Origin: a virus
IMG/VR virus record: IMGVR_UViG_3300032073_006283
Location: 1-40,781 of that record
Length of the DNA stretch: 40,781 bases
Direction: 5' to 3' (one strand)
Part shown: positions 1 through 40,781 of the stretch, piece by piece
How the letters are laid out: the number at the start of each line of letters is the position of its first letter
How positions within the stretch are numbered: the first letter of the stretch is position 1
Notes under the pieces: generated by a model
Database searches by the model: none
What the model saw: the letters and a program-made list of their open reading frames with translations, nothing else
What the model was told of the DNA's origin: nothing
Made by a program: the position numbers and the translations under genes

Positions 1-2884
1 TCTTCGAGACGAAACTGCAGCAAAATTTGGAATGGAAACAGGAACTAAGGGGGTTGGTAGAAAAAATCTTGAGGAATTTAGGCAAAAACAAAGAGCGCAA
101 CTTGAAGATGCTATTGAAAATAATGACAAAGTCCAAGAGCAAGAGCGGAAGCAATTAAATTTTCTGAGAGTCAAGGCTATTTCCGACGCTCAATTTCAGG
201 CTCAAAAAAATCAACTCGACCGAGATCTAGTCGAGAAAAATAAAACTAATAATGCTGCATTAGAACTCTATAGCAAATCCTTGACGGCAACCGCAAAAGG
301 GCAAATGAAACACAATATGGAGCAAAACAAAATAAACTCTCGACAAAAGCAAGCTCAACTCAACGCACTCAAGACTATGAAGAATGCTTTCATTCAAAAA
401 TCTCAAGACACTTCAAGTGGACTTGGGCAAGAAATGAAAAATGTTTTTGAGTCGGGGCAAGGACAAGAGGGACTTGAGAAAATTCTTGGAAAAGGGGGTT
501 TACAGGAATTTAATAACCTCGCTAACGCGGGAGAGCTCGATAAGGCTGTCGCAAATATAGACCCGGAAAAGTTTAGACAAATTTTAGTTATGGTGAATGA
601 GCAAAATCTTTTAAACGACTCAATTAAAAGGTTTTACGAAGCTCAAGATGAGCTTAGGGATAGCGCATTTGAAAAAGCGAAGGGTGAAAAAGATCTTGCT
701 GAAGACAAGCTCGATAATGAAAGAGATATCAATAAAGTTCTTGAAGATAGGGTTACTATTGCTCAAAAACTTAAAGAATTACAAGAAAGCAGGGACACCG
801 GAAAGGCGTTTGCGGATAAATACTCTAGTCTAATGCTAGAAAACCAAGATTTACAAGGGCAAATGTCCCTTGCGAGGATCGGCGGAGGCACTGCTACTCA
901 ACAATATAATTTTGCAAGAAATCAAGCTACGGTCGGCTATAATGTAAAAAGAGCGTTTACGGTGGAGGACCGAGAAAATACTGCTCGAAAAAGAATTCAA
1001 ACAATCATGAAGGGTAGTGGCTTTGAAGAAAATATGGGTGCAGAAAGCATGCATACAATGTCTCCCACCGAATTACTTGCACAAGCAAGACTGCATGACA
1101 AGGGCAACGCGGAAACGCTAGGGGAGGGGGTTCATCAGAGTTTAGAATCTCAGCTTGAAAATGTAGAAAAAATGATCCAAGGAAATGGGAAACTGCTTGA
1201 GCAAGAAGACGAACGGTTTAAGAATATGCAAGAACTTGTAAAGATCCAGCATGAATTTGTTCATGGACAGGATGCTTTTGCGAACGGCATGCAAATGGCA
1301 TTCAAGGATGCTAATGATCGAGCCGCTACTTTTAGCCATCGACTTGGAAAAGTTTTGCCCGAAACATTCTCTAAAAACATGAGCGACGCCATGATGAAAG
1401 TTATTCGAGAAGGAAGCGATTGGGAGGACGCAATGCGTGGTGCTGCCATAGGAGTCTTGGATCAACTAAACCAAATGTTCACTCAGCAAATAATGGATCA
1501 AGCTTTTGGCAGCATGTTTGACGAAGGAGAGGATCCGGCACTTGCTGCAACAATGAGTCTTGACAACGCGATAAGGGTTGATCTAGCAACAAGCATCTCG
1601 AACCTCTCCAGCAATATTAGTTCTTTAACAGGAGCAATAAACTCAATGCCGAAAACCTCTGTTGCGAGCCCCAGCGGTATCGATCAAACCGATACGACTA
1701 AGAAGACTAACGGTAACTACCAAGGCGGCCCGGTTCGATTAAACAAAGGCGGACAAGTTCCTTCGATGCTCACCAACGGAGAATTTGTGATGGGTAAAGA
1801 AGCAGTTTCAAGACTTGGCATTGGAAACATGAACCTAATGAATCAAGGTAAAATTCCAAAATTTAATGAAGGCGGTTTTGCTGAAGGGTTTGGGAATTCA
1901 CTTGCAAGCGGAGCAGGAGCCATGGCCTCAGGACTTTTAATGAAAGAATTGATGGGTGACCCAGAAGATAATCACAAAAAATGGACTCGACCCAAAGATG
2001 CTTTCGAACAAAACCGAGCATGGAAACGTAACAAAATGTCTGCACATTTTATGCGCAACAGCTCGGGTGTTCGAACCGAAGTTGGAGAGGCCCGTCAAGC
2101 AAGAGAAAAGGAGCTGCAAAAATGGATCGCCAAACAAGAAGAAAAACAAGCTCTTGGCAGACAAATCGTTGGGATTATCGGAAACGCTGTTACCGCTGGC
2201 GCAATGAAAGAATTTGGTAGCGATACAGGCTGGGGAAGCAAAGTTAACGAAGACGGCACCAAAGTTTCCGCTTTCGACAGAGTAGACGCAGGTCTTGGCA
2301 TAAACCAAATGGGAGCAAAAATGCAAAATTGGGCTTTAGATAAGCAGGGCTACAACGTGGGGGACGGCCCTCACAATTTTGTAGATGACTCAGATTATGC
2401 AAAAATGGACGCATACAATCAAAACAAAAAAGACATTGCTCGACGGGACGGAAAAAGCTGGCTTGAAAAAACCATGTCTTGGACAGGTCGTCAAGCTTTG
2501 TACTCTGGAGGCAATGTAAGCGGCCCAGCAGGTATCGATAAAGTTCCCGCAATGCTCACAGAAGGAGAATACGTTATCAATGCCAATGCCGCAAGAAAAA
2601 TCGGCATGCCCGCACTCGAAAAAATCAACGCCGGAAGATTCAATGAAGGCGGCCTCGTTGGCGAAACAACCAAATCATCAGAAGCTTCTTCTGCGGGCGG
2701 CATGACCAACAACATCAACATCAGCGTTAATGTCGAAGGAGGCAACGCAAAAGACGGAGCAAAATCAGGCGACTCAAGCGGATCCGATAAGAAAACTAGA
2801 ATGGATGATCTTAGCAAAAAAATAAAACAACAAGTCGTTATGGTTATCAAAGAAGAAAATAGACCCGGAGGGCTCTTGGGCTAA
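1..2884 (+). CDS. Tail tape measure protein, C-terminal part (5' partial)
   Basis: The first ATG in frame is at 32, but the frame has no stop back to base 1, so the gene almost certainly starts outside the window and the ATG is an internal Met; residue numbers here count from 32. About the first 280 residues are rich in Glu, Lys and Gln and look like coiled coil. Two copies of the glycine-rich motif typical of tape measure C-termini follow: GGQVPSMLTNGEFVMG within residues ~565-591 and the related VPAMLTEGEYVIN within ~824-850, each followed by an N-E-G-G sequence. Tape measure proteins set tail length and act in DNA ejection. The stop TAA overlaps the next ATG by one base (TAATG), which suggests translational coupling. 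The downstream tail-tip gene order supports the call. The total length is unknown. Confidence 0.85.
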   Translation, partial: LRDETAAKFGMETGTKGVGRKNLEEFRQKQRAQLEDAIENNDKVQEQERKQLNFLRVKAISDAQFQAQKNQLDRDLVEKNKTNNAALELYSKSLTATAKGQMKHNMEQNKINSRQKQAQLNALKTMKNAFIQKSQDTSSGLGQEMKNVFESGQGQEGLEKILGKGGLQEFNNLANAGELDKAVANIDPEKFRQILVMVNEQNLLNDSIKRFYEAQDELRDSAFEKAKGEKDLAEDKLDNERDINKVLEDRVTIAQKLKELQESRDTGKAFADKYSSLMLENQDLQGQMSLARIGGGTATQQYNFARNQATVGYNVKRAFTVEDRENTARKRIQTIMKGSGFEENMGAESMHTMSPTELLAQARLHDKGNAETLGEGVHQSLESQLENVEKMIQGNGKLLEQEDERFKNMQELVKIQHEFVHGQDAFANGMQMAFKDANDRAATFSHRLGKVLPETFSKNMSDAMMKVIREGSDWEDAMRGAAIGVLDQLNQMFTQQIMDQAFGSMFDEGEDPALAATMSLDNAIRVDLATSISNLSSNISSLTGAINSMPKTSVASPSGIDQTDTTKKTNGNYQGGPVRLNKGGQVPSMLTNGEFVMGKEAVSRLGIGNMNLMNQGKIPKFNEGGFAEGFGNSLASGAGAMASGLLMKELMGDPEDNHKKWTRPKDAFEQNRAWKRNKMSAHFMRNSSGVRTEVGEARQAREKELQKWIAKQEEKQALGRQIVGIIGNAVTAGAMKEFGSDTGWGSKVNEDGTKVSAFDRVDAGLGINQMGAKMQNWALDKQGYNVGDGPHNFVDDSDYAKMDAYNQNKKDIARRDGKSWLEKTMSWTGRQALYSGGNVSGPAGIDKVPAMLTEGEYVINANAARKIGMPALEKINAGRFNEGGLVGETTKSSEASSAGGMTNNINISVNVEGGNAKDGAKSGDSSGSDKKTRMDDLSKKIKQQVVMVIKEENRPGGLLG

Positions 2885-4185
2885 TGAGCTTTTCGGGACA
2901 TGAACAAGTTTTTATAGTTCAGAATCAGTTGGTTTCTGGAATATCCAACTGCAGCATGTCGTACAACACACAAACACAACCTCTTTATATTGCTGGGCTT
3001 GGATACGTTGACAATTTTATTAGCGGCCCAACCGAAGGTCAAGTTGAAGTATCTAGATACATGCTTGGAGAAGATTTTGTAAAAGAAATTGGTGACGAAG
3101 ATCGTGTTCAAGGCGGCATTATATTTGACAGCGGGCGCAGCGTTGGATTCACTCGCGGAAGATTATTAAATTATAGAGTGAGCTGTAATGTAGGAGAAAT
3201 CCCCACCGTCGACAACACCTTTAAAGTCTATGGAAATCTTGGCGGAGGAGTCAGTCCGTTTGCGCTCTGGAACGGCAGCTCTGCATACTCACAAGATAGT
3301 CTTGTTTCCGTCAAGCGCACCGCCACAGACGGATTTGCTAATGATCTTGTTTACAAATCAAGCACCGCAATCACTGCTCCTGCCGCTGGGGATGTTAATG
3401 CAGACCCCGAATCTTCGCCTAACTGGGATGAAGTTTCGATGCTCGACGCAAAAGAAATTTTAGCAAACACATCAAAAATAAATGAAAGAAATTATATTAT
3501 TCCAACACAAGGAAGTATAGACATTAGTTTTAAAGGTTCAATATATAAAACAGAAACAAATACTTTGAGTGAGTTTGCTGGTGCTAATCCTATACTTGGT
3601 TTTAATTATTCAAGGGGTCTAGATTTAGATTCATTATATGCTTTAAGAGAGGAAGCTGATAGTGGTACTCCCATAACAGACTACGAAGCTCTCGATGTTC
3701 AAATTATTTATCCAATCAAGACGACATTTGATTTTACTGTGTCTATGGATAATTATAAACTGTCTGATATGAGAGCTTTTTTGGATTATGCTAACTGGGT
3801 TAACGGTAGAATAGAACAAGATATTGTTGTTGAGATGAAAGACCCTCAAACTGGAACTGTTCTCATGGAGTACAGTATTAAAAAGGCTAAACTGTTGAGC
3901 GAAGGAGTTACCTCTCCGTCTCAACAAGAAGCTACGTTAAATGTTTCCTTCGAGGGCGTTGAAACCGAGGAGTTTTCTCCGTTTTTTGGGGAGTATAGAA
4001 ATACATCTACTGATGCAATTATATATCGTGCTCAATATTTACAGCTTGCTTCTGTTGATCCAGGAGATGGCAGCGATTGGCGCGGAAATTACGTTGAGGT
4101 ATACAAAGAAGATTCTTCTAAGTATGTGGAGCTCAGCGACTTACCTGAGTATAAACACGCGCAAGTGGAGACCCGAAGGCAATGA
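2884..4185 (+). CDS. Tail structural protein, tube/distal-tail-like, with inserted binding-like module
   Basis: A 433-aa protein with no signal peptide or membrane segment, lying between the tape measure and a second similar tail protein. The N-terminal ~115 residues and residues ~195-360 look like two beta-rich halves, as in tail-tube or distal-tail folds; this is inferred from pattern and position, not from a named family. Between them, at ~125-185, is an aromatic module (LWNGSSAYSQDSLVSV, later NWDEV) like the carbohydrate-binding-type modules elsewhere in this tail cluster. The last ~65 residues hold a second small module (DPGDGSDWRGNYVEVY) whose DNA is repeated in the 5120 gene. Bases 3480-3900 are clearly more AT-rich than the module next to them, which suggests that the module was gained separately. 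The start ATG overlaps the upstream stop and the end overlaps the next gene by 4 nt (ATGA). Confidence 0.6.
   Translation: MSFSGHEQVFIVQNQLVSGISNCSMSYNTQTQPLYIAGLGYVDNFISGPTEGQVEVSRYMLGEDFVKEIGDEDRVQGGIIFDSGRSVGFTRGRLLNYRVSCNVGEIPTVDNTFKVYGNLGGGVSPFALWNGSSAYSQDSLVSVKRTATDGFANDLVYKSSTAITAPAAGDVNADPESSPNWDEVSMLDAKEILANTSKINERNYIIPTQGSIDISFKGSIYKTETNTLSEFAGANPILGFNYSRGLDLDSLYALREEADSGTPITDYEALDVQIIYPIKTTFDFTVSMDNYKLSDMRAFLDYANWVNGRIEQDIVVEMKDPQTGTVLMEYSIKKAKLLSEGVTSPSQQEATLNVSFEGVETEEFSPFFGEYRNTSTDAIIYRAQYLQLASVDPGDGSDWRGNYVEVYKEDSSKYVELSDLPEYKHAQVETRRQ
3991..4113 (+). repeat. Repeated tail module, copy A
   Basis: The DNA begins with gagtatagaaatacatctac and encodes EYRNTST-D-AII through VEVYKED. 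It closely matches copy B at 5381-5512, which is 9 bases longer because three codons are added next to the DGxxW segment. The identity covers silent positions, which points to a DNA copying event and not only to protein-level conservation. Confidence 0.85.
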
Positions 4186-5123
4186 GTCAGTTTGTCAGCT
4201 TCAGAGATTGCCTCGTTACAATCGGAGCGTTTCAAGTCTACGCTACATCTGTGAGCCTTGACATGCAAACCACATTGCAAAAAGACGTTCGGTTAAACGG
4301 CTTTGATCTTGAGCGGGTCGGCGCCACAGTCAATGATCCTGCGCTGGTACCAACAGATGGAGTAAAGGGAACGCTCAGTGTTGAGTTCGTAGTTTCCAAG
4401 CAGCACTTTAGCTACGATGATGTTAAAAATGAAAATACAATCGCAAGCATCTTTGAGTTGAATAAACAAACTTCCACTGAACTTCAGCAATTTGGTAGAG
4501 TTGGTAGTTACAGGTTTTTTAATGCTGGTTTGAAGGGGTTTTCTTTTAGCATGAAGCCTTTTGATCTTATTCGTGCTCGCGCAGAGTATGAAATATTTGG
4601 CAGCATAATTCAAGTTTCCAAGGAGCTTGATGTAGTTGATAACATAAATCCCGCAGAAGGTTTAAAGAGTTTTGGGGATGTGTCTGTTGATGGAATAAAT
4701 TTACAGGATGGATCTAGATTTAATGTACAACTTCTTTCGGCTCAATATAAGGTGTCTGCAAATAGGGCTTATAATTTTTCAATACGAGCAAACGAGCATC
4801 CTATTGCAAACTACGTGCCTGGAGCTATAATGCCTTATAGGGTGTCTTTGTCAGACATGTCAATCGAGACACAGATAACTTCAAATAAAATTATTCCCGC
4901 AGTCAATGAAACAGGTAGAATGCAGCACGGATTTGATGGAGAAGATTTTTCAGAAATAGAAATCGAGCTACAACTGTTCGAGGCAAAAGACGAGAGTGCT
5001 GATGGACAGAGCGATTTGCTCGCTAAGTTTGGGTGCGTTGGTCAGGTTACTCAGCAAAGCTTGTCTGCTCAACAAGGTTCGTATTTGAATGGAAATTTTA
5101 CAGTAAGGCAGGTGATTAAATGA
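4182..5123 (+). CDS. Tail structural protein, tube/distal-tail-like
   Basis: A 313-aa soluble, beta-rich protein of no family I can name. Its layout (an N-terminal half with a G-T-L-S-V-E-F strand, then a half ending IEIELQLFEAKDES) parallels the protein just upstream, so the two may be distant paralogues with doubled tail-tube-type folds; this is inference. It carries no obvious catalytic motif. The position between the tape measure and the gpM-like gene fits a distal tail or tube-terminator-like structural role. It begins inside the upstream stop and ends with a 4-nt ATGA overlap with the next gene, preceded by aaggcaggtg as a ribosome-binding sequence. Bases 4620-4800 are more AT-rich than the rest of the gene. 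Confidence 0.55.
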   Translation: MSQFVSFRDCLVTIGAFQVYATSVSLDMQTTLQKDVRLNGFDLERVGATVNDPALVPTDGVKGTLSVEFVVSKQHFSYDDVKNENTIASIFELNKQTSTELQQFGRVGSYRFFNAGLKGFSFSMKPFDLIRARAEYEIFGSIIQVSKELDVVDNINPAEGLKSFGDVSVDGINLQDGSRFNVQLLSAQYKVSANRAYNFSIRANEHPIANYVPGAIMPYRVSLSDMSIETQITSNKIIPAVNETGRMQHGFDGEDFSEIEIELQLFEAKDESADGQSDLLAKFGCVGQVTQQSLSAQQGSYLNGNFTVRQVIK

Positions 5124-8100
5124 GTTATATATATAAAGGTTTTTGGAGTCCTACGGAGGAATATAAGACCAAGGATCTGGTTAGATACTACTCTTCCGAC
5201 GGTTACAATCAAACTTCTGACGTTTATAAATGTATTGCCGATGCTCCTGACAAATGGAGAAGAAGACCCAACTATCCTGCGGGCACGATTCTGACGTACA
5301 AAAACTTTACTTGGGAGGCAGTCTGGTCGACTGTCACTCCGGCGGCTACTCCAAATTCAAAACAGAGCGTCAGGAGCCCTGAGTATAGAAATACATCTAC
5401 TAATGCAATTATATCTCGCGCTCAATGGTTACAGCTTCCTTTTTTTGATCCAGACGAACAACCTGACGGTTTCGGGTGGCGCGAAGATTACGTTGAGGTA
5501 TACGAAGAAGATGCGTGGAGGCGAATTGATACTGCATTTCATTGTCCTTTGAAGAATTTTAGGTATCCTGTTATGAACAACGAAGGCTCTATAATTAGCG
5601 CTGTTGAAGTGTTGGTCCAATCTAATGGGCAATATAGGGTTGTTAGTTTTGATGGAGCTAATGAGTATGACGTTCAGACAGGCCTTGCTAGACATGCTGA
5701 TGCTCAAGAGCTTGCAAGAAGTAATGTATACAATTTCGTATATTTGAATTCGCAAGATTTATCCTCTGCCACAACTGGGTCTAGCGGATGGAGTGGTAGC
5801 GTGTATTATTCGGCGGGTATTTGGTCGGGGCCAAATGGGCCAACTGATGAGCTTGAGGTTAACTCTCTGTTTTGGACAAAGGTTGACTCTCTTGACCCTG
5901 ATTACGATAGCATCGTTAACGCTGGCTGGGGCGATGTAAATACATACGACACCTCTTCTCAGGAATATGGTTCAACCAGTCTAAGAACGCTGGTAGAAGG
6001 GCAGTACGGCTCTTCTGATAGCTCTCAAGAAATTTCTTTTGATGAAGTTCAGGGGGAAACTGACTCTGACGCTTATTATATTTCAAACGTACAAAACTAC
6101 CAAGGCGAATTTGAGAAGTCTACGGAATACCAACAGTTTGACGTCGTTCGGAATCCGCACTCTCATTTATTTTGTTATGCCAGAACAGACATATCTCAAC
6201 CAGATGATTTTGACAATGGTGATGATCTTATTTTTACAAACGTAACAATAAAGTCTCCTGTGGAAAATGTTCAAAATGCAAGACATGTCGGAACAATAGA
6301 GCTTGATCAAGGAAGCTTGCAAGTTAATACTGCTGCTGCCTCCAACTTCTCTCAACTGAAAATAGGTAACGTAATTGATTTTACAAATTCTGCATTAACT
6401 CAATCCCAAAATAACCAAAGGTTTATTGTTATCGGCAGCTCTGATTCCATTTTGTATCTTGGCGCTTATGGTTCGCTTGATCCTTCTGAGTTTGGGATGG
6501 GCAGTCTAATGGCTCACGAGTCTGGAGTAACGTTTAATGCTAAAAGGCAGTCTGTGGAGATTAATATCAACTCCCCTGACCACGATCTATGGAGTACCGA
6601 CCAGTTCTTTTTTGACGCGGACTATGGATCTACTGTAAATTTTACCGCAAAAAATAGACATTTTGATTACGGCGACGGATATCAATCTGTTGCCCCTCTT
6701 GGGATAAACTCCATAAGAATGGAGATGGACTTAAAATTCTCAAACAGAAGCAATCGAGAAGCTAATTGTATTGTTCATTTTCTTGAAAACAATCTTGGCC
6801 AGCACGAAACTGACAAACAAACTCATGAGCTTAGATACGACCAGGGCATTTCAGGTTTCAGGATGGACGGAGATTCTCTTTTCTTTCCATATAGAAATAA
6901 TGAAAATTTAATAAGAAGATTTTATTGTTTTAGTTATAATCATGATGTAGAAAATGAAGATGTTAATTCTGTACAAGCTAATATAATAAATACTACCTCT
7001 TCTTCTCTTGGTGTTGCTACTCAAATGTTTGTCACAAAGGCTGAAGCTTGGTCTGCTGATGAGGAGTACGCTCAGCATAGTGTTGTTTTTTGCCCAGAAA
7101 ATTTAAAGTATTATTATTCTTGGTCCGAGACTAGAAATAGGTCTTTTAGGCCTTACCTGCTTGAGTCTAATACAAACAATATATCAGGAGCTACATCCGC
7201 AAGGGTTACTTCAATCAACAAACACATGTGGACAAGAGAATTTTATTGGAAACCTTCCGTCCCTTTGTCTGTAGAGCATAACACTGCTATTAAGGAATAT
7301 ACTTCTACAGCGTCTTCATATGCTCAATATTTTCCTGAACATAAACAAAACATAAGTAACCTGTCGTTCGAATTAAAGTTTGAAAATAGAAGCGATAATG
7401 AAGCTTATGCTATACTTCACTTTCTTGAATCTCATTTGGGTTATTTATCTTTCCTTTTTGTTCCTCCTGCGCCTTACAACCGAAAAAGAAGGTTCTATTG
7501 TGAGTCATGGCAGCACACTTATGTTTTTAAAAACAATCATACTATTAGCGCCAGTTTCAAACAGTTCCCTCTGGGGCAGAATACTCCTCTGGATGATGAT
7601 GAAATCGACAATATAGCCCCCGAAGAAAAACCATCTCCTGGAAAACTTTCTCTAGATTTAGACGTTGATTTTGAAATAAATAAACCCGAAAATTCTGAAG
7701 ACTTACCTTTAAAAAAAGTAATTTCTCTTAAAAACATTGGGGATAAAAAAATAACCATAAGCTCTTGCACTCTGTCTAATTCGGAAAAGTTTGCAAAGTC
7801 TCCAGTAGGGGTTTATAAAAACCAAATCTCAATAAGTGGGAAAACCTATATCCCTGATGGAAGTTATAGTCTTAAAGAGTCTTCGGAGGGAAGCGTTGTC
7901 TATGTCGGCGCCAGTAATGCTTACGTTCACGACTCTAGCGGAAGGGTGTTTGCTGATAATATTGATGGCTCGGGACTTCAGGAGAACTTGTATCAAGGCA
8001 TTGATTCTCATGTCTCTGAAATTATTGACGAGCAATTAGAAATTGGTGCCGGGGAGCAAAGGTTTATCGAGATTTATTTTACAGCGAAAAGCACAGATTT

Positions 8101-9877
8101 AACGCAGGCCTTGTTAACCTTTGAATACTATTCTGATCCAGCCGAAGAATTTTTATACGAACAAAATCTAACTGGGATAAATGGAGAAAAATATTATCTT
8201 GAAGGAAACTTAATACAGCACCAGGGGGAAGTCTGGAGGGTAACCACTTCGTTTGATTCTGGAGCTTCATTTTCTGGCGACCAAAGTAATTTAGTCAAGC
8301 ATGAAACCTCTGTCGTTTCCACTATAGACGCTTATGTTAACAGGGTTCAGAGCGACGCTCGTAAGTCAGCGTTGTATACTAATTTAAATTTTTCCTCAAA
8401 CCCAATTGGCGCATCATATTCTTTTAATGATTACGACTTTAGCGATTGCGTAGATTTTTATCGAGATAAAAGTGGAGAAAACTTTTTCAAAAACATACAG
8501 GCTAACGCTTCTCATGATTCGTGCGAGATTGCCCTTATTGCTCTTGAGGAAGATTTTATTTCCGTATCAGGATTGCCTTCCCTTGGTGTTGGCCTGTATT
8601 TGACTCGGGTTTATTGGGATGGTTCAAAGTATATAGATTACGACACAATTGGAGCAGAGATTGTTGACGAGAATGGGGCTACCGCTTCTGCTGAAAAAGT
8701 TATTGAGGGAACAATTCCTAATCCTGGAGCGACTGAAGTGGGCTTCGAGTGGAAATCAAACTCCGTAAATAATGCTCCTGGAATATTGTTGGTTCATTAT
8801 CCTGAGGGACAGCTTTTTGAGCTGTCCGATAATAAAAAAATAAAGCTCTCTATTGCGCCTTTAGAAGATTTATCTAAAATTAATCTTAAAGGTTATATCG
8901 TTCAAAAAAACAACTTGCCTTCTTGCGAATCTATTAATTTGGCTCAAAAAATATCTTCTAGTAGTGAGATAGGCGCTCTTGAACTCGAAGACTTCTCTGA
9001 GGTTAACGTTTTTATTTCTGGGGATATTCATTCCTCTTCTGTCGACCGCCCTGCATTAACTTTTGGGGGGCCCTGGAAGGAAGATGTTGTTGTTAATTTA
9101 TATTTGGGCCGTGCGTTTTGGAAGAATATTTCAACGGGTAAAATTAAAAACCTGTCTGAAGTTATACGAGACGGAATAAATGTTTCGAGTGATTTAAGCG
9201 GCCATGCTTTGACTATATTGCCATGCAGTATTAAAGGCTCTGGAGGCGCTGGAGGAAACGCTATGATTACCGAAGGGGAAATATATGAAGCTGGACAACC
9301 TGTTGGTTCGAATGAAAATTACATACCCGCTAGCAAGGGCCAGAGCGGCGGAGACGCTATGATCATCGACGGGCTAGAGGAGGACGCACAGGTAAATATA
9401 TATTTGTTAAGCAAGTCGTCTTTAAGAGCGGGAGGCGGTGGTGGTGCTGGTGGAACATTCAATTCTACGGGGTCAAGAATTAAAACCAGTGGCTTTGTTA
9501 ACTTTGCCGGCGGCGGAGGAGGCGGAGCTCCAATGGGTGCGCCTGGAGGGTCTGGTGCAAAAGCGGGCTCCAACGCAGGGGGCGGCAAGGGCGGAGAAGC
9601 AATTAATAATGATCTCAATCAGAAAACTCATTTGTGCGACGGAGCTTCTGGCGGCAACTATGGAGATTCTGGAGAAAGCATTACGCTTGGTTCGGAAGTT
9701 ATTCTTGAAGGGGGGCTTCCTGGTGCCGCCATAAAAATTGAGGACGGATTTATTCCTGTTTCTTATTATAAGTACGATCTCTCCACAGGAGGCGCAGCAC
9801 AAGTTAATGTTGTTCAATTGAGCGGTAGGAACACTCTTGACCTGCAGTGCTTTTCTGGCGAAATAATAGATGTTTAG
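5120..9877 (+). CDS. Multidomain tail-tip protein with duplicated gpM-like domain and glycine-rich adhesin tip
   Basis: A 1585-aa protein. In order: a carbohydrate-binding-type aromatic module (~4-46); repeat module copy B (~88-131); a short aromatic module (~327-345); a gpM-like domain (~505-625, with HFDYGDGYQS, then a F-NRSN-EA stretch and HFLE); another aromatic module (~642-675, WSADEEYAQHSVVF); a second gpM-like domain (~718-818, with ELKFENRSDNEA, HFLE and RRFYCESW); an Ig/ASH-like segment (~845-1020, with VISLKNIGDKKITISSC and EQRFIEIYFTA); then a glycine-rich region (~1374-1535) with GGGGGAGG and GGGGGGAPMG. Lambda gpM is a ~110-aa minor tail protein at the tip, and finding it before the gpL and gpK homologues supports the assignment. 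Glycine-rich segments like this occur in receptor-binding tips such as T4-like gp38. The fusion and the duplication are unusual. The receptor is unknown. Confidence 0.7.
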   Translation: MSYIYKGFWSPTEEYKTKDLVRYYSSDGYNQTSDVYKCIADAPDKWRRRPNYPAGTILTYKNFTWEAVWSTVTPAATPNSKQSVRSPEYRNTSTNAIISRAQWLQLPFFDPDEQPDGFGWREDYVEVYEEDAWRRIDTAFHCPLKNFRYPVMNNEGSIISAVEVLVQSNGQYRVVSFDGANEYDVQTGLARHADAQELARSNVYNFVYLNSQDLSSATTGSSGWSGSVYYSAGIWSGPNGPTDELEVNSLFWTKVDSLDPDYDSIVNAGWGDVNTYDTSSQEYGSTSLRTLVEGQYGSSDSSQEISFDEVQGETDSDAYYISNVQNYQGEFEKSTEYQQFDVVRNPHSHLFCYARTDISQPDDFDNGDDLIFTNVTIKSPVENVQNARHVGTIELDQGSLQVNTAAASNFSQLKIGNVIDFTNSALTQSQNNQRFIVIGSSDSILYLGAYGSLDPSEFGMGSLMAHESGVTFNAKRQSVEININSPDHDLWSTDQFFFDADYGSTVNFTAKNRHFDYGDGYQSVAPLGINSIRMEMDLKFSNRSNREANCIVHFLENNLGQHETDKQTHELRYDQGISGFRMDGDSLFFPYRNNENLIRRFYCFSYNHDVENEDVNSVQANIINTTSSSLGVATQMFVTKAEAWSADEEYAQHSVVFCPENLKYYYSWSETRNRSFRPYLLESNTNNISGATSARVTSINKHMWTREFYWKPSVPLSVEHNTAIKEYTSTASSYAQYFPEHKQNISNLSFELKFENRSDNEAYAILHFLESHLGYLSFLFVPPAPYNRKRRFYCESWQHTYVFKNNHTISASFKQFPLGQNTPLDDDEIDNIAPEEKPSPGKLSLDLDVDFEINKPENSEDLPLKKVISLKNIGDKKITISSCTLSNSEKFAKSPVGVYKNQISISGKTYIPDGSYSLKESSEGSVVYVGASNAYVHDSSGRVFADNIDGSGLQENLYQGIDSHVSEIIDEQLEIGAGEQRFIEIYFTAKSTDLTQALLTFEYYSDPAEEFLYEQNLTGINGEKYYLEGNLIQHQGEVWRVTTSFDSGASFSGDQSNLVKHETSVVSTIDAYVNRVQSDARKSALYTNLNFSSNPIGASYSFNDYDFSDCVDFYRDKSGENFFKNIQANASHDSCEIALIALEEDFISVSGLPSLGVGLYLTRVYWDGSKYIDYDTIGAEIVDENGATASAEKVIEGTIPNPGATEVGFEWKSNSVNNAPGILLVHYPEGQLFELSDNKKIKLSIAPLEDLSKINLKGYIVQKNNLPSCESINLAQKISSSSEIGALELEDFSEVNVFISGDIHSSSVDRPALTFGGPWKEDVVVNLYLGRAFWKNISTGKIKNLSEVIRDGINVSSDLSGHALTILPCSIKGSGGAGGNAMITEGEIYEAGQPVGSNENYIPASKGQSGGDAMIIDGLEEDAQVNIYLLSKSSLRAGGGGGAGGTFNSTGSRIKTSGFVNFAGGGGGGAPMGAPGGSGAKAGSNAGGGKGGEAINNDLNQKTHLCDGASGGNYGDSGESITLGSEVILEGGLPGAAIKIEDGFIPVSYYKYDLSTGGAAQVNVVQLSGRNTLDLQCFSGEIIDV
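5381..5512 (+). repeat. Repeated tail module, copy B
   Basis: This is the partner of copy A at 3991-4113 and encodes residues ~88-131 of the 1585-aa protein. The 5' part (gagtatagaaatacatctac) and the 3' part (attacgttgaggtatac) are identical in the two copies. The centre differs by three extra codons and by substitutions at all base types. Confidence 0.85.
9239..9720 (+). repeat. Glycine-rich coding region (polyglycine-type adhesin tip)
   Basis: About 160 codons are dominated by Gly, with Ala, Ser and Asn between the runs, including GGGGGAGG near 9431 and GGGGGG near 9509. Such sequences can form packed polyglycine-II helices in phage adhesins. The antisense strand reads as proline-rich open frames here, which are only the mirror of these codons. 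Confidence 0.75.
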
Positions 9878-9884
9878 TTAAACT

Positions 9885-9900
9885 GGAGTTAATATAATAT
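9885..9900 (+). promoter_or_regulatory. Ribosome-binding site of the gpL-like gene
   Basis: GGAG at 9885-9888 lies 12 nt before the ATG at 9901, in the only clear gap (23 nt) between tail genes in this half of the window. The spacer contains TATAAT (9893-9898), which matches a -10 box, but no good -35 box lies upstream, so I read it as an AT-rich leader and not as a proven promoter. Confidence 0.4.
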
Positions 9901-10935
9901 ATGTCTGATTCAAGTAAAAACGTTACCAAGGAGCTGCTAAAAATGCAGCCCGATTCGATGCTGGAATTTTTTGAGATTAACTTTAGCAATATTCAGTCAG
10001 ATTTTTCTATGCTTGAAAAGAGATATAATGTTAATTTTGGTACAGACGTTGAGCCTGTTTATAGGTTTACTTCTAATATAAATAACACTAACCCTATTTA
10101 CTGGCAGGGTAGACCTTATCAGCCTCTTCCATGTGACATGGATGGTCTGGAGGCTCCGTCTGACGGAAGGCTTCCTCGTCCAACCTTAAGAATCGCTAAT
10201 CCTAGCGGCCTGTTGTCTGCAATTGTCGCCTCCAATTACGACTTTCACGGATGCAAGGTAACCAGAAAGCGAACTTTCGCTAAATTTTTAGACGACGTAA
10301 ATTTTTTAGAAAATCCTACTTTGTATACTGATGTAGATGGAGTTGAGCGTAGCAGCGATAGGAATAAGACTTCTGGTGGATTGAATCCTTTTTCTGGAAA
10401 GGCGGATGAAAATGCTCATTTGCCTGAAGAGGTATATTATATACATCGAAAGGTTGTCGAGAATAAAGAGGTTTTAGAATTTGAATTGACTTCAATTCTT
10501 GAAATTCATGACGCTATATTTCCCGGAAGAACTTTAATGTCTGACTTTTGTTCGTTTCGCTACAGGCAGCCAGGCACTTGCAGCTATAATGGGTGCCCTG
10601 TTGAAAGCCATAAGGGAAAGAGGTTTTCTGAGCATGGTATTTATAAGTTTGAGGATAGAAAAGAGTGGTCAGTCGACGGATCTTACTCTAAGGGGGATTA
10701 TGTTTCTTGCGCAAGCTTAGCTGAACCTGATACTAAGCCGGTTTTTGTGTGCATGAAAGATCATGTGGCGCCTTCTCCGCTTCCTGCAATTAGTGAGGAG
10801 TACTGGTCTTTGGACGCCTGCCCAAAAACTTTAAGCTCGTGTCTAAAAAGATTCGGAGACAAGGCTCAAAACTCTGCAGGCAGCGCATTGAGGTTTGGCG
10901 GGTTTCCTTCTGTTGAGAATTATAAAAATGGATAG
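9901..10935 (+). CDS. gpL-like minor tail protein, Fe-S cysteine motif with inserted module
   Basis: A 344-aa protein resembling lambda gpL (Phage_tail_L family), a tail-tip protein that binds a [4Fe-4S] cluster through four cysteines. The conserved cysteine framework is visible as C217, C227 (in GTCSYNGC, with a further C232), C307 and C314 (CPKTLSSCLKRFG), and the family's C-terminal FGGFPS is present. Between the two cysteine pairs sits an extra ~45-residue aromatic module (~255-303, EWSVDGSYSKGDYV to YWSLD) of the type found in other tail proteins here. Lambda gpL is 232 aa, so this protein is long for the family. A GGAG lies 12 nt before the start. The end overlaps the JAMM gene by 8 nt. 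Family call strong; cluster binding inferred from the cysteines. Confidence 0.85.
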   Translation: MSDSSKNVTKELLKMQPDSMLEFFEINFSNIQSDFSMLEKRYNVNFGTDVEPVYRFTSNINNTNPIYWQGRPYQPLPCDMDGLEAPSDGRLPRPTLRIANPSGLLSAIVASNYDFHGCKVTRKRTFAKFLDDVNFLENPTLYTDVDGVERSSDRNKTSGGLNPFSGKADENAHLPEEVYYIHRKVVENKEVLEFELTSILEIHDAIFPGRTLMSDFCSFRYRQPGTCSYNGCPVESHKGKRFSEHGIYKFEDRKEWSVDGSYSKGDYVSCASLAEPDTKPVFVCMKDHVAPSPLPAISEEYWSLDACPKTLSSCLKRFGDKAQNSAGSALRFGGFPSVENYKNG

Positions 10936-11275
10936 CGTTCTTGACCTTGAGGTTTTGCAGTCTTGCGCTTGCCACGCTAAGCAAAATTCAGAAACTGAAG
11001 CGTGCGGGGTTGTTTTAAATTTTAAACCGAAAAGGTTTTTTGCTTTGCCTAATATTTTGAAAAGCGATCGCTCTTTTCAAGTAACTTCTAGGATCAATTT
11101 TATTAAAAGCAAAGTGTTTTGTGTATTTCATTCTCACCCGCTCGCTTCAGCTTATCCTTCTGATGCTGACATTTCTTGCTCTAGTCGTATTGGTATTCCT
11201 TATTTAATATACAGCGTGCTTTATGATAATTTTATTTACTTTGACTTAAAAAAGTGTATACCAGTTAAGGTATAA
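10928..11275 (+). CDS. gpK-like JAMM/Mov34 metallopeptidase, lacking NlpC/P60 half
   Basis: A 115-aa protein with a complete JAMM zinc-peptidase signature: Glu24 (ETEACG), His68 and His70 (HSHP), Ser78 and Asp81 in the H-x-H-x7-S-x2-D arrangement. Lambda gpK joins such a domain to a C-terminal NlpC/P60 cell-wall hydrolase; here only the JAMM half is present and the next gene starts at once. The ATG at 10928 was chosen because it puts the ETEACG strand at the usual place; an upstream in-frame TTG at 10895 would overlap gpL further. It starts 8 nt inside the gpL-like gene and ends 4 nt before the gpI-gpJ gene. It probably acts in tail assembly. Its substrate is unknown. Confidence 0.85.
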   Translation: MDSVLDLEVLQSCACHAKQNSETEACGVVLNFKPKRFFALPNILKSDRSFQVTSRINFIKSKVFCVFHSHPLASAYPSDADISCSSRIGIPYLIYSVLYDNFIYFDLKKCIPVKV

Positions 11276-11279
11276 GGTT

Positions 11280-14200
11280 ATGAAAAAGGTATTTTTACAT
11301 GGTTCTATTTCTGAGGGCGTCGGCGCTGAATGGGATCTGATGGTGGACTCACCGTCAGAGGCAATCAGGGCTATAAATTGTAATACCGATTCTAGATTTT
11401 TACAAAACCTTACCGACAGTCATCTAAGGGGAGAGGAGGTTGTGATTCTTAAAGTCAACAAAGAGTTTCGCAAGCTATCTGAAACTATCAATGAATCTGA
11501 GGAATTTGATGCTTCATTGTTTGACGATTTTCTTGTAAAGTCTTCGTATGAAATTGATGTGCAATCTGATTTTGATGAGTTACATATCATGCCTAAGGTT
11601 GACGGCGAAATTGTTATGGCTACAACCGCAATAGGTGCAATAGGCACTGCTCTGGCTTCTGTAAGCTGGGCGACTGTTGCATTTAGTATGGTTGCGGGCA
11701 TGATTGTTTCCGGCATCGCTGCTGCAATGTTTCCACCCGTGAAAACCAACGATCAAACAAAAAAAACAAAGTCTTACATGTTTGGGGGTCGAGAAAACAT
11801 AATGGAACAAGGTGGACCAGTGCCTGTTGGATATGGGCAGTTGAAAATTGGAAGCAGCACTCTATGTTTCTTCGGTCAAAGTAGGTTTTTACCTGGCAGC
11901 ATTGGTAATGATACTATAGAAAGCTACACCCAGTATCACATTCAAGACATGATTTCTGAAGGACCAATTGGTGGATTTTGTGACATTTCTGGTAATATAT
12001 TAAACAGTAAAAACGGTGGCAGTGGAGACATAAACTGGGATGATAATCAATTGATAAAATCTATATACGTAAACGACATGCCAATTAAGAACGCAAGCAA
12101 CGAAATGAATTTAATTCCCGCAGAAGATAATCCTGTGAGGCACCCCATCTTTTCGCTTGGCGGGCCCAATCCATCAACAAAAGTCTCTAGCGAACTCACT
12201 ATTCCGCCAAACTCTCGGGTTGAATACGAAAGTCGAGGGGCGGGATCTGCGCTTCCTGGTCCAAACGTAGGGATCTCAGGATTTTATCCAGAGTTTGTGT
12301 CTACAGCAGATGAAACGGCGGGTTCTAGATGGGGCAATGCAAAAGCTTATACCCACTCTATCACAGACAGGGACACAGGAATGGTTACTCTCGGAATATC
12401 TTCAGAGGGCCAGTATCATAACTGGACAGATCAAAGAGTCAGAAGAAGATTTTTTAGCCGCCGTGTGAAAGTTGACAAGGGAACCGATCCTGTTACGATG
12501 GCAGTTGCTGTACGCATGTTTGACGGAAAAAAATTTGTTCCACCTATTCTTTCAAGTAACGGAAACGTTTTAGAGGGAGTTGACGATGTTGGCGCAGCTG
12601 CAAGCGGTGAGCCGCAGACTACCAAGTATTATATCCAGGGAATATTAACCGACTCTGACGCAAGGCATCGAACCGGCAGGCCGAAACCTGTAGATGCTGA
12701 TCTTTTTAGGTTTTTTGTTTACGCATTATTTGAAGACGATAGGCAAATTGAGCAGGTTGATGAAGATACCTACAACTTGGGAGGCTTAAATTATACAAGA
12801 AAAGAAATGTTGTTTCTGTTTATAAATCGCGCTCAAGATTTCGTGGATTTTTTCTTGAGCTTGATTGGGTATTCTTACTTGGTAGACAACGCTTCTGATC
12901 CGGCATTGTTTGAAAACCATACTGCGCAAACCGTGTATTCAATGGGCGGAAACGGTTTGCCTGATGATATTTTTACTATCTATTTTGATCAGAACCAAAG
13001 GCTTGGTGGTCAAGGTCAGCAAGGTCATTTGAATCAGGAAAGAAATCCTTCCTTGAGCTCTATCGCTGTTCTTTTGGCAGGACTCAATGCTGAATCTAGT
13101 AGATTTGGCAGTAAGCGTATGTTTTTGAGGTTTTATCACGAAGTAATGACCTTTATAAAACACAAGGTTGTTGACGAAGATCTTACTCTTGGTTCCGACG
13201 GAATAATATATTCAACAAACAGAAAAGTTTATTACAAGCCCATCGACAGGGTGGAAAAACCCTCCATTACCGAACAAGAGAAGGCAAGTGGGCTGTGGCA
13301 TTATACTCCACCCGTTGAAGCCGATCCTTACGATGATGAGGAGGAGGATCAGGATGAATACTGGATGGTTGTCAATGCCAGTAAAACCATATCCGAAAGA
13401 AGATTCAAACTTTTACCCGAGAATGAACGTGGGGGTGCGAATGGTTATAGGCTATTTCATAAGGCCGGACACATTAAAAACCAAGGAATCGTAACCATCA
13501 AAGGAATAACAACTTCTCCAGCTTCTATAGATTATAGTTTTGTTATACCTTATATAGGGCCTGGCGAGGCAATATCTGTTCAGTGTATGAGATGTACGGC
13601 GGAAATTACGGATATACAACAAATGTCCACAACCTCCAAGCGTATGTCTTTAAAAACTATTCGACGCCACAAAACGATTGCCGGAAAACTTATGAGATTT
13701 GAGTACCCCAATACCGCATGGATCCAGACGTTTTGGGACTCGGTTAATTTTCAACAGAGTCCTAATAGAAATTATTTGGTAAAGCTTAAGAAAGTTGCTG
13801 TACCGCAAAACTACCATACAGAAACGAGGAGCTATATTGGCTCTTGGAACGGTCTTTTTAAAGGAGAGCCTGACCCAGATCAAGCAACATCAAGTTCGCA
13901 TGAAGACAGAAAGCTTAACGTTCCAGAAAAGTTTCTTGAGTGGACTGATAATCCTGCGTGGATATTACTGGATGTAATGCTGAATCAAAGGTTCGGAATT
14001 GGCAGGTTTGGGATGACGTTAACCGATATAGATATATGGCATTTATACGCTGCCGCAAAATTCTGCGACGAGCTTGTTGAGACAGGCTTGCCGCTGGAGA
14101 ATCCAAAAAGATATTTTGAAACATTTAACTATTCCAGAAAGAATGCAGCTCAAACCAAATACTTAGGTAGTAAGAATGAATATCTGCAGCCAGATTCGTT

Positions 14201-16679
14201 CTTCATAAGAATTTGGGGGAACAAGCTCAAAAACGAAATTCCTCGCGGAATATTTCTTGATGAGTATAACGATTCTGTTGGAGATTCTGGTTCTTCGGTT
14301 GGTAAATTTATTGCATTTTTTATGAGCGATGGATCTATTGAGAGAAGAAAAGTGCAGCGTGTGTTAGGTATAAAAAACGAACAAGAAACTCCTGATATAA
14401 TAATAGACGGCGATAATGTGGAGACTGAAGAAGGCGCGCAATATATTGAATTGTCTGGCCCTACTTTTATGAACAACAGCTCTACCGCGAAGGATACAGG
14501 TCGGACTGTTGGTTTTTGCTGTATGGAAAAAACCTATCCACTGGTAGAGCCAAGGTTTTCTTTGAACATATATTATAATCGACAGCAAAGAGCTTTAGAA
14601 ACCGTAAGAGAACTTGTTTCTCAATTTAAAACTGTCTTGAATTACGTTGGAGGTAGGATTTCATTTTCCACAGAGAAAAAGTCTGAGCCGTTAATGATGT
14701 TTACTGACGCTAACGTTTCTGTAGACGGCTTTGGTTATGCGGGAGTAGGAAGAAGTACTCGGGTCACTGCTGCAAAAATTAGGTACCTCGATAAATTTGA
14801 TGATTATAAATCCAAAGTAGAATACTATGAGGATCCCGGCGGAATTGATAAGTTTGGTTATATAGAAGAGGAGGTTGTTGCGTTGGGCTGCGCTTCCAGA
14901 GGTCAAGCCCAAAGGTTTGCTAAGTTTACGGTAGTCGCTCCAACTCTGGAAACTGAATTGGTGACTTTTACGACTGGAATGGAGGGCGCTCTGTTGATTC
15001 CTGGTTCAATTATAGAAGTGTCTGATAGCAGAAGGTTCGGAGAAAATGTAAACGGAAGAATTAAATCTGTGAGCCCCGAAGATCACTCGGTAAAAGTGGA
15101 TAAAATCATGTCTAACTTGAGCTTCTGGAATCCTCAGACTGGGTTAGATGATGATAGGGTTGAGCTGTGTGTTGTTACTCCTTCCGGATTTGAGGATGCA
15201 AATAAGTTGACTGAAAAAACTCAATCTCTGAAGGGAACGCCGGAATTTAATGGAGACGATCAGTTAGCATTGATTGCGAACGTGAGAAAAAGTCAGATGG
15301 TTTATTTTGATGGAAATATTTCCAGTAACAAGAGGGAGATTGTAGGCCTTGAGAAAAAAGAGCCTTTTTCGGTTAATAAATCTTCTGACTCGATTATTAA
15401 AAGCAATCACGGACTGTCTAATGGCGACCGTTTGAGGTTTTCTTCCTTTGGGGTTCTGCCTAAGTATGAGTATTCAGATGGTTCTGGAAACGTTATAGAA
15501 GAAAGGTTAAGTGAGCACCTGGAATATTTCGTCGTAGATATTGCTGATAGAGAGGCTTCTAATTCTTCGTTTAAGATATCCAAAACGTCTGGCGGGATAG
15601 CCCTAGACTTTATTGACCAAGGGTTTGCCATGAGAAAAACATTTAACTCTGACTCGGCAGTAGACGAGGGCGCAGAAATATCTGGCGGGGAACATTTTTA
15701 TAAAGTGCGACGCAGGGAAGATGTGAGGAGCTCAACGAGAGAAGCTTTAGATGCTATTATGGTTGGTTCTGTTTGGTCAATCAGGGGATTTAAGAAAGAT
15801 ATATTTTTGAGGCCAGAGTCTGTTTCTAACGAAATTAAAGAAAACTTTATTCTTCATGCGGGCGGTTTAGATGCTAAGCAGGTTAAGGGTGTGAATGGCT
15901 CTCGATTCTATTCTGAAAAAATTGGGGATTTTATGCTTTCAGGGTTTTCAGATACTACTGCAGGAGCTATGATTTCCATAAAACAAGTCGGCTCTCGCGG
16001 CGATGGATCGGTGTCATCTTCGGGTGGCTTGGGGTCTGTTTTGATTAACACAGCCAAATTCGCCGAGACCAGTCACGTCGATTTAATGACGTCTTTAAGG
16101 GAAGTCAAATTGGTTGACGCTTATACTATTGTTGTTACCGAAGGAAACCTTGCTACCACTTTGTACAGATCATCTCTGAATACTGATGTGTTTAGAGTTA
16201 TTGGAACGTCTCAAGCGGGCGTTGAAACATCAGGCGCTTCAAACGATTTGTATTTGTCTATACGAAATAAAACTTATCTTGTGAGGAAGGATGAGGGTCA
16301 TCACTATATCCGCCTTACTGGAATTAAGCCCACTCAGTCGCAGGTTGGTGAGTGGGTTGATGATTTAGCGGAATCTACGGTGCCTAATGCACAAGCCCCC
16401 ACAGCCCCTCCTCAAGACAGTATTGAAATTAGTATTGATGATTTTAGGAACGTGGGAAGAAGGCAGTATAGAATTAATAGTGTTATTGAAAATGGCTACG
16501 GAAAGTATGAAGTCAAGGGGTCAGAGTATAATCGAGAGAAATTTTCGATAATAGAAAACGAGATAAGTCTTAACAGACCAACCTTGCCGATACCACCTCA
16601 AGTTAGTATGGAAATTCCTTTGCCCCCTAAAGGTTTTAAGGTAAAAGACACAACGTATAGGGGGTTGATCAATGTCTAG
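11280..16679 (+). CDS. gpI-gpJ fusion, central tail-tip (host specificity) protein
   Basis: A 1799-aa protein. Residues ~1-110 look like the gpI ubiquitin-like domain (MKKVFLHGSISEGVG, SEAIRAI). A hydrophobic Ala/Gly/Val-rich segment follows at ~113-153, then the gpI-type G-x-PVPVGYG sequence (~175-190). The gpJ core begins with the hallmark IQDMISEGPIGGF (~222-234). Further gpJ landmarks are NPAWILLDVMLNQRFGIGRF (~890-910), a CDE motif near 930, and the segment with FSTEKKSEPLMMFTD (~1128-1142). In lambda, I and J are separate genes, and J forms the tail-tip hub that contacts the receptor. An acidic cluster (DDEEEDQDE) near 680 is distinctive. aaggtat-aagg precedes the ATG at 11280. The end overlaps the fibre gene by 8 nt, and gpJ C-terminal parts continue in that gene. 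Confidence 0.85.
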   Translation: MKKVFLHGSISEGVGAEWDLMVDSPSEAIRAINCNTDSRFLQNLTDSHLRGEEVVILKVNKEFRKLSETINESEEFDASLFDDFLVKSSYEIDVQSDFDELHIMPKVDGEIVMATTAIGAIGTALASVSWATVAFSMVAGMIVSGIAAAMFPPVKTNDQTKKTKSYMFGGRENIMEQGGPVPVGYGQLKIGSSTLCFFGQSRFLPGSIGNDTIESYTQYHIQDMISEGPIGGFCDISGNILNSKNGGSGDINWDDNQLIKSIYVNDMPIKNASNEMNLIPAEDNPVRHPIFSLGGPNPSTKVSSELTIPPNSRVEYESRGAGSALPGPNVGISGFYPEFVSTADETAGSRWGNAKAYTHSITDRDTGMVTLGISSEGQYHNWTDQRVRRRFFSRRVKVDKGTDPVTMAVAVRMFDGKKFVPPILSSNGNVLEGVDDVGAAASGEPQTTKYYIQGILTDSDARHRTGRPKPVDADLFRFFVYALFEDDRQIEQVDEDTYNLGGLNYTRKEMLFLFINRAQDFVDFFLSLIGYSYLVDNASDPALFENHTAQTVYSMGGNGLPDDIFTIYFDQNQRLGGQGQQGHLNQERNPSLSSIAVLLAGLNAESSRFGSKRMFLRFYHEVMTFIKHKVVDEDLTLGSDGIIYSTNRKVYYKPIDRVEKPSITEQEKASGLWHYTPPVEADPYDDEEEDQDEYWMVVNASKTISERRFKLLPENERGGANGYRLFHKAGHIKNQGIVTIKGITTSPASIDYSFVIPYIGPGEAISVQCMRCTAEITDIQQMSTTSKRMSLKTIRRHKTIAGKLMRFEYPNTAWIQTFWDSVNFQQSPNRNYLVKLKKVAVPQNYHTETRSYIGSWNGLFKGEPDPDQATSSSHEDRKLNVPEKFLEWTDNPAWILLDVMLNQRFGIGRFGMTLTDIDIWHLYAAAKFCDELVETGLPLENPKRYFETFNYSRKNAAQTKYLGSKNEYLQPDSFFIRIWGNKLKNEIPRGIFLDEYNDSVGDSGSSVGKFIAFFMSDGSIERRKVQRVLGIKNEQETPDIIIDGDNVETEEGAQYIELSGPTFMNNSSTAKDTGRTVGFCCMEKTYPLVEPRFSLNIYYNRQQRALETVRELVSQFKTVLNYVGGRISFSTEKKSEPLMMFTDANVSVDGFGYAGVGRSTRVTAAKIRYLDKFDDYKSKVEYYEDPGGIDKFGYIEEEVVALGCASRGQAQRFAKFTVVAPTLETELVTFTTGMEGALLIPGSIIEVSDSRRFGENVNGRIKSVSPEDHSVKVDKIMSNLSFWNPQTGLDDDRVELCVVTPSGFEDANKLTEKTQSLKGTPEFNGDDQLALIANVRKSQMVYFDGNISSNKREIVGLEKKEPFSVNKSSDSIIKSNHGLSNGDRLRFSSFGVLPKYEYSDGSGNVIEERLSEHLEYFVVDIADREASNSSFKISKTSGGIALDFIDQGFAMRKTFNSDSAVDEGAEISGGEHFYKVRRREDVRSSTREALDAIMVGSVWSIRGFKKDIFLRPESVSNEIKENFILHAGGLDAKQVKGVNGSRFYSEKIGDFMLSGFSDTTAGAMISIKQVGSRGDGSVSSSGGLGSVLINTAKFAETSHVDLMTSLREVKLVDAYTIVVTEGNLATTLYRSSLNTDVFRVIGTSQAGVETSGASNDLYLSIRNKTYLVRKDEGHHYIRLTGIKPTQSQVGEWVDDLAESTVPNAQAPTAPPQDSIEISIDDFRNVGRRQYRINSVIENGYGKYEVKGSEYNREKFSIIENEISLNRPTLPIPPQVSMEIPLPPKGFKVKDTTYRGLINV

Positions 16680-19600
16680 AATAAATATTCTTGCAACTTT
16701 TAAGATTCGAAGTCTTACGGACTCTTATTTTCTTGTTGGTACATCTGAAACCGGAGATTTTACCAGAAACCTTGGTACGGGAGAGCAGCTTTATGCGGGA
16801 GACATAACCCCCCTGCTTGAGGTTGGAGCTAATGGGTTACCCGTTAATGATGGAAAGACGTTGTTAGCTAACCACATTGAAGATGGCGTCTCGGTATCTG
16901 TTCCTGTGTCCCTTGGGGAGGAATTTGGGGACTTTATTATTAGGCTATACGCTGAAAATGAATTTGGTATTAGGTCTTCTTTTGTTGAGATCGAACAAAA
17001 TATTTTACCCGCTGATATAAGTGGGACTTTTCGGTTTCAGTCTTTGGATGTTGGAGAGATAGAGTCTGCGAAACCTTCTTATCGATCGTCCGTAAAAAGA
17101 CGAGCAAAGAAAACAAGCAACCTTTATATAAAAGAAAGCGAATTCATAGGAAAAAGTTTTCAGCTACAATTTTCTTTAAAGGCTAACGCTCGCTTGGCGG
17201 GCAATAAGGCTGGAAGGGTTTCTCCTAGTAATCCAATGTTTAGTCACTTCGAGGTTGAGTTCTATCAGTCTTGGGATGGTACTACCGCAGACGACAGCGG
17301 CTTAACTACTAAATTAAATATTCCAAATGATTGGTTGTATAGTGAAGAGAGATTAGGAAATTATACAGACTTTTCAATTTATTTAAATAAGCAATCTATT
17401 GTTGATTTGTATAGGCATAATAATATTGCTGATCAAGATAGAGAAATTATACTAAAGATAGTTGGTTATGATGTATTTTATAATATAGATCTTGATGCTA
17501 ATGGTGATCCTAAGGACGATCATAAGTTTACTGCTATTTCTGTGCTAGAGAATGATAAGCCTAGGTTAGACTCTGCCGACTTTGATTTGTTTGGGCAAAG
17601 CCTTGAGGTTAGTGTTCAGTCCTCTGATCCAGATCTTGATCATGGACAGATTAAACTTTTAAAATACAGGTCTGACGCTTCAGGCGGAACGTATAGCCTT
17701 CAGAGTTCTGAAAGGGTTCTTGTTCGTAGTATAACTACTGCTATTCAGGAGTGGCATTCTGATACTCATCCTAATTATTATAAATATATTATTGAAGTGC
17801 ATGACTCTTATGGGTTTGGCTCTTTTTATGCTGTTAGCAACGGAAGGATCAAGAGGGATGTCTCTGGTCACAAGGAATTTTTAACTGAGGAAACCGCTCT
17901 TGCTGAGACTCAGGTTTGGAGTTCTTATCTTCAAATAAGAAACCTGCGAGTCGTAGAAAGCGGAGTAACTCAAGGAGAAAATAAAGGAGCTTTTAATGTT
18001 AACTGGGAAATTGAAGACTCTTCAGGTAATACAGTAGACATTACAAAAGATCTTGATGGCAATGTAGCATATAAAATAAAATCAAATTATACGGTTAATA
18101 TTGTTGAAGGCTTTACTGCTAGCCTTGTGTGTCCTGGCGACTACACAGACGACCCTTCTTCTTTTCCTATTAGAGACGCCCAAGATCTAGATTATCTTAT
18201 TCCTTCTTCGGGAGGAGCAATAAACGGCGAGCCTATTGACGCAACCGTTGGGTCTTCGACCATCGATAAAGATGGAGTGAAAATTAAAGCTCAAAATAAA
18301 CTTCAGGTTTTTTCTGAAAGTTCGTTCGTTCTTACCAGGGGTCAAAATCAAAACTTATATAGAAGTTGGTTTAATGATCTTAATAAAAATAAAAGAAGGT
18401 CAGTTGACGGAACTTTTGATAAGGTTTTGCATGATCCTTTTAGAGTGGTATACGATGCGAGTTACGGAGGTACTATTACTGACTATGATGATGCATCTAA
18501 GGAAAGACATGTCGATGCTCAGAGAAAAGTCAAGGTTCGGGTTGAGCTTATAAATAAAAACAGCGAAACGGTTCACCTCATAGAATCGACAGGTTATAAT
18601 GCTCCTCCTGTGTTTCAGTTGGGAGGGTCTCGAGAGAATTCTGCCACGAACACACAAAGCTTGAACGACCAGGGTAATTCTAAGAATGATAATACTAGTG
18701 GGGGTAGTAATCACTCTGCTGTTGATGTGCAGGCTGGCCAAGCAAGATTTGAGCTTCCTCCTAACGAAAGAATACAATACGTTGAGATATTTAGACGCCC
18801 ACATGTAAAGCCTGATTTAGATGCTGCAGGAAGCGAGACAGATCCAATAACCTGCTATTCAGAAGTTTTTCAAGACAACTCAAACCCACAACAAGGCGGC
18901 CATTTTTACAACAAGCAGTCTACTGATTTTTATGTGCTGCCTGACGACGACAACTCTCAGCAGAAAATGCTTTTCAATTATGGAATTAATCCAGATAATG
19001 GGGAGCAGCAGTACGGCGGTGGAGACGGGTTTTATGTAAGAAGAGTTTCTTCTCTTGGCAACTCTTCGAAGCAGCCTATTGTTAATGGGATAAACATTGG
19101 CTCCACCGAGAACAATACTTCTTATCAAGATTTCCCTCCAATGCTCTGCGAAAATGGTCTGGCTAAAGATACCGTATATGATTACTTGATTGTTCCTTTT
19201 GATTTGTTTGGCAGCGGACAAGCAGAATTTTTTGAGGACGTAAAACCTGTTAGTCCTCATAGATATAGTCAGGACGAGCGAGGTGCGATAGGTACCCTTG
19301 ATTTTGACGCACCATCTGAACCCGTAGGGCTGAGGATTGGCGGCGCTAATAAAACTTTTCAGCTTAACTGGGGCGCTCCAATCGGTACTAGTGATTTAGA
19401 TTATTATAATTTGTATTATATTTTGGATAATCGTGATCATACTCAAATGTTTCATGGTTTGCAGGGAAGCGATCCTATCACGAAAGGAACAAACACTACA
19501 GGTGGAAATGTCCAGGAAGATATAATTAATTTTAGCACAGAAGGATATGTATATGGTGAGTCTGATTTTCTTGAGCAAGATTTTAATTTTAAAGATGCCA

Positions 19601-22600
19601 CTAACGCAGATATAGCATATTTTGATACTAATGCAACCTACTCTAGTGGGGATTTGGTGCAATACAAGCCGTCTATACCTGGCACAAATGACGCCGCAAG
19701 CAGGCTATATATGGCTACAACTGCAACGGCCGCGGGTGAATCTCCTGGTTCTGCTTCTACTAAGTGGCAGCTACAACCAAATGTCACAATATATGATGAT
19801 AGAAATATTATATATAAAGATGAAATTATTGATAGAGTAAGAACTGATACTGTTTTAAATAATGGTACTGGTTCTCATACTTATAATTTAATTTATTATA
19901 GCGCTGTTAAAACATATTCTGTAGAGCAAGTAGTATTTTTTAGTAATAAATGTTATAAGTCATTGACTGATGGTAATAAGGGTAACGAGCCTTCCGTTGG
20001 TGGTTCAGCCCATTGGAAGCTTGTTCCTGATGTTGAGATTATTGAGGTTCATGTTCCTTCAAATGAAACATCAATAAGTGTTCAAGGTGATTCAAATGCT
20101 AGGGGTTATTTTTACTTAGAGTCTGTGGACCGCGCAGGAAATCGAAGTCGACTACATGCCGACCCAATGGCGCCTGGAAGTAAACAAGTTAAAAAAGATC
20201 TCGGTAAGCCTACAATAAGGGATGTAGAAAATTTTGAACAAGATTTAAGTAGCGAATTCCCTCACGCTTTAATGCTTCGTCCTGATGATCCGTTTACTAT
20301 CACTGGATCAACTTTATCTTGGCATGGCCATTATCTTTATAGCGCAGGCCAGGGCTATTTTATAGCAGCAGGAAGCATGGATCTTGAAGAAGAGTTGTTT
20401 GCCTCAAACGCGTCAAGGGATCTTGATTCGGTGGGCGGACCGTTCTCGAGTGATCGAACCGACCCTGAAGCAAGCCAGTTCATAAGGCATATATATTTCG
20501 ACAGAGCTTATGGTTTTAACACTAACCATGCAACTTCAGATAGGTTTTCTACTCACCAAGTGTTTGCTGGTACTAAAACGATTAGGGATATCGAAAGTGA
20601 CCAGGGACACGGAAGTGATTCTTCTGATTCTGGCATAGAGGAAAAAGACCGAGATACCAAAATTCAATACTCTGGCTATTATCTTTTTTGTACGGGTAAT
20701 CCTGCTTCTAATACTTATAATGTTTTAAAGGATGACGGTACTGAGGCGATTTCTTTGAGCTCCTCTGCTATTTCGGGAGGCGATATTGTTGACGGAGATA
20801 GAATTTCTGTGCTTAATGCAATTATTGATGATTTTAAAACGCCCGCAACTCCTGACACGCCTGGGAATACATCTATTAGAATCGTGCCTAAGGGCCAAGA
20901 GCCTACCGTTGGAAACCCTAATCAAAATGGCCTCGGAACTTGGGGTATGCATATTCAAAAAAGTTCTCAGCTTAAAACTGATTCTTCTGACAGCCTTTTT
21001 AGTAAAGACGAAAACAATCCCGGCACCTTTCAGATTCTTAGGATAGACCGAGTTCCTGACGGTTCTGGCGGTTTTGAATATTTTAAGGAAGTAAATTTTG
21101 AAACATTCAACAACGCGACCATAGGACAAGCCAATATAGCAAACGCTACTATCACCTCCGCTCAAGTTGCCGACCTTTCTGCAGACGTAATTACCGCTGG
21201 AATGATTGGGTCTCATAAAATTGAAATAGGAAACTCAATTAAGCCTGTCAGAAACGGTGGTGTTATGTCCGACGAGCAAAAATATATGCATCGAAAGAAA
21301 AATCCTGGTGCAAATTTTGATGTTGCTGATGGTAAAAAGTTTATTACGCAAGACGAGTTTGATTTGTTAGGCACAGCGCATCAAGCTTTATTTTTCGACA
21401 TGACTGAAGAGGTCTATTTCGAAGGAGGCAACCCGTTCTCTGTTGTGGGTTCTCAATATGAGTACGGCTCTATTACTAGCAAGGATTTTGGCCACGATAC
21501 AATGGGTCGCCCTGGATTTTATATCAGTGGCGATGGTCAGTTTGGTTTTCAAACAACACGAGGCGGATTATATTTAAGAGACGATGGAACTGGTACTCCT
21601 GCTGAACTTGTGCTTCGCGGCACCTTGGTACAGGAGGATGCTGATCCATTTGTTAAGATTGAAATGTCTGCAACTAGTCAGTTCGTGTCTTTCGATGAGC
21701 ACGCTGCTAATCATTATTACACTGGCAGTACCGATTCAGCTGTCCCTGACCCTCTCACTGTGTATGGAACTCAAACGCAAATAATTTCACCATCTGATGG
21801 CAGGATTACAATAGAGTATTCTATTCAAAACGCAAGGCATGTTGATGGTTCGCCTTATACCGCTAACGAACTGGAGCTTAGGATTTACCCTGATGGAGAT
21901 ATCGCTAAAGCTGTGAATATAGACGAGGTTGTTCAGCTTGTGGGAAATCAAACACTGGCTCACGAAAGAAAAGCGTGGGCAAGTGGAGGTTCCTACGATC
22001 AAGGGGAAATTGTTAAGCACAACGAAAAGTCTTGGGTTTCGAGTGCAGGCAGTAACACGAGTGAGCCTAACGCATCTTCTGCTAGTTGGACCGAGTCTGA
22101 TCATTATCAAAATCACGATCATTATATAAGCGATAAAGCTTTTGGAAGTTTAACCGCTGAAGAGCAGCAGGCTTATGGCCCGTATCAGGCTATATCTGAT
22201 AACAGAATGGGAATAATGGGGCTAAACGACCTATCTGATATCAATGAGGGCGGATCAATAACCTTAGATTTTCTTGGGGGAAAGGACGCGACTCCGTTAT
22301 TGGACGGATTGAATAAAGAGCGAATTCTTTTTACTGGCCAACCAATTACGACTCTTAATGATAATATCCTTGATAATAATGACGTTGCAAGAGACACTTT
22401 AGCGGAAATACGAGACGAACTTGAGGAGTTGGATATACTTGATGTTAATGAGGGTCTAACTGTTCCCAACAAGCTTATTCCTGTGGCAGATTCTTATACG
22501 GTTGAGTTTATGATTAAGCCTAGAACGCCTGCATGGAGTTCTAGTAGAACATATCTTGCAGGAGATCTGGCTAAATATAATGGTGTAGTTTTTCGAGCTC

Positions 22601-25600
22601 TGCAGGTTCATTCTTCCGATACAAGTGGGCAGATAGATTTTAGTTGGGATACTTCGGACTCTTATAGTGCTATAACTGACGAGTTTAACGCCATGATCGC
22701 TAGCCTTGATAGCGATGCAAGTTCTGCGACATTCGGCAGCTATCTAATGGGCCAAGGGGATTATTGGAGGATTATCCCTAACGAATTTTCATTGGATAGA
22801 AAAAAATTAACCATCACAAGAAAAGATAAACCTGCCAACCTTGCTTCAGTTATTCTTACTTCTGATGAAGGTAATGTTATACGGAACGGAGAAAATGACG
22901 CAACCATTAATATTTATCCTAAATTAAAATACGGAACTGAAGAATATGATCTCAATGCTCCTGTCGTTGGACTGGATTGGGTTGAATCCATGCGAGAGCA
23001 GTTAGCTATTTATGAAGGACCTCCGACAATAGATGACGGCCATAACGAACCTCAGACGACGCACTTTAAGTTGAGAAAGCAATGGCAAAATAATAGTTTT
23101 ACTTATGGGGTCAGCGATTCGGTTGTTGATGGCAAGAGTACTTTCTTTCTTGTAGATAGACGGGTTAATTATACTTTTGATCCAAGTATATCTATAGATG
23201 ATTGGGGTCAAGATATTATTGACGGTAAGATTAAAATTCTCGACGAGTTTGAGGTTGTTGATCTTAATGATGGAAAGCCCGCTATTTTAGTTGAAACAGT
23301 GAATGCTGATGATCAATTCATAACAAGGCTTCTGGATACTAAGGTTGCCGCACATGATGGATCGGCGCTAGGGCATACAGAAAGACACAAGCTTCAGCCT
23401 TTAAATAAAGCTATAGATTGCAAGGTGTCGGTATACGCTCCGACTGGAACTGGCAAGTCTCTTAACACTTATACTCATGATTTTAAATTGTTAATCTCTA
23501 ACGTTGCTAGGGGTTCGTACGCCACTGCGAGCGATGTATCTTTGGTTAGTTCTGATGGGCAAACTATTTATGCGAATAGCGCAGGCTCTGGGCAGGTGTT
23601 TGAGGTTAAGGATGGCTCTCGTGTTATTGGTAAAGCTAGGTTGGATTTAGATTTTGATAATTCACTGCATGTCAGCGAAATAGAAATTAGGGCGAGATTG
23701 CTACAGACATATAATCGAACCGTTGAGTCAGACAATTCAACAGTAGATGATAAGGCTGACTCTGTGTCGACTGGCAGCGGCGGCCCAAACAGGTGGGGCT
23801 TGGACGATGTGCTTGACGGTGTTAGCGAGGTTTATATAAACACTGCAGAACCTATTGATCACGCAATAAGATTAAATCTGTTGCGCAAAATGATTACTTA
23901 TTCTAGGCAATATGAAAAGATTGGAGACCTGGATCGAGCTGAAAATATTGTTCCGATGCAAATATTTCTTGGAACTGAAAATGTTTCTGATGAATTTCAT
24001 GAAGATGCAACTGCGAGCAGTAATACTCAGTTTGAGCTGATTCCTTCAGAAGGTTATGTTGTTGACGCAGCATTCCTGAATGGCGCTAATACTGGAAACT
24101 GCTATCCTAATTCAGGTAAAACAGAAGCAAGAAAGCTTATCGAGAGATACACGGTAGGTGCGCCTGTAAGCGGTTCGAGTAAGCCTCTTGTTTATCACCA
24201 AGGCTCTAAATGGTTTTTCTTCGAATCTTCCGTATATGTTCATGTTCAAAACGGCAGTATCATAACTGAAAGCCAATGGAATGCTCTTCCTGACGCTGAT
24301 CCCTCGGATGGCAGCGACTGGCAGGGCAACTATAATAATTATATTGATACAACCCAGGATATTGGCAAAGAATACATGTACTATATTCCCGTGTCTCAGT
24401 CTAGGATTGGCGCAGACAAAATAAAAATAAAAACTACTTATACAAAAGTAGGTCAGCCATTGGCCAGAATTGATGTTGGGGATAATACTCCGAATAGAAC
24501 ATATACTGACACAGAAGAACTTCCTGTTGTTGAGATAAACAATGGTTCGAGTACGGTTACTTTGTTTACCGATAATCTTAACGCAGAAATCCCCATAACA
24601 TCCGAAGGTGCAACTGAAGTTATTGTTACGGTAGATTCTTTAACTTCCACAATCGAAGCTTACATAGGTCTTGATCGGGCCTGTTTAGCTCCAACTTATA
24701 TTAAAATTAATGGGACTGATTTTACTCTTGATAACACCATAGGGGCCGCTAATGAAAATAAGGACAAAATTAGATGGAACGCAGACACTGCAATATCGAG
24801 TTATACTTCTCTAGGATGCTATTACGATACATACGGATATTCTCTCGATATTAGAAATTATGTTCGCGAAATGTCGTCAACATACGAAGGCGGAGGTTCC
24901 ATGGAGTCTACAATCACCAAGAGAACAGACGACGATATTCCTGCTGACCAGGACGTGAAGTATATATGCCTTTCCGAGCCTTCTGAGCAGCCTTCGTTGC
25001 CAGAAGGTTTTCACCTTGCTCTTTTTAATGCTGGTCACCAACTTGTTGCATATGCGGAGATGCCTGAACCCATGAAGCATGGAATTTTTATTGCTAATAC
25101 CGGAGATGTCGTTCCTGGTATTAGAAAGTACACAACCCAGCAGGCTGGCGAAGGCGGCCACGCAGGAACAAATCTAACTTCTGTTCTTGGCCTAGTCCCA
25201 ACAGTTCCTAACGATCCTGATTTAGACAATATACCTGACGCAGACGTGTTTAAAGTTAGTCATAAAGTTCTTTATGATTATGTTAATTCTGAATATGGAA
25301 ACCACAGTCAAAAAAGCATTGATGCTGCAATAACATTTTTTAAGGACGGCACCTCTTCTAATGAAAAATACTTTGATTTTGAAAGTCAGATATCAATCCC
25401 TATAGATATCACCGTATATGATACTAAGGACTATTGGAAAACTGACGGAGCTCAAAGTGAAACTGTTAATAAAATAATTACCGCAAGAAAGAGCGGCCCA
25501 ACTGGTGCAACAACAACATACCGAGGAACTTGGAAAGCGGATGAAACTTATTTTGGAACCAAAGAGCGCCGTGACATTGTATACTATGACGGAGACTATT

Positions 25601-28600
25601 GGTTGGCTAGGGAGGGTGCCGAAGAGTTTGCTTGGGGGGAAGATATTATTACCAGAAAAACAAACAATAGGACTGTTCGAAGCGTTACGTATCCTAATGG
25701 CAACTACGGCTTAGGTTTTACTTCTGAAATATACGAAGGAACTTATCCTCCTGGAAGCAATGAAAACGACACAAACGACTCTTTTGTTCCAAGCGGCAGC
25801 TCTAAAATCTGGGCTGAATTTGGTGCTCAGTTTGAATCTGTTTCTACCAACCTTCTTCTTGCTGACGATGTATTTGTCAAGAGAGGTATTGTTACTGGCA
25901 AAGACGATCCGTACCAGGGGTTTGTTGCGAGCCAGCTGTCTGATTCAAGTTTTACTCCTGGGGCTGGCGGAATAAAAGTTGATTTAAATTCATCAATAGG
26001 AGGTTCCTATCCTGTTGCCGTGATTGATCCTGGAACATCCTCTGGTTATGATGACAGGGAGGCTAATGCAAACCAGGCCGCATTAAGAAATATAACTGAA
26101 GTTAATGGGGTTACCTTGCAGTATTTTATTGACCCTAATGACCCTGATAATACTGATAAGTTCTCTTCCACGACAGCACAAGGTCTCGACCCCAAGCCTC
26201 ACGTTACCACTTGGAAGATTCCATACGTAAGAGAGCCTGGCTTTTATTTGGGTTATCACGATCTAAGACTGTGTCCTGATGGCATTTTTAATGACCCCAA
26301 CAACCCTATTACATATGCGGACGGCAGCACGTTTAATGTTCCTAACGCTTTGCCAATGCTTGAGTTGTATAGTCCTACCGGCAACTTTGTTCGTTGGAAC
26401 GGGTTAAGACTTGAGCTGTTTGGTTCCGTTATTAATGGCTCAATAAATGATAGCGGCACAATATCAATCGGGGTCGGAACGGATCATGCAATTAATCATG
26501 TTGGGTTTAGTAACGACAAGTTGCTTGGTGGTCAAATATTCTGCGGTGGCGGCGTTGCTAACTATATCACTGACACAAAAGATAATTTATGTTCCACTAT
26601 CACTGGTGGCGCACACAATAGTTTGTTTGGTAAGTTTTCTTTTATTGGTTCTGGTTATGGTAATTATATTTTAGATAATGATTTTTCATTTATTGGTTCT
26701 GGTTTTGCTAATGGTATATTAAATACAGATGGTAAAACAGATTCTTTTAATGCTATATTAAGTGGTAGAGCAAATAAGATTGTGAATTCTGATCATGGTG
26801 TTATTGGAACTGGGTTTGGTAATGTAATAAGTAAAAGTGACTACGGAAGCATTTTGAATGGACAAGGTAATGTCATAGGATCTGGTGATGTTAGTACTCA
26901 AGCGTGGAAGGATCAAACCTTGGGTAATAATGCTGCTAACGATACTTACGGAATGAACCCCGCCTCCGGGGCAGGCCACCTGCCTGCTTCTCCTTGGTCT
27001 TCTGAAGTTATTGTTGATATTAGCCGCGATTACAGAGCAAGACTCATTCAGTCAAACTATTTCGCTGAGTGGAATAGTGCATATCCCAGCACTCATGCTT
27101 GGTATGGCAATTTGTGGGGAACACACGAGGCGTATCAAATGGCAAATACAGCAACTAGCCCAATGTATAAACAAATGATTCTTGAGTTGGTTAACGGAGC
27201 TCAAAGAGCAAGCTTGACATTTCCAACCGATGCTTGGCTTGCTGATTATAGTGATCCAAATAAGGATCCTTACTTGGAAGCCGGAGATCATCCATACGCC
27301 GCCTTTAATCCATTTATACAGTTAACTTTACCCGCCAGCCAAAATAGGCTTCCTTTGGTGTTAAAGTGGAGGGTTGCTAATGGCGGTCGAGCCACTACTC
27401 CTATTTATAGATGCGATTCTTTTAATATTGCATCGCAAAATGGGGATACGAAGGATATTTATTTGGTGCCCCTGTGTGCCCCTGTTGGATGTTATTGGTT
27501 GGGGCAAATTCCTATAGAGGAAATTGAAACTGAACACTTGGGCTACTACGATGGGTTGCCAAACCTGCAGCAGTACGTTGATATTGGAAGTTCCGATTTG
27601 AATGGATATTTGGTTTATATTGATCGCAACTTTTTTCCTTGGATGTATGTTTATAGTAAGGCTGCCAACGGAGGGGAATGGATGCTTTTAAAAGTGGGTC
27701 TTGAAGATCGTTTAAGAGTGGTTGCCTTAGAGAGCGTTTCTAAAGCTTGGAGGGATGGCAAGAAAAGTTTGCCTGATGCCGGAGAAAACTGGGGTGACGC
27801 CACCTTGCCAGCTTACCCTGCGCCTAATTCTGGGAGGATGTATACAATTGCGGAAGCTCAAGACGCCGCGTTGAGCATTAGGGACAACGTTGCTAGTGTT
27901 GAAGGAGAAACGTGGACAAAAACTACAACCGCTCGTGCGCAGCTCGGAAATTGGGCATCGGGCATTGATAATACCGCTAAAACGCTATCAACCATGAAGC
28001 GCATGCTTAGCTTGGTTGATCTTGGCGACTCTGATAATCCTACTCAGCTGTTTTCTCATAACTCGATCATCGGAGGAAAAGGAAATTCTATTCATAATTC
28101 AAAAAACTCATTGATTGTTGCATCAACCTCAACTTCTTTAAGTGGTTTAAAAAACGCTGTTGTGGGAGGCGCAGGAAATATTGTGGACAACGAAGGAGGA
28201 TCTTCCTTAAGCTTATACTCTGCTGTATCTGCTTTAGGGTCTAGTAATACAATAGCGTGGGCAGACTCAGCTAGCAACAAAGATGCTCAGCTGACCGTGC
28301 TAGGTTCTGATAATGTATTATACAATACAACGTCTTCGGTTTTCTTAGGCAATGCAAATAAAGTTATTGGCTCAAGCGAAACTTCTAGTGATAATTATAA
28401 TAATACCGGAAATGTTGTAGCCCTTAACATATTTGGTAATAACAACGAACTTGTTGGCAACTATAGCGCAAATACATGCGCCATATTCGGTTCAAACTTT
28501 AAGTTAACAACCGTAGAACAAATGCAAAACGCGTTCTACTTTGGAAACCCTTATCTCGCCGGATCTAGTACAGACGCTTTGACTAGGCTGTTCTTTGCTG

Positions 28601-28950
28601 CTGATGGCGGGGCTTACTTTACTGGCGACGTTATTTCGTTTGCATTGTCAGACGAAAAATACAAAGAAAATATATCATTAATATCTGAACCTATGAATAA
28701 GGTCAAGAAGCTTAGAGGCGTTGCTTTCGACTGGAAAGACAATCAAAGCATTTACTCTGGAAGAGACGTTGGATTGATAGCTCAAGAGGTTGAGCTTGTT
28801 TTGCCTGAGGTTGTCTCTTCAAGAGAGTCTGGCAGTAAGGCTGTTAAATACGAAAAGATTGTTCCTCTTTTAGTGGAATGTATAAAATCTTTAGGCGAAA
28901 AAATTGAGTCTCTTGAGTCAACCATTAACGAGCTTAAGAAGAACTCTTGA
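16672..28950 (+). CDS. Giant tail fibre/adhesin with gpJ C-terminal elements and S74 chaperone
   Basis: A 4092-aa protein. In order: Ig-like N-terminal regions; an FN3-like domain (~878-925, PSEPVGLRIGG then FQLNWGAP); aromatic carbohydrate-binding-like modules (~983-1033, ~1075-1115, ~1769-1805, ~1955-1995, ~2950-2985); a gpJ C-terminal-type helix (~1483-1513, TIGQANIANATITSAQVADL); a divergent third copy of the DGSDWQGNY module (~2520-2558); beta-roll repeats (~3317-3403 and ~3798-3945); and a peptidase S74 intramolecular chaperone from ~3989, with Ser3993 and Lys3998 spaced as in endosialidase chaperones. Such chaperones fold the trimer and then cut themselves off. The final residues form a coiled coil. 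The start overlaps the gpJ stop by 8 nt and is preceded by aggggg. It probably binds a surface glycan; the target is unknown. Confidence 0.85.
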   Translation: MSRINILATFKIRSLTDSYFLVGTSETGDFTRNLGTGEQLYAGDITPLLEVGANGLPVNDGKTLLANHIEDGVSVSVPVSLGEEFGDFIIRLYAENEFGIRSSFVEIEQNILPADISGTFRFQSLDVGEIESAKPSYRSSVKRRAKKTSNLYIKESEFIGKSFQLQFSLKANARLAGNKAGRVSPSNPMFSHFEVEFYQSWDGTTADDSGLTTKLNIPNDWLYSEERLGNYTDFSIYLNKQSIVDLYRHNNIADQDREIILKIVGYDVFYNIDLDANGDPKDDHKFTAISVLENDKPRLDSADFDLFGQSLEVSVQSSDPDLDHGQIKLLKYRSDASGGTYSLQSSERVLVRSITTAIQEWHSDTHPNYYKYIIEVHDSYGFGSFYAVSNGRIKRDVSGHKEFLTEETALAETQVWSSYLQIRNLRVVESGVTQGENKGAFNVNWEIEDSSGNTVDITKDLDGNVAYKIKSNYTVNIVEGFTASLVCPGDYTDDPSSFPIRDAQDLDYLIPSSGGAINGEPIDATVGSSTIDKDGVKIKAQNKLQVFSESSFVLTRGQNQNLYRSWFNDLNKNKRRSVDGTFDKVLHDPFRVVYDASYGGTITDYDDASKERHVDAQRKVKVRVELINKNSETVHLIESTGYNAPPVFQLGGSRENSATNTQSLNDQGNSKNDNTSGGSNHSAVDVQAGQARFELPPNERIQYVEIFRRPHVKPDLDAAGSETDPITCYSEVFQDNSNPQQGGHFYNKQSTDFYVLPDDDNSQQKMLFNYGINPDNGEQQYGGGDGFYVRRVSSLGNSSKQPIVNGINIGSTENNTSYQDFPPMLCENGLAKDTVYDYLIVPFDLFGSGQAEFFEDVKPVSPHRYSQDERGAIGTLDFDAPSEPVGLRIGGANKTFQLNWGAPIGTSDLDYYNLYYILDNRDHTQMFHGLQGSDPITKGTNTTGGNVQEDIINFSTEGYVYGESDFLEQDFNFKDATNADIAYFDTNATYSSGDLVQYKPSIPGTNDAASRLYMATTATAAGESPGSASTKWQLQPNVTIYDDRNIIYKDEIIDRVRTDTVLNNGTGSHTYNLIYYSAVKTYSVEQVVFFSNKCYKSLTDGNKGNEPSVGGSAHWKLVPDVEIIEVHVPSNETSISVQGDSNARGYFYLESVDRAGNRSRLHADPMAPGSKQVKKDLGKPTIRDVENFEQDLSSEFPHALMLRPDDPFTITGSTLSWHGHYLYSAGQGYFIAAGSMDLEEELFASNASRDLDSVGGPFSSDRTDPEASQFIRHIYFDRAYGFNTNHATSDRFSTHQVFAGTKTIRDIESDQGHGSDSSDSGIEEKDRDTKIQYSGYYLFCTGNPASNTYNVLKDDGTEAISLSSSAISGGDIVDGDRISVLNAIIDDFKTPATPDTPGNTSIRIVPKGQEPTVGNPNQNGLGTWGMHIQKSSQLKTDSSDSLFSKDENNPGTFQILRIDRVPDGSGGFEYFKEVNFETFNNATIGQANIANATITSAQVADLSADVITAGMIGSHKIEIGNSIKPVRNGGVMSDEQKYMHRKKNPGANFDVADGKKFITQDEFDLLGTAHQALFFDMTEEVYFEGGNPFSVVGSQYEYGSITSKDFGHDTMGRPGFYISGDGQFGFQTTRGGLYLRDDGTGTPAELVLRGTLVQEDADPFVKIEMSATSQFVSFDEHAANHYYTGSTDSAVPDPLTVYGTQTQIISPSDGRITIEYSIQNARHVDGSPYTANELELRIYPDGDIAKAVNIDEVVQLVGNQTLAHERKAWASGGSYDQGEIVKHNEKSWVSSAGSNTSEPNASSASWTESDHYQNHDHYISDKAFGSLTAEEQQAYGPYQAISDNRMGIMGLNDLSDINEGGSITLDFLGGKDATPLLDGLNKERILFTGQPITTLNDNILDNNDVARDTLAEIRDELEELDILDVNEGLTVPNKLIPVADSYTVEFMIKPRTPAWSSSRTYLAGDLAKYNGVVFRALQVHSSDTSGQIDFSWDTSDSYSAITDEFNAMIASLDSDASSATFGSYLMGQGDYWRIIPNEFSLDRKKLTITRKDKPANLASVILTSDEGNVIRNGENDATINIYPKLKYGTEEYDLNAPVVGLDWVESMREQLAIYEGPPTIDDGHNEPQTTHFKLRKQWQNNSFTYGVSDSVVDGKSTFFLVDRRVNYTFDPSISIDDWGQDIIDGKIKILDEFEVVDLNDGKPAILVETVNADDQFITRLLDTKVAAHDGSALGHTERHKLQPLNKAIDCKVSVYAPTGTGKSLNTYTHDFKLLISNVARGSYATASDVSLVSSDGQTIYANSAGSGQVFEVKDGSRVIGKARLDLDFDNSLHVSEIEIRARLLQTYNRTVESDNSTVDDKADSVSTGSGGPNRWGLDDVLDGVSEVYINTAEPIDHAIRLNLLRKMITYSRQYEKIGDLDRAENIVPMQIFLGTENVSDEFHEDATASSNTQFELIPSEGYVVDAAFLNGANTGNCYPNSGKTEARKLIERYTVGAPVSGSSKPLVYHQGSKWFFFESSVYVHVQNGSIITESQWNALPDADPSDGSDWQGNYNNYIDTTQDIGKEYMYYIPVSQSRIGADKIKIKTTYTKVGQPLARIDVGDNTPNRTYTDTEELPVVEINNGSSTVTLFTDNLNAEIPITSEGATEVIVTVDSLTSTIEAYIGLDRACLAPTYIKINGTDFTLDNTIGAANENKDKIRWNADTAISSYTSLGCYYDTYGYSLDIRNYVREMSSTYEGGGSMESTITKRTDDDIPADQDVKYICLSEPSEQPSLPEGFHLALFNAGHQLVAYAEMPEPMKHGIFIANTGDVVPGIRKYTTQQAGEGGHAGTNLTSVLGLVPTVPNDPDLDNIPDADVFKVSHKVLYDYVNSEYGNHSQKSIDAAITFFKDGTSSNEKYFDFESQISIPIDITVYDTKDYWKTDGAQSETVNKIITARKSGPTGATTTYRGTWKADETYFGTKERRDIVYYDGDYWLAREGAEEFAWGEDIITRKTNNRTVRSVTYPNGNYGLGFTSEIYEGTYPPGSNENDTNDSFVPSGSSKIWAEFGAQFESVSTNLLLADDVFVKRGIVTGKDDPYQGFVASQLSDSSFTPGAGGIKVDLNSSIGGSYPVAVIDPGTSSGYDDREANANQAALRNITEVNGVTLQYFIDPNDPDNTDKFSSTTAQGLDPKPHVTTWKIPYVREPGFYLGYHDLRLCPDGIFNDPNNPITYADGSTFNVPNALPMLELYSPTGNFVRWNGLRLELFGSVINGSINDSGTISIGVGTDHAINHVGFSNDKLLGGQIFCGGGVANYITDTKDNLCSTITGGAHNSLFGKFSFIGSGYGNYILDNDFSFIGSGFANGILNTDGKTDSFNAILSGRANKIVNSDHGVIGTGFGNVISKSDYGSILNGQGNVIGSGDVSTQAWKDQTLGNNAANDTYGMNPASGAGHLPASPWSSEVIVDISRDYRARLIQSNYFAEWNSAYPSTHAWYGNLWGTHEAYQMANTATSPMYKQMILELVNGAQRASLTFPTDAWLADYSDPNKDPYLEAGDHPYAAFNPFIQLTLPASQNRLPLVLKWRVANGGRATTPIYRCDSFNIASQNGDTKDIYLVPLCAPVGCYWLGQIPIEEIETEHLGYYDGLPNLQQYVDIGSSDLNGYLVYIDRNFFPWMYVYSKAANGGEWMLLKVGLEDRLRVVALESVSKAWRDGKKSLPDAGENWGDATLPAYPAPNSGRMYTIAEAQDAALSIRDNVASVEGETWTKTTTARAQLGNWASGIDNTAKTLSTMKRMLSLVDLGDSDNPTQLFSHNSIIGGKGNSIHNSKNSLIVASTSTSLSGLKNAVVGGAGNIVDNEGGSSLSLYSAVSALGSSNTIAWADSASNKDAQLTVLGSDNVLYNTTSSVFLGNANKVIGSSETSSDNYNNTGNVVALNIFGNNNELVGNYSANTCAIFGSNFKLTTVEQMQNAFYFGNPYLAGSSTDALTRLFFAADGGAYFTGDVISFALSDEKYKENISLISEPMNKVKKLRGVAFDWKDNQSIYSGRDVGLIAQEVELVLPEVVSSRESGSKAVKYEKIVPLLVECIKSLGEKIESLESTINELKKNS
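24231..24345 (+). repeat. Divergent third copy of the DGSDW tail module
   Basis: Residues ~2520-2558 of the giant fibre include ITESQWNALPDADPSDGSDW, which aligns with the IIYRAQYLQLASVDPGDGSDW segment of copy A (3991-4113). The similarity is at protein level; the DNA is clearly diverged except near the DGSDW codons. Confidence 0.6.
26590..26880 (+). repeat. Beta-roll repeat block 1 in the giant fibre
   Basis: Short degenerate repeats of the form F-x-I-G-S-G-x-x-N-x-I are spaced about 13-16 residues apart (SFIGSGYGNYI, SFIGSGFANGI, GVIGTGFGNVI, SILNGQGNVI). This is the pattern of stacked beta-roll or triple-beta-helix shafts. The DNA of the block is notably AT-rich. Confidence 0.75.
28060..28510 (+). 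repeat. Beta-roll repeat block 2 in the giant fibre
   Basis: A second set of shaft repeats (SIIGGKGNSI, AVVGGAGNIV, TVLGSDNVL, VFLGNANKV, NIFGNNNEL, AIFGSNFKL) lies directly before the S74 chaperone. This placement is usual for fibres whose trimeric shaft is folded by that chaperone. Confidence 0.75.
28636..28950 (+). other. Peptidase S74 intramolecular chaperone domain with predicted autocleavage site
   Basis: This segment encodes residues 3989-4092 of the giant fibre. SDEKYKENI carries Ser3993 and Lys3998, matching the Ser-Lys dyad spacing (n, n+5) of endosialidase-type chaperones; GLIAQEVE and a C-terminal coiled coil are also typical. Cleavage is predicted just before Ser3993 and would release about 100 residues. 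Confidence 0.85.
28918..28950. other. Tail-to-tail overlap of the two convergent gene series
   Basis: The last 33 nt of the giant fibre (stop TGA, 28948-28950) and of the minus-strand 252-aa gene (stop at 28918-28920) are the same DNA read on opposite strands. I see no GC-rich hairpin with a T-run here, so if a terminator exists it must lie inside one of the coding regions. Confidence 0.9.
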
Positions 28951-29676
28951 TTCTGACGCAGGAATGTCTTCCCATCTTTCCCAGCCGCTAATATCTTCGT
29001 TTCTATATTTTTCTTCTCTCCACCAATCCCTTAAGACGTGTTTGAAATCGTCAAATGATGCGCAGTTTAGTTTGTTTTGTGCTGCAGCACTAAGTATCGA
29101 GTGTGGCGTTAATCCAGAATTTTGAGCCATTTGGGTTTCCTTGGGCTTGTTGTTTTTGTTGATTTCATCATCTCCAACGATATGAACATTTAAAAAGTTT
29201 CTTACGCATCGAACAAAAGCTCTGTTGCACGCTATCGTTTCAAGGAAAATTTGACCGAAATCGCTGGTGTTGTGGATTGTTGCGTTGGCCATGTCTTGAA
29301 ACACTACTTGGTTGCCTCCTGTTTCATAGTTTGGTATGAATGTGATTCTGCAAATGACCGCCACATGATCATGCTCGCATTTAACTGTTTCATAATGAAT
29401 GTCCGAAAAGCCTCTTAACCTTGCGAGTTCTTTTATGCCGCTAAGTTTGATAAGAAGCTGGTGATCTTTTAGGCCTTCGATGGAATTCGGCATGTCCATT
29501 TTTCTCATTTTGAACCAATCTCTATTCGGAAATAGATGTGAGGGATCGATCATTGCTCGCCAGTTAACCGAGCCGTCTGTATTAAATTGATAGTCTGCGT
29601 TTTCTAAGAGCCCGTGTTCGTTTCTTAAATATACATTTGGGCCATAGTCTTTCTTGGATTTAGTTTTTGTTGTCAT
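28918..29676 (-). CDS. Possible Rad52/Erf-like ssDNA annealing protein
   Basis: A 252-aa soluble protein. The central region (~75-170) has the general pattern of single-strand annealing proteins: a hydrophobic strand set (HDHVAVICRITF), then ATIHNTSDFGQIFLETIACN and the helix NRAFVRCVRNFLNVHIVGDD, in which a charged, Arg-containing helix precedes a DE-type turn. The resemblance is weak and the family assignment is inference. The C-terminal ~70 residues (SILSAAAQNKLNC, then a Trp-rich DWWREEKYRNEDISGWERW) look like a small separate domain. The N-terminus is Lys-rich. It is the last gene of the minus-strand series, overlaps the previous gene by 17 nt, and its 3' end overlaps the giant fibre gene by 33 nt. 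A recombination role would fit the nearby SSB-like and NrdA genes. Confidence 0.4.
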   Translation of the reverse strand: MTTKTKSKKDYGPNVYLRNEHGLLENADYQFNTDGSVNWRAMIDPSHLFPNRDWFKMRKMDMPNSIEGLKDHQLLIKLSGIKELARLRGFSDIHYETVKCEHDHVAVICRITFIPNYETGGNQVVFQDMANATIHNTSDFGQIFLETIACNRAFVRCVRNFLNVHIVGDDEINKNNKPKETQMAQNSGLTPHSILSAAAQNKLNCASFDDFKHVLRDWWREEKYRNEDISGWERWEDIPASESRVLLKLVNG

Positions 29677-30835
29677 TTTTAAAAATTTTGTAATAGTCTA
29701 TTTCTTGATAAAAAACTTCGTTGTTGATTATTTTATCTATGTTCTGTTTTTCTATTCCTAAATCGAGTGCCGACTTGCATGGGTAAATTTTATTGTCCTT
29801 GATAATGTTGAGACTGGATTCATAGTATGTACAATTATCGCATAATTCCTCTGGATTGTCAAGATCTTTTTTTGATAGCTTTTCATGTTGATAAATATTT
29901 TGATGAAAGAATTTTAATCTAATTGATGATATATTTTCTCCTGCATAAAGTAATTTAAATTTTATTCCTGTTGATATAATTTTATGAATAAATTCTTCTG
30001 ATGTATTGTCTGATATATATAAATATATTCTCTTGATGTTGTGTTTGTGTTTTATTAAGATGTCTAGTTCTATTTCCTTATCTGAGAATATGGTACATTT
30101 GTATTGCGAAAGCCAAGTCTCTACGTTATACGGCGCATCTGTATAATCTAGCCTTAGGTTTACCAAGCTTCCTTCGGATATTTGTATGTTGCTTGGCGGA
30201 CCACACTCGGGAACAACGTCAATAACTTGAGTGTGAAAAGACCTGCCGAGGTGAACTGGCTTGTTTTGGTCATAGGGGTTGTTGAGGTTTAGTAATCTCA
30301 AACATTCGCTTGCCACATAGTCGGGAAATATTTCATCTACTCTTTTAGGGTCTTCTTTAATGGCAAAAGAAGGTTTTCTATATGAGTAATCTGGCGATAT
30401 AAGCGACTGTATTCTTTCGTCTCCCCAGTATGGCTTGCAGGTGTTTGCGATTACTGGACCGTATAGCGCTACCACGGGCGTTCTGTAAAAGGCTGATACG
30501 TGTGTCGAGAAAGAGTCGTTGCCGAGGTGTAGTATTGCGTTTTTGAGGATAAAAAAAGTTTGTCTTAATTGCGTTTTGCCGAGAAGACTTTCTGTCCCTT
30601 TAATTTTTGGATCGTTTTCTTCTCCTATTTGAAATATTTTTATGTTTTGCTTTTCTAGTTCGGGTTTTATTAGTTTAATTACATTTTCGAAATAAGAATA
30701 ATTCTTTGACGCCATGCCTGAGCCTCCGTGAATAGTTATGTATTTCTCCGCCTCCATTGGGTAGAATAAGGGTTCTATGTGCGGCTGAGATATTTTGCAG
30801 CCCGCAGTTAATGCGTAGTTTTCTATTAGGTGCAT
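29660..30835 (-). CDS. GT9-type glycosyltransferase, C-terminal half, with a cysteine-containing C-terminal extension
   Basis: A 391-aa protein. Residues ~1-185 match the C-terminal Rossmann half of heptosyltransferase-like GT9 enzymes (YITIHGGSGMASKNYSYFEN, then HLGNDSFSTHVSAFYRTPVV and ALYGP), which binds the sugar nucleotide. The N-terminal half of the fold is missing and is found at the end of the upstream gene. The ATG lies 10 nt inside that gene (ATGCACCTAA), one base back in frame, so the two halves could arise by stop-start coupling, by frameshifting, or from an old indel. The rest (~190-391) is not recognised; it has a C-x2-C pair near 332-335 and another Cys near 354 (YPCKSALDLG), a pattern reminiscent of SPASM-type metal sites, though weakly. 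It overlaps the downstream gene by 17 nt. Confidence 0.75.
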   Translation of the reverse strand: MHLIENYALTAGCKISQPHIEPLFYPMEAEKYITIHGGSGMASKNYSYFENVIKLIKPELEKQNIKIFQIGEENDPKIKGTESLLGKTQLRQTFFILKNAILHLGNDSFSTHVSAFYRTPVVALYGPVIANTCKPYWGDERIQSLISPDYSYRKPSFAIKEDPKRVDEIFPDYVASECLRLLNLNNPYDQNKPVHLGRSFHTQVIDVVPECGPPSNIQISEGSLVNLRLDYTDAPYNVETWLSQYKCTIFSDKEIELDILIKHKHNIKRIYLYISDNTSEEFIHKIISTGIKFKLLYAGENISSIRLKFFHQNIYQHEKLSKKDLDNPEELCDNCTYYESSLNIIKDNKIYPCKSALDLGIEKQNIDKIINNEVFYQEIDYYKIFKNDNKN

Positions 30836-32778
30836 AGGTCTAGTGAAATTTTATCCAAACCGTTTCTGGTATAGTTTAAAACTCTTTGGTTGTTGATATG
30901 TAGCAGGATTGCTATGTCAAATACGCCCTCTGAGTCATCTCTGTCGGGCCTGCCGCTAAAACCTTCAAGGCATATTGCGTCATGGCAATCTGGCGTGAAT
31001 GGCAAAACCTTATGTATATATGGGTTTCCGTCGAGTACTTGATGATATTGCTCTTGGCATATAAAATATATGTTGTAATCCTTATATGTGTTTTTTAAGT
31101 CTGGTAATAGGCTTGTTGCCATAAATATGTCTCCTATGCTTTTAGGGAGGACTAGCGCTAACCTTCTGCCCTTGTCTGAGTCGTTCAGGTATTGAGATAT
31201 GTCTGTTTCTTTTTTTTCGTTAGATTCTGTTTGTCGCTTTGCGTTGTTTTTTAATGCTTGAAATATTTTTTTTCTAGATGTTCCGTTTTGAATTTTTTTT
31301 ATAAGAAACTCAAATACCTCTGAGTGTTTTCTGAGCTGTACTTTCAATAGGTTGTTGTATGTTTTTAATATAAACTCTTCGTCATTACAGTCCTGAGGCA
31401 TGGGGTAGTTGAGATTTGGTTTTAAATATTCCGCGTCAATCTTAAACTTGTCTGTGACGTCCATGTTGTCTATAATTTTCATTAGCTTTTCGGCCGAACT
31501 CTCAATTGAGTAGTTTTTTATGACAAAGTCCCTGGCGGTTTTACCGAAGTAAGATTTTTTTGAAGAATTCATCTTATAGGCTTTGGTGAGCTTGCTGGAT
31601 ATACTGTGCGGGCATGTGCTTGCCTTTACGAATTGTGTTCCGGGTTCTCTGTATTCGTTCCATGAAAGGGGCATTCCTCCTGAGGCCTCAGAAGAGCAGT
31701 CTGTGCCGCAGCTGTAGTCGGTGACCAACGTAACTAGCTCGCAGAGTTTTGCTTCTTGTATGGGCAACTCTTGACCTCCTGAAGTAAATGGATGGCAGTA
31801 TACATCCATTAAGTTATATATTTCGTTTAGTTGTTTTTCGCTAGGGCCCACGTGAACACTTGACGTATTTAATGTTTGTTTTTCTCCGCATAGCGGGCAG
31901 TCTTGTTTCTCTCCGTCTTTTTTGTTATCCGACTGAAAGGGTTGAACTACATAATCCTTGCATTTTTCACAAAAATAAGTTGTTAGTATGTCGTTGTTAT
32001 TTATTTCTTTTTCCTTTATAAGTTTAGGTATATCCCATCCTTCTTGCCAATTTGTGTGCAGTAATAGTTTGGCTCTGCATTTTGGGTTGCTGTTTTTGAA
32101 TTTTTTAAATCCATCTAGCAGGTTGGGCACACTTTTTCTTAACTGATTTCTGAATACAAAGCCTATAATAAAGTCGTCTTTATTTATTTTATGCCTGGCT
32201 CTTAATTCTTCCCTTGGCTCTTTGTTGAGTTTAAAGAAGTTTTCATGGTCAATTGGACCATGTATACATTCTGAGTTTGTAACCCCTGCGTCTGAGAGTT
32301 CTTTTTGGGCAAAGTTAGACCATGTGATGAATCTATCTGTGTTTCTCGCAGTAGAAGCTGTCGTATCTAATATTGGGGTTGAGTCTAGGGTTACCCATAG
32401 TATTGTGTTTAGGTGTGACCACCAAGGCTTTTCGCAGAAACCGTTAAATGCCCATATGTCTTCAGACCCTATGTATATATCAGGCTTTTCTTCTAGGATG
32501 ATTTCATCAATTCTTAAGTGTCCGTATCCAGCTCGGCTTTTTATAGAGTTGTTTTCATCACATTTTTTTTCTATCTGTTTATCATCTGGGAAGCTACCTC
32601 TGCATTTCCACGGAAAAAGTTCTAGCGCTGGAGAGTTTTCTTTAACCCCGTTGGCAACCTCAACTATGTCATATTTTCCTGTTTTAAATAAATAGGATAA
32701 AATGTTTTTAGTGTTCTTGCCAAACCCAGTAAATACCCTAGAGCAATTGCTGTGGTATAGAATTTTTTTTTTAGACAT
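30826..32778 (-). CDS. GT4 glycosyltransferase with inserted zinc ribbon, fused to GT9 N-terminal half
   Basis: A 650-aa protein. Residues ~1-430 are a GT-B, GT4-like enzyme: N-terminal SNCSRVFTGFGKNT, a GFVFRNQLRKSVPNLLDGF strand-helix, and the EX7E-like region with GGQELPIQEAKLCE. Within it, at ~268-300, is an insertion with two CxxC pairs (C270/C273 and C294/C297), a likely zinc ribbon. After a linker, ~535-650 resemble the first Rossmann half of GT9 enzymes (RLALVLPKSIGDIFMATSLL, then NPYIHKVLPF). The ORF ends in LDKISLDLCT, just where a GT9 would enter its second domain, which is supplied by the overlapping downstream gene. The start overlaps the upstream stop by 1 nt (TAATG). Substrates are unknown; host surface glycan, virion protein or other acceptors are all possible. 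Confidence 0.75.
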   Translation of the reverse strand: MSKKKILYHSNCSRVFTGFGKNTKNILSYLFKTGKYDIVEVANGVKENSPALELFPWKCRGSFPDDKQIEKKCDENNSIKSRAGYGHLRIDEIILEEKPDIYIGSEDIWAFNGFCEKPWWSHLNTILWVTLDSTPILDTTASTARNTDRFITWSNFAQKELSDAGVTNSECIHGPIDHENFFKLNKEPREELRARHKINKDDFIIGFVFRNQLRKSVPNLLDGFKKFKNSNPKCRAKLLLHTNWQEGWDIPKLIKEKEINNNDILTTYFCEKCKDYVVQPFQSDNKKDGEKQDCPLCGEKQTLNTSSVHVGPSEKQLNEIYNLMDVYCHPFTSGGQELPIQEAKLCELVTLVTDYSCGTDCSSEASGGMPLSWNEYREPGTQFVKASTCPHSISSKLTKAYKMNSSKKSYFGKTARDFVIKNYSIESSAEKLMKIIDNMDVTDKFKIDAEYLKPNLNYPMPQDCNDEEFILKTYNNLLKVQLRKHSEVFEFLIKKIQNGTSRKKIFQALKNNAKRQTESNEKKETDISQYLNDSDKGRRLALVLPKSIGDIFMATSLLPDLKNTYKDYNIYFICQEQYHQVLDGNPYIHKVLPFTPDCHDAICLEGFSGRPDRDDSEGVFDIAILLHINNQRVLNYTRNGLDKISLDLCT

Positions 32779-33314
32779 TAGAATGGAGCTTCGTTGCTAT
32801 GTTTAGCTTGAGGCTTCGGTTCTTCTGTCTGTTTTTTTCTGTTGTCTGAAAATGTAAATAGCTCATCAAAATACCTGCTGAATAACATTTTTAAGGCTTC
32901 GATTTCGCCCGGCTCAAGGGGAAGCCTGAATGTCTGACTGCCGTTTCTGGTTAAAACTAGCCCGAATGCGGGTATTACTTGTGATCCGTCTTTTGTTTTT
33001 TGACTTTTATCCCACGGGGTAAGTTTTATAGAGGTTGAGTTTTCGTCAAACGTGTGGTAGGTGCTATATTCATATCGATTGTTGAACGCCGATATAATAG
33101 CCCCTATCTCAAACTCATTAAATTTGATGTTAATATTTTTTTCTGGGTCTTCTCTATTTTTTGAGAAGTTTGCTGTCTTTGAGTTGCTGTCCCAGCTAAA
33201 CTGTTGTATTGCGCTGCAATATATCGAAGGCACTCCTTTTGTGCCCGGGCCGACGCTAAAGTTGAATGCGCAGCCGCTATTTTTACTGTTTGGTTTATAA
33301 AGGCTTAGGTTCAT
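32778..33314 (-). CDS. Probable phage single-stranded DNA-binding protein
   Basis: A 178-aa soluble protein. It opens with MNLSLYKPNSKNSGCAF, a start I associate with a phage ssDNA-binding protein family, and continues with alternating beta strands with exposed aromatic and basic residues (IQQFSWDS, ANFSKNREDP, INIKFNEFEIGAIISAF). A helix near 135-150 precedes a low-complexity charged linker (KKQTEEPKPQAKHS), and the protein ends in EAPF, similar to the acidic-x-P-F tail by which bacterial SSBs recruit partners. I do not recognise a standard OB-fold SSB signature, so the family is inferred. The gene overlaps the protease gene by 20 nt and shares a TAATG junction with the GT4 gene, so it sits in one transcription unit with both. 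Confidence 0.5.
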   Translation of the reverse strand: MNLSLYKPNSKNSGCAFNFSVGPGTKGVPSIYCSAIQQFSWDSNSKTANFSKNREDPEKNINIKFNEFEIGAIISAFNNRYEYSTYHTFDENSTSIKLTPWDKSQKTKDGSQVIPAFGLVLTRNGSQTFRLPLEPGEIEALKMLFSRYFDELFTFSDNRKKQTEEPKPQAKHSNEAPF

Positions 33315-34218
33315 ATGTTTCTGTTTTAATGAGAAATTCTAGTTCTCTTTTGTTTTTACTCTTTCTTTCTTCAGCGATCTTAAGGCCCGAGCTTTCGATT
33401 GGCATTGCTAAAATTTCTTTGATGGGTGGGGTTTTTACTGATGGGTCTATAGCCCATAATACGCCATTGTCTTTTGCCCATGATATCATTCGCCTGACTG
33501 GTATCATTAAGTTGAAACCTTCCCCAGCTCCTCGAGCGATCATACCTACATACTGCCCATTTTCTAAGTAAACCCCTCCGCCCGAAGAACCAGGGAATGC
33601 CGTAACCGTTGTTTGGTCAAACTCTACCTTGTCTTCAACCCTACCTATTTGGGATATGATTCCTGTAGTCATGCTGTTCGCGCCCATTTGCCCTAGCAAC
33701 GATCCGACGTGAAATAATCTAGAGCCAATGGGGATTATTGGCTCTTCTTTGTTTAAGTAAAAATTAGCGCTAGCTTTTCCGTAATTCCTAGCTCTAACCA
33801 TTAATAGAGCTAGGTCATGTCCGTGCGTGTAGTTGCTGTACTTGATAACCTTTGCGTCCATTTTAATTTCCCCAACCCTTCTGCCTTCTTCAACTAACTC
33901 CTTAATAATTTTAGGGTCGTTAAACTCCACAATCTTTACGGAGCCTCCTTTTTCGTTTACGACGCTCCTGATGTTTCTAAGGTTATCAATTACGTGTGCG
34001 CACGTCCATACAAAGGAAACTTCTTCTGTTCCTATTTTTCGATTAATTAAAACTCCTGAACCTTCAGATCTACTACTCTTTCCTTCAGATTTTATTGTTA
34101 CAGATATGTCCTGAAGAAATTGGGCTACGTTTTTTTTGCTTGTTGCTGGCTTTTTTTGTGGGTAGCAAATACTTGCTGATAGCATAAGGGCAATAGTAGA
34201 TATAATTAAGGTTTTCAT
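33295..34218 (-). CDS. Secreted trypsin-like (HtrA/S1-type) serine protease
   Basis: A 307-aa protein with an N-terminal signal peptide: MKTL followed by a hydrophobic run to about residue 19, then a polar stretch. The catalytic triad of chymotrypsin-fold proteases is complete: His75 (TCAHVID), Asp135 (HGHDLALLMV) and Ser212 (FPGSSGGGVY). There is no PDZ domain, so it is shorter than DegP-type HtrA enzymes. The residues before Cys19 (SIC) do not make a proper lipobox, so export to the periplasm and not lipid anchoring is more likely. Cellular HtrA proteins degrade misfolded or specific envelope proteins; the phage role is unknown. It lies 39 nt after the NrdA gene and overlaps the SSB-like gene by 20 nt. 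No clear Shine-Dalgarno sequence precedes the ATG. Confidence 0.85.
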   Translation of the reverse strand: MKTLIISTIALMLSASICYPQKKPATSKKNVAQFLQDISVTIKSEGKSSRSEGSGVLINRKIGTEEVSFVWTCAHVIDNLRNIRSVVNEKGGSVKIVEFNDPKIIKELVEEGRRVGEIKMDAKVIKYSNYTHGHDLALLMVRARNYGKASANFYLNKEEPIIPIGSRLFHVGSLLGQMGANSMTTGIISQIGRVEDKVEFDQTTVTAFPGSSGGGVYLENGQYVGMIARGAGEGFNLMIPVRRMISWAKDNGVLWAIDPSVKTPPIKEILAMPIESSGLKIAEERKSKNKRELEFLIKTETYEPKPL

Positions 34219-34257
34219 ATACTTTATAGTATACGGAAGCCCTTAAAAAATCAAGTA
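34219..34257 (-). promoter_or_regulatory. Possible promoter in the NrdA-protease gap
   Basis: Read on the minus strand, the gap contains TTGATT (34249-34254) and TATACT (34228-34233), 15 nt apart, a somewhat short spacing for a sigma70-type promoter. An ATACT-TTAT-AGTAT inverted repeat overlaps the -10 region. The gap also separates two unrelated gene functions. This is a suggestion only. Confidence 0.3.
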
Positions 34258-36702
34258 TTATTGGCAGCTTTCGCAGGATTCTCCATTCTTCATCGCTTCA
34301 ATGCTGCATGCGCTAGGCTCTGCGTCGTCGGTTGTAGATTTTTCTACTTTTGTTGCCGCCTGATTCCTTAAGTAGTATGTCGTCTTTAGTCCTGCTTCCC
34401 AGCTTGCCATGTATATATCGTTTAAATATTTTAACGAAGTTCCATTGTTATATAGGTTGAAGCTGATTGATTGATCCATCCATTTTTGCCTAACCGCATT
34501 GGCTTCAATTAGGGTAAGCATATCTCTGTTGAATACAGTTTTATACTTATCTTTTATTTCTTGAGGGATTTCACCGTTGAGTCTAGATAGGTCTCCATCT
34601 ACTTTTTTAATTAGATCTGCTGTATCCTTATTCCATAATCCAGCTTCTTTCATGTCGTTAACAAAATGCTCGTTGATAATGTAGAAGTTGCCCGATTTAT
34701 TTTCATAAACAAATAAGGTTGAGAAGTTGGGTTCTATGCTTTGTTCAACCCCATTGATGTAGCCAATAGTTGCCGTTGGCGCTATGGCCATTACATTGGA
34801 GTTTCTCATTCCGTACTTTTTGACATTGGCCCTTACTTCTTCCCATTCCCTTAGGTTTTCTTGAGCGCTAGGCTTACCTCTATAGCTCATTAAATTATTG
34901 TAGCTGTCTATTGGGAATATATCCTGATCCCATAATGATCCTGAGTAGCTGTTGTACGCTCCTCTTTCTGCGGCTAATTTTGAGCTAGCGAGTATTGCGT
35001 TTTTGCTATAATTTTCGAACAGCTTGTCGCTAAATTTAACACCTTCTTTTGAGTCAATGACAATATTTAGTTTATGTAGTACATCGTGTAATCCCATCAT
35101 GCCTAGCCCTACGGGTCTATGCTTTAAGTTGGAGTTTTCCGCTTCTTTTGTCGGGTAGAAATTTAGGTCAATGACGTTATCAAGCATTCTGACTGCTGTA
35201 ATTGTGGTCTCTGAAAGCTTCGTCCAGTCCAAGCCTGTAAGAGAATTTCCGTCTACATCTGTATGTTCCCTGAGGTGATTTGTTAAGTTGATTGACCCAA
35301 GGTTGCAAACTGCGGTTTCGCCTGTTTCTAGTTTCTCACCTTTGTCATATGTTGAGGCTTTTGTATGTAGCGTAATTTCCGTACATAGGTTTGAGCTATG
35401 CACGACCCCTTGGTGTTGGTTTGTATACCTGATATTACATGGGTCTTTGAATGTATTCCATGGGTGAGAGGTTTCAAATAGAACCTTCAGCATTTTTTTC
35501 CACAATTCTTTGGCCGAAGTTTTTCTGAAGTTTTTAATGCTACCCATTTCTGCCGAACGACAAGCATCTTCGTATCTATCGTCAAATTCTTTGCCATAAT
35601 AATCGTGCAGTGTTTTTCCGTCTTCGTATACCATTTCGCTTGGATCAAAGAAATACCAGTCTTGATTGTTTTTAACCCTCCTCATGAATTCGTCCGGGAT
35701 CCATGCTGCTGTATTCATATCGTGACAGCGAAGTCTATCGTCGCCAGTGTTCCTTCTCAGGTTTAGGAAGTCCTCGAAGTCTAGGTGCCACGGTTCTAGG
35801 TAAGCGCAGCCCGCGCCAGGCCTTTTGCCCCCTTGGTTTACTGCAATTAGTAAGTCGTTGAAAATTTTTAACCAAGGAACTAATCCGCTAGATATTCCAT
35901 TTGTGCCCTCTATGTGGGCGCCTGTGGACCTGAATGGCGTTACGTCTAGACCCAATCCTCCTGCGTATTTAGATTTTCTGGCTTCTTGCCAGGCTCCGTC
36001 AAAGATTCCGTCTATGCTATCGTCAAAGGTGTTGAGGTAGCATGAACTTAATTGCGACCTTACCGAGCCGCTGTTGAATAGCGTCGGGGTAGAAGGGGTG
36101 TACAGGAATTGAGACATTAAATTATAAAATTCTATTGCTCTTTCGTTTTTGTTCTCTTCATTTAAAGACATGCCCATGGCAACCCTCATCCAGAAACCCT
36201 GCGGAGACTCCATAATTTTTCCTTCTGACCTTATGAAGTATCTATCATGCAGGGTTTTGATTCCTAGATATTTAAAGTCTTGATCCCTGTTGATTGTTAA
36301 GGCTTCTGATAACTGCTTTAAATCAAACTCAAGCATTCTTTCGCTTAGTCTTTTGGATTTTACTAGCTGCTTTACGTTTTGCACGAAACACTTTCTGTAC
36401 TGAAGTTCCAGAATGTCTGAGTCTGCTCCTTCTTTAAATGCTTCTTTGTAGAGGCAGTTTAGCAAAAGCCTTGCCGCGGCAAATGAATAATTGGGCTCTT
36501 TGTAAATCTTGTCTCGCGCTGAAAATATTAGAGCCTGGTCTATTTCTGCGGTAGTTATTTTGTTGAAAAGCTGTAATTGTGCGTCAAGGATGATCTCGCT
36601 GGCGGATACATTCGGTATGTCTTCGCACGCTCTTTCTGCGCATTTGTTAATTTTGTCAACATTAAAGCCTTCTAGTCTTCCATTTCTTTTTTTTACTTGC
36701 AT
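34258..36702 (-). CDS. nrdA: Ribonucleoside-diphosphate reductase class I, large (alpha) subunit
   Basis: An 814-aa protein that reduces ribonucleotides to deoxyribonucleotides for phage DNA synthesis. Residues ~1-90 form an ATP-cone allosteric domain (VKKRNGRLEGFNVDKINK). The active-site set is complete: Cys221 (SSCYLNTFDD), Asn438-x-Cys440-x-Glu442 (SNLCTEI) and Cys466 (CNLGSINL). Tyr776-Tyr777 (KTTYYLRN) are the class I radical-transfer pair. The C-terminus ends CESCQ, with a CxxC redox pair that passes electrons from thioredoxin or glutaredoxin. All of this matches NrdA. No nrdB, the radical-generating partner, is in the window; it must lie elsewhere in the genome or come from the host. 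A promoter-like sequence precedes the gene, which starts at the ATG at 36702. Confidence 0.97.
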   Translation of the reverse strand: MQVKKRNGRLEGFNVDKINKCAERACEDIPNVSASEIILDAQLQLFNKITTAEIDQALIFSARDKIYKEPNYSFAAARLLLNCLYKEAFKEGADSDILELQYRKCFVQNVKQLVKSKRLSERMLEFDLKQLSEALTINRDQDFKYLGIKTLHDRYFIRSEGKIMESPQGFWMRVAMGMSLNEENKNERAIEFYNLMSQFLYTPSTPTLFNSGSVRSQLSSCYLNTFDDSIDGIFDGAWQEARKSKYAGGLGLDVTPFRSTGAHIEGTNGISSGLVPWLKIFNDLLIAVNQGGKRPGAGCAYLEPWHLDFEDFLNLRRNTGDDRLRCHDMNTAAWIPDEFMRRVKNNQDWYFFDPSEMVYEDGKTLHDYYGKEFDDRYEDACRSAEMGSIKNFRKTSAKELWKKMLKVLFETSHPWNTFKDPCNIRYTNQHQGVVHSSNLCTEITLHTKASTYDKGEKLETGETAVCNLGSINLTNHLREHTDVDGNSLTGLDWTKLSETTITAVRMLDNVIDLNFYPTKEAENSNLKHRPVGLGMMGLHDVLHKLNIVIDSKEGVKFSDKLFENYSKNAILASSKLAAERGAYNSYSGSLWDQDIFPIDSYNNLMSYRGKPSAQENLREWEEVRANVKKYGMRNSNVMAIAPTATIGYINGVEQSIEPNFSTLFVYENKSGNFYIINEHFVNDMKEAGLWNKDTADLIKKVDGDLSRLNGEIPQEIKDKYKTVFNRDMLTLIEANAVRQKWMDQSISFNLYNNGTSLKYLNDIYMASWEAGLKTTYYLRNQAATKVEKSTTDDAEPSACSIEAMKNGESCESCQ

Positions 36703-36775
36703 TTTATAATATATTTAAGTTTAACATAGTGAGTATATAATTACAACTAAAATCGTTAATTGTTAACAAGTATTT
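36703..36775 (-). promoter_or_regulatory. Promoter region of nrdA
   Basis: This 73-nt gap is the largest in the window. On the minus strand it carries TTAACG (36754-36759) as a -35-like box and TATACT (36732-36737) as a -10 box, with a 16-nt spacer. The sequence from the -10 box to the ATG is very AT-rich, and no strong Shine-Dalgarno sequence is seen. Confidence 0.5.
36760..36769. promoter_or_regulatory. Palindrome next to the nrdA promoter, possible operator
   Basis: TTGTTAACAA is a perfect 10-bp palindrome lying immediately upstream of the -35-like box, inside the promoter gap of nrdA. Such a site could bind a dimeric regulator. Palindromes of this length can arise by chance in AT-rich DNA. 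Confidence 0.35.
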
Positions 36776-37642
36776 TTAGATATTTTTTATATCTTGCAGC
36801 CAGCCAGCTTCTTGCGATTTTAGTTTGTCGTATTTTCTGTAGCTACATGTCCATATTGATCCGAGCATTGTATTGATTGGTACTATTTCGAAGTTGTTTT
36901 TCATTATTTCCTTTGATTTATAGTCTTTTGTTTTTATTCCTCTGCTTCTGAGTATTGAGTGGCATATTAATTGTTCTGGAAACGAGTAGTTTAATATCCT
37001 TTTGTTTTTGCATTCTCTTATGGAGGTTTCGAAGGCTGATTTCATAAAGCACTTGACGGCGCCTATTATGTGGTCAGAAATGTGAAACTTTTCCTCTTTG
37101 TCCGCCCTAAAAAATATGTCGCTAGTGAAAAATTTCGCGTTTTCTTCTGAGTGAAGATTTTCTTTAATTTTTTTATAAAAGACATCAAGCCTTGGGTATA
37201 TCTCGTCTGACCTTACCTTGATACATATATTTCCCGTGGAGCTTTCGATACCTTTTAGTGTTGTGTAATTTTGCAATATCCATGGGGCTGCTCCCCTCGA
37301 GCCTGTTTTATGTATGTACTCTGGAATTTTTGATCGATGGTTTTTTACCAGCTTGACTGCATCATGTTCCTTGAAGTTTTTAATTATCTTTTCGTTGTCG
37401 TTATCCCAGTAGGATACGACTACCTCACCCATTACTTTTCCGTCGAACTCTACTATGTGCTGGAGCTTTTCTACTATTTTAATATAATGCGGAAGCGATT
37501 CGTTGAGCCTTTCGTGAAGCGGCCCTTGAACAACTATACTTAGGGAGTTCTCTAGGGATTCCATTTTGGGGAGTAGAGATTTCCAGAACCTAAGTAATTC
37601 TTCGTTATTCATATTAAATAAGTTTGTCCGCACAAACTCCAT
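36776..37642 (-). CDS. WavE-like lipopolysaccharide glycosyltransferase
   Basis: A 288-aa protein with the pattern of WavE-type (lipopolysaccharide core synthesis) enzymes: LSIVVQGPL near residue 34-42, VVVSYWDNDNEK (~74-85), a conserved Asn-aromatic region, then LKGIESSTGNICIKVRSDEI, in which the RSDE sequence looks like the acidic metal/sugar-nucleotide site. These proteins are thought to transfer sugars in surface-polysaccharide synthesis; the donor is unknown. The first ATG (37642) lies 29 nt inside the GDPD-like gene; a second ATG at 37612 (MNNEELL), just after that gene's stop, is an alternative start. It is the last gene before the nrdA promoter gap. Confidence 0.75.
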   Translation of the reverse strand: MEFVRTNLFNMNNEELLRFWKSLLPKMESLENSLSIVVQGPLHERLNESLPHYIKIVEKLQHIVEFDGKVMGEVVVSYWDNDNEKIIKNFKEHDAVKLVKNHRSKIPEYIHKTGSRGAAPWILQNYTTLKGIESSTGNICIKVRSDEIYPRLDVFYKKIKENLHSEENAKFFTSDIFFRADKEEKFHISDHIIGAVKCFMKSAFETSIRECKNKRILNYSFPEQLICHSILRSRGIKTKDYKSKEIMKNNFEIVPINTMLGSIWTCSYRKYDKLKSQEAGWLQDIKNI

Positions 37643-38036
37643 AGCAATCTTGAAACTGCATGTACTTTGCGCTATCTGTTACTACTACGGATTTTTCGCA
37701 CACCTTGCAGTGTGGAAATGTCCATATAAACCCTTGGGACGTTAGTGCGTAAGCGTCGTTTTCGTGCCAAAAGACATTTAGCTCTGGCAGGTCTGAAAGG
37801 GTGGATAGCGCAAATACGTTTTTACAGTGAATCCATAAGGAGTTGTGGAAACGCATAAGAAAATCTAGGTCTATTTCGTGCTCAGGGTTGTCGTGTCCCA
37901 AATAAAGTCCATCTTGGTACCATACGTCAATCTCAACGTCAAAACCTGCATGTATAGCTTCCTCTATGTAGCTAGGTTGGTTTTCTTTGCTTTTGTTAGC
38001 CCCTTTGTAGTTCCCTCTGTGGGCGATTAGTTTCAT
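37614..38036 (-). CDS. Short GDPD-like phosphodiesterase domain protein
   Basis: A 140-aa protein with the N-terminal catalytic signature of the glycerophosphodiester phosphodiesterase/PI-PLC-like superfamily: His6-Arg7 (LIAHRGN), Glu35-x-Asp37 (VEIDVW) and His48 (LGHDNP). Canonical GDPD proteins are about 240 residues or more with a full TIM barrel, so this is a compact relative; short relatives with WIHCKN and FWHENDAY segments occur beside nucleotidyltransferases in surface-polysaccharide loci, from memory. It may cleave or sense a glycerophospho-type substituent, but the substrate is unknown. The start is fixed by HRG at position 6. It overlaps the HAD-nucleotidyltransferase gene by 41 nt and the WavE-like gene by 29 nt. 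Confidence 0.75.
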   Translation of the reverse strand: MKLIAHRGNYKGANKSKENQPSYIEEAIHAGFDVEIDVWYQDGLYLGHDNPEHEIDLDFLMRFHNSLWIHCKNVFALSTLSDLPELNVFWHENDAYALTSQGFIWTFPHCKVCEKSVVVTDSAKYMQFQDCYGVCADKLI

Positions 38037-39402
38037 GGTTTTGTAAAAAATAAGCTAGGTCTTCCGGGGTTCCTAAGCCCCACATTGATTCCTCGCTAAT
38101 ATTGAAGATTTTGTATTTTCCTCCATTATATATACACTGATTGTATACTGGGCAAACGTAGAACTCATTGTTTGTTCTTATGTTTTTGCTGATCATTTCC
38201 TCAGCCCCTGATACGTAGTCCGAGCCTTTCTTGAAGTAATAAACTCCTACAGTAGCGTGATCGCTTATGACTTTTTTTTCTGCGACCTCTGTTACGAATC
38301 CATTATCGCAAAGCTTTGCATAGCTCCACTTTGGGTGGCAAGACGGAAATGTTAGTATTCCTCCGTCAATTTCATCTCCGATCATTGAGTACATAAACTG
38401 GTTGCTGTCCCAATCTAAGTATTGATCAGAGTTTGCTATCAATAGCGGTTGGTCGTTGTTGATTAAGTCTTTAGCTAGAAGCGTGGTGCATGCTGCGCCC
38501 TCAGTCATTCCGTCAACTTGTATAATTTTGCAGTTTGGGGCTATTAAGTTTAAGGTGTGTTGCAGTGAATATTTTTCGTAATGCGATTTTTGGACTATAA
38601 ATATATAGTTTGCGTTTATATTTAGACTATCCACAACTGTCTGGATCATTGGTTTGCCCTTCACGTCAATCAAGGGCTTCGGGAATGAGTAGCCTGCTTG
38701 CTCAAACCTGCTTCCTGCCCCCGCCATTGGAACAAGAATGTTCATGCCCTCGCCTTCCCATTTTGTTTTTTCGTACGGTTTGTTTTCTATTTTATTTATA
38801 TAGTTCATAATTTTTTCATAAGTTAAGTCTTCTGGGTCTTTGATAGCCCCAAGGTGTGCTCCTGAATTTAGTACAGCCTCCCTTCCCTTGTTGGAATCTT
38901 CTAGGATTAGCGTGTGTCTAGATGGTATTCCTGACTGTATCATAATTCTATAATACATTTCGGGGTTAGGCTTTGGCCTCAGCACGTCTTGGTTTGACAT
39001 GATGTGCCAAAAGTAATGAAGAATTTTTTTGTGGTGAAGAGCCGTAATGATACTCTCTCTTACGGAATTTGAGGCTACCGACATCTCTATGCCTTTTTCT
39101 TGGAGCCTGCGTAATATGGAGTTGAGTTTTTCGTCTCTTTCGTAGGTCTCCATCATGGCAAGAGTAATTCTTTGTTTCTTTTTCCATATTTCGTCATACG
39201 CCTCTTTGGGTAAACCTTTGTTTTTCGTTAGCAACTCAAGCTTTCTTGTCGTAGGTAGTCCGTCGTATGTTGATAAATGTTCTTCTTTTGAGATGCTGTA
39301 TTCTGGGCAAACGTTATTTATTGCTCCGTTGAACGCCTCGAAATGTAATTCTCTTGAATTTATTAAAACTCCGTCTAAGTCAAATATGATTTGTTTGATC
39401 AT
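37996..39402 (-). CDS. HAD phosphatase fused to sugar nucleotidyltransferase
   Basis: A 468-aa bifunctional protein. Residues ~1-205 are a HAD hydrolase of the phosphoglucomutase/phosphoglycolate phosphatase type: Asp8 and Asp10 (FDLDGVL), a SVASNS motif near 112-117, a conserved Lys in RPKPNPEMY (~148) and LEDSNKG (~171-177). Residues ~220-455 are a nucleotidyltransferase: VPMAGAGSRF near the start (nucleotide-binding loop), FPKPLI, and NSDQYLD as the metal-binding Asp-containing motif. It would plausibly dephosphorylate a sugar phosphate or polyol phosphate and activate one with an NTP. An internal ATG opens the second domain at 38745, preceded by ggaaggcgaggg, so a separate shorter product is possible. 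It overlaps the next upstream gene by 4 nt and the GDPD-like gene by 41 nt. Confidence 0.85.
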   Translation of the reverse strand: MIKQIIFDLDGVLINSRELHFEAFNGAINNVCPEYSISKEEHLSTYDGLPTTRKLELLTKNKGLPKEAYDEIWKKKQRITLAMMETYERDEKLNSILRRLQEKGIEMSVASNSVRESIITALHHKKILHYFWHIMSNQDVLRPKPNPEMYYRIMIQSGIPSRHTLILEDSNKGREAVLNSGAHLGAIKDPEDLTYEKIMNYINKIENKPYEKTKWEGEGMNILVPMAGAGSRFEQAGYSFPKPLIDVKGKPMIQTVVDSLNINANYIFIVQKSHYEKYSLQHTLNLIAPNCKIIQVDGMTEGAACTTLLAKDLINNDQPLLIANSDQYLDWDSNQFMYSMIGDEIDGGILTFPSCHPKWSYAKLCDNGFVTEVAEKKVISDHATVGVYYFKKGSDYVSGAEEMISKNIRTNNEFYVCPVYNQCIYNGGKYKIFNISEESMWGLGTPEDLAYFLQNHETNRPQRELQRG

Positions 39403-40190
39403 TTTATTTCAATTGAGTTGTGTCCTTTGTTGCGCCATTTTTTTCCGTCTTTAATTAATACAGTTTTTATGTTTCCGAAAGAATTGGTGCCTGTGAGTTG
39501 TTTGTATTTGCATTGCTGTAGGTTGAGGCACATTGTCATTACTGATTCAGGCACTTTAATCATGTATTCTGGGTACCCGCTTTCCCACATGATGCCTATG
39601 GCGGTTGCCATGCTTGATAAGGAATTAGCGTATTTGTTCATTTGGTCTGGATGTCCGATTGCGAGTTGATCGTTGATTTGGTTTGGTAGGGATGCTTTTT
39701 CGTTTATGAAGCTAAAACTAAATTCATTTTTAATTTCTACTTCATGATTATAGATATTAGTACTCTCAAATAATGGTAGCCTGATATGTTTATTTTTTAA
39801 ACAATCTTTTATTTCGTGCTTTTTTATTTGCTCTAATACTTGTATGTCTGGCCTAAGCCTTATCACTAAGTCGTAATTATTTTTTTTTAGTAAGGCGTAG
39901 TTCTGGAATATGGTGTTTGAGGCTTTGATTCCTGCAAGCATTGGTATTAGTCCTGCGTTTGGTTGGCATGGAAGATTGCCTGTGGGCCCCAAGAATTTCA
40001 TCGTGTCTTCGAAGTTTAAGATCTGCTGTTTGACTGGCTTGTAATGTTGACAGAAGTCGTAGGACGGCTGATCGTCCCAGGTTGTGACAAATATATCAGG
40101 CTTTAATGGCCATATAATATTCTCAAAAATTGACTCATAGCAATCTTTCCAGTTGCCTAGTTTGCCGCTAAACCATAGCGCAACTTTCAC
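39399..40190 (-). CDS. Glycosyltransferase-like protein of the surface-glycan cluster
   Basis: A 263-aa protein without signal peptide. It begins with MKVALWFSGKLGNWKDC and has a D-I-F-V-T-T-W sequence (~32-38), a start typical of GT-A-like surface-polysaccharide transferases, which often open with a phrase like 'I-A-x-x-x-S-G-x-x-R'. YDLVIRLRPDIQ near residue 105-116 supplies a possible acidic donor-binding site. I cannot name a precise family; a WavE-like relative is possible because a similar RxRxD sequence occurs in the WavE-like protein nearby. It starts 4 nt inside the upstream GT9-like gene and overlaps the HAD-nucleotidyltransferase gene by 4 nt, so it belongs to the same transcription unit. 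Confidence 0.6.
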   Translation of the reverse strand: MKVALWFSGKLGNWKDCYESIFENIIWPLKPDIFVTTWDDQPSYDFCQHYKPVKQQILNFEDTMKFLGPTGNLPCQPNAGLIPMLAGIKASNTIFQNYALLKKNNYDLVIRLRPDIQVLEQIKKHEIKDCLKNKHIRLPLFESTNIYNHEVEIKNEFSFSFINEKASLPNQINDQLAIGHPDQMNKYANSLSSMATAIGIMWESGYPEYMIKVPESVMTMCLNLQQCKYKQLTGTNSFGNIKTVLIKDGKKWRNKGHNSIEIK

Positions 40191-40781
40191 TCTTGCAGCC
40201 TCCTTATGATGAGAGTTTTGTCGATTTCGCTTTGGGTTAAATGAGGGGCAAGTATTAAGTTGTTAGAGTTGATTAGGTTTTGCATGCATTCAACAAGGTA
40301 TTTTGCGTCGTGCTGTAATGGAAAAATTAAAGAAGGGAAGGTCAGCCATCTCATCTGAAACGCTGGCAGACAGGAGTGCGGTTGTTTACTTTCTTTTGCC
40401 CATGTTAGGGTGGGCTTGTTGAACGTGTATCCGAAGTATTTTATACCAGAGTCAATTGCAAACATTCCTGCGCAACCTTTTACTAGTCTAATAACTTCTG
40501 TGATATTTTTTTCATAAATTTTCACCCGAGAGTCTTCTTTGAAGTTTGCTCTGATAAAACCTTTGGTTGACTTGGTTGACAGCACGAAGATGTCGTAAAT
40601 GCTAGGAATATTGTTTATTAGTTCGTTTAGGTATTTTTTTGACATCCTATGGTTATTTGCTAGGTTGTCTGATGCTGCATGTATAACAAAATATGGCCTC
40701 GGGTTTGTGTGTTCAAAAATCTTCAAGTGGGGCTTCGGGTAGTGATAGAAGTATCTTTGCCAGTCGAAATCATAATTCATC
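40187..40781 (-). CDS. GT9-like glycosyltransferase half domain (runs to or starts at right edge)
   Basis: At least 197 aa. The ATG at 40780 is one base from the window end, so the gene may extend further and this Met may be internal. It resembles the C-terminal Rossmann half of heptosyltransferase-like proteins: PYFVIHAAS (~28-36), a R-x-S-KKYLNELIN helix, IFVLSTKSTKG (~64-74), and VIRLVKGCAGMFAIDSGIKY (~91-110), in which a Ser-Gly replaces the usual S-x-x-x-H. It has the same family resemblance as the GT9 half at 29660-30835 but is not a close copy. The N-terminal half could lie to the right of the window. It shares a 4-nt overlap with the next gene. If it really starts at 40780 it would be another GT9 half protein. 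Confidence 0.55.
   Translation of the reverse strand, partial: MNYDFDWQRYFYHYPKPHLKIFEHTNPRPYFVIHAASDNLANNHRMSKKYLNELINNIPSIYDIFVLSTKSTKGFIRANFKEDSRVKIYEKNITEVIRLVKGCAGMFAIDSGIKYFGYTFNKPTLTWAKESKQPHSCLPAFQMRWLTFPSLIFPLQHDAKYLVECMQNLINSNNLILAPHLTQSEIDKTLIIRRLQE

Follow-up and report, generated by a model that had tools for sequence, protein, structure and literature searches.

In Alg14/Alg13 and EpsE/EpsF, the acceptor and nucleotide-sugar halves of a GT-B glycosyltransferase lie on two chains that form a joint active site, and this split is ancient and lasting (PMC8993221). These pairs belong to family GT1, related to GT28/MurG, and re-fusions have been reported for Alg13/14. In family GT9 (PF01075), in contrast, WaaC, WaaF and a Veillonella protein (3tov) are single chains. 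Subunits of heteromeric complexes are over-represented among stop-start (termination-reinitiation) gene pairs, which overlap or lie very close together (PMC10666635); their junction falls between whole subunits.

Here, we analysed two overlapping genes, ORF1 and ORF2, in a 40,781-nucleotide stretch of viral DNA (IMG/VR record IMGVR_UViG_3300032073_006283), hereafter the window. Judged from their sequences, the two genes would resemble Alg14/Alg13 and EpsE/EpsF in dividing the acceptor half and the donor half between two chains. Unlike these systems, the pair points to GT9 by sequence and structure, its N-terminal half is fused behind a GT4 domain and a linker, it is found in phage contigs, and a re-fused form was not seen among the loci examined. 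The genes overlap or are very closely spaced, as in stop-start coupled pairs, but the junction separates halves that elsewhere form one enzyme fold. We consider it probable that the products of ORF1 and ORF2 assemble into a single phage glycosyltransferase complex, i.e. an obligate two-chain GT9 whose acceptor half is tethered to a GT4 enzyme and whose translation is stop-start coupled. Searches of the accessible literature returned no split phage glycosyltransferase and no pairing of DUF4214 with a phage transferase.

A GT9 fold divided over two genes

The preliminary description had placed a GT9 enzyme across two genes, the first half fused to a GT4 protein; its coordinates, gene lengths, 10-nt junction and −1 frame of ORF2 agree with ours (Table 1), and the division is supported by Pfam and profile searches. 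Indeed, searches with each GT9 half on its own converge on WaaF and 3tov, the first half aligning near the N-terminus of these solved GT9 structures and the second towards the C-terminus.

Table 1. Features of the ORF1/ORF2 locus (positions in the window).
Feature	Position	Strand	Description and basis
ORF2	29660..30835	-	391 aa; GT9 C-terminal half and extension
ORF2 C-terminal extension	29663..30265	-	aa 191-391 (~200 aa); no Pfam match
GT9 C-terminal half of ORF2	30266..30835	-	aa 1-190; K44, D107, H112; PF01075, WaaF match, conservation
Stop-start overlap ATGCACCTAA	30826..30835	-	ORF2 begins within the last ORF1 codons, -1 frame
ORF1	30826..32778	-	650 aa; GT4, then DUF4214-like linker, then GT9 N-terminal half
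GT9 N-terminal half of ORF1	30829..31167	-	aa 538-650; SIGD motif and D550; profile matches, conservation
Helical linker, DUF4214-like	31216..31455	-	aa 442-521; helices of model; PF13946 in relatives
GT4 domain of ORF1	31468..32778	-	aa 1-437, GT-B fold; PF00534 match; GT4-type enzymes are the best solved structures
Zinc-ribbon-like C2-C2 insert in GT4	31888..31971	-	C270, C273, C294, C297; cysteine conservation

The GT4 domain exceeds the curated PF00534 threshold (31.3 bits against a cut-off of 26.4), and a structure search of the ORF1 AlphaFold2 model (mean pLDDT 89.6) matches it to the putative transferase 3oy2 of Chlorella virus NY2A with a TMt of 0.78. The domain is shared with this and other GT4 enzymes, including phage PHROG 2170; ORF1 differs from them by its insert of four cysteines, its DUF4214-like linker and its C-terminal GT9 half. 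Each insert cysteine is retained in 160-166 of 171 relatives. Within the GT4 EX7E motif the second Glu, E342, is kept in 168/171, while the site of the first Glu, in a by-eye alignment, holds Gly without exception (G334), a Glu following three positions later. The linker had escaped the preliminary description. It becomes visible in relatives: PF13946 (DUF4214) scores above its cut-off in one of them (L008, 25.3 bits versus 23.2) and more weakly in others, and a Pfam search of the window's own ORF1 gave no PF13946 match.

The similarity of the ORF1 C-terminus to GT9 lies at the profile level only: residues 540-594 correspond to positions 2-56 of the heptosyltransferase I model (E 0.003), and a profile of this half (GT9N) aligns with residues 8-70 of 3tov (E 2e-4) and 2-57 of WaaF. 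In ORF2, PF01075 is matched with 33.2 bits (cut-off 22) over model positions 166-222 of 247, residues 75-144 correspond to positions 231-301 of the heptosyltransferase II model, and the profile of this half (GT9C) aligns with WaaF 241-343 (E 3e-8) and 3tov 247-339. Residues of catalytic type are conserved on both chains, namely D550 of the N-terminal G-D motif in ORF1 (167/171) and, in the C-terminal D..H motif of ORF2, D107 (161/171) and H112 (154/171). The ORF2 extension, which alternates strands and helices in the model of a relative, gave no Pfam match and no credible match in a PDB sequence search.

Do the halves form one fold? When joined by stop read-through in a model built for a relative (L115; pLDDT 88.5, pTM 0.81), a tethered arrangement that favours pairing, they adopt a GT-B fold of the GT9 type. 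Without exception, the 30 best PDB matches of this model, with alignments of 331-357 columns, are GT9 enzymes; the TMt for single-chain WaaC, WaaF and 3tov is about 0.6, which, with an rmsd of about 6 Å, is too loose to fix the domain orientation. In the ORF1 model without ORF2, residues 630-636 and 644-650 fall below a pLDDT of 50.

Conservation of the split among relatives

Is the break peculiar to the window? We compared 171 non-identical ORF1/ORF2 pairs, mostly from IMG/VR phage contigs, and found it at the homologous residue in relatives as distant as about 30-40% identity. When the window together with 305 loci was examined by hmmsearch, 293 loci had the GT4-GT9N gene with a separate GT9C gene and none had a single ORF with both GT9 halves, nor did any of the 171 pairs contain one. 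Uninterrupted relatives, which the preliminary description had suggested looking for, were sought and not found; as no relative turned up in which a single frame holds both halves, the break lies far beyond chance. A scan of genome contigs gave 13 loci, among which all 11 with both parts readable were split and none was continuous; the other two end at a contig edge (L133) or are truncated (L144). Scans seeded with GT9N alone or with the GT9C core alone recovered the other half adjacent, except at loci cut by contig ends and at L208, where ORF1 with its GT9N is present and ORF2 is absent from the 36.8-kb contig.

The split pair is common in uncultured phages. In ten large phage contigs, the sole PF01075 match was the ORF2 homologue in nine, and the tenth had none. 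Against a collection of 50,697 phage records, DNA and protein searches with ORF2 gave no match, and ORF1 matched just two Synechococcus phages, at 23-25% over its GT4 part. Among 587 sampled genomes of two phyla, the GT9C profile found no strong match beyond two MAGs known to hold the pair.

Both halves are under purifying selection, with a median dN/dS of 0.024 for GT9N, the lowest of all parts, and 0.043 for GT9C. In the same relatives ORF2 diverges more than ORF1 (39-40% versus 52-55% identity). Some lineages lack D107, K44 or the GD motif, so that some family members may be inactive.

Alternative readings of the junction

The preliminary description had left three options for the junction: a stop-start coupled two-chain enzyme, a −1 frameshift product and an old indel. 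The evidence selects the two-chain option, with the coupling itself a likely component. A sequencing error or recent indel in an ordinary GT4-GT9 fusion was suggested by a first look at the window, where the frames overlap by 10 nt. We reject it as virtually inconceivable because the break is shared by distant relatives; other contigs at 52-76% ORF1 identity have an identical break, start codon and stop position. A likely genuine indel (L155) looks different: its break falls inside the GT4 domain, which is thereby spread over two overlapping frames. Programmed −1 ribosomal frameshifting, which would yield one GT4-GT9 chain of ~1030 aa at least in the window's lineage, could draw on the −1 frame of ORF2, a short shared open stretch and an overlap, ATGCACCTAA, that is well kept among the closest relatives and nearly identical in most relatives of the −10 spacing class. 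As a conserved mechanism it is rejected, and for the window's own lineage we regard it as very improbable. The frame of ORF2 relative to ORF1 is free (88, 69 and 14 pairs in the three phases, with at least 31 phase changes on the tree). In 28/171 pairs the two genes share no open stretch, which makes a frameshift product impossible there, and some lineages carry whole genes (DUF6165, an Anp1-like transferase, HNH) in between. A slippery heptamer occurs in just 4 of 84 overlapping pairs in the −1 phase; its absence from the window's junction, already remarked upon, holds over the entire 25-nt shared open stretch. Moreover, a conserved ATG opens ORF2 at the homologous site throughout. The split is ancient and conserved, and is neither a sequencing error nor a frameshift.

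Two further readings accept separate chains. The GT9 halves could have ceased to be enzymatic, leaving GT9N as a vestigial binding tail and ORF2 as an independent or regulatory protein; the lower conservation of ORF2, the motif residues lost in a few lineages and L208 would fit, but the strong constraint on GT9N, the retention of D550 and D107 and the nearly constant co-occurrence of the halves make this unlikely. A more serious possibility, though still clearly the less probable one, is that the two chains are translated independently and the overlap reflects mere tight gene packing. Same-strand neighbours overlap too (a 252-aa gene and ORF2 by 17 nt, a 178-aa gene and ORF1 by 1 nt), and the stop of ORF1 and the start of ORF2 are anywhere from −17 to +683 nt apart, in certain relatives 220-683 nt. 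Since 20 pairs are separated by at least 220 nt, translational coupling is not a universal feature. Against independent translation, 149/171 pairs have a spacing of −17 to +12 nt, at or near distances where coupling is known to work (PMC10666635), and the window's ORF2 has no upstream Shine-Dalgarno-like site, although most genes on the same strand likewise lack one.

A proposed two-chain enzyme and its significance

In the two-chain enzyme that we favour, the GT9 active site would form across both chains. The GT4 protein would contribute the acceptor-side Rossmann half at its C-terminus, including the catalytic-type D550, and ORF2 would supply the putative nucleotide-sugar-binding half, with K44, D107 and H112, as a separate protein. 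As the ORF2 start lies atop the ORF1 stop, ribosomes finishing ORF1 would be able to begin ORF2 at once, and such coupling may provide near-equal subunit amounts and assembly next to the nascent partner. The complex would bear two transferase centres, GT4 and GT9, and could be suited to adding two sequential sugars to one acceptor. We further speculate, with little confidence, that the split is kept since it is useful: ORF2 would be a donor-binding subunit, exchangeable or dosed separately, and GT4-GT9N the constant platform that receives it. ORF2 diverges faster, its extension varies and genes have been inserted between the halves, all of which is compatible with this idea without testing it. 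If true, a phage could swap the sugar added second, or choose between GT4 alone and GT4 with GT9, via one subunit.

In summary, if the two-chain GT9 is borne out, it would add, besides Alg13/Alg14, another enzyme family whose GT-B fold is stably divided between an acceptor and a donor half, with the twist that one half is carried on another transferase. Annotators should be warned that such ORF pairs would represent one enzyme and not two broken genes, and why a two-domain enzyme stays split becomes a testable question. Phage glycosylation genes may modify virions or the host surface.

Domain content of the gene pair

The two halves of the predicted GT9 fold match opposite ends of the same two solved enzymes, 3tov and WaaF, which bears out the preliminary description of a GT9 glycosyltransferase split between two genes with its first half fused to a GT4 enzyme. 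The profile of the ORF1 tail alone finds the N-termini of both enzymes, and the ORF2 profile alone finds WaaF 241-343 and 3tov 247-339. In Pfam, ORF1 has a match to GT4 and ORF2 a match to the C-terminal part of GT9, each above its own cut-off; in NCBIfam, ORF1 540-594 corresponds weakly (E 0.003) to the start of the heptosyltransferase I model, its first 56 positions, and ORF2 to positions 231-301 of heptosyltransferase II. Thus, we read ORF1 as GT4, a helical linker (DUF4214-like in relatives) and the N-terminal GT9 half (GT9N), and ORF2 as a predicted C-terminal half (GT9C) plus an extension of no assigned kind, which has no match in Pfam and none credible by PDB sequence search. In L145, a relative from a proteobacterial MAG, ORF2 is much shorter. 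Both genes lie on the minus strand of the 40.8-kb virus record from IMG/VR and share ten bases, ATGCACCTAA, with the ORF2 start in the -1 frame.

Features of the gene pair, its surroundings and relative loci (L handles)
Feature	Position	Strand	Length	Content
ORF1	30826-32778	-	650 aa	GT4, helical linker, GT9N
GT4 insert in ORF1	31888-31971	-		zinc-ribbon-like, four cysteines; kept in at least 160/171 relatives
ORF2	29660-30835	-	391 aa	GT9C, C-terminal extension
ORF2 extension	29663-30265	-	~200 aa	alternating strands and helices in model
Flanking gene	28918-29676	-		uncharacterised
Flanking gene	32778-33314	-		uncharacterised
Protease gene	33295-34218	-		trypsin-like serine protease (PF13365)
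Fusion gene	37996-39402	-		HAD phosphatase and sugar nucleotidyltransferase
Large gene	16672-28950	+	4092 aa	convergent with transferase operon
Gene between halves	L041:3620-3997		about 125-140 aa across lineages	DUF6165
Gene between halves	L116:5910-6551		213 aa	Anp1-like transferase
Gene between halves	L048:3744-3998		84 aa	HNH-like protein
Cut GT4 domain	L155:756-2725			two overlapping frames

Position of the break and route of translation

Is the break a conserved feature? As seeds, the scans took either whole protein, GT9N by itself or the GT9C core minus its start, and they gave at least 305 loci, many on the same contigs; one scan was keyed to a pattern at the start of ORF2 and favoured separate starts, a bias of which later scans were free. 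The homologue comparison suggested in the preliminary description places the break at a homologous position, with no single ORF holding both GT9 halves among 171 non-identical pairs, and since each scan gives the best 80 loci, a rare fused form could have escaped. In the nearest relatives (ORF1 identity 76% and 55-52%), break, start and stop position are all identical. The cut GT4 domain of L155, in contrast to this conserved break, is probably an indel.

It had also been proposed that a -1 frameshift joins GT4 and GT9 in one chain, which cannot account for the pattern of spacing and phase. From ORF1 stop to ORF2 start, the distance ranges from -17 to +683 nt (overlap in 95 pairs, 0 to +12 in 54, +25 in 2 and at least +222 in 20), and ORF2 occupies all phases relative to ORF1 (88, 69 and 14 pairs), with at least 31 phase changes, the minimum on a fast FastTree tree made without the junction. 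Among the 84 overlapping -1 pairs just 4 have a slippery heptamer, a shared open frame is absent in 28 of the 171, and in several lineages a complete gene lies between the halves. The ORF2 start nevertheless stays at a homologous residue (ATG in 167/171). The varying phase and spacing, the pairs lacking a shared frame, the inserted genes and the fixed start rule out a frameshift product as the conserved mechanism; synthesis of two chains accounts for spacing, phase, inserted genes and constant start alike, and by this comparative evidence the GT9 halves are most probably made as two chains.

Experiments show that translational coupling depends on overlapping or very closely spaced genes, and gene pairs so arranged often code for subunits of one complex (PMC10666635). 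On these grounds, coupled termination and re-initiation would be the likely route to ORF2 where the spacing lies between about -17 and +12 nt. Genes on this strand are tightly packed in general, so overlap alone is no proof of coupling.

Residues, selection and fit of the halves

ORF1 D550, which we take to be catalytic from general knowledge of WaaC and WaaF, is conserved in 167/171 pairs; the presumed nucleotide-sugar binders of ORF2, assigned on the same basis, are K/R44 (155/171), D107 (161/171) and H112 (154/171). Across 24 close comparisons that partly overlap, median dN/dS was 0.030 for GT4, 0.024 for GT9N, 0.043 for GT9C and 0.062 for the extension. Of ten large phage contigs, 132-211 kb long, nine had the ORF2 homologue as their sole GT9 match, and the tenth had no GT9 match. 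The relative locus L208 has ORF1 with full GT9N, with ORF2 neither downstream nor elsewhere in its 36.8-kb contig fragment.

Modelled alone, ORF1 reached pLDDT 89.6, with most of its last twenty residues below 50, as would be expected of an unpartnered end. In the relative L115 the genes lie in one phase, and reading through the stop gave one chain (50 aligned rows; pLDDT 88.5, pTM 0.81). Its thirty best PDB matches were all GT9 (3tov, WaaF, WaaC, TibC; 331-357 columns, TMt 0.46-0.61, rmsd 6-7 A). Because the tether favours pairing, this model shows compatibility of the predicted halves, not assembly in trans.

Surrounding genes and relation to split GT-B enzymes

Near the pair, the HAD-nucleotidyltransferase fusion gene fits a sugar-nucleotide theme without naming the sugar, and its predicted product is a possible source of the donor. 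The two flanking genes, which border the pair in the relative loci L005, L007 and L008 too, have no match in Pfam or PHROG. The protease gene lies two genes upstream of the pair, and similar genes occur near L005 and L208. Read by eye, the 4092-aa protein has a C-terminal sequence resembling an intramolecular chaperone of the kind seen in phage tail proteins. Bins of Bacteroidota and other MAGs contain several of the relatives, a weak hint at hosts.

In Alg14/Alg13 and EpsE/EpsF, a GT-B enzyme is divided between two chains, one with the acceptor half and the other with the donor half; the split is ancient and was followed by later re-fusions (PMC8993221). The phage GT9 is predicted to share this division; unlike them, it has a GT4 platform fusion and falls outside their family, because its sequence and fold are those of GT9. 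We propose that ORF1 and ORF2 form a putative complex with predicted activity, made by coupled translation. Judged from sequence, the pair is a real, conserved two-chain GT9 of phages, apparently previously undescribed, that belongs with the split GT-B enzymes.

Follow-up and report, generated by a model that had tools for sequence, protein, structure and literature searches.

What would a large marine phage gain from a compact set of genes that appear to activate a sugar and to attach it to a surface glycan? This question is raised by positions 36776-40780 of the window, the complete stretch of 40,781 nucleotides analysed here, for which the initial annotation had listed five overlapping genes including a phosphatase-nucleotidyltransferase fusion. 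Five minus-strand ORFs were indeed confirmed, with overlaps between adjacent ORFs of 29, 41, 4 and 4 nt. The first of these, 29 nt long, holds only if the 288-aa ORF begins where it is annotated, and relatives do not share that start. The cassette and the glycosyltransferase genes nearby comprise the following features:

40187..40780, minus strand: C-terminal 197 aa of a transferase-like protein that runs off the contig, judged GT9-like by inspection only
39399..40190, minus strand: GT-A-fold glycosyltransferase resembling GT6, 263 aa (AlphaFold model, Foldseek, structural alignment)
37996..39402, minus strand: HAD-nucleotidyltransferase (NTase) fusion, 468 aa, with HAD at about 1-208 and a sugar nucleotidyltransferase at about 219-460
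37614..38036, minus strand: short GDPD-like protein, a predicted miniature TIM barrel, 140 aa (AlphaFold model, structural alignment, profile comparison)
36776..37642, minus strand: WavE-like transferase, 288 aa (PF07507 matches in relatives)
30826..32778, minus strand: GT4 protein with the N-terminal half of a GT9 domain at its end, 650 aa (PF00534, 1.8e-7)
29660..30835, minus strand: protein beginning with the C-terminal half of GT9, 391 aa (PF01075, 4.4e-8, profile positions 166-222)

The five-gene cassette is real. All five genes occur in the same order in a second locus (L007) and four of them, in order, in a third (L075) before that locus ends, and because the gene order recurs the cassette is no chance run of ORFs. 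PADLOC returned no match for the five cassette proteins. The neighbouring GT4 and GT9 genes (29660..32778) were also correctly recognized, as the PF00534 and PF01075 matches attest, and residues 540-594 of the 650-aa GT4 protein match the N-terminal part of an NCBIfam heptosyltransferase I model; these genes lie close to the cassette and would at most be candidate partners of it.

The encoded enzymes

Analysis of the fusion supported both of its halves. The N-terminal half matched Pfam HAD_2 at residues 5-184 (E 4.4e-27), while PHROG 3980 covered residues 219-459 (1.7e-73) and a PDB search returned 4evw for the NTase half (3.5e-18) together with beta-phosphoglucomutases; the Pfam NTP_transf_3 match (1.3e-4, weak) and the NCBIfam RmlA-like match (2e-10) of the NTase half stayed under cut-off. 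The nearest relatives of the NTase are sugar pyrophosphorylases and those of the HAD domain sugar-phosphate enzymes. In an alignment of 20 rows, the HAD residues D8, D10, H20, K76, K144, E168 and D169, aligned to beta-phosphoglucomutase, are invariant, and we take the Asp pair, hinge His20 and cap Lys76 to be functional residues of that enzyme. The place of its phosphate-binding Arg49, checked by eye in the HAD alignment, holds no Arg, and the beta-phosphoglucomutase equivalog model scored 68 bits against a cut-off of 189. Without Arg49, the HAD domain is no more likely to be a beta-phosphoglucomutase than a phosphatase or a mutase of another kind. In the NTase, G228, G230, R232, P241-L244 and N324-Q327 are invariant over the 20 rows, and the glycine-rich G-x-G-x-R loop, PKPL and acidic NSDQ presumably represent motifs of RmlA/HddC-type sugar-1-phosphate nucleotidyltransferases, although all NCBIfam equivalogs for specific enzymes fell far under cut-off (e.g. 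rmlA_long, 40 against 320 bits).

The GDPD-like label of the 140-aa protein is confirmed by structure, whereas PF03009 and NCBIfam gave no match to the window protein. Its AlphaFold model (pLDDT 96, pTM 0.90) aligned with the solved GDPDs 1vd6 and 1o1z over 133 of 140 residues (VIA Z 10.4, 3.1-3.4 A), and its top structural matches were nearly all GDPDs or GDPD-like phospholipases; Foldseek likewise placed a GDPD first, yet with an E value of only 0.019, and profile comparison with bacterial GDPDs gave a probability of 97.6%. According to these predictions the protein is a compact TIM barrel like solved GDPDs, sharing with PF03009 GDPDs the fold and the HRG, E-x-D and HD motifs at a size of 140 aa versus 217-278 in most aligned GDPDs. 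Full-size GDPDs of the module match PF03009 in four of 13 cases (best 7.6e-16). H6, R7, E35, D37, H48 and D49 are invariant over 34 rows; we assume that the HRG and HD histidines are catalytic and that E-x-D provides a metal pair, as in GDPDs. The Glu of the E-x-K strand, which we take to be the third acidic metal ligand of GDPDs, is present in the aligned 1o1z, 2pz0 and 3no3. At this position all 34 phage proteins carry H-x-K, and the cellular module GDPDs carry N-x-K (9/13) or H-x-K (4/13). Lacking this Glu, the short protein may catalyse something other than the GDPD reaction.

For the 263-aa protein, annotated initially as a second transferase, the predicted structure (pLDDT 90) revealed a GT-A fold, with a GT6 enzyme of Bacteroides ovatus as top Foldseek match (2.1e-7) and an alignment of 198 residues to 4ayj (VIA Z 12.4, 3.6 A, 11% identity). 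The model thus points to a GT-A glycosyltransferase with a fold resembling GT6 most closely; none of the 12 family members scanned matched the GT6 Pfam model, and one matched DUF7796. The WavE-like assignment draws on relatives, six of ten aligned members matching PF07507 (best 3.6e-10) with no match for the window member itself, and PF07507 was found in one of six viral records searched; the 288-aa protein probably belongs near WavE. Profile comparison indicated no relation between the two families (probability 0.3%), which occur in 50 (GT-A) and 23 (WavE-like) of 111 loci. The GT9-like label of the 40187-40780 protein, which is 76% identical to a 308-aa relative in L007 over the shared part, gained no support from the family search: Pfam, including PF01075, matched none of ten family members.

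A conserved module in phages and cells

The initial annotation had suggested checking for co-occurrence of the genes in other phages and in bacterial capsule loci. Searches in both directions found the fusion and the short GDPD linked. Among 71 phage or viral loci found via the fusion, 66 contain the short GDPD (all but L019, L042, L043, L044 and L061), or 69 of 74 when three loci found through the GDPD (L072-L074) are included; the set L001-L074 includes near-copies, L072 lies on the same contig as L058, and the mechanical ORF calling may overlook genes that are small or frameshifted. Conversely, 74 of the best 80 of at least 590 GDPD loci have the NTase nearby, 55 fused, one with a separate HAD and 18 without HAD; in four of the six without NTase, a contig end is no more than about 0.7 kb away. 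Among Synechococcus phage records, the fusion is present over at least 80% of its length in eleven and the short GDPD in 16, and S-PRM1 has both.

Cellular relatives of the module (L075-L108; L109-L154 match over the HAD part and were set aside) have a GDPD at most 6.5 kb away in 11 + 15 of 34 loci, while two Legionella loci carry the fusion without a GDPD. In SAR11, the GDPD profile matched nine of 197 genomes, six of them strongly, and the fusion adjoins the GDPD in five of the six. The pair, or a GDPD-HAD-NTase arrangement with full-size GDPD, was found in polysaccharide loci of SAR11, Prochlorococcus, Brevundimonas, Rhizobium, Arenibacter, candidate-phylum bacteria and one archaeal bin, next to capsule-export, flippase, rml and other polysaccharide genes (neighbours in cellular loci were named by reading their translations, except where a family search is given). 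The annotations of cyanophage neighbours include epimerases, GT11, GT25 and further glycosyltransferases, and in some cases heptose enzymes, of which none was noted in the window. Homologues in unrelated pathways, named in advance as a refuting case, were not found. In the NTase tree, phage and cellular rows are intermixed (16 label changes), as expected if the module passes back and forth between phages and their hosts. The HAD-NTase fusion and the short GDPD form a truly conserved module.

In some loci, assessed on a base of 101 non-redundant viral loci (cut at 90% GDPD identity), a RuBisCO-like protein with intact KPK and K-x-D-E motifs takes the place of the HAD. A tentative extension, which we rate slightly below an even chance, is that the sugar NTase and a re-tooled mini-GDPD make up the constant part of a hitherto undescribed sugar-nucleotide pathway, which phages would share with SAR11, cyanobacteria, further bacteria and at least one archaeal bin. 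The altered metal site of the GDPD (E to H or N) would then serve a new reaction required whenever the NTase acts, and the adjoining processing enzyme would be exchangeable, usually the NTase-fused HAD and otherwise the RuBisCO-like protein.

Proposed function and its alternatives

We favour, with moderate confidence, a reading in which the infecting phage uses the cassette to build a nucleotide-activated sugar and place it on a host surface polysaccharide (LPS or capsule), altering the surface, most plausibly to the benefit of the phage by stopping rival phages from binding. As we infer the route, a sugar phosphate would be trimmed or isomerised by the HAD domain and coupled to a nucleotide by the fused NTase; the short GDPD would take a phosphodiester-type or phosphorylated intermediate of this pathway as its substrate, and the GT6-like, WavE-like and GT9-like proteins would move the sugar. 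Sugar chemistry is supported because the NTase is near sugar pyrophosphorylases, the HAD is near sugar-phosphate enzymes and one transferase resembles the UDP-sugar-using GT6. The original proposal of sugar activation and transfer is supported in part: it stands as regards one functional unit, for which linkage, polysaccharide loci, the GT fold and the WavE-like protein speak, while its surface acceptor is a presumptive one. The acceptor probably differs between loci, since the WavE-like and GT-A partners recur much less regularly than the GDPD does.

A phospho-linked decoration, already considered in the initial annotation, would have the NTase make a CDP-polyol or CDP-amine, the GDPD supply the precursor from glycerophosphodiesters and a transferase pass on the phospho-group in one piece, in the manner of teichoic-acid-like capsules or phosphocholine LPS. 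GDPDs can yield choline, as in the use of GlpQ by the Lic-1 pathway according to the accessible part of PMC10434233, and the one hint among the loci is a LicD-family gene directly before the fusion in two Legionella (PF04991, 4.1e-43; L080 by similarity). However, a search of the viral and cellular loci with the LicD of L079 matched only L079 and L080, Pfam found no LicD among the nine window proteins scanned, the NTase is closer to sugar-1-phosphate enzymes than to IspD (Pfam IspD 0.011), and we noticed neither a kinase nor a choline transporter in the window, so that we regard this explanation as unlikely. Less probable still is that the cassette glycosylates tail fibres, further proteins of the virion or the DNA of the phage, and not the surface of the host: very large tail-fibre-sized proteins do adjoin the glycan genes in the window, but the same module is present in bacterial polysaccharide loci and inspection of the window by eye revealed no genes for DNA-base hypermodification.

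The genes might also be an accidental assembly or filler retained for genome length, and the accessible part of PMC3037559 leaves undecided whether the LPS genes of cyanophages have a function or serve as stuffer DNA. This we consider very improbable, as the catalytic residues are invariant over 20 and 34 rows, the linkage recurs despite shifting gene order, and dN/dS of the fusion is low, at 0.023-0.047 in the four of ten pairs with unsaturated dS (dS was saturated in 38 of the 46 pairs of the whole analysis; a reductase gave 0.029 from a single usable pair). Because of this low dN/dS the fusion is not idle filler DNA.

Relation to known systems

Whether the LPS-type genes of marine phages have a function has been an unsettled question from at least 2010 onwards, going by the accessible part of PMC3037559, and the module adds a defined, widely conserved two-protein unit of about 600 residues. 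It offers a candidate function for phrog_34507 and phrog_3980, two PHROG families without one, and points to an unnamed surface-sugar pathway common to SAR11 and other bacteria. No publication naming the module was found by title or abstract start in the open-licence literature, subscription journals being mostly outside this search.

The Lic-1 phosphocholine pathway (LicABCD, GlpQ) resembles the cassette in the cooperation of a nucleotidyltransferase, a GDPD and a transferase, and LicD adjoins the fusion in Legionella. In contrast to Lic-1, the cassette has a HAD and not a kinase, its NTase is of sugar type and LicD occurs only in the two Legionella loci; as LicD is confined to these among the loci searched, identity with Lic-1 was rejected. 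The CDP-6-glucitol pathway of Campylobacter jejuni HS:5 (PMC10918830) likewise employs a sugar-phosphate nucleotidyltransferase for capsule. This lead was also rejected, as the NTase and reductase are separate there and the words "HAD" and "phosphatase" have no occurrence in the accessible part of that text. Pelagimyophage glycosyltransferases have been proposed to alter the host O-chain and to block coinfection (PMC7029224); like those of the cassette they are marine phage glycosyltransferases, but mainly GT8, and the accessible part of the report does not mention a nucleotidyltransferase.

The large LPS gene clusters of the T4-like cyanophages P-SSM2, S-SM2 and S-SSM7, described in the accessible part of PMC3037559, share with the cassette phage-borne sugar-nucleotide and glycosyltransferase genes; that part of the paper does not name the HAD-NTase-GDPD module, and no heptose genes were noted in the window. 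A tblastn search with the GT-A, the WavE-like and a 252-aa protein of the window matched no isolate phage, indicating no close isolate. The initial suggestion of an undescribed system therefore has to be narrowed, since such clusters are known in cyanophages and the module occurs in other phages, to the core module, which is apparently unnamed, and S-SM2 itself carries a relative of both the short GDPD and the NTase.

Layout of the cassette and its surroundings

The window, 40,781 bases at 40% G+C, represents an entire IMG/VR viral record, in which plus-strand genes reach 28950 and include tail-type proteins of 4092 and 1799 aa, a role assigned from size and position. The minus strand then carries, with the cassette in transcription order:

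after 28950, minus strand: 252-aa protein
next, minus strand: GT9/GT4 genes
next, minus strand: 178-aa protein
next, minus strand: trypsin-like protein (PF13365)
further on, minus strand: 814-aa protein, reads as ribonucleotide reductase
40187-40780, minus strand: truncated 197-aa transferase-like end
39399-40190, minus strand: 263-aa protein
37996-39402, minus strand: 468-aa fusion of a HAD and a sugar nucleotidyltransferase (NTase) domain
37614-38036, minus strand: 140-aa GDPD-like protein (short GDPD)
36776-37642, minus strand: 288-aa WavE-like protein

As the surroundings of the cassette recur in two related contigs, L010 and L012, whose lengths are roughly 205 and 211 kb, the window phage is probably large. 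Two overlapping minus-strand genes at 29660-32778 appear to share one GT9 domain, its N-terminal half lying at the end of the GT4 protein and its C-terminal half at the start of the next gene; relatives keep this arrangement of two genes.

NTase and GDPD genes are linked in phages and cells

A search anchored on the fusion revealed the short GDPD in 66 of 71 phage or viral loci, immediately after the fusion, immediately before it or several genes away. Anchoring on the GDPD gave at least 590 loci, and 74 of the best 80 encoded an NTase scoring above 100 bits (55 HAD-fused, one with a separate HAD, 18 without HAD). Across 111 loci the commonest neighbour was the GDPD: 82 loci encoded it, and another 15, all cellular, had a full-size version. 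Next came the 263-aa GT-A family (50 loci), then an epimerase family (35) and WavE-like proteins (23). The persistence of this linkage despite changes in gene order implies a common function. In the related phage locus L049 (8675-10008), an HpcH/HpaI-type aldolase gene (family name taken from the relative L027) and a CMP-sugar-synthetase-like gene lie just ahead of the fusion, a hint that a second sugar, an acidic one, is involved.

When GTDB contigs were scanned, the fusion or its unfused parts turned up in SAR11, Prochlorococcus, Legionella, Balneolaceae, Brevundimonas, Rhizobium, Arenibacter, Burkholderiales, candidate-phylum bins and one Micrarchaeota bin. In several cellular loci, genes for a GDPD of full size, an unfused HAD and either one or two NTases lie in succession; the neighbours, named by reading of translations, look like genes for capsule export, a flippase, rml functions and glycosyltransferases, and in two loci (L085, L096) WavE matches flank the module. 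Nine of 197 SAR11 genomes matched the GDPD profile, six strongly, and the fusion adjoins the GDPD in five of these six. Phage and cellular rows interleave in the NTase tree (16 label changes vs a minimum of three), in which some branches are long and unsure. One nominally cellular locus, L075 (RFXU01000199.1, 3.4 kb long and assigned to a Flavobacteriaceae bin), is probably phage DNA, since its NTase domain is identical to that of viral L015 over the columns used and its gene order is phage-like. Alphaproteobacterial and related modules (L100:8621-10795, L102-L104, L106) have NTase domains in tandem, and the glycine loop of the first is altered.

For the fusion, dN was 0.08-0.22. Saturation of dS affected 6 of 10 pairs, and the remaining dN/dS ratios were 0.023-0.047, similar to the 0.029 of the only usable reductase pair. 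Given the fusion ratios, the module is at odds with the idea, raised in 2010 (PMC3037559), that the LPS genes of cyanophages could be mere stuffer DNA.

Predicted activities of the encoded proteins

Residues 5-184 of the fusion match HAD_2 (Pfam, 4.4e-27) and residues about 219-460 form a sugar-type NTase, with matches to PHROG 3980 (1.7e-73), PDB 4evw, a 'nucleoside-diphosphate-sugar pyrophosphorylase' (3.5e-18), and the 6-deoxy-mannoheptose-pathway proteins 5xhw and 6jq8; the NCBIfam match is RmlA-like, at a score far below cut-off. Among 20 aligned fusions, HAD residues D8, D10, H20, K76, K144, E168 and D169 and NTase residues G228, G230, R232 and P241-L244 are invariant. The nearest relatives of the HAD domain are beta-phosphoglucomutases, and because their Arg49 is absent from the fusion, the domain may act as either a phosphatase or a mutase.

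Where the NTase lacks a fused HAD, a RuBisCO-like protein (RLP; PF00016, 2.7e-34) often adjoins it. In 101 non-redundant viral loci, one of which has a separate HAD, the RLP occurs in 2 of the 75 with a fusion vs 12 of the 25 that lack a HAD (Fisher p 3.4e-7). Because some of the loci with an RLP share ancestry, this p value overstates independence. The RLP apparently occupies the place of the HAD domain. All four RLP sequences inspected contain the KPK and K-x-D-E motifs. The existence of this variant favours a sugar phosphate as module substrate. The RLP is encoded beside an unfused NTase and short GDPD in marine viral contigs and also in two loci from SAR11; examples are L064:10657-11907, L073:6764-7999 and L092:2888-4078, along with loci related to these. 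Small proteins of about 105-113 aa, cupin-like by eye (e.g. L091:10144-10485, L073:6444-6767), often accompany the module, most commonly in fusion-less loci (16/19 vs 12/55); one member gave zero Pfam matches.

The short GDPD remained unnamed by the Pfam and NCBIfam sequence libraries, belongs to PHROG 34507 ('unknown function') and gave a single match in a PDB sequence search (E 1.2). Its AlphaFold model, built from 34 relatives (pLDDT 96), ranked solved GDPDs top in VIA-align (Z 10.4, 133/140 residues), and a GDPD was also the top Foldseek match, at an E of only 0.019. The family profile matched a solved GDPD (9.6e-4) as well as the bacterial module's GDPDs of full size (97.6% probability). 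HRG, E-x-D and HD motifs are invariant or almost so. A strand reading E-x-K in solved GDPDs, a position we take to be a metal ligand, reads H-x-K in 34/34 phage rows and N-x-K (9/13) or H-x-K (4/13) in full-size module GDPDs, so the GDPDs of the module have an active-site change in common. One short GDPD (L021:19103-20176) has an N-terminal extension that reads, by eye, like an SGNH hydrolase.

Among the 263-aa, 288-aa and truncated proteins of the cassette (TRANSFERASES), the 263-aa model (pLDDT 90) adopts a GT-A fold whose closest counterparts are GT6 enzymes (Foldseek 2.1e-7; structural alignment Z 12.4), 6/10 members of the 288-aa family match WavE, and 0/10 of the truncated protein's family match Pfam. 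For the 263-aa and 288-aa proteins, tblastn returned zero isolate phages. The folds are predictions of high confidence.

Proposed pathway and relation to known phage systems

For the cassette chemistry, its acceptor and the benefit to the phage, we infer a scheme in which HAD and NTase would produce a nucleotide sugar, the GDPD would perform an accessory step within the same pathway, and the glycosyltransferases would put the sugar onto a host surface glycan. We consider this general model, a nucleotide sugar made and then placed on the host surface, reasonably probable, while a phospho-linked product, raised in the initial annotation, seems unlikely.

The conserved NTase/short-GDPD core, the altered GDPD site and the HAD/RLP exchange are unnamed in the titles or abstract starts of the literature found. 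LPS clusters carried by phages are already known. The altered surface would most plausibly block later phages, as has been suggested for pelagimyophages (PMC7029224).
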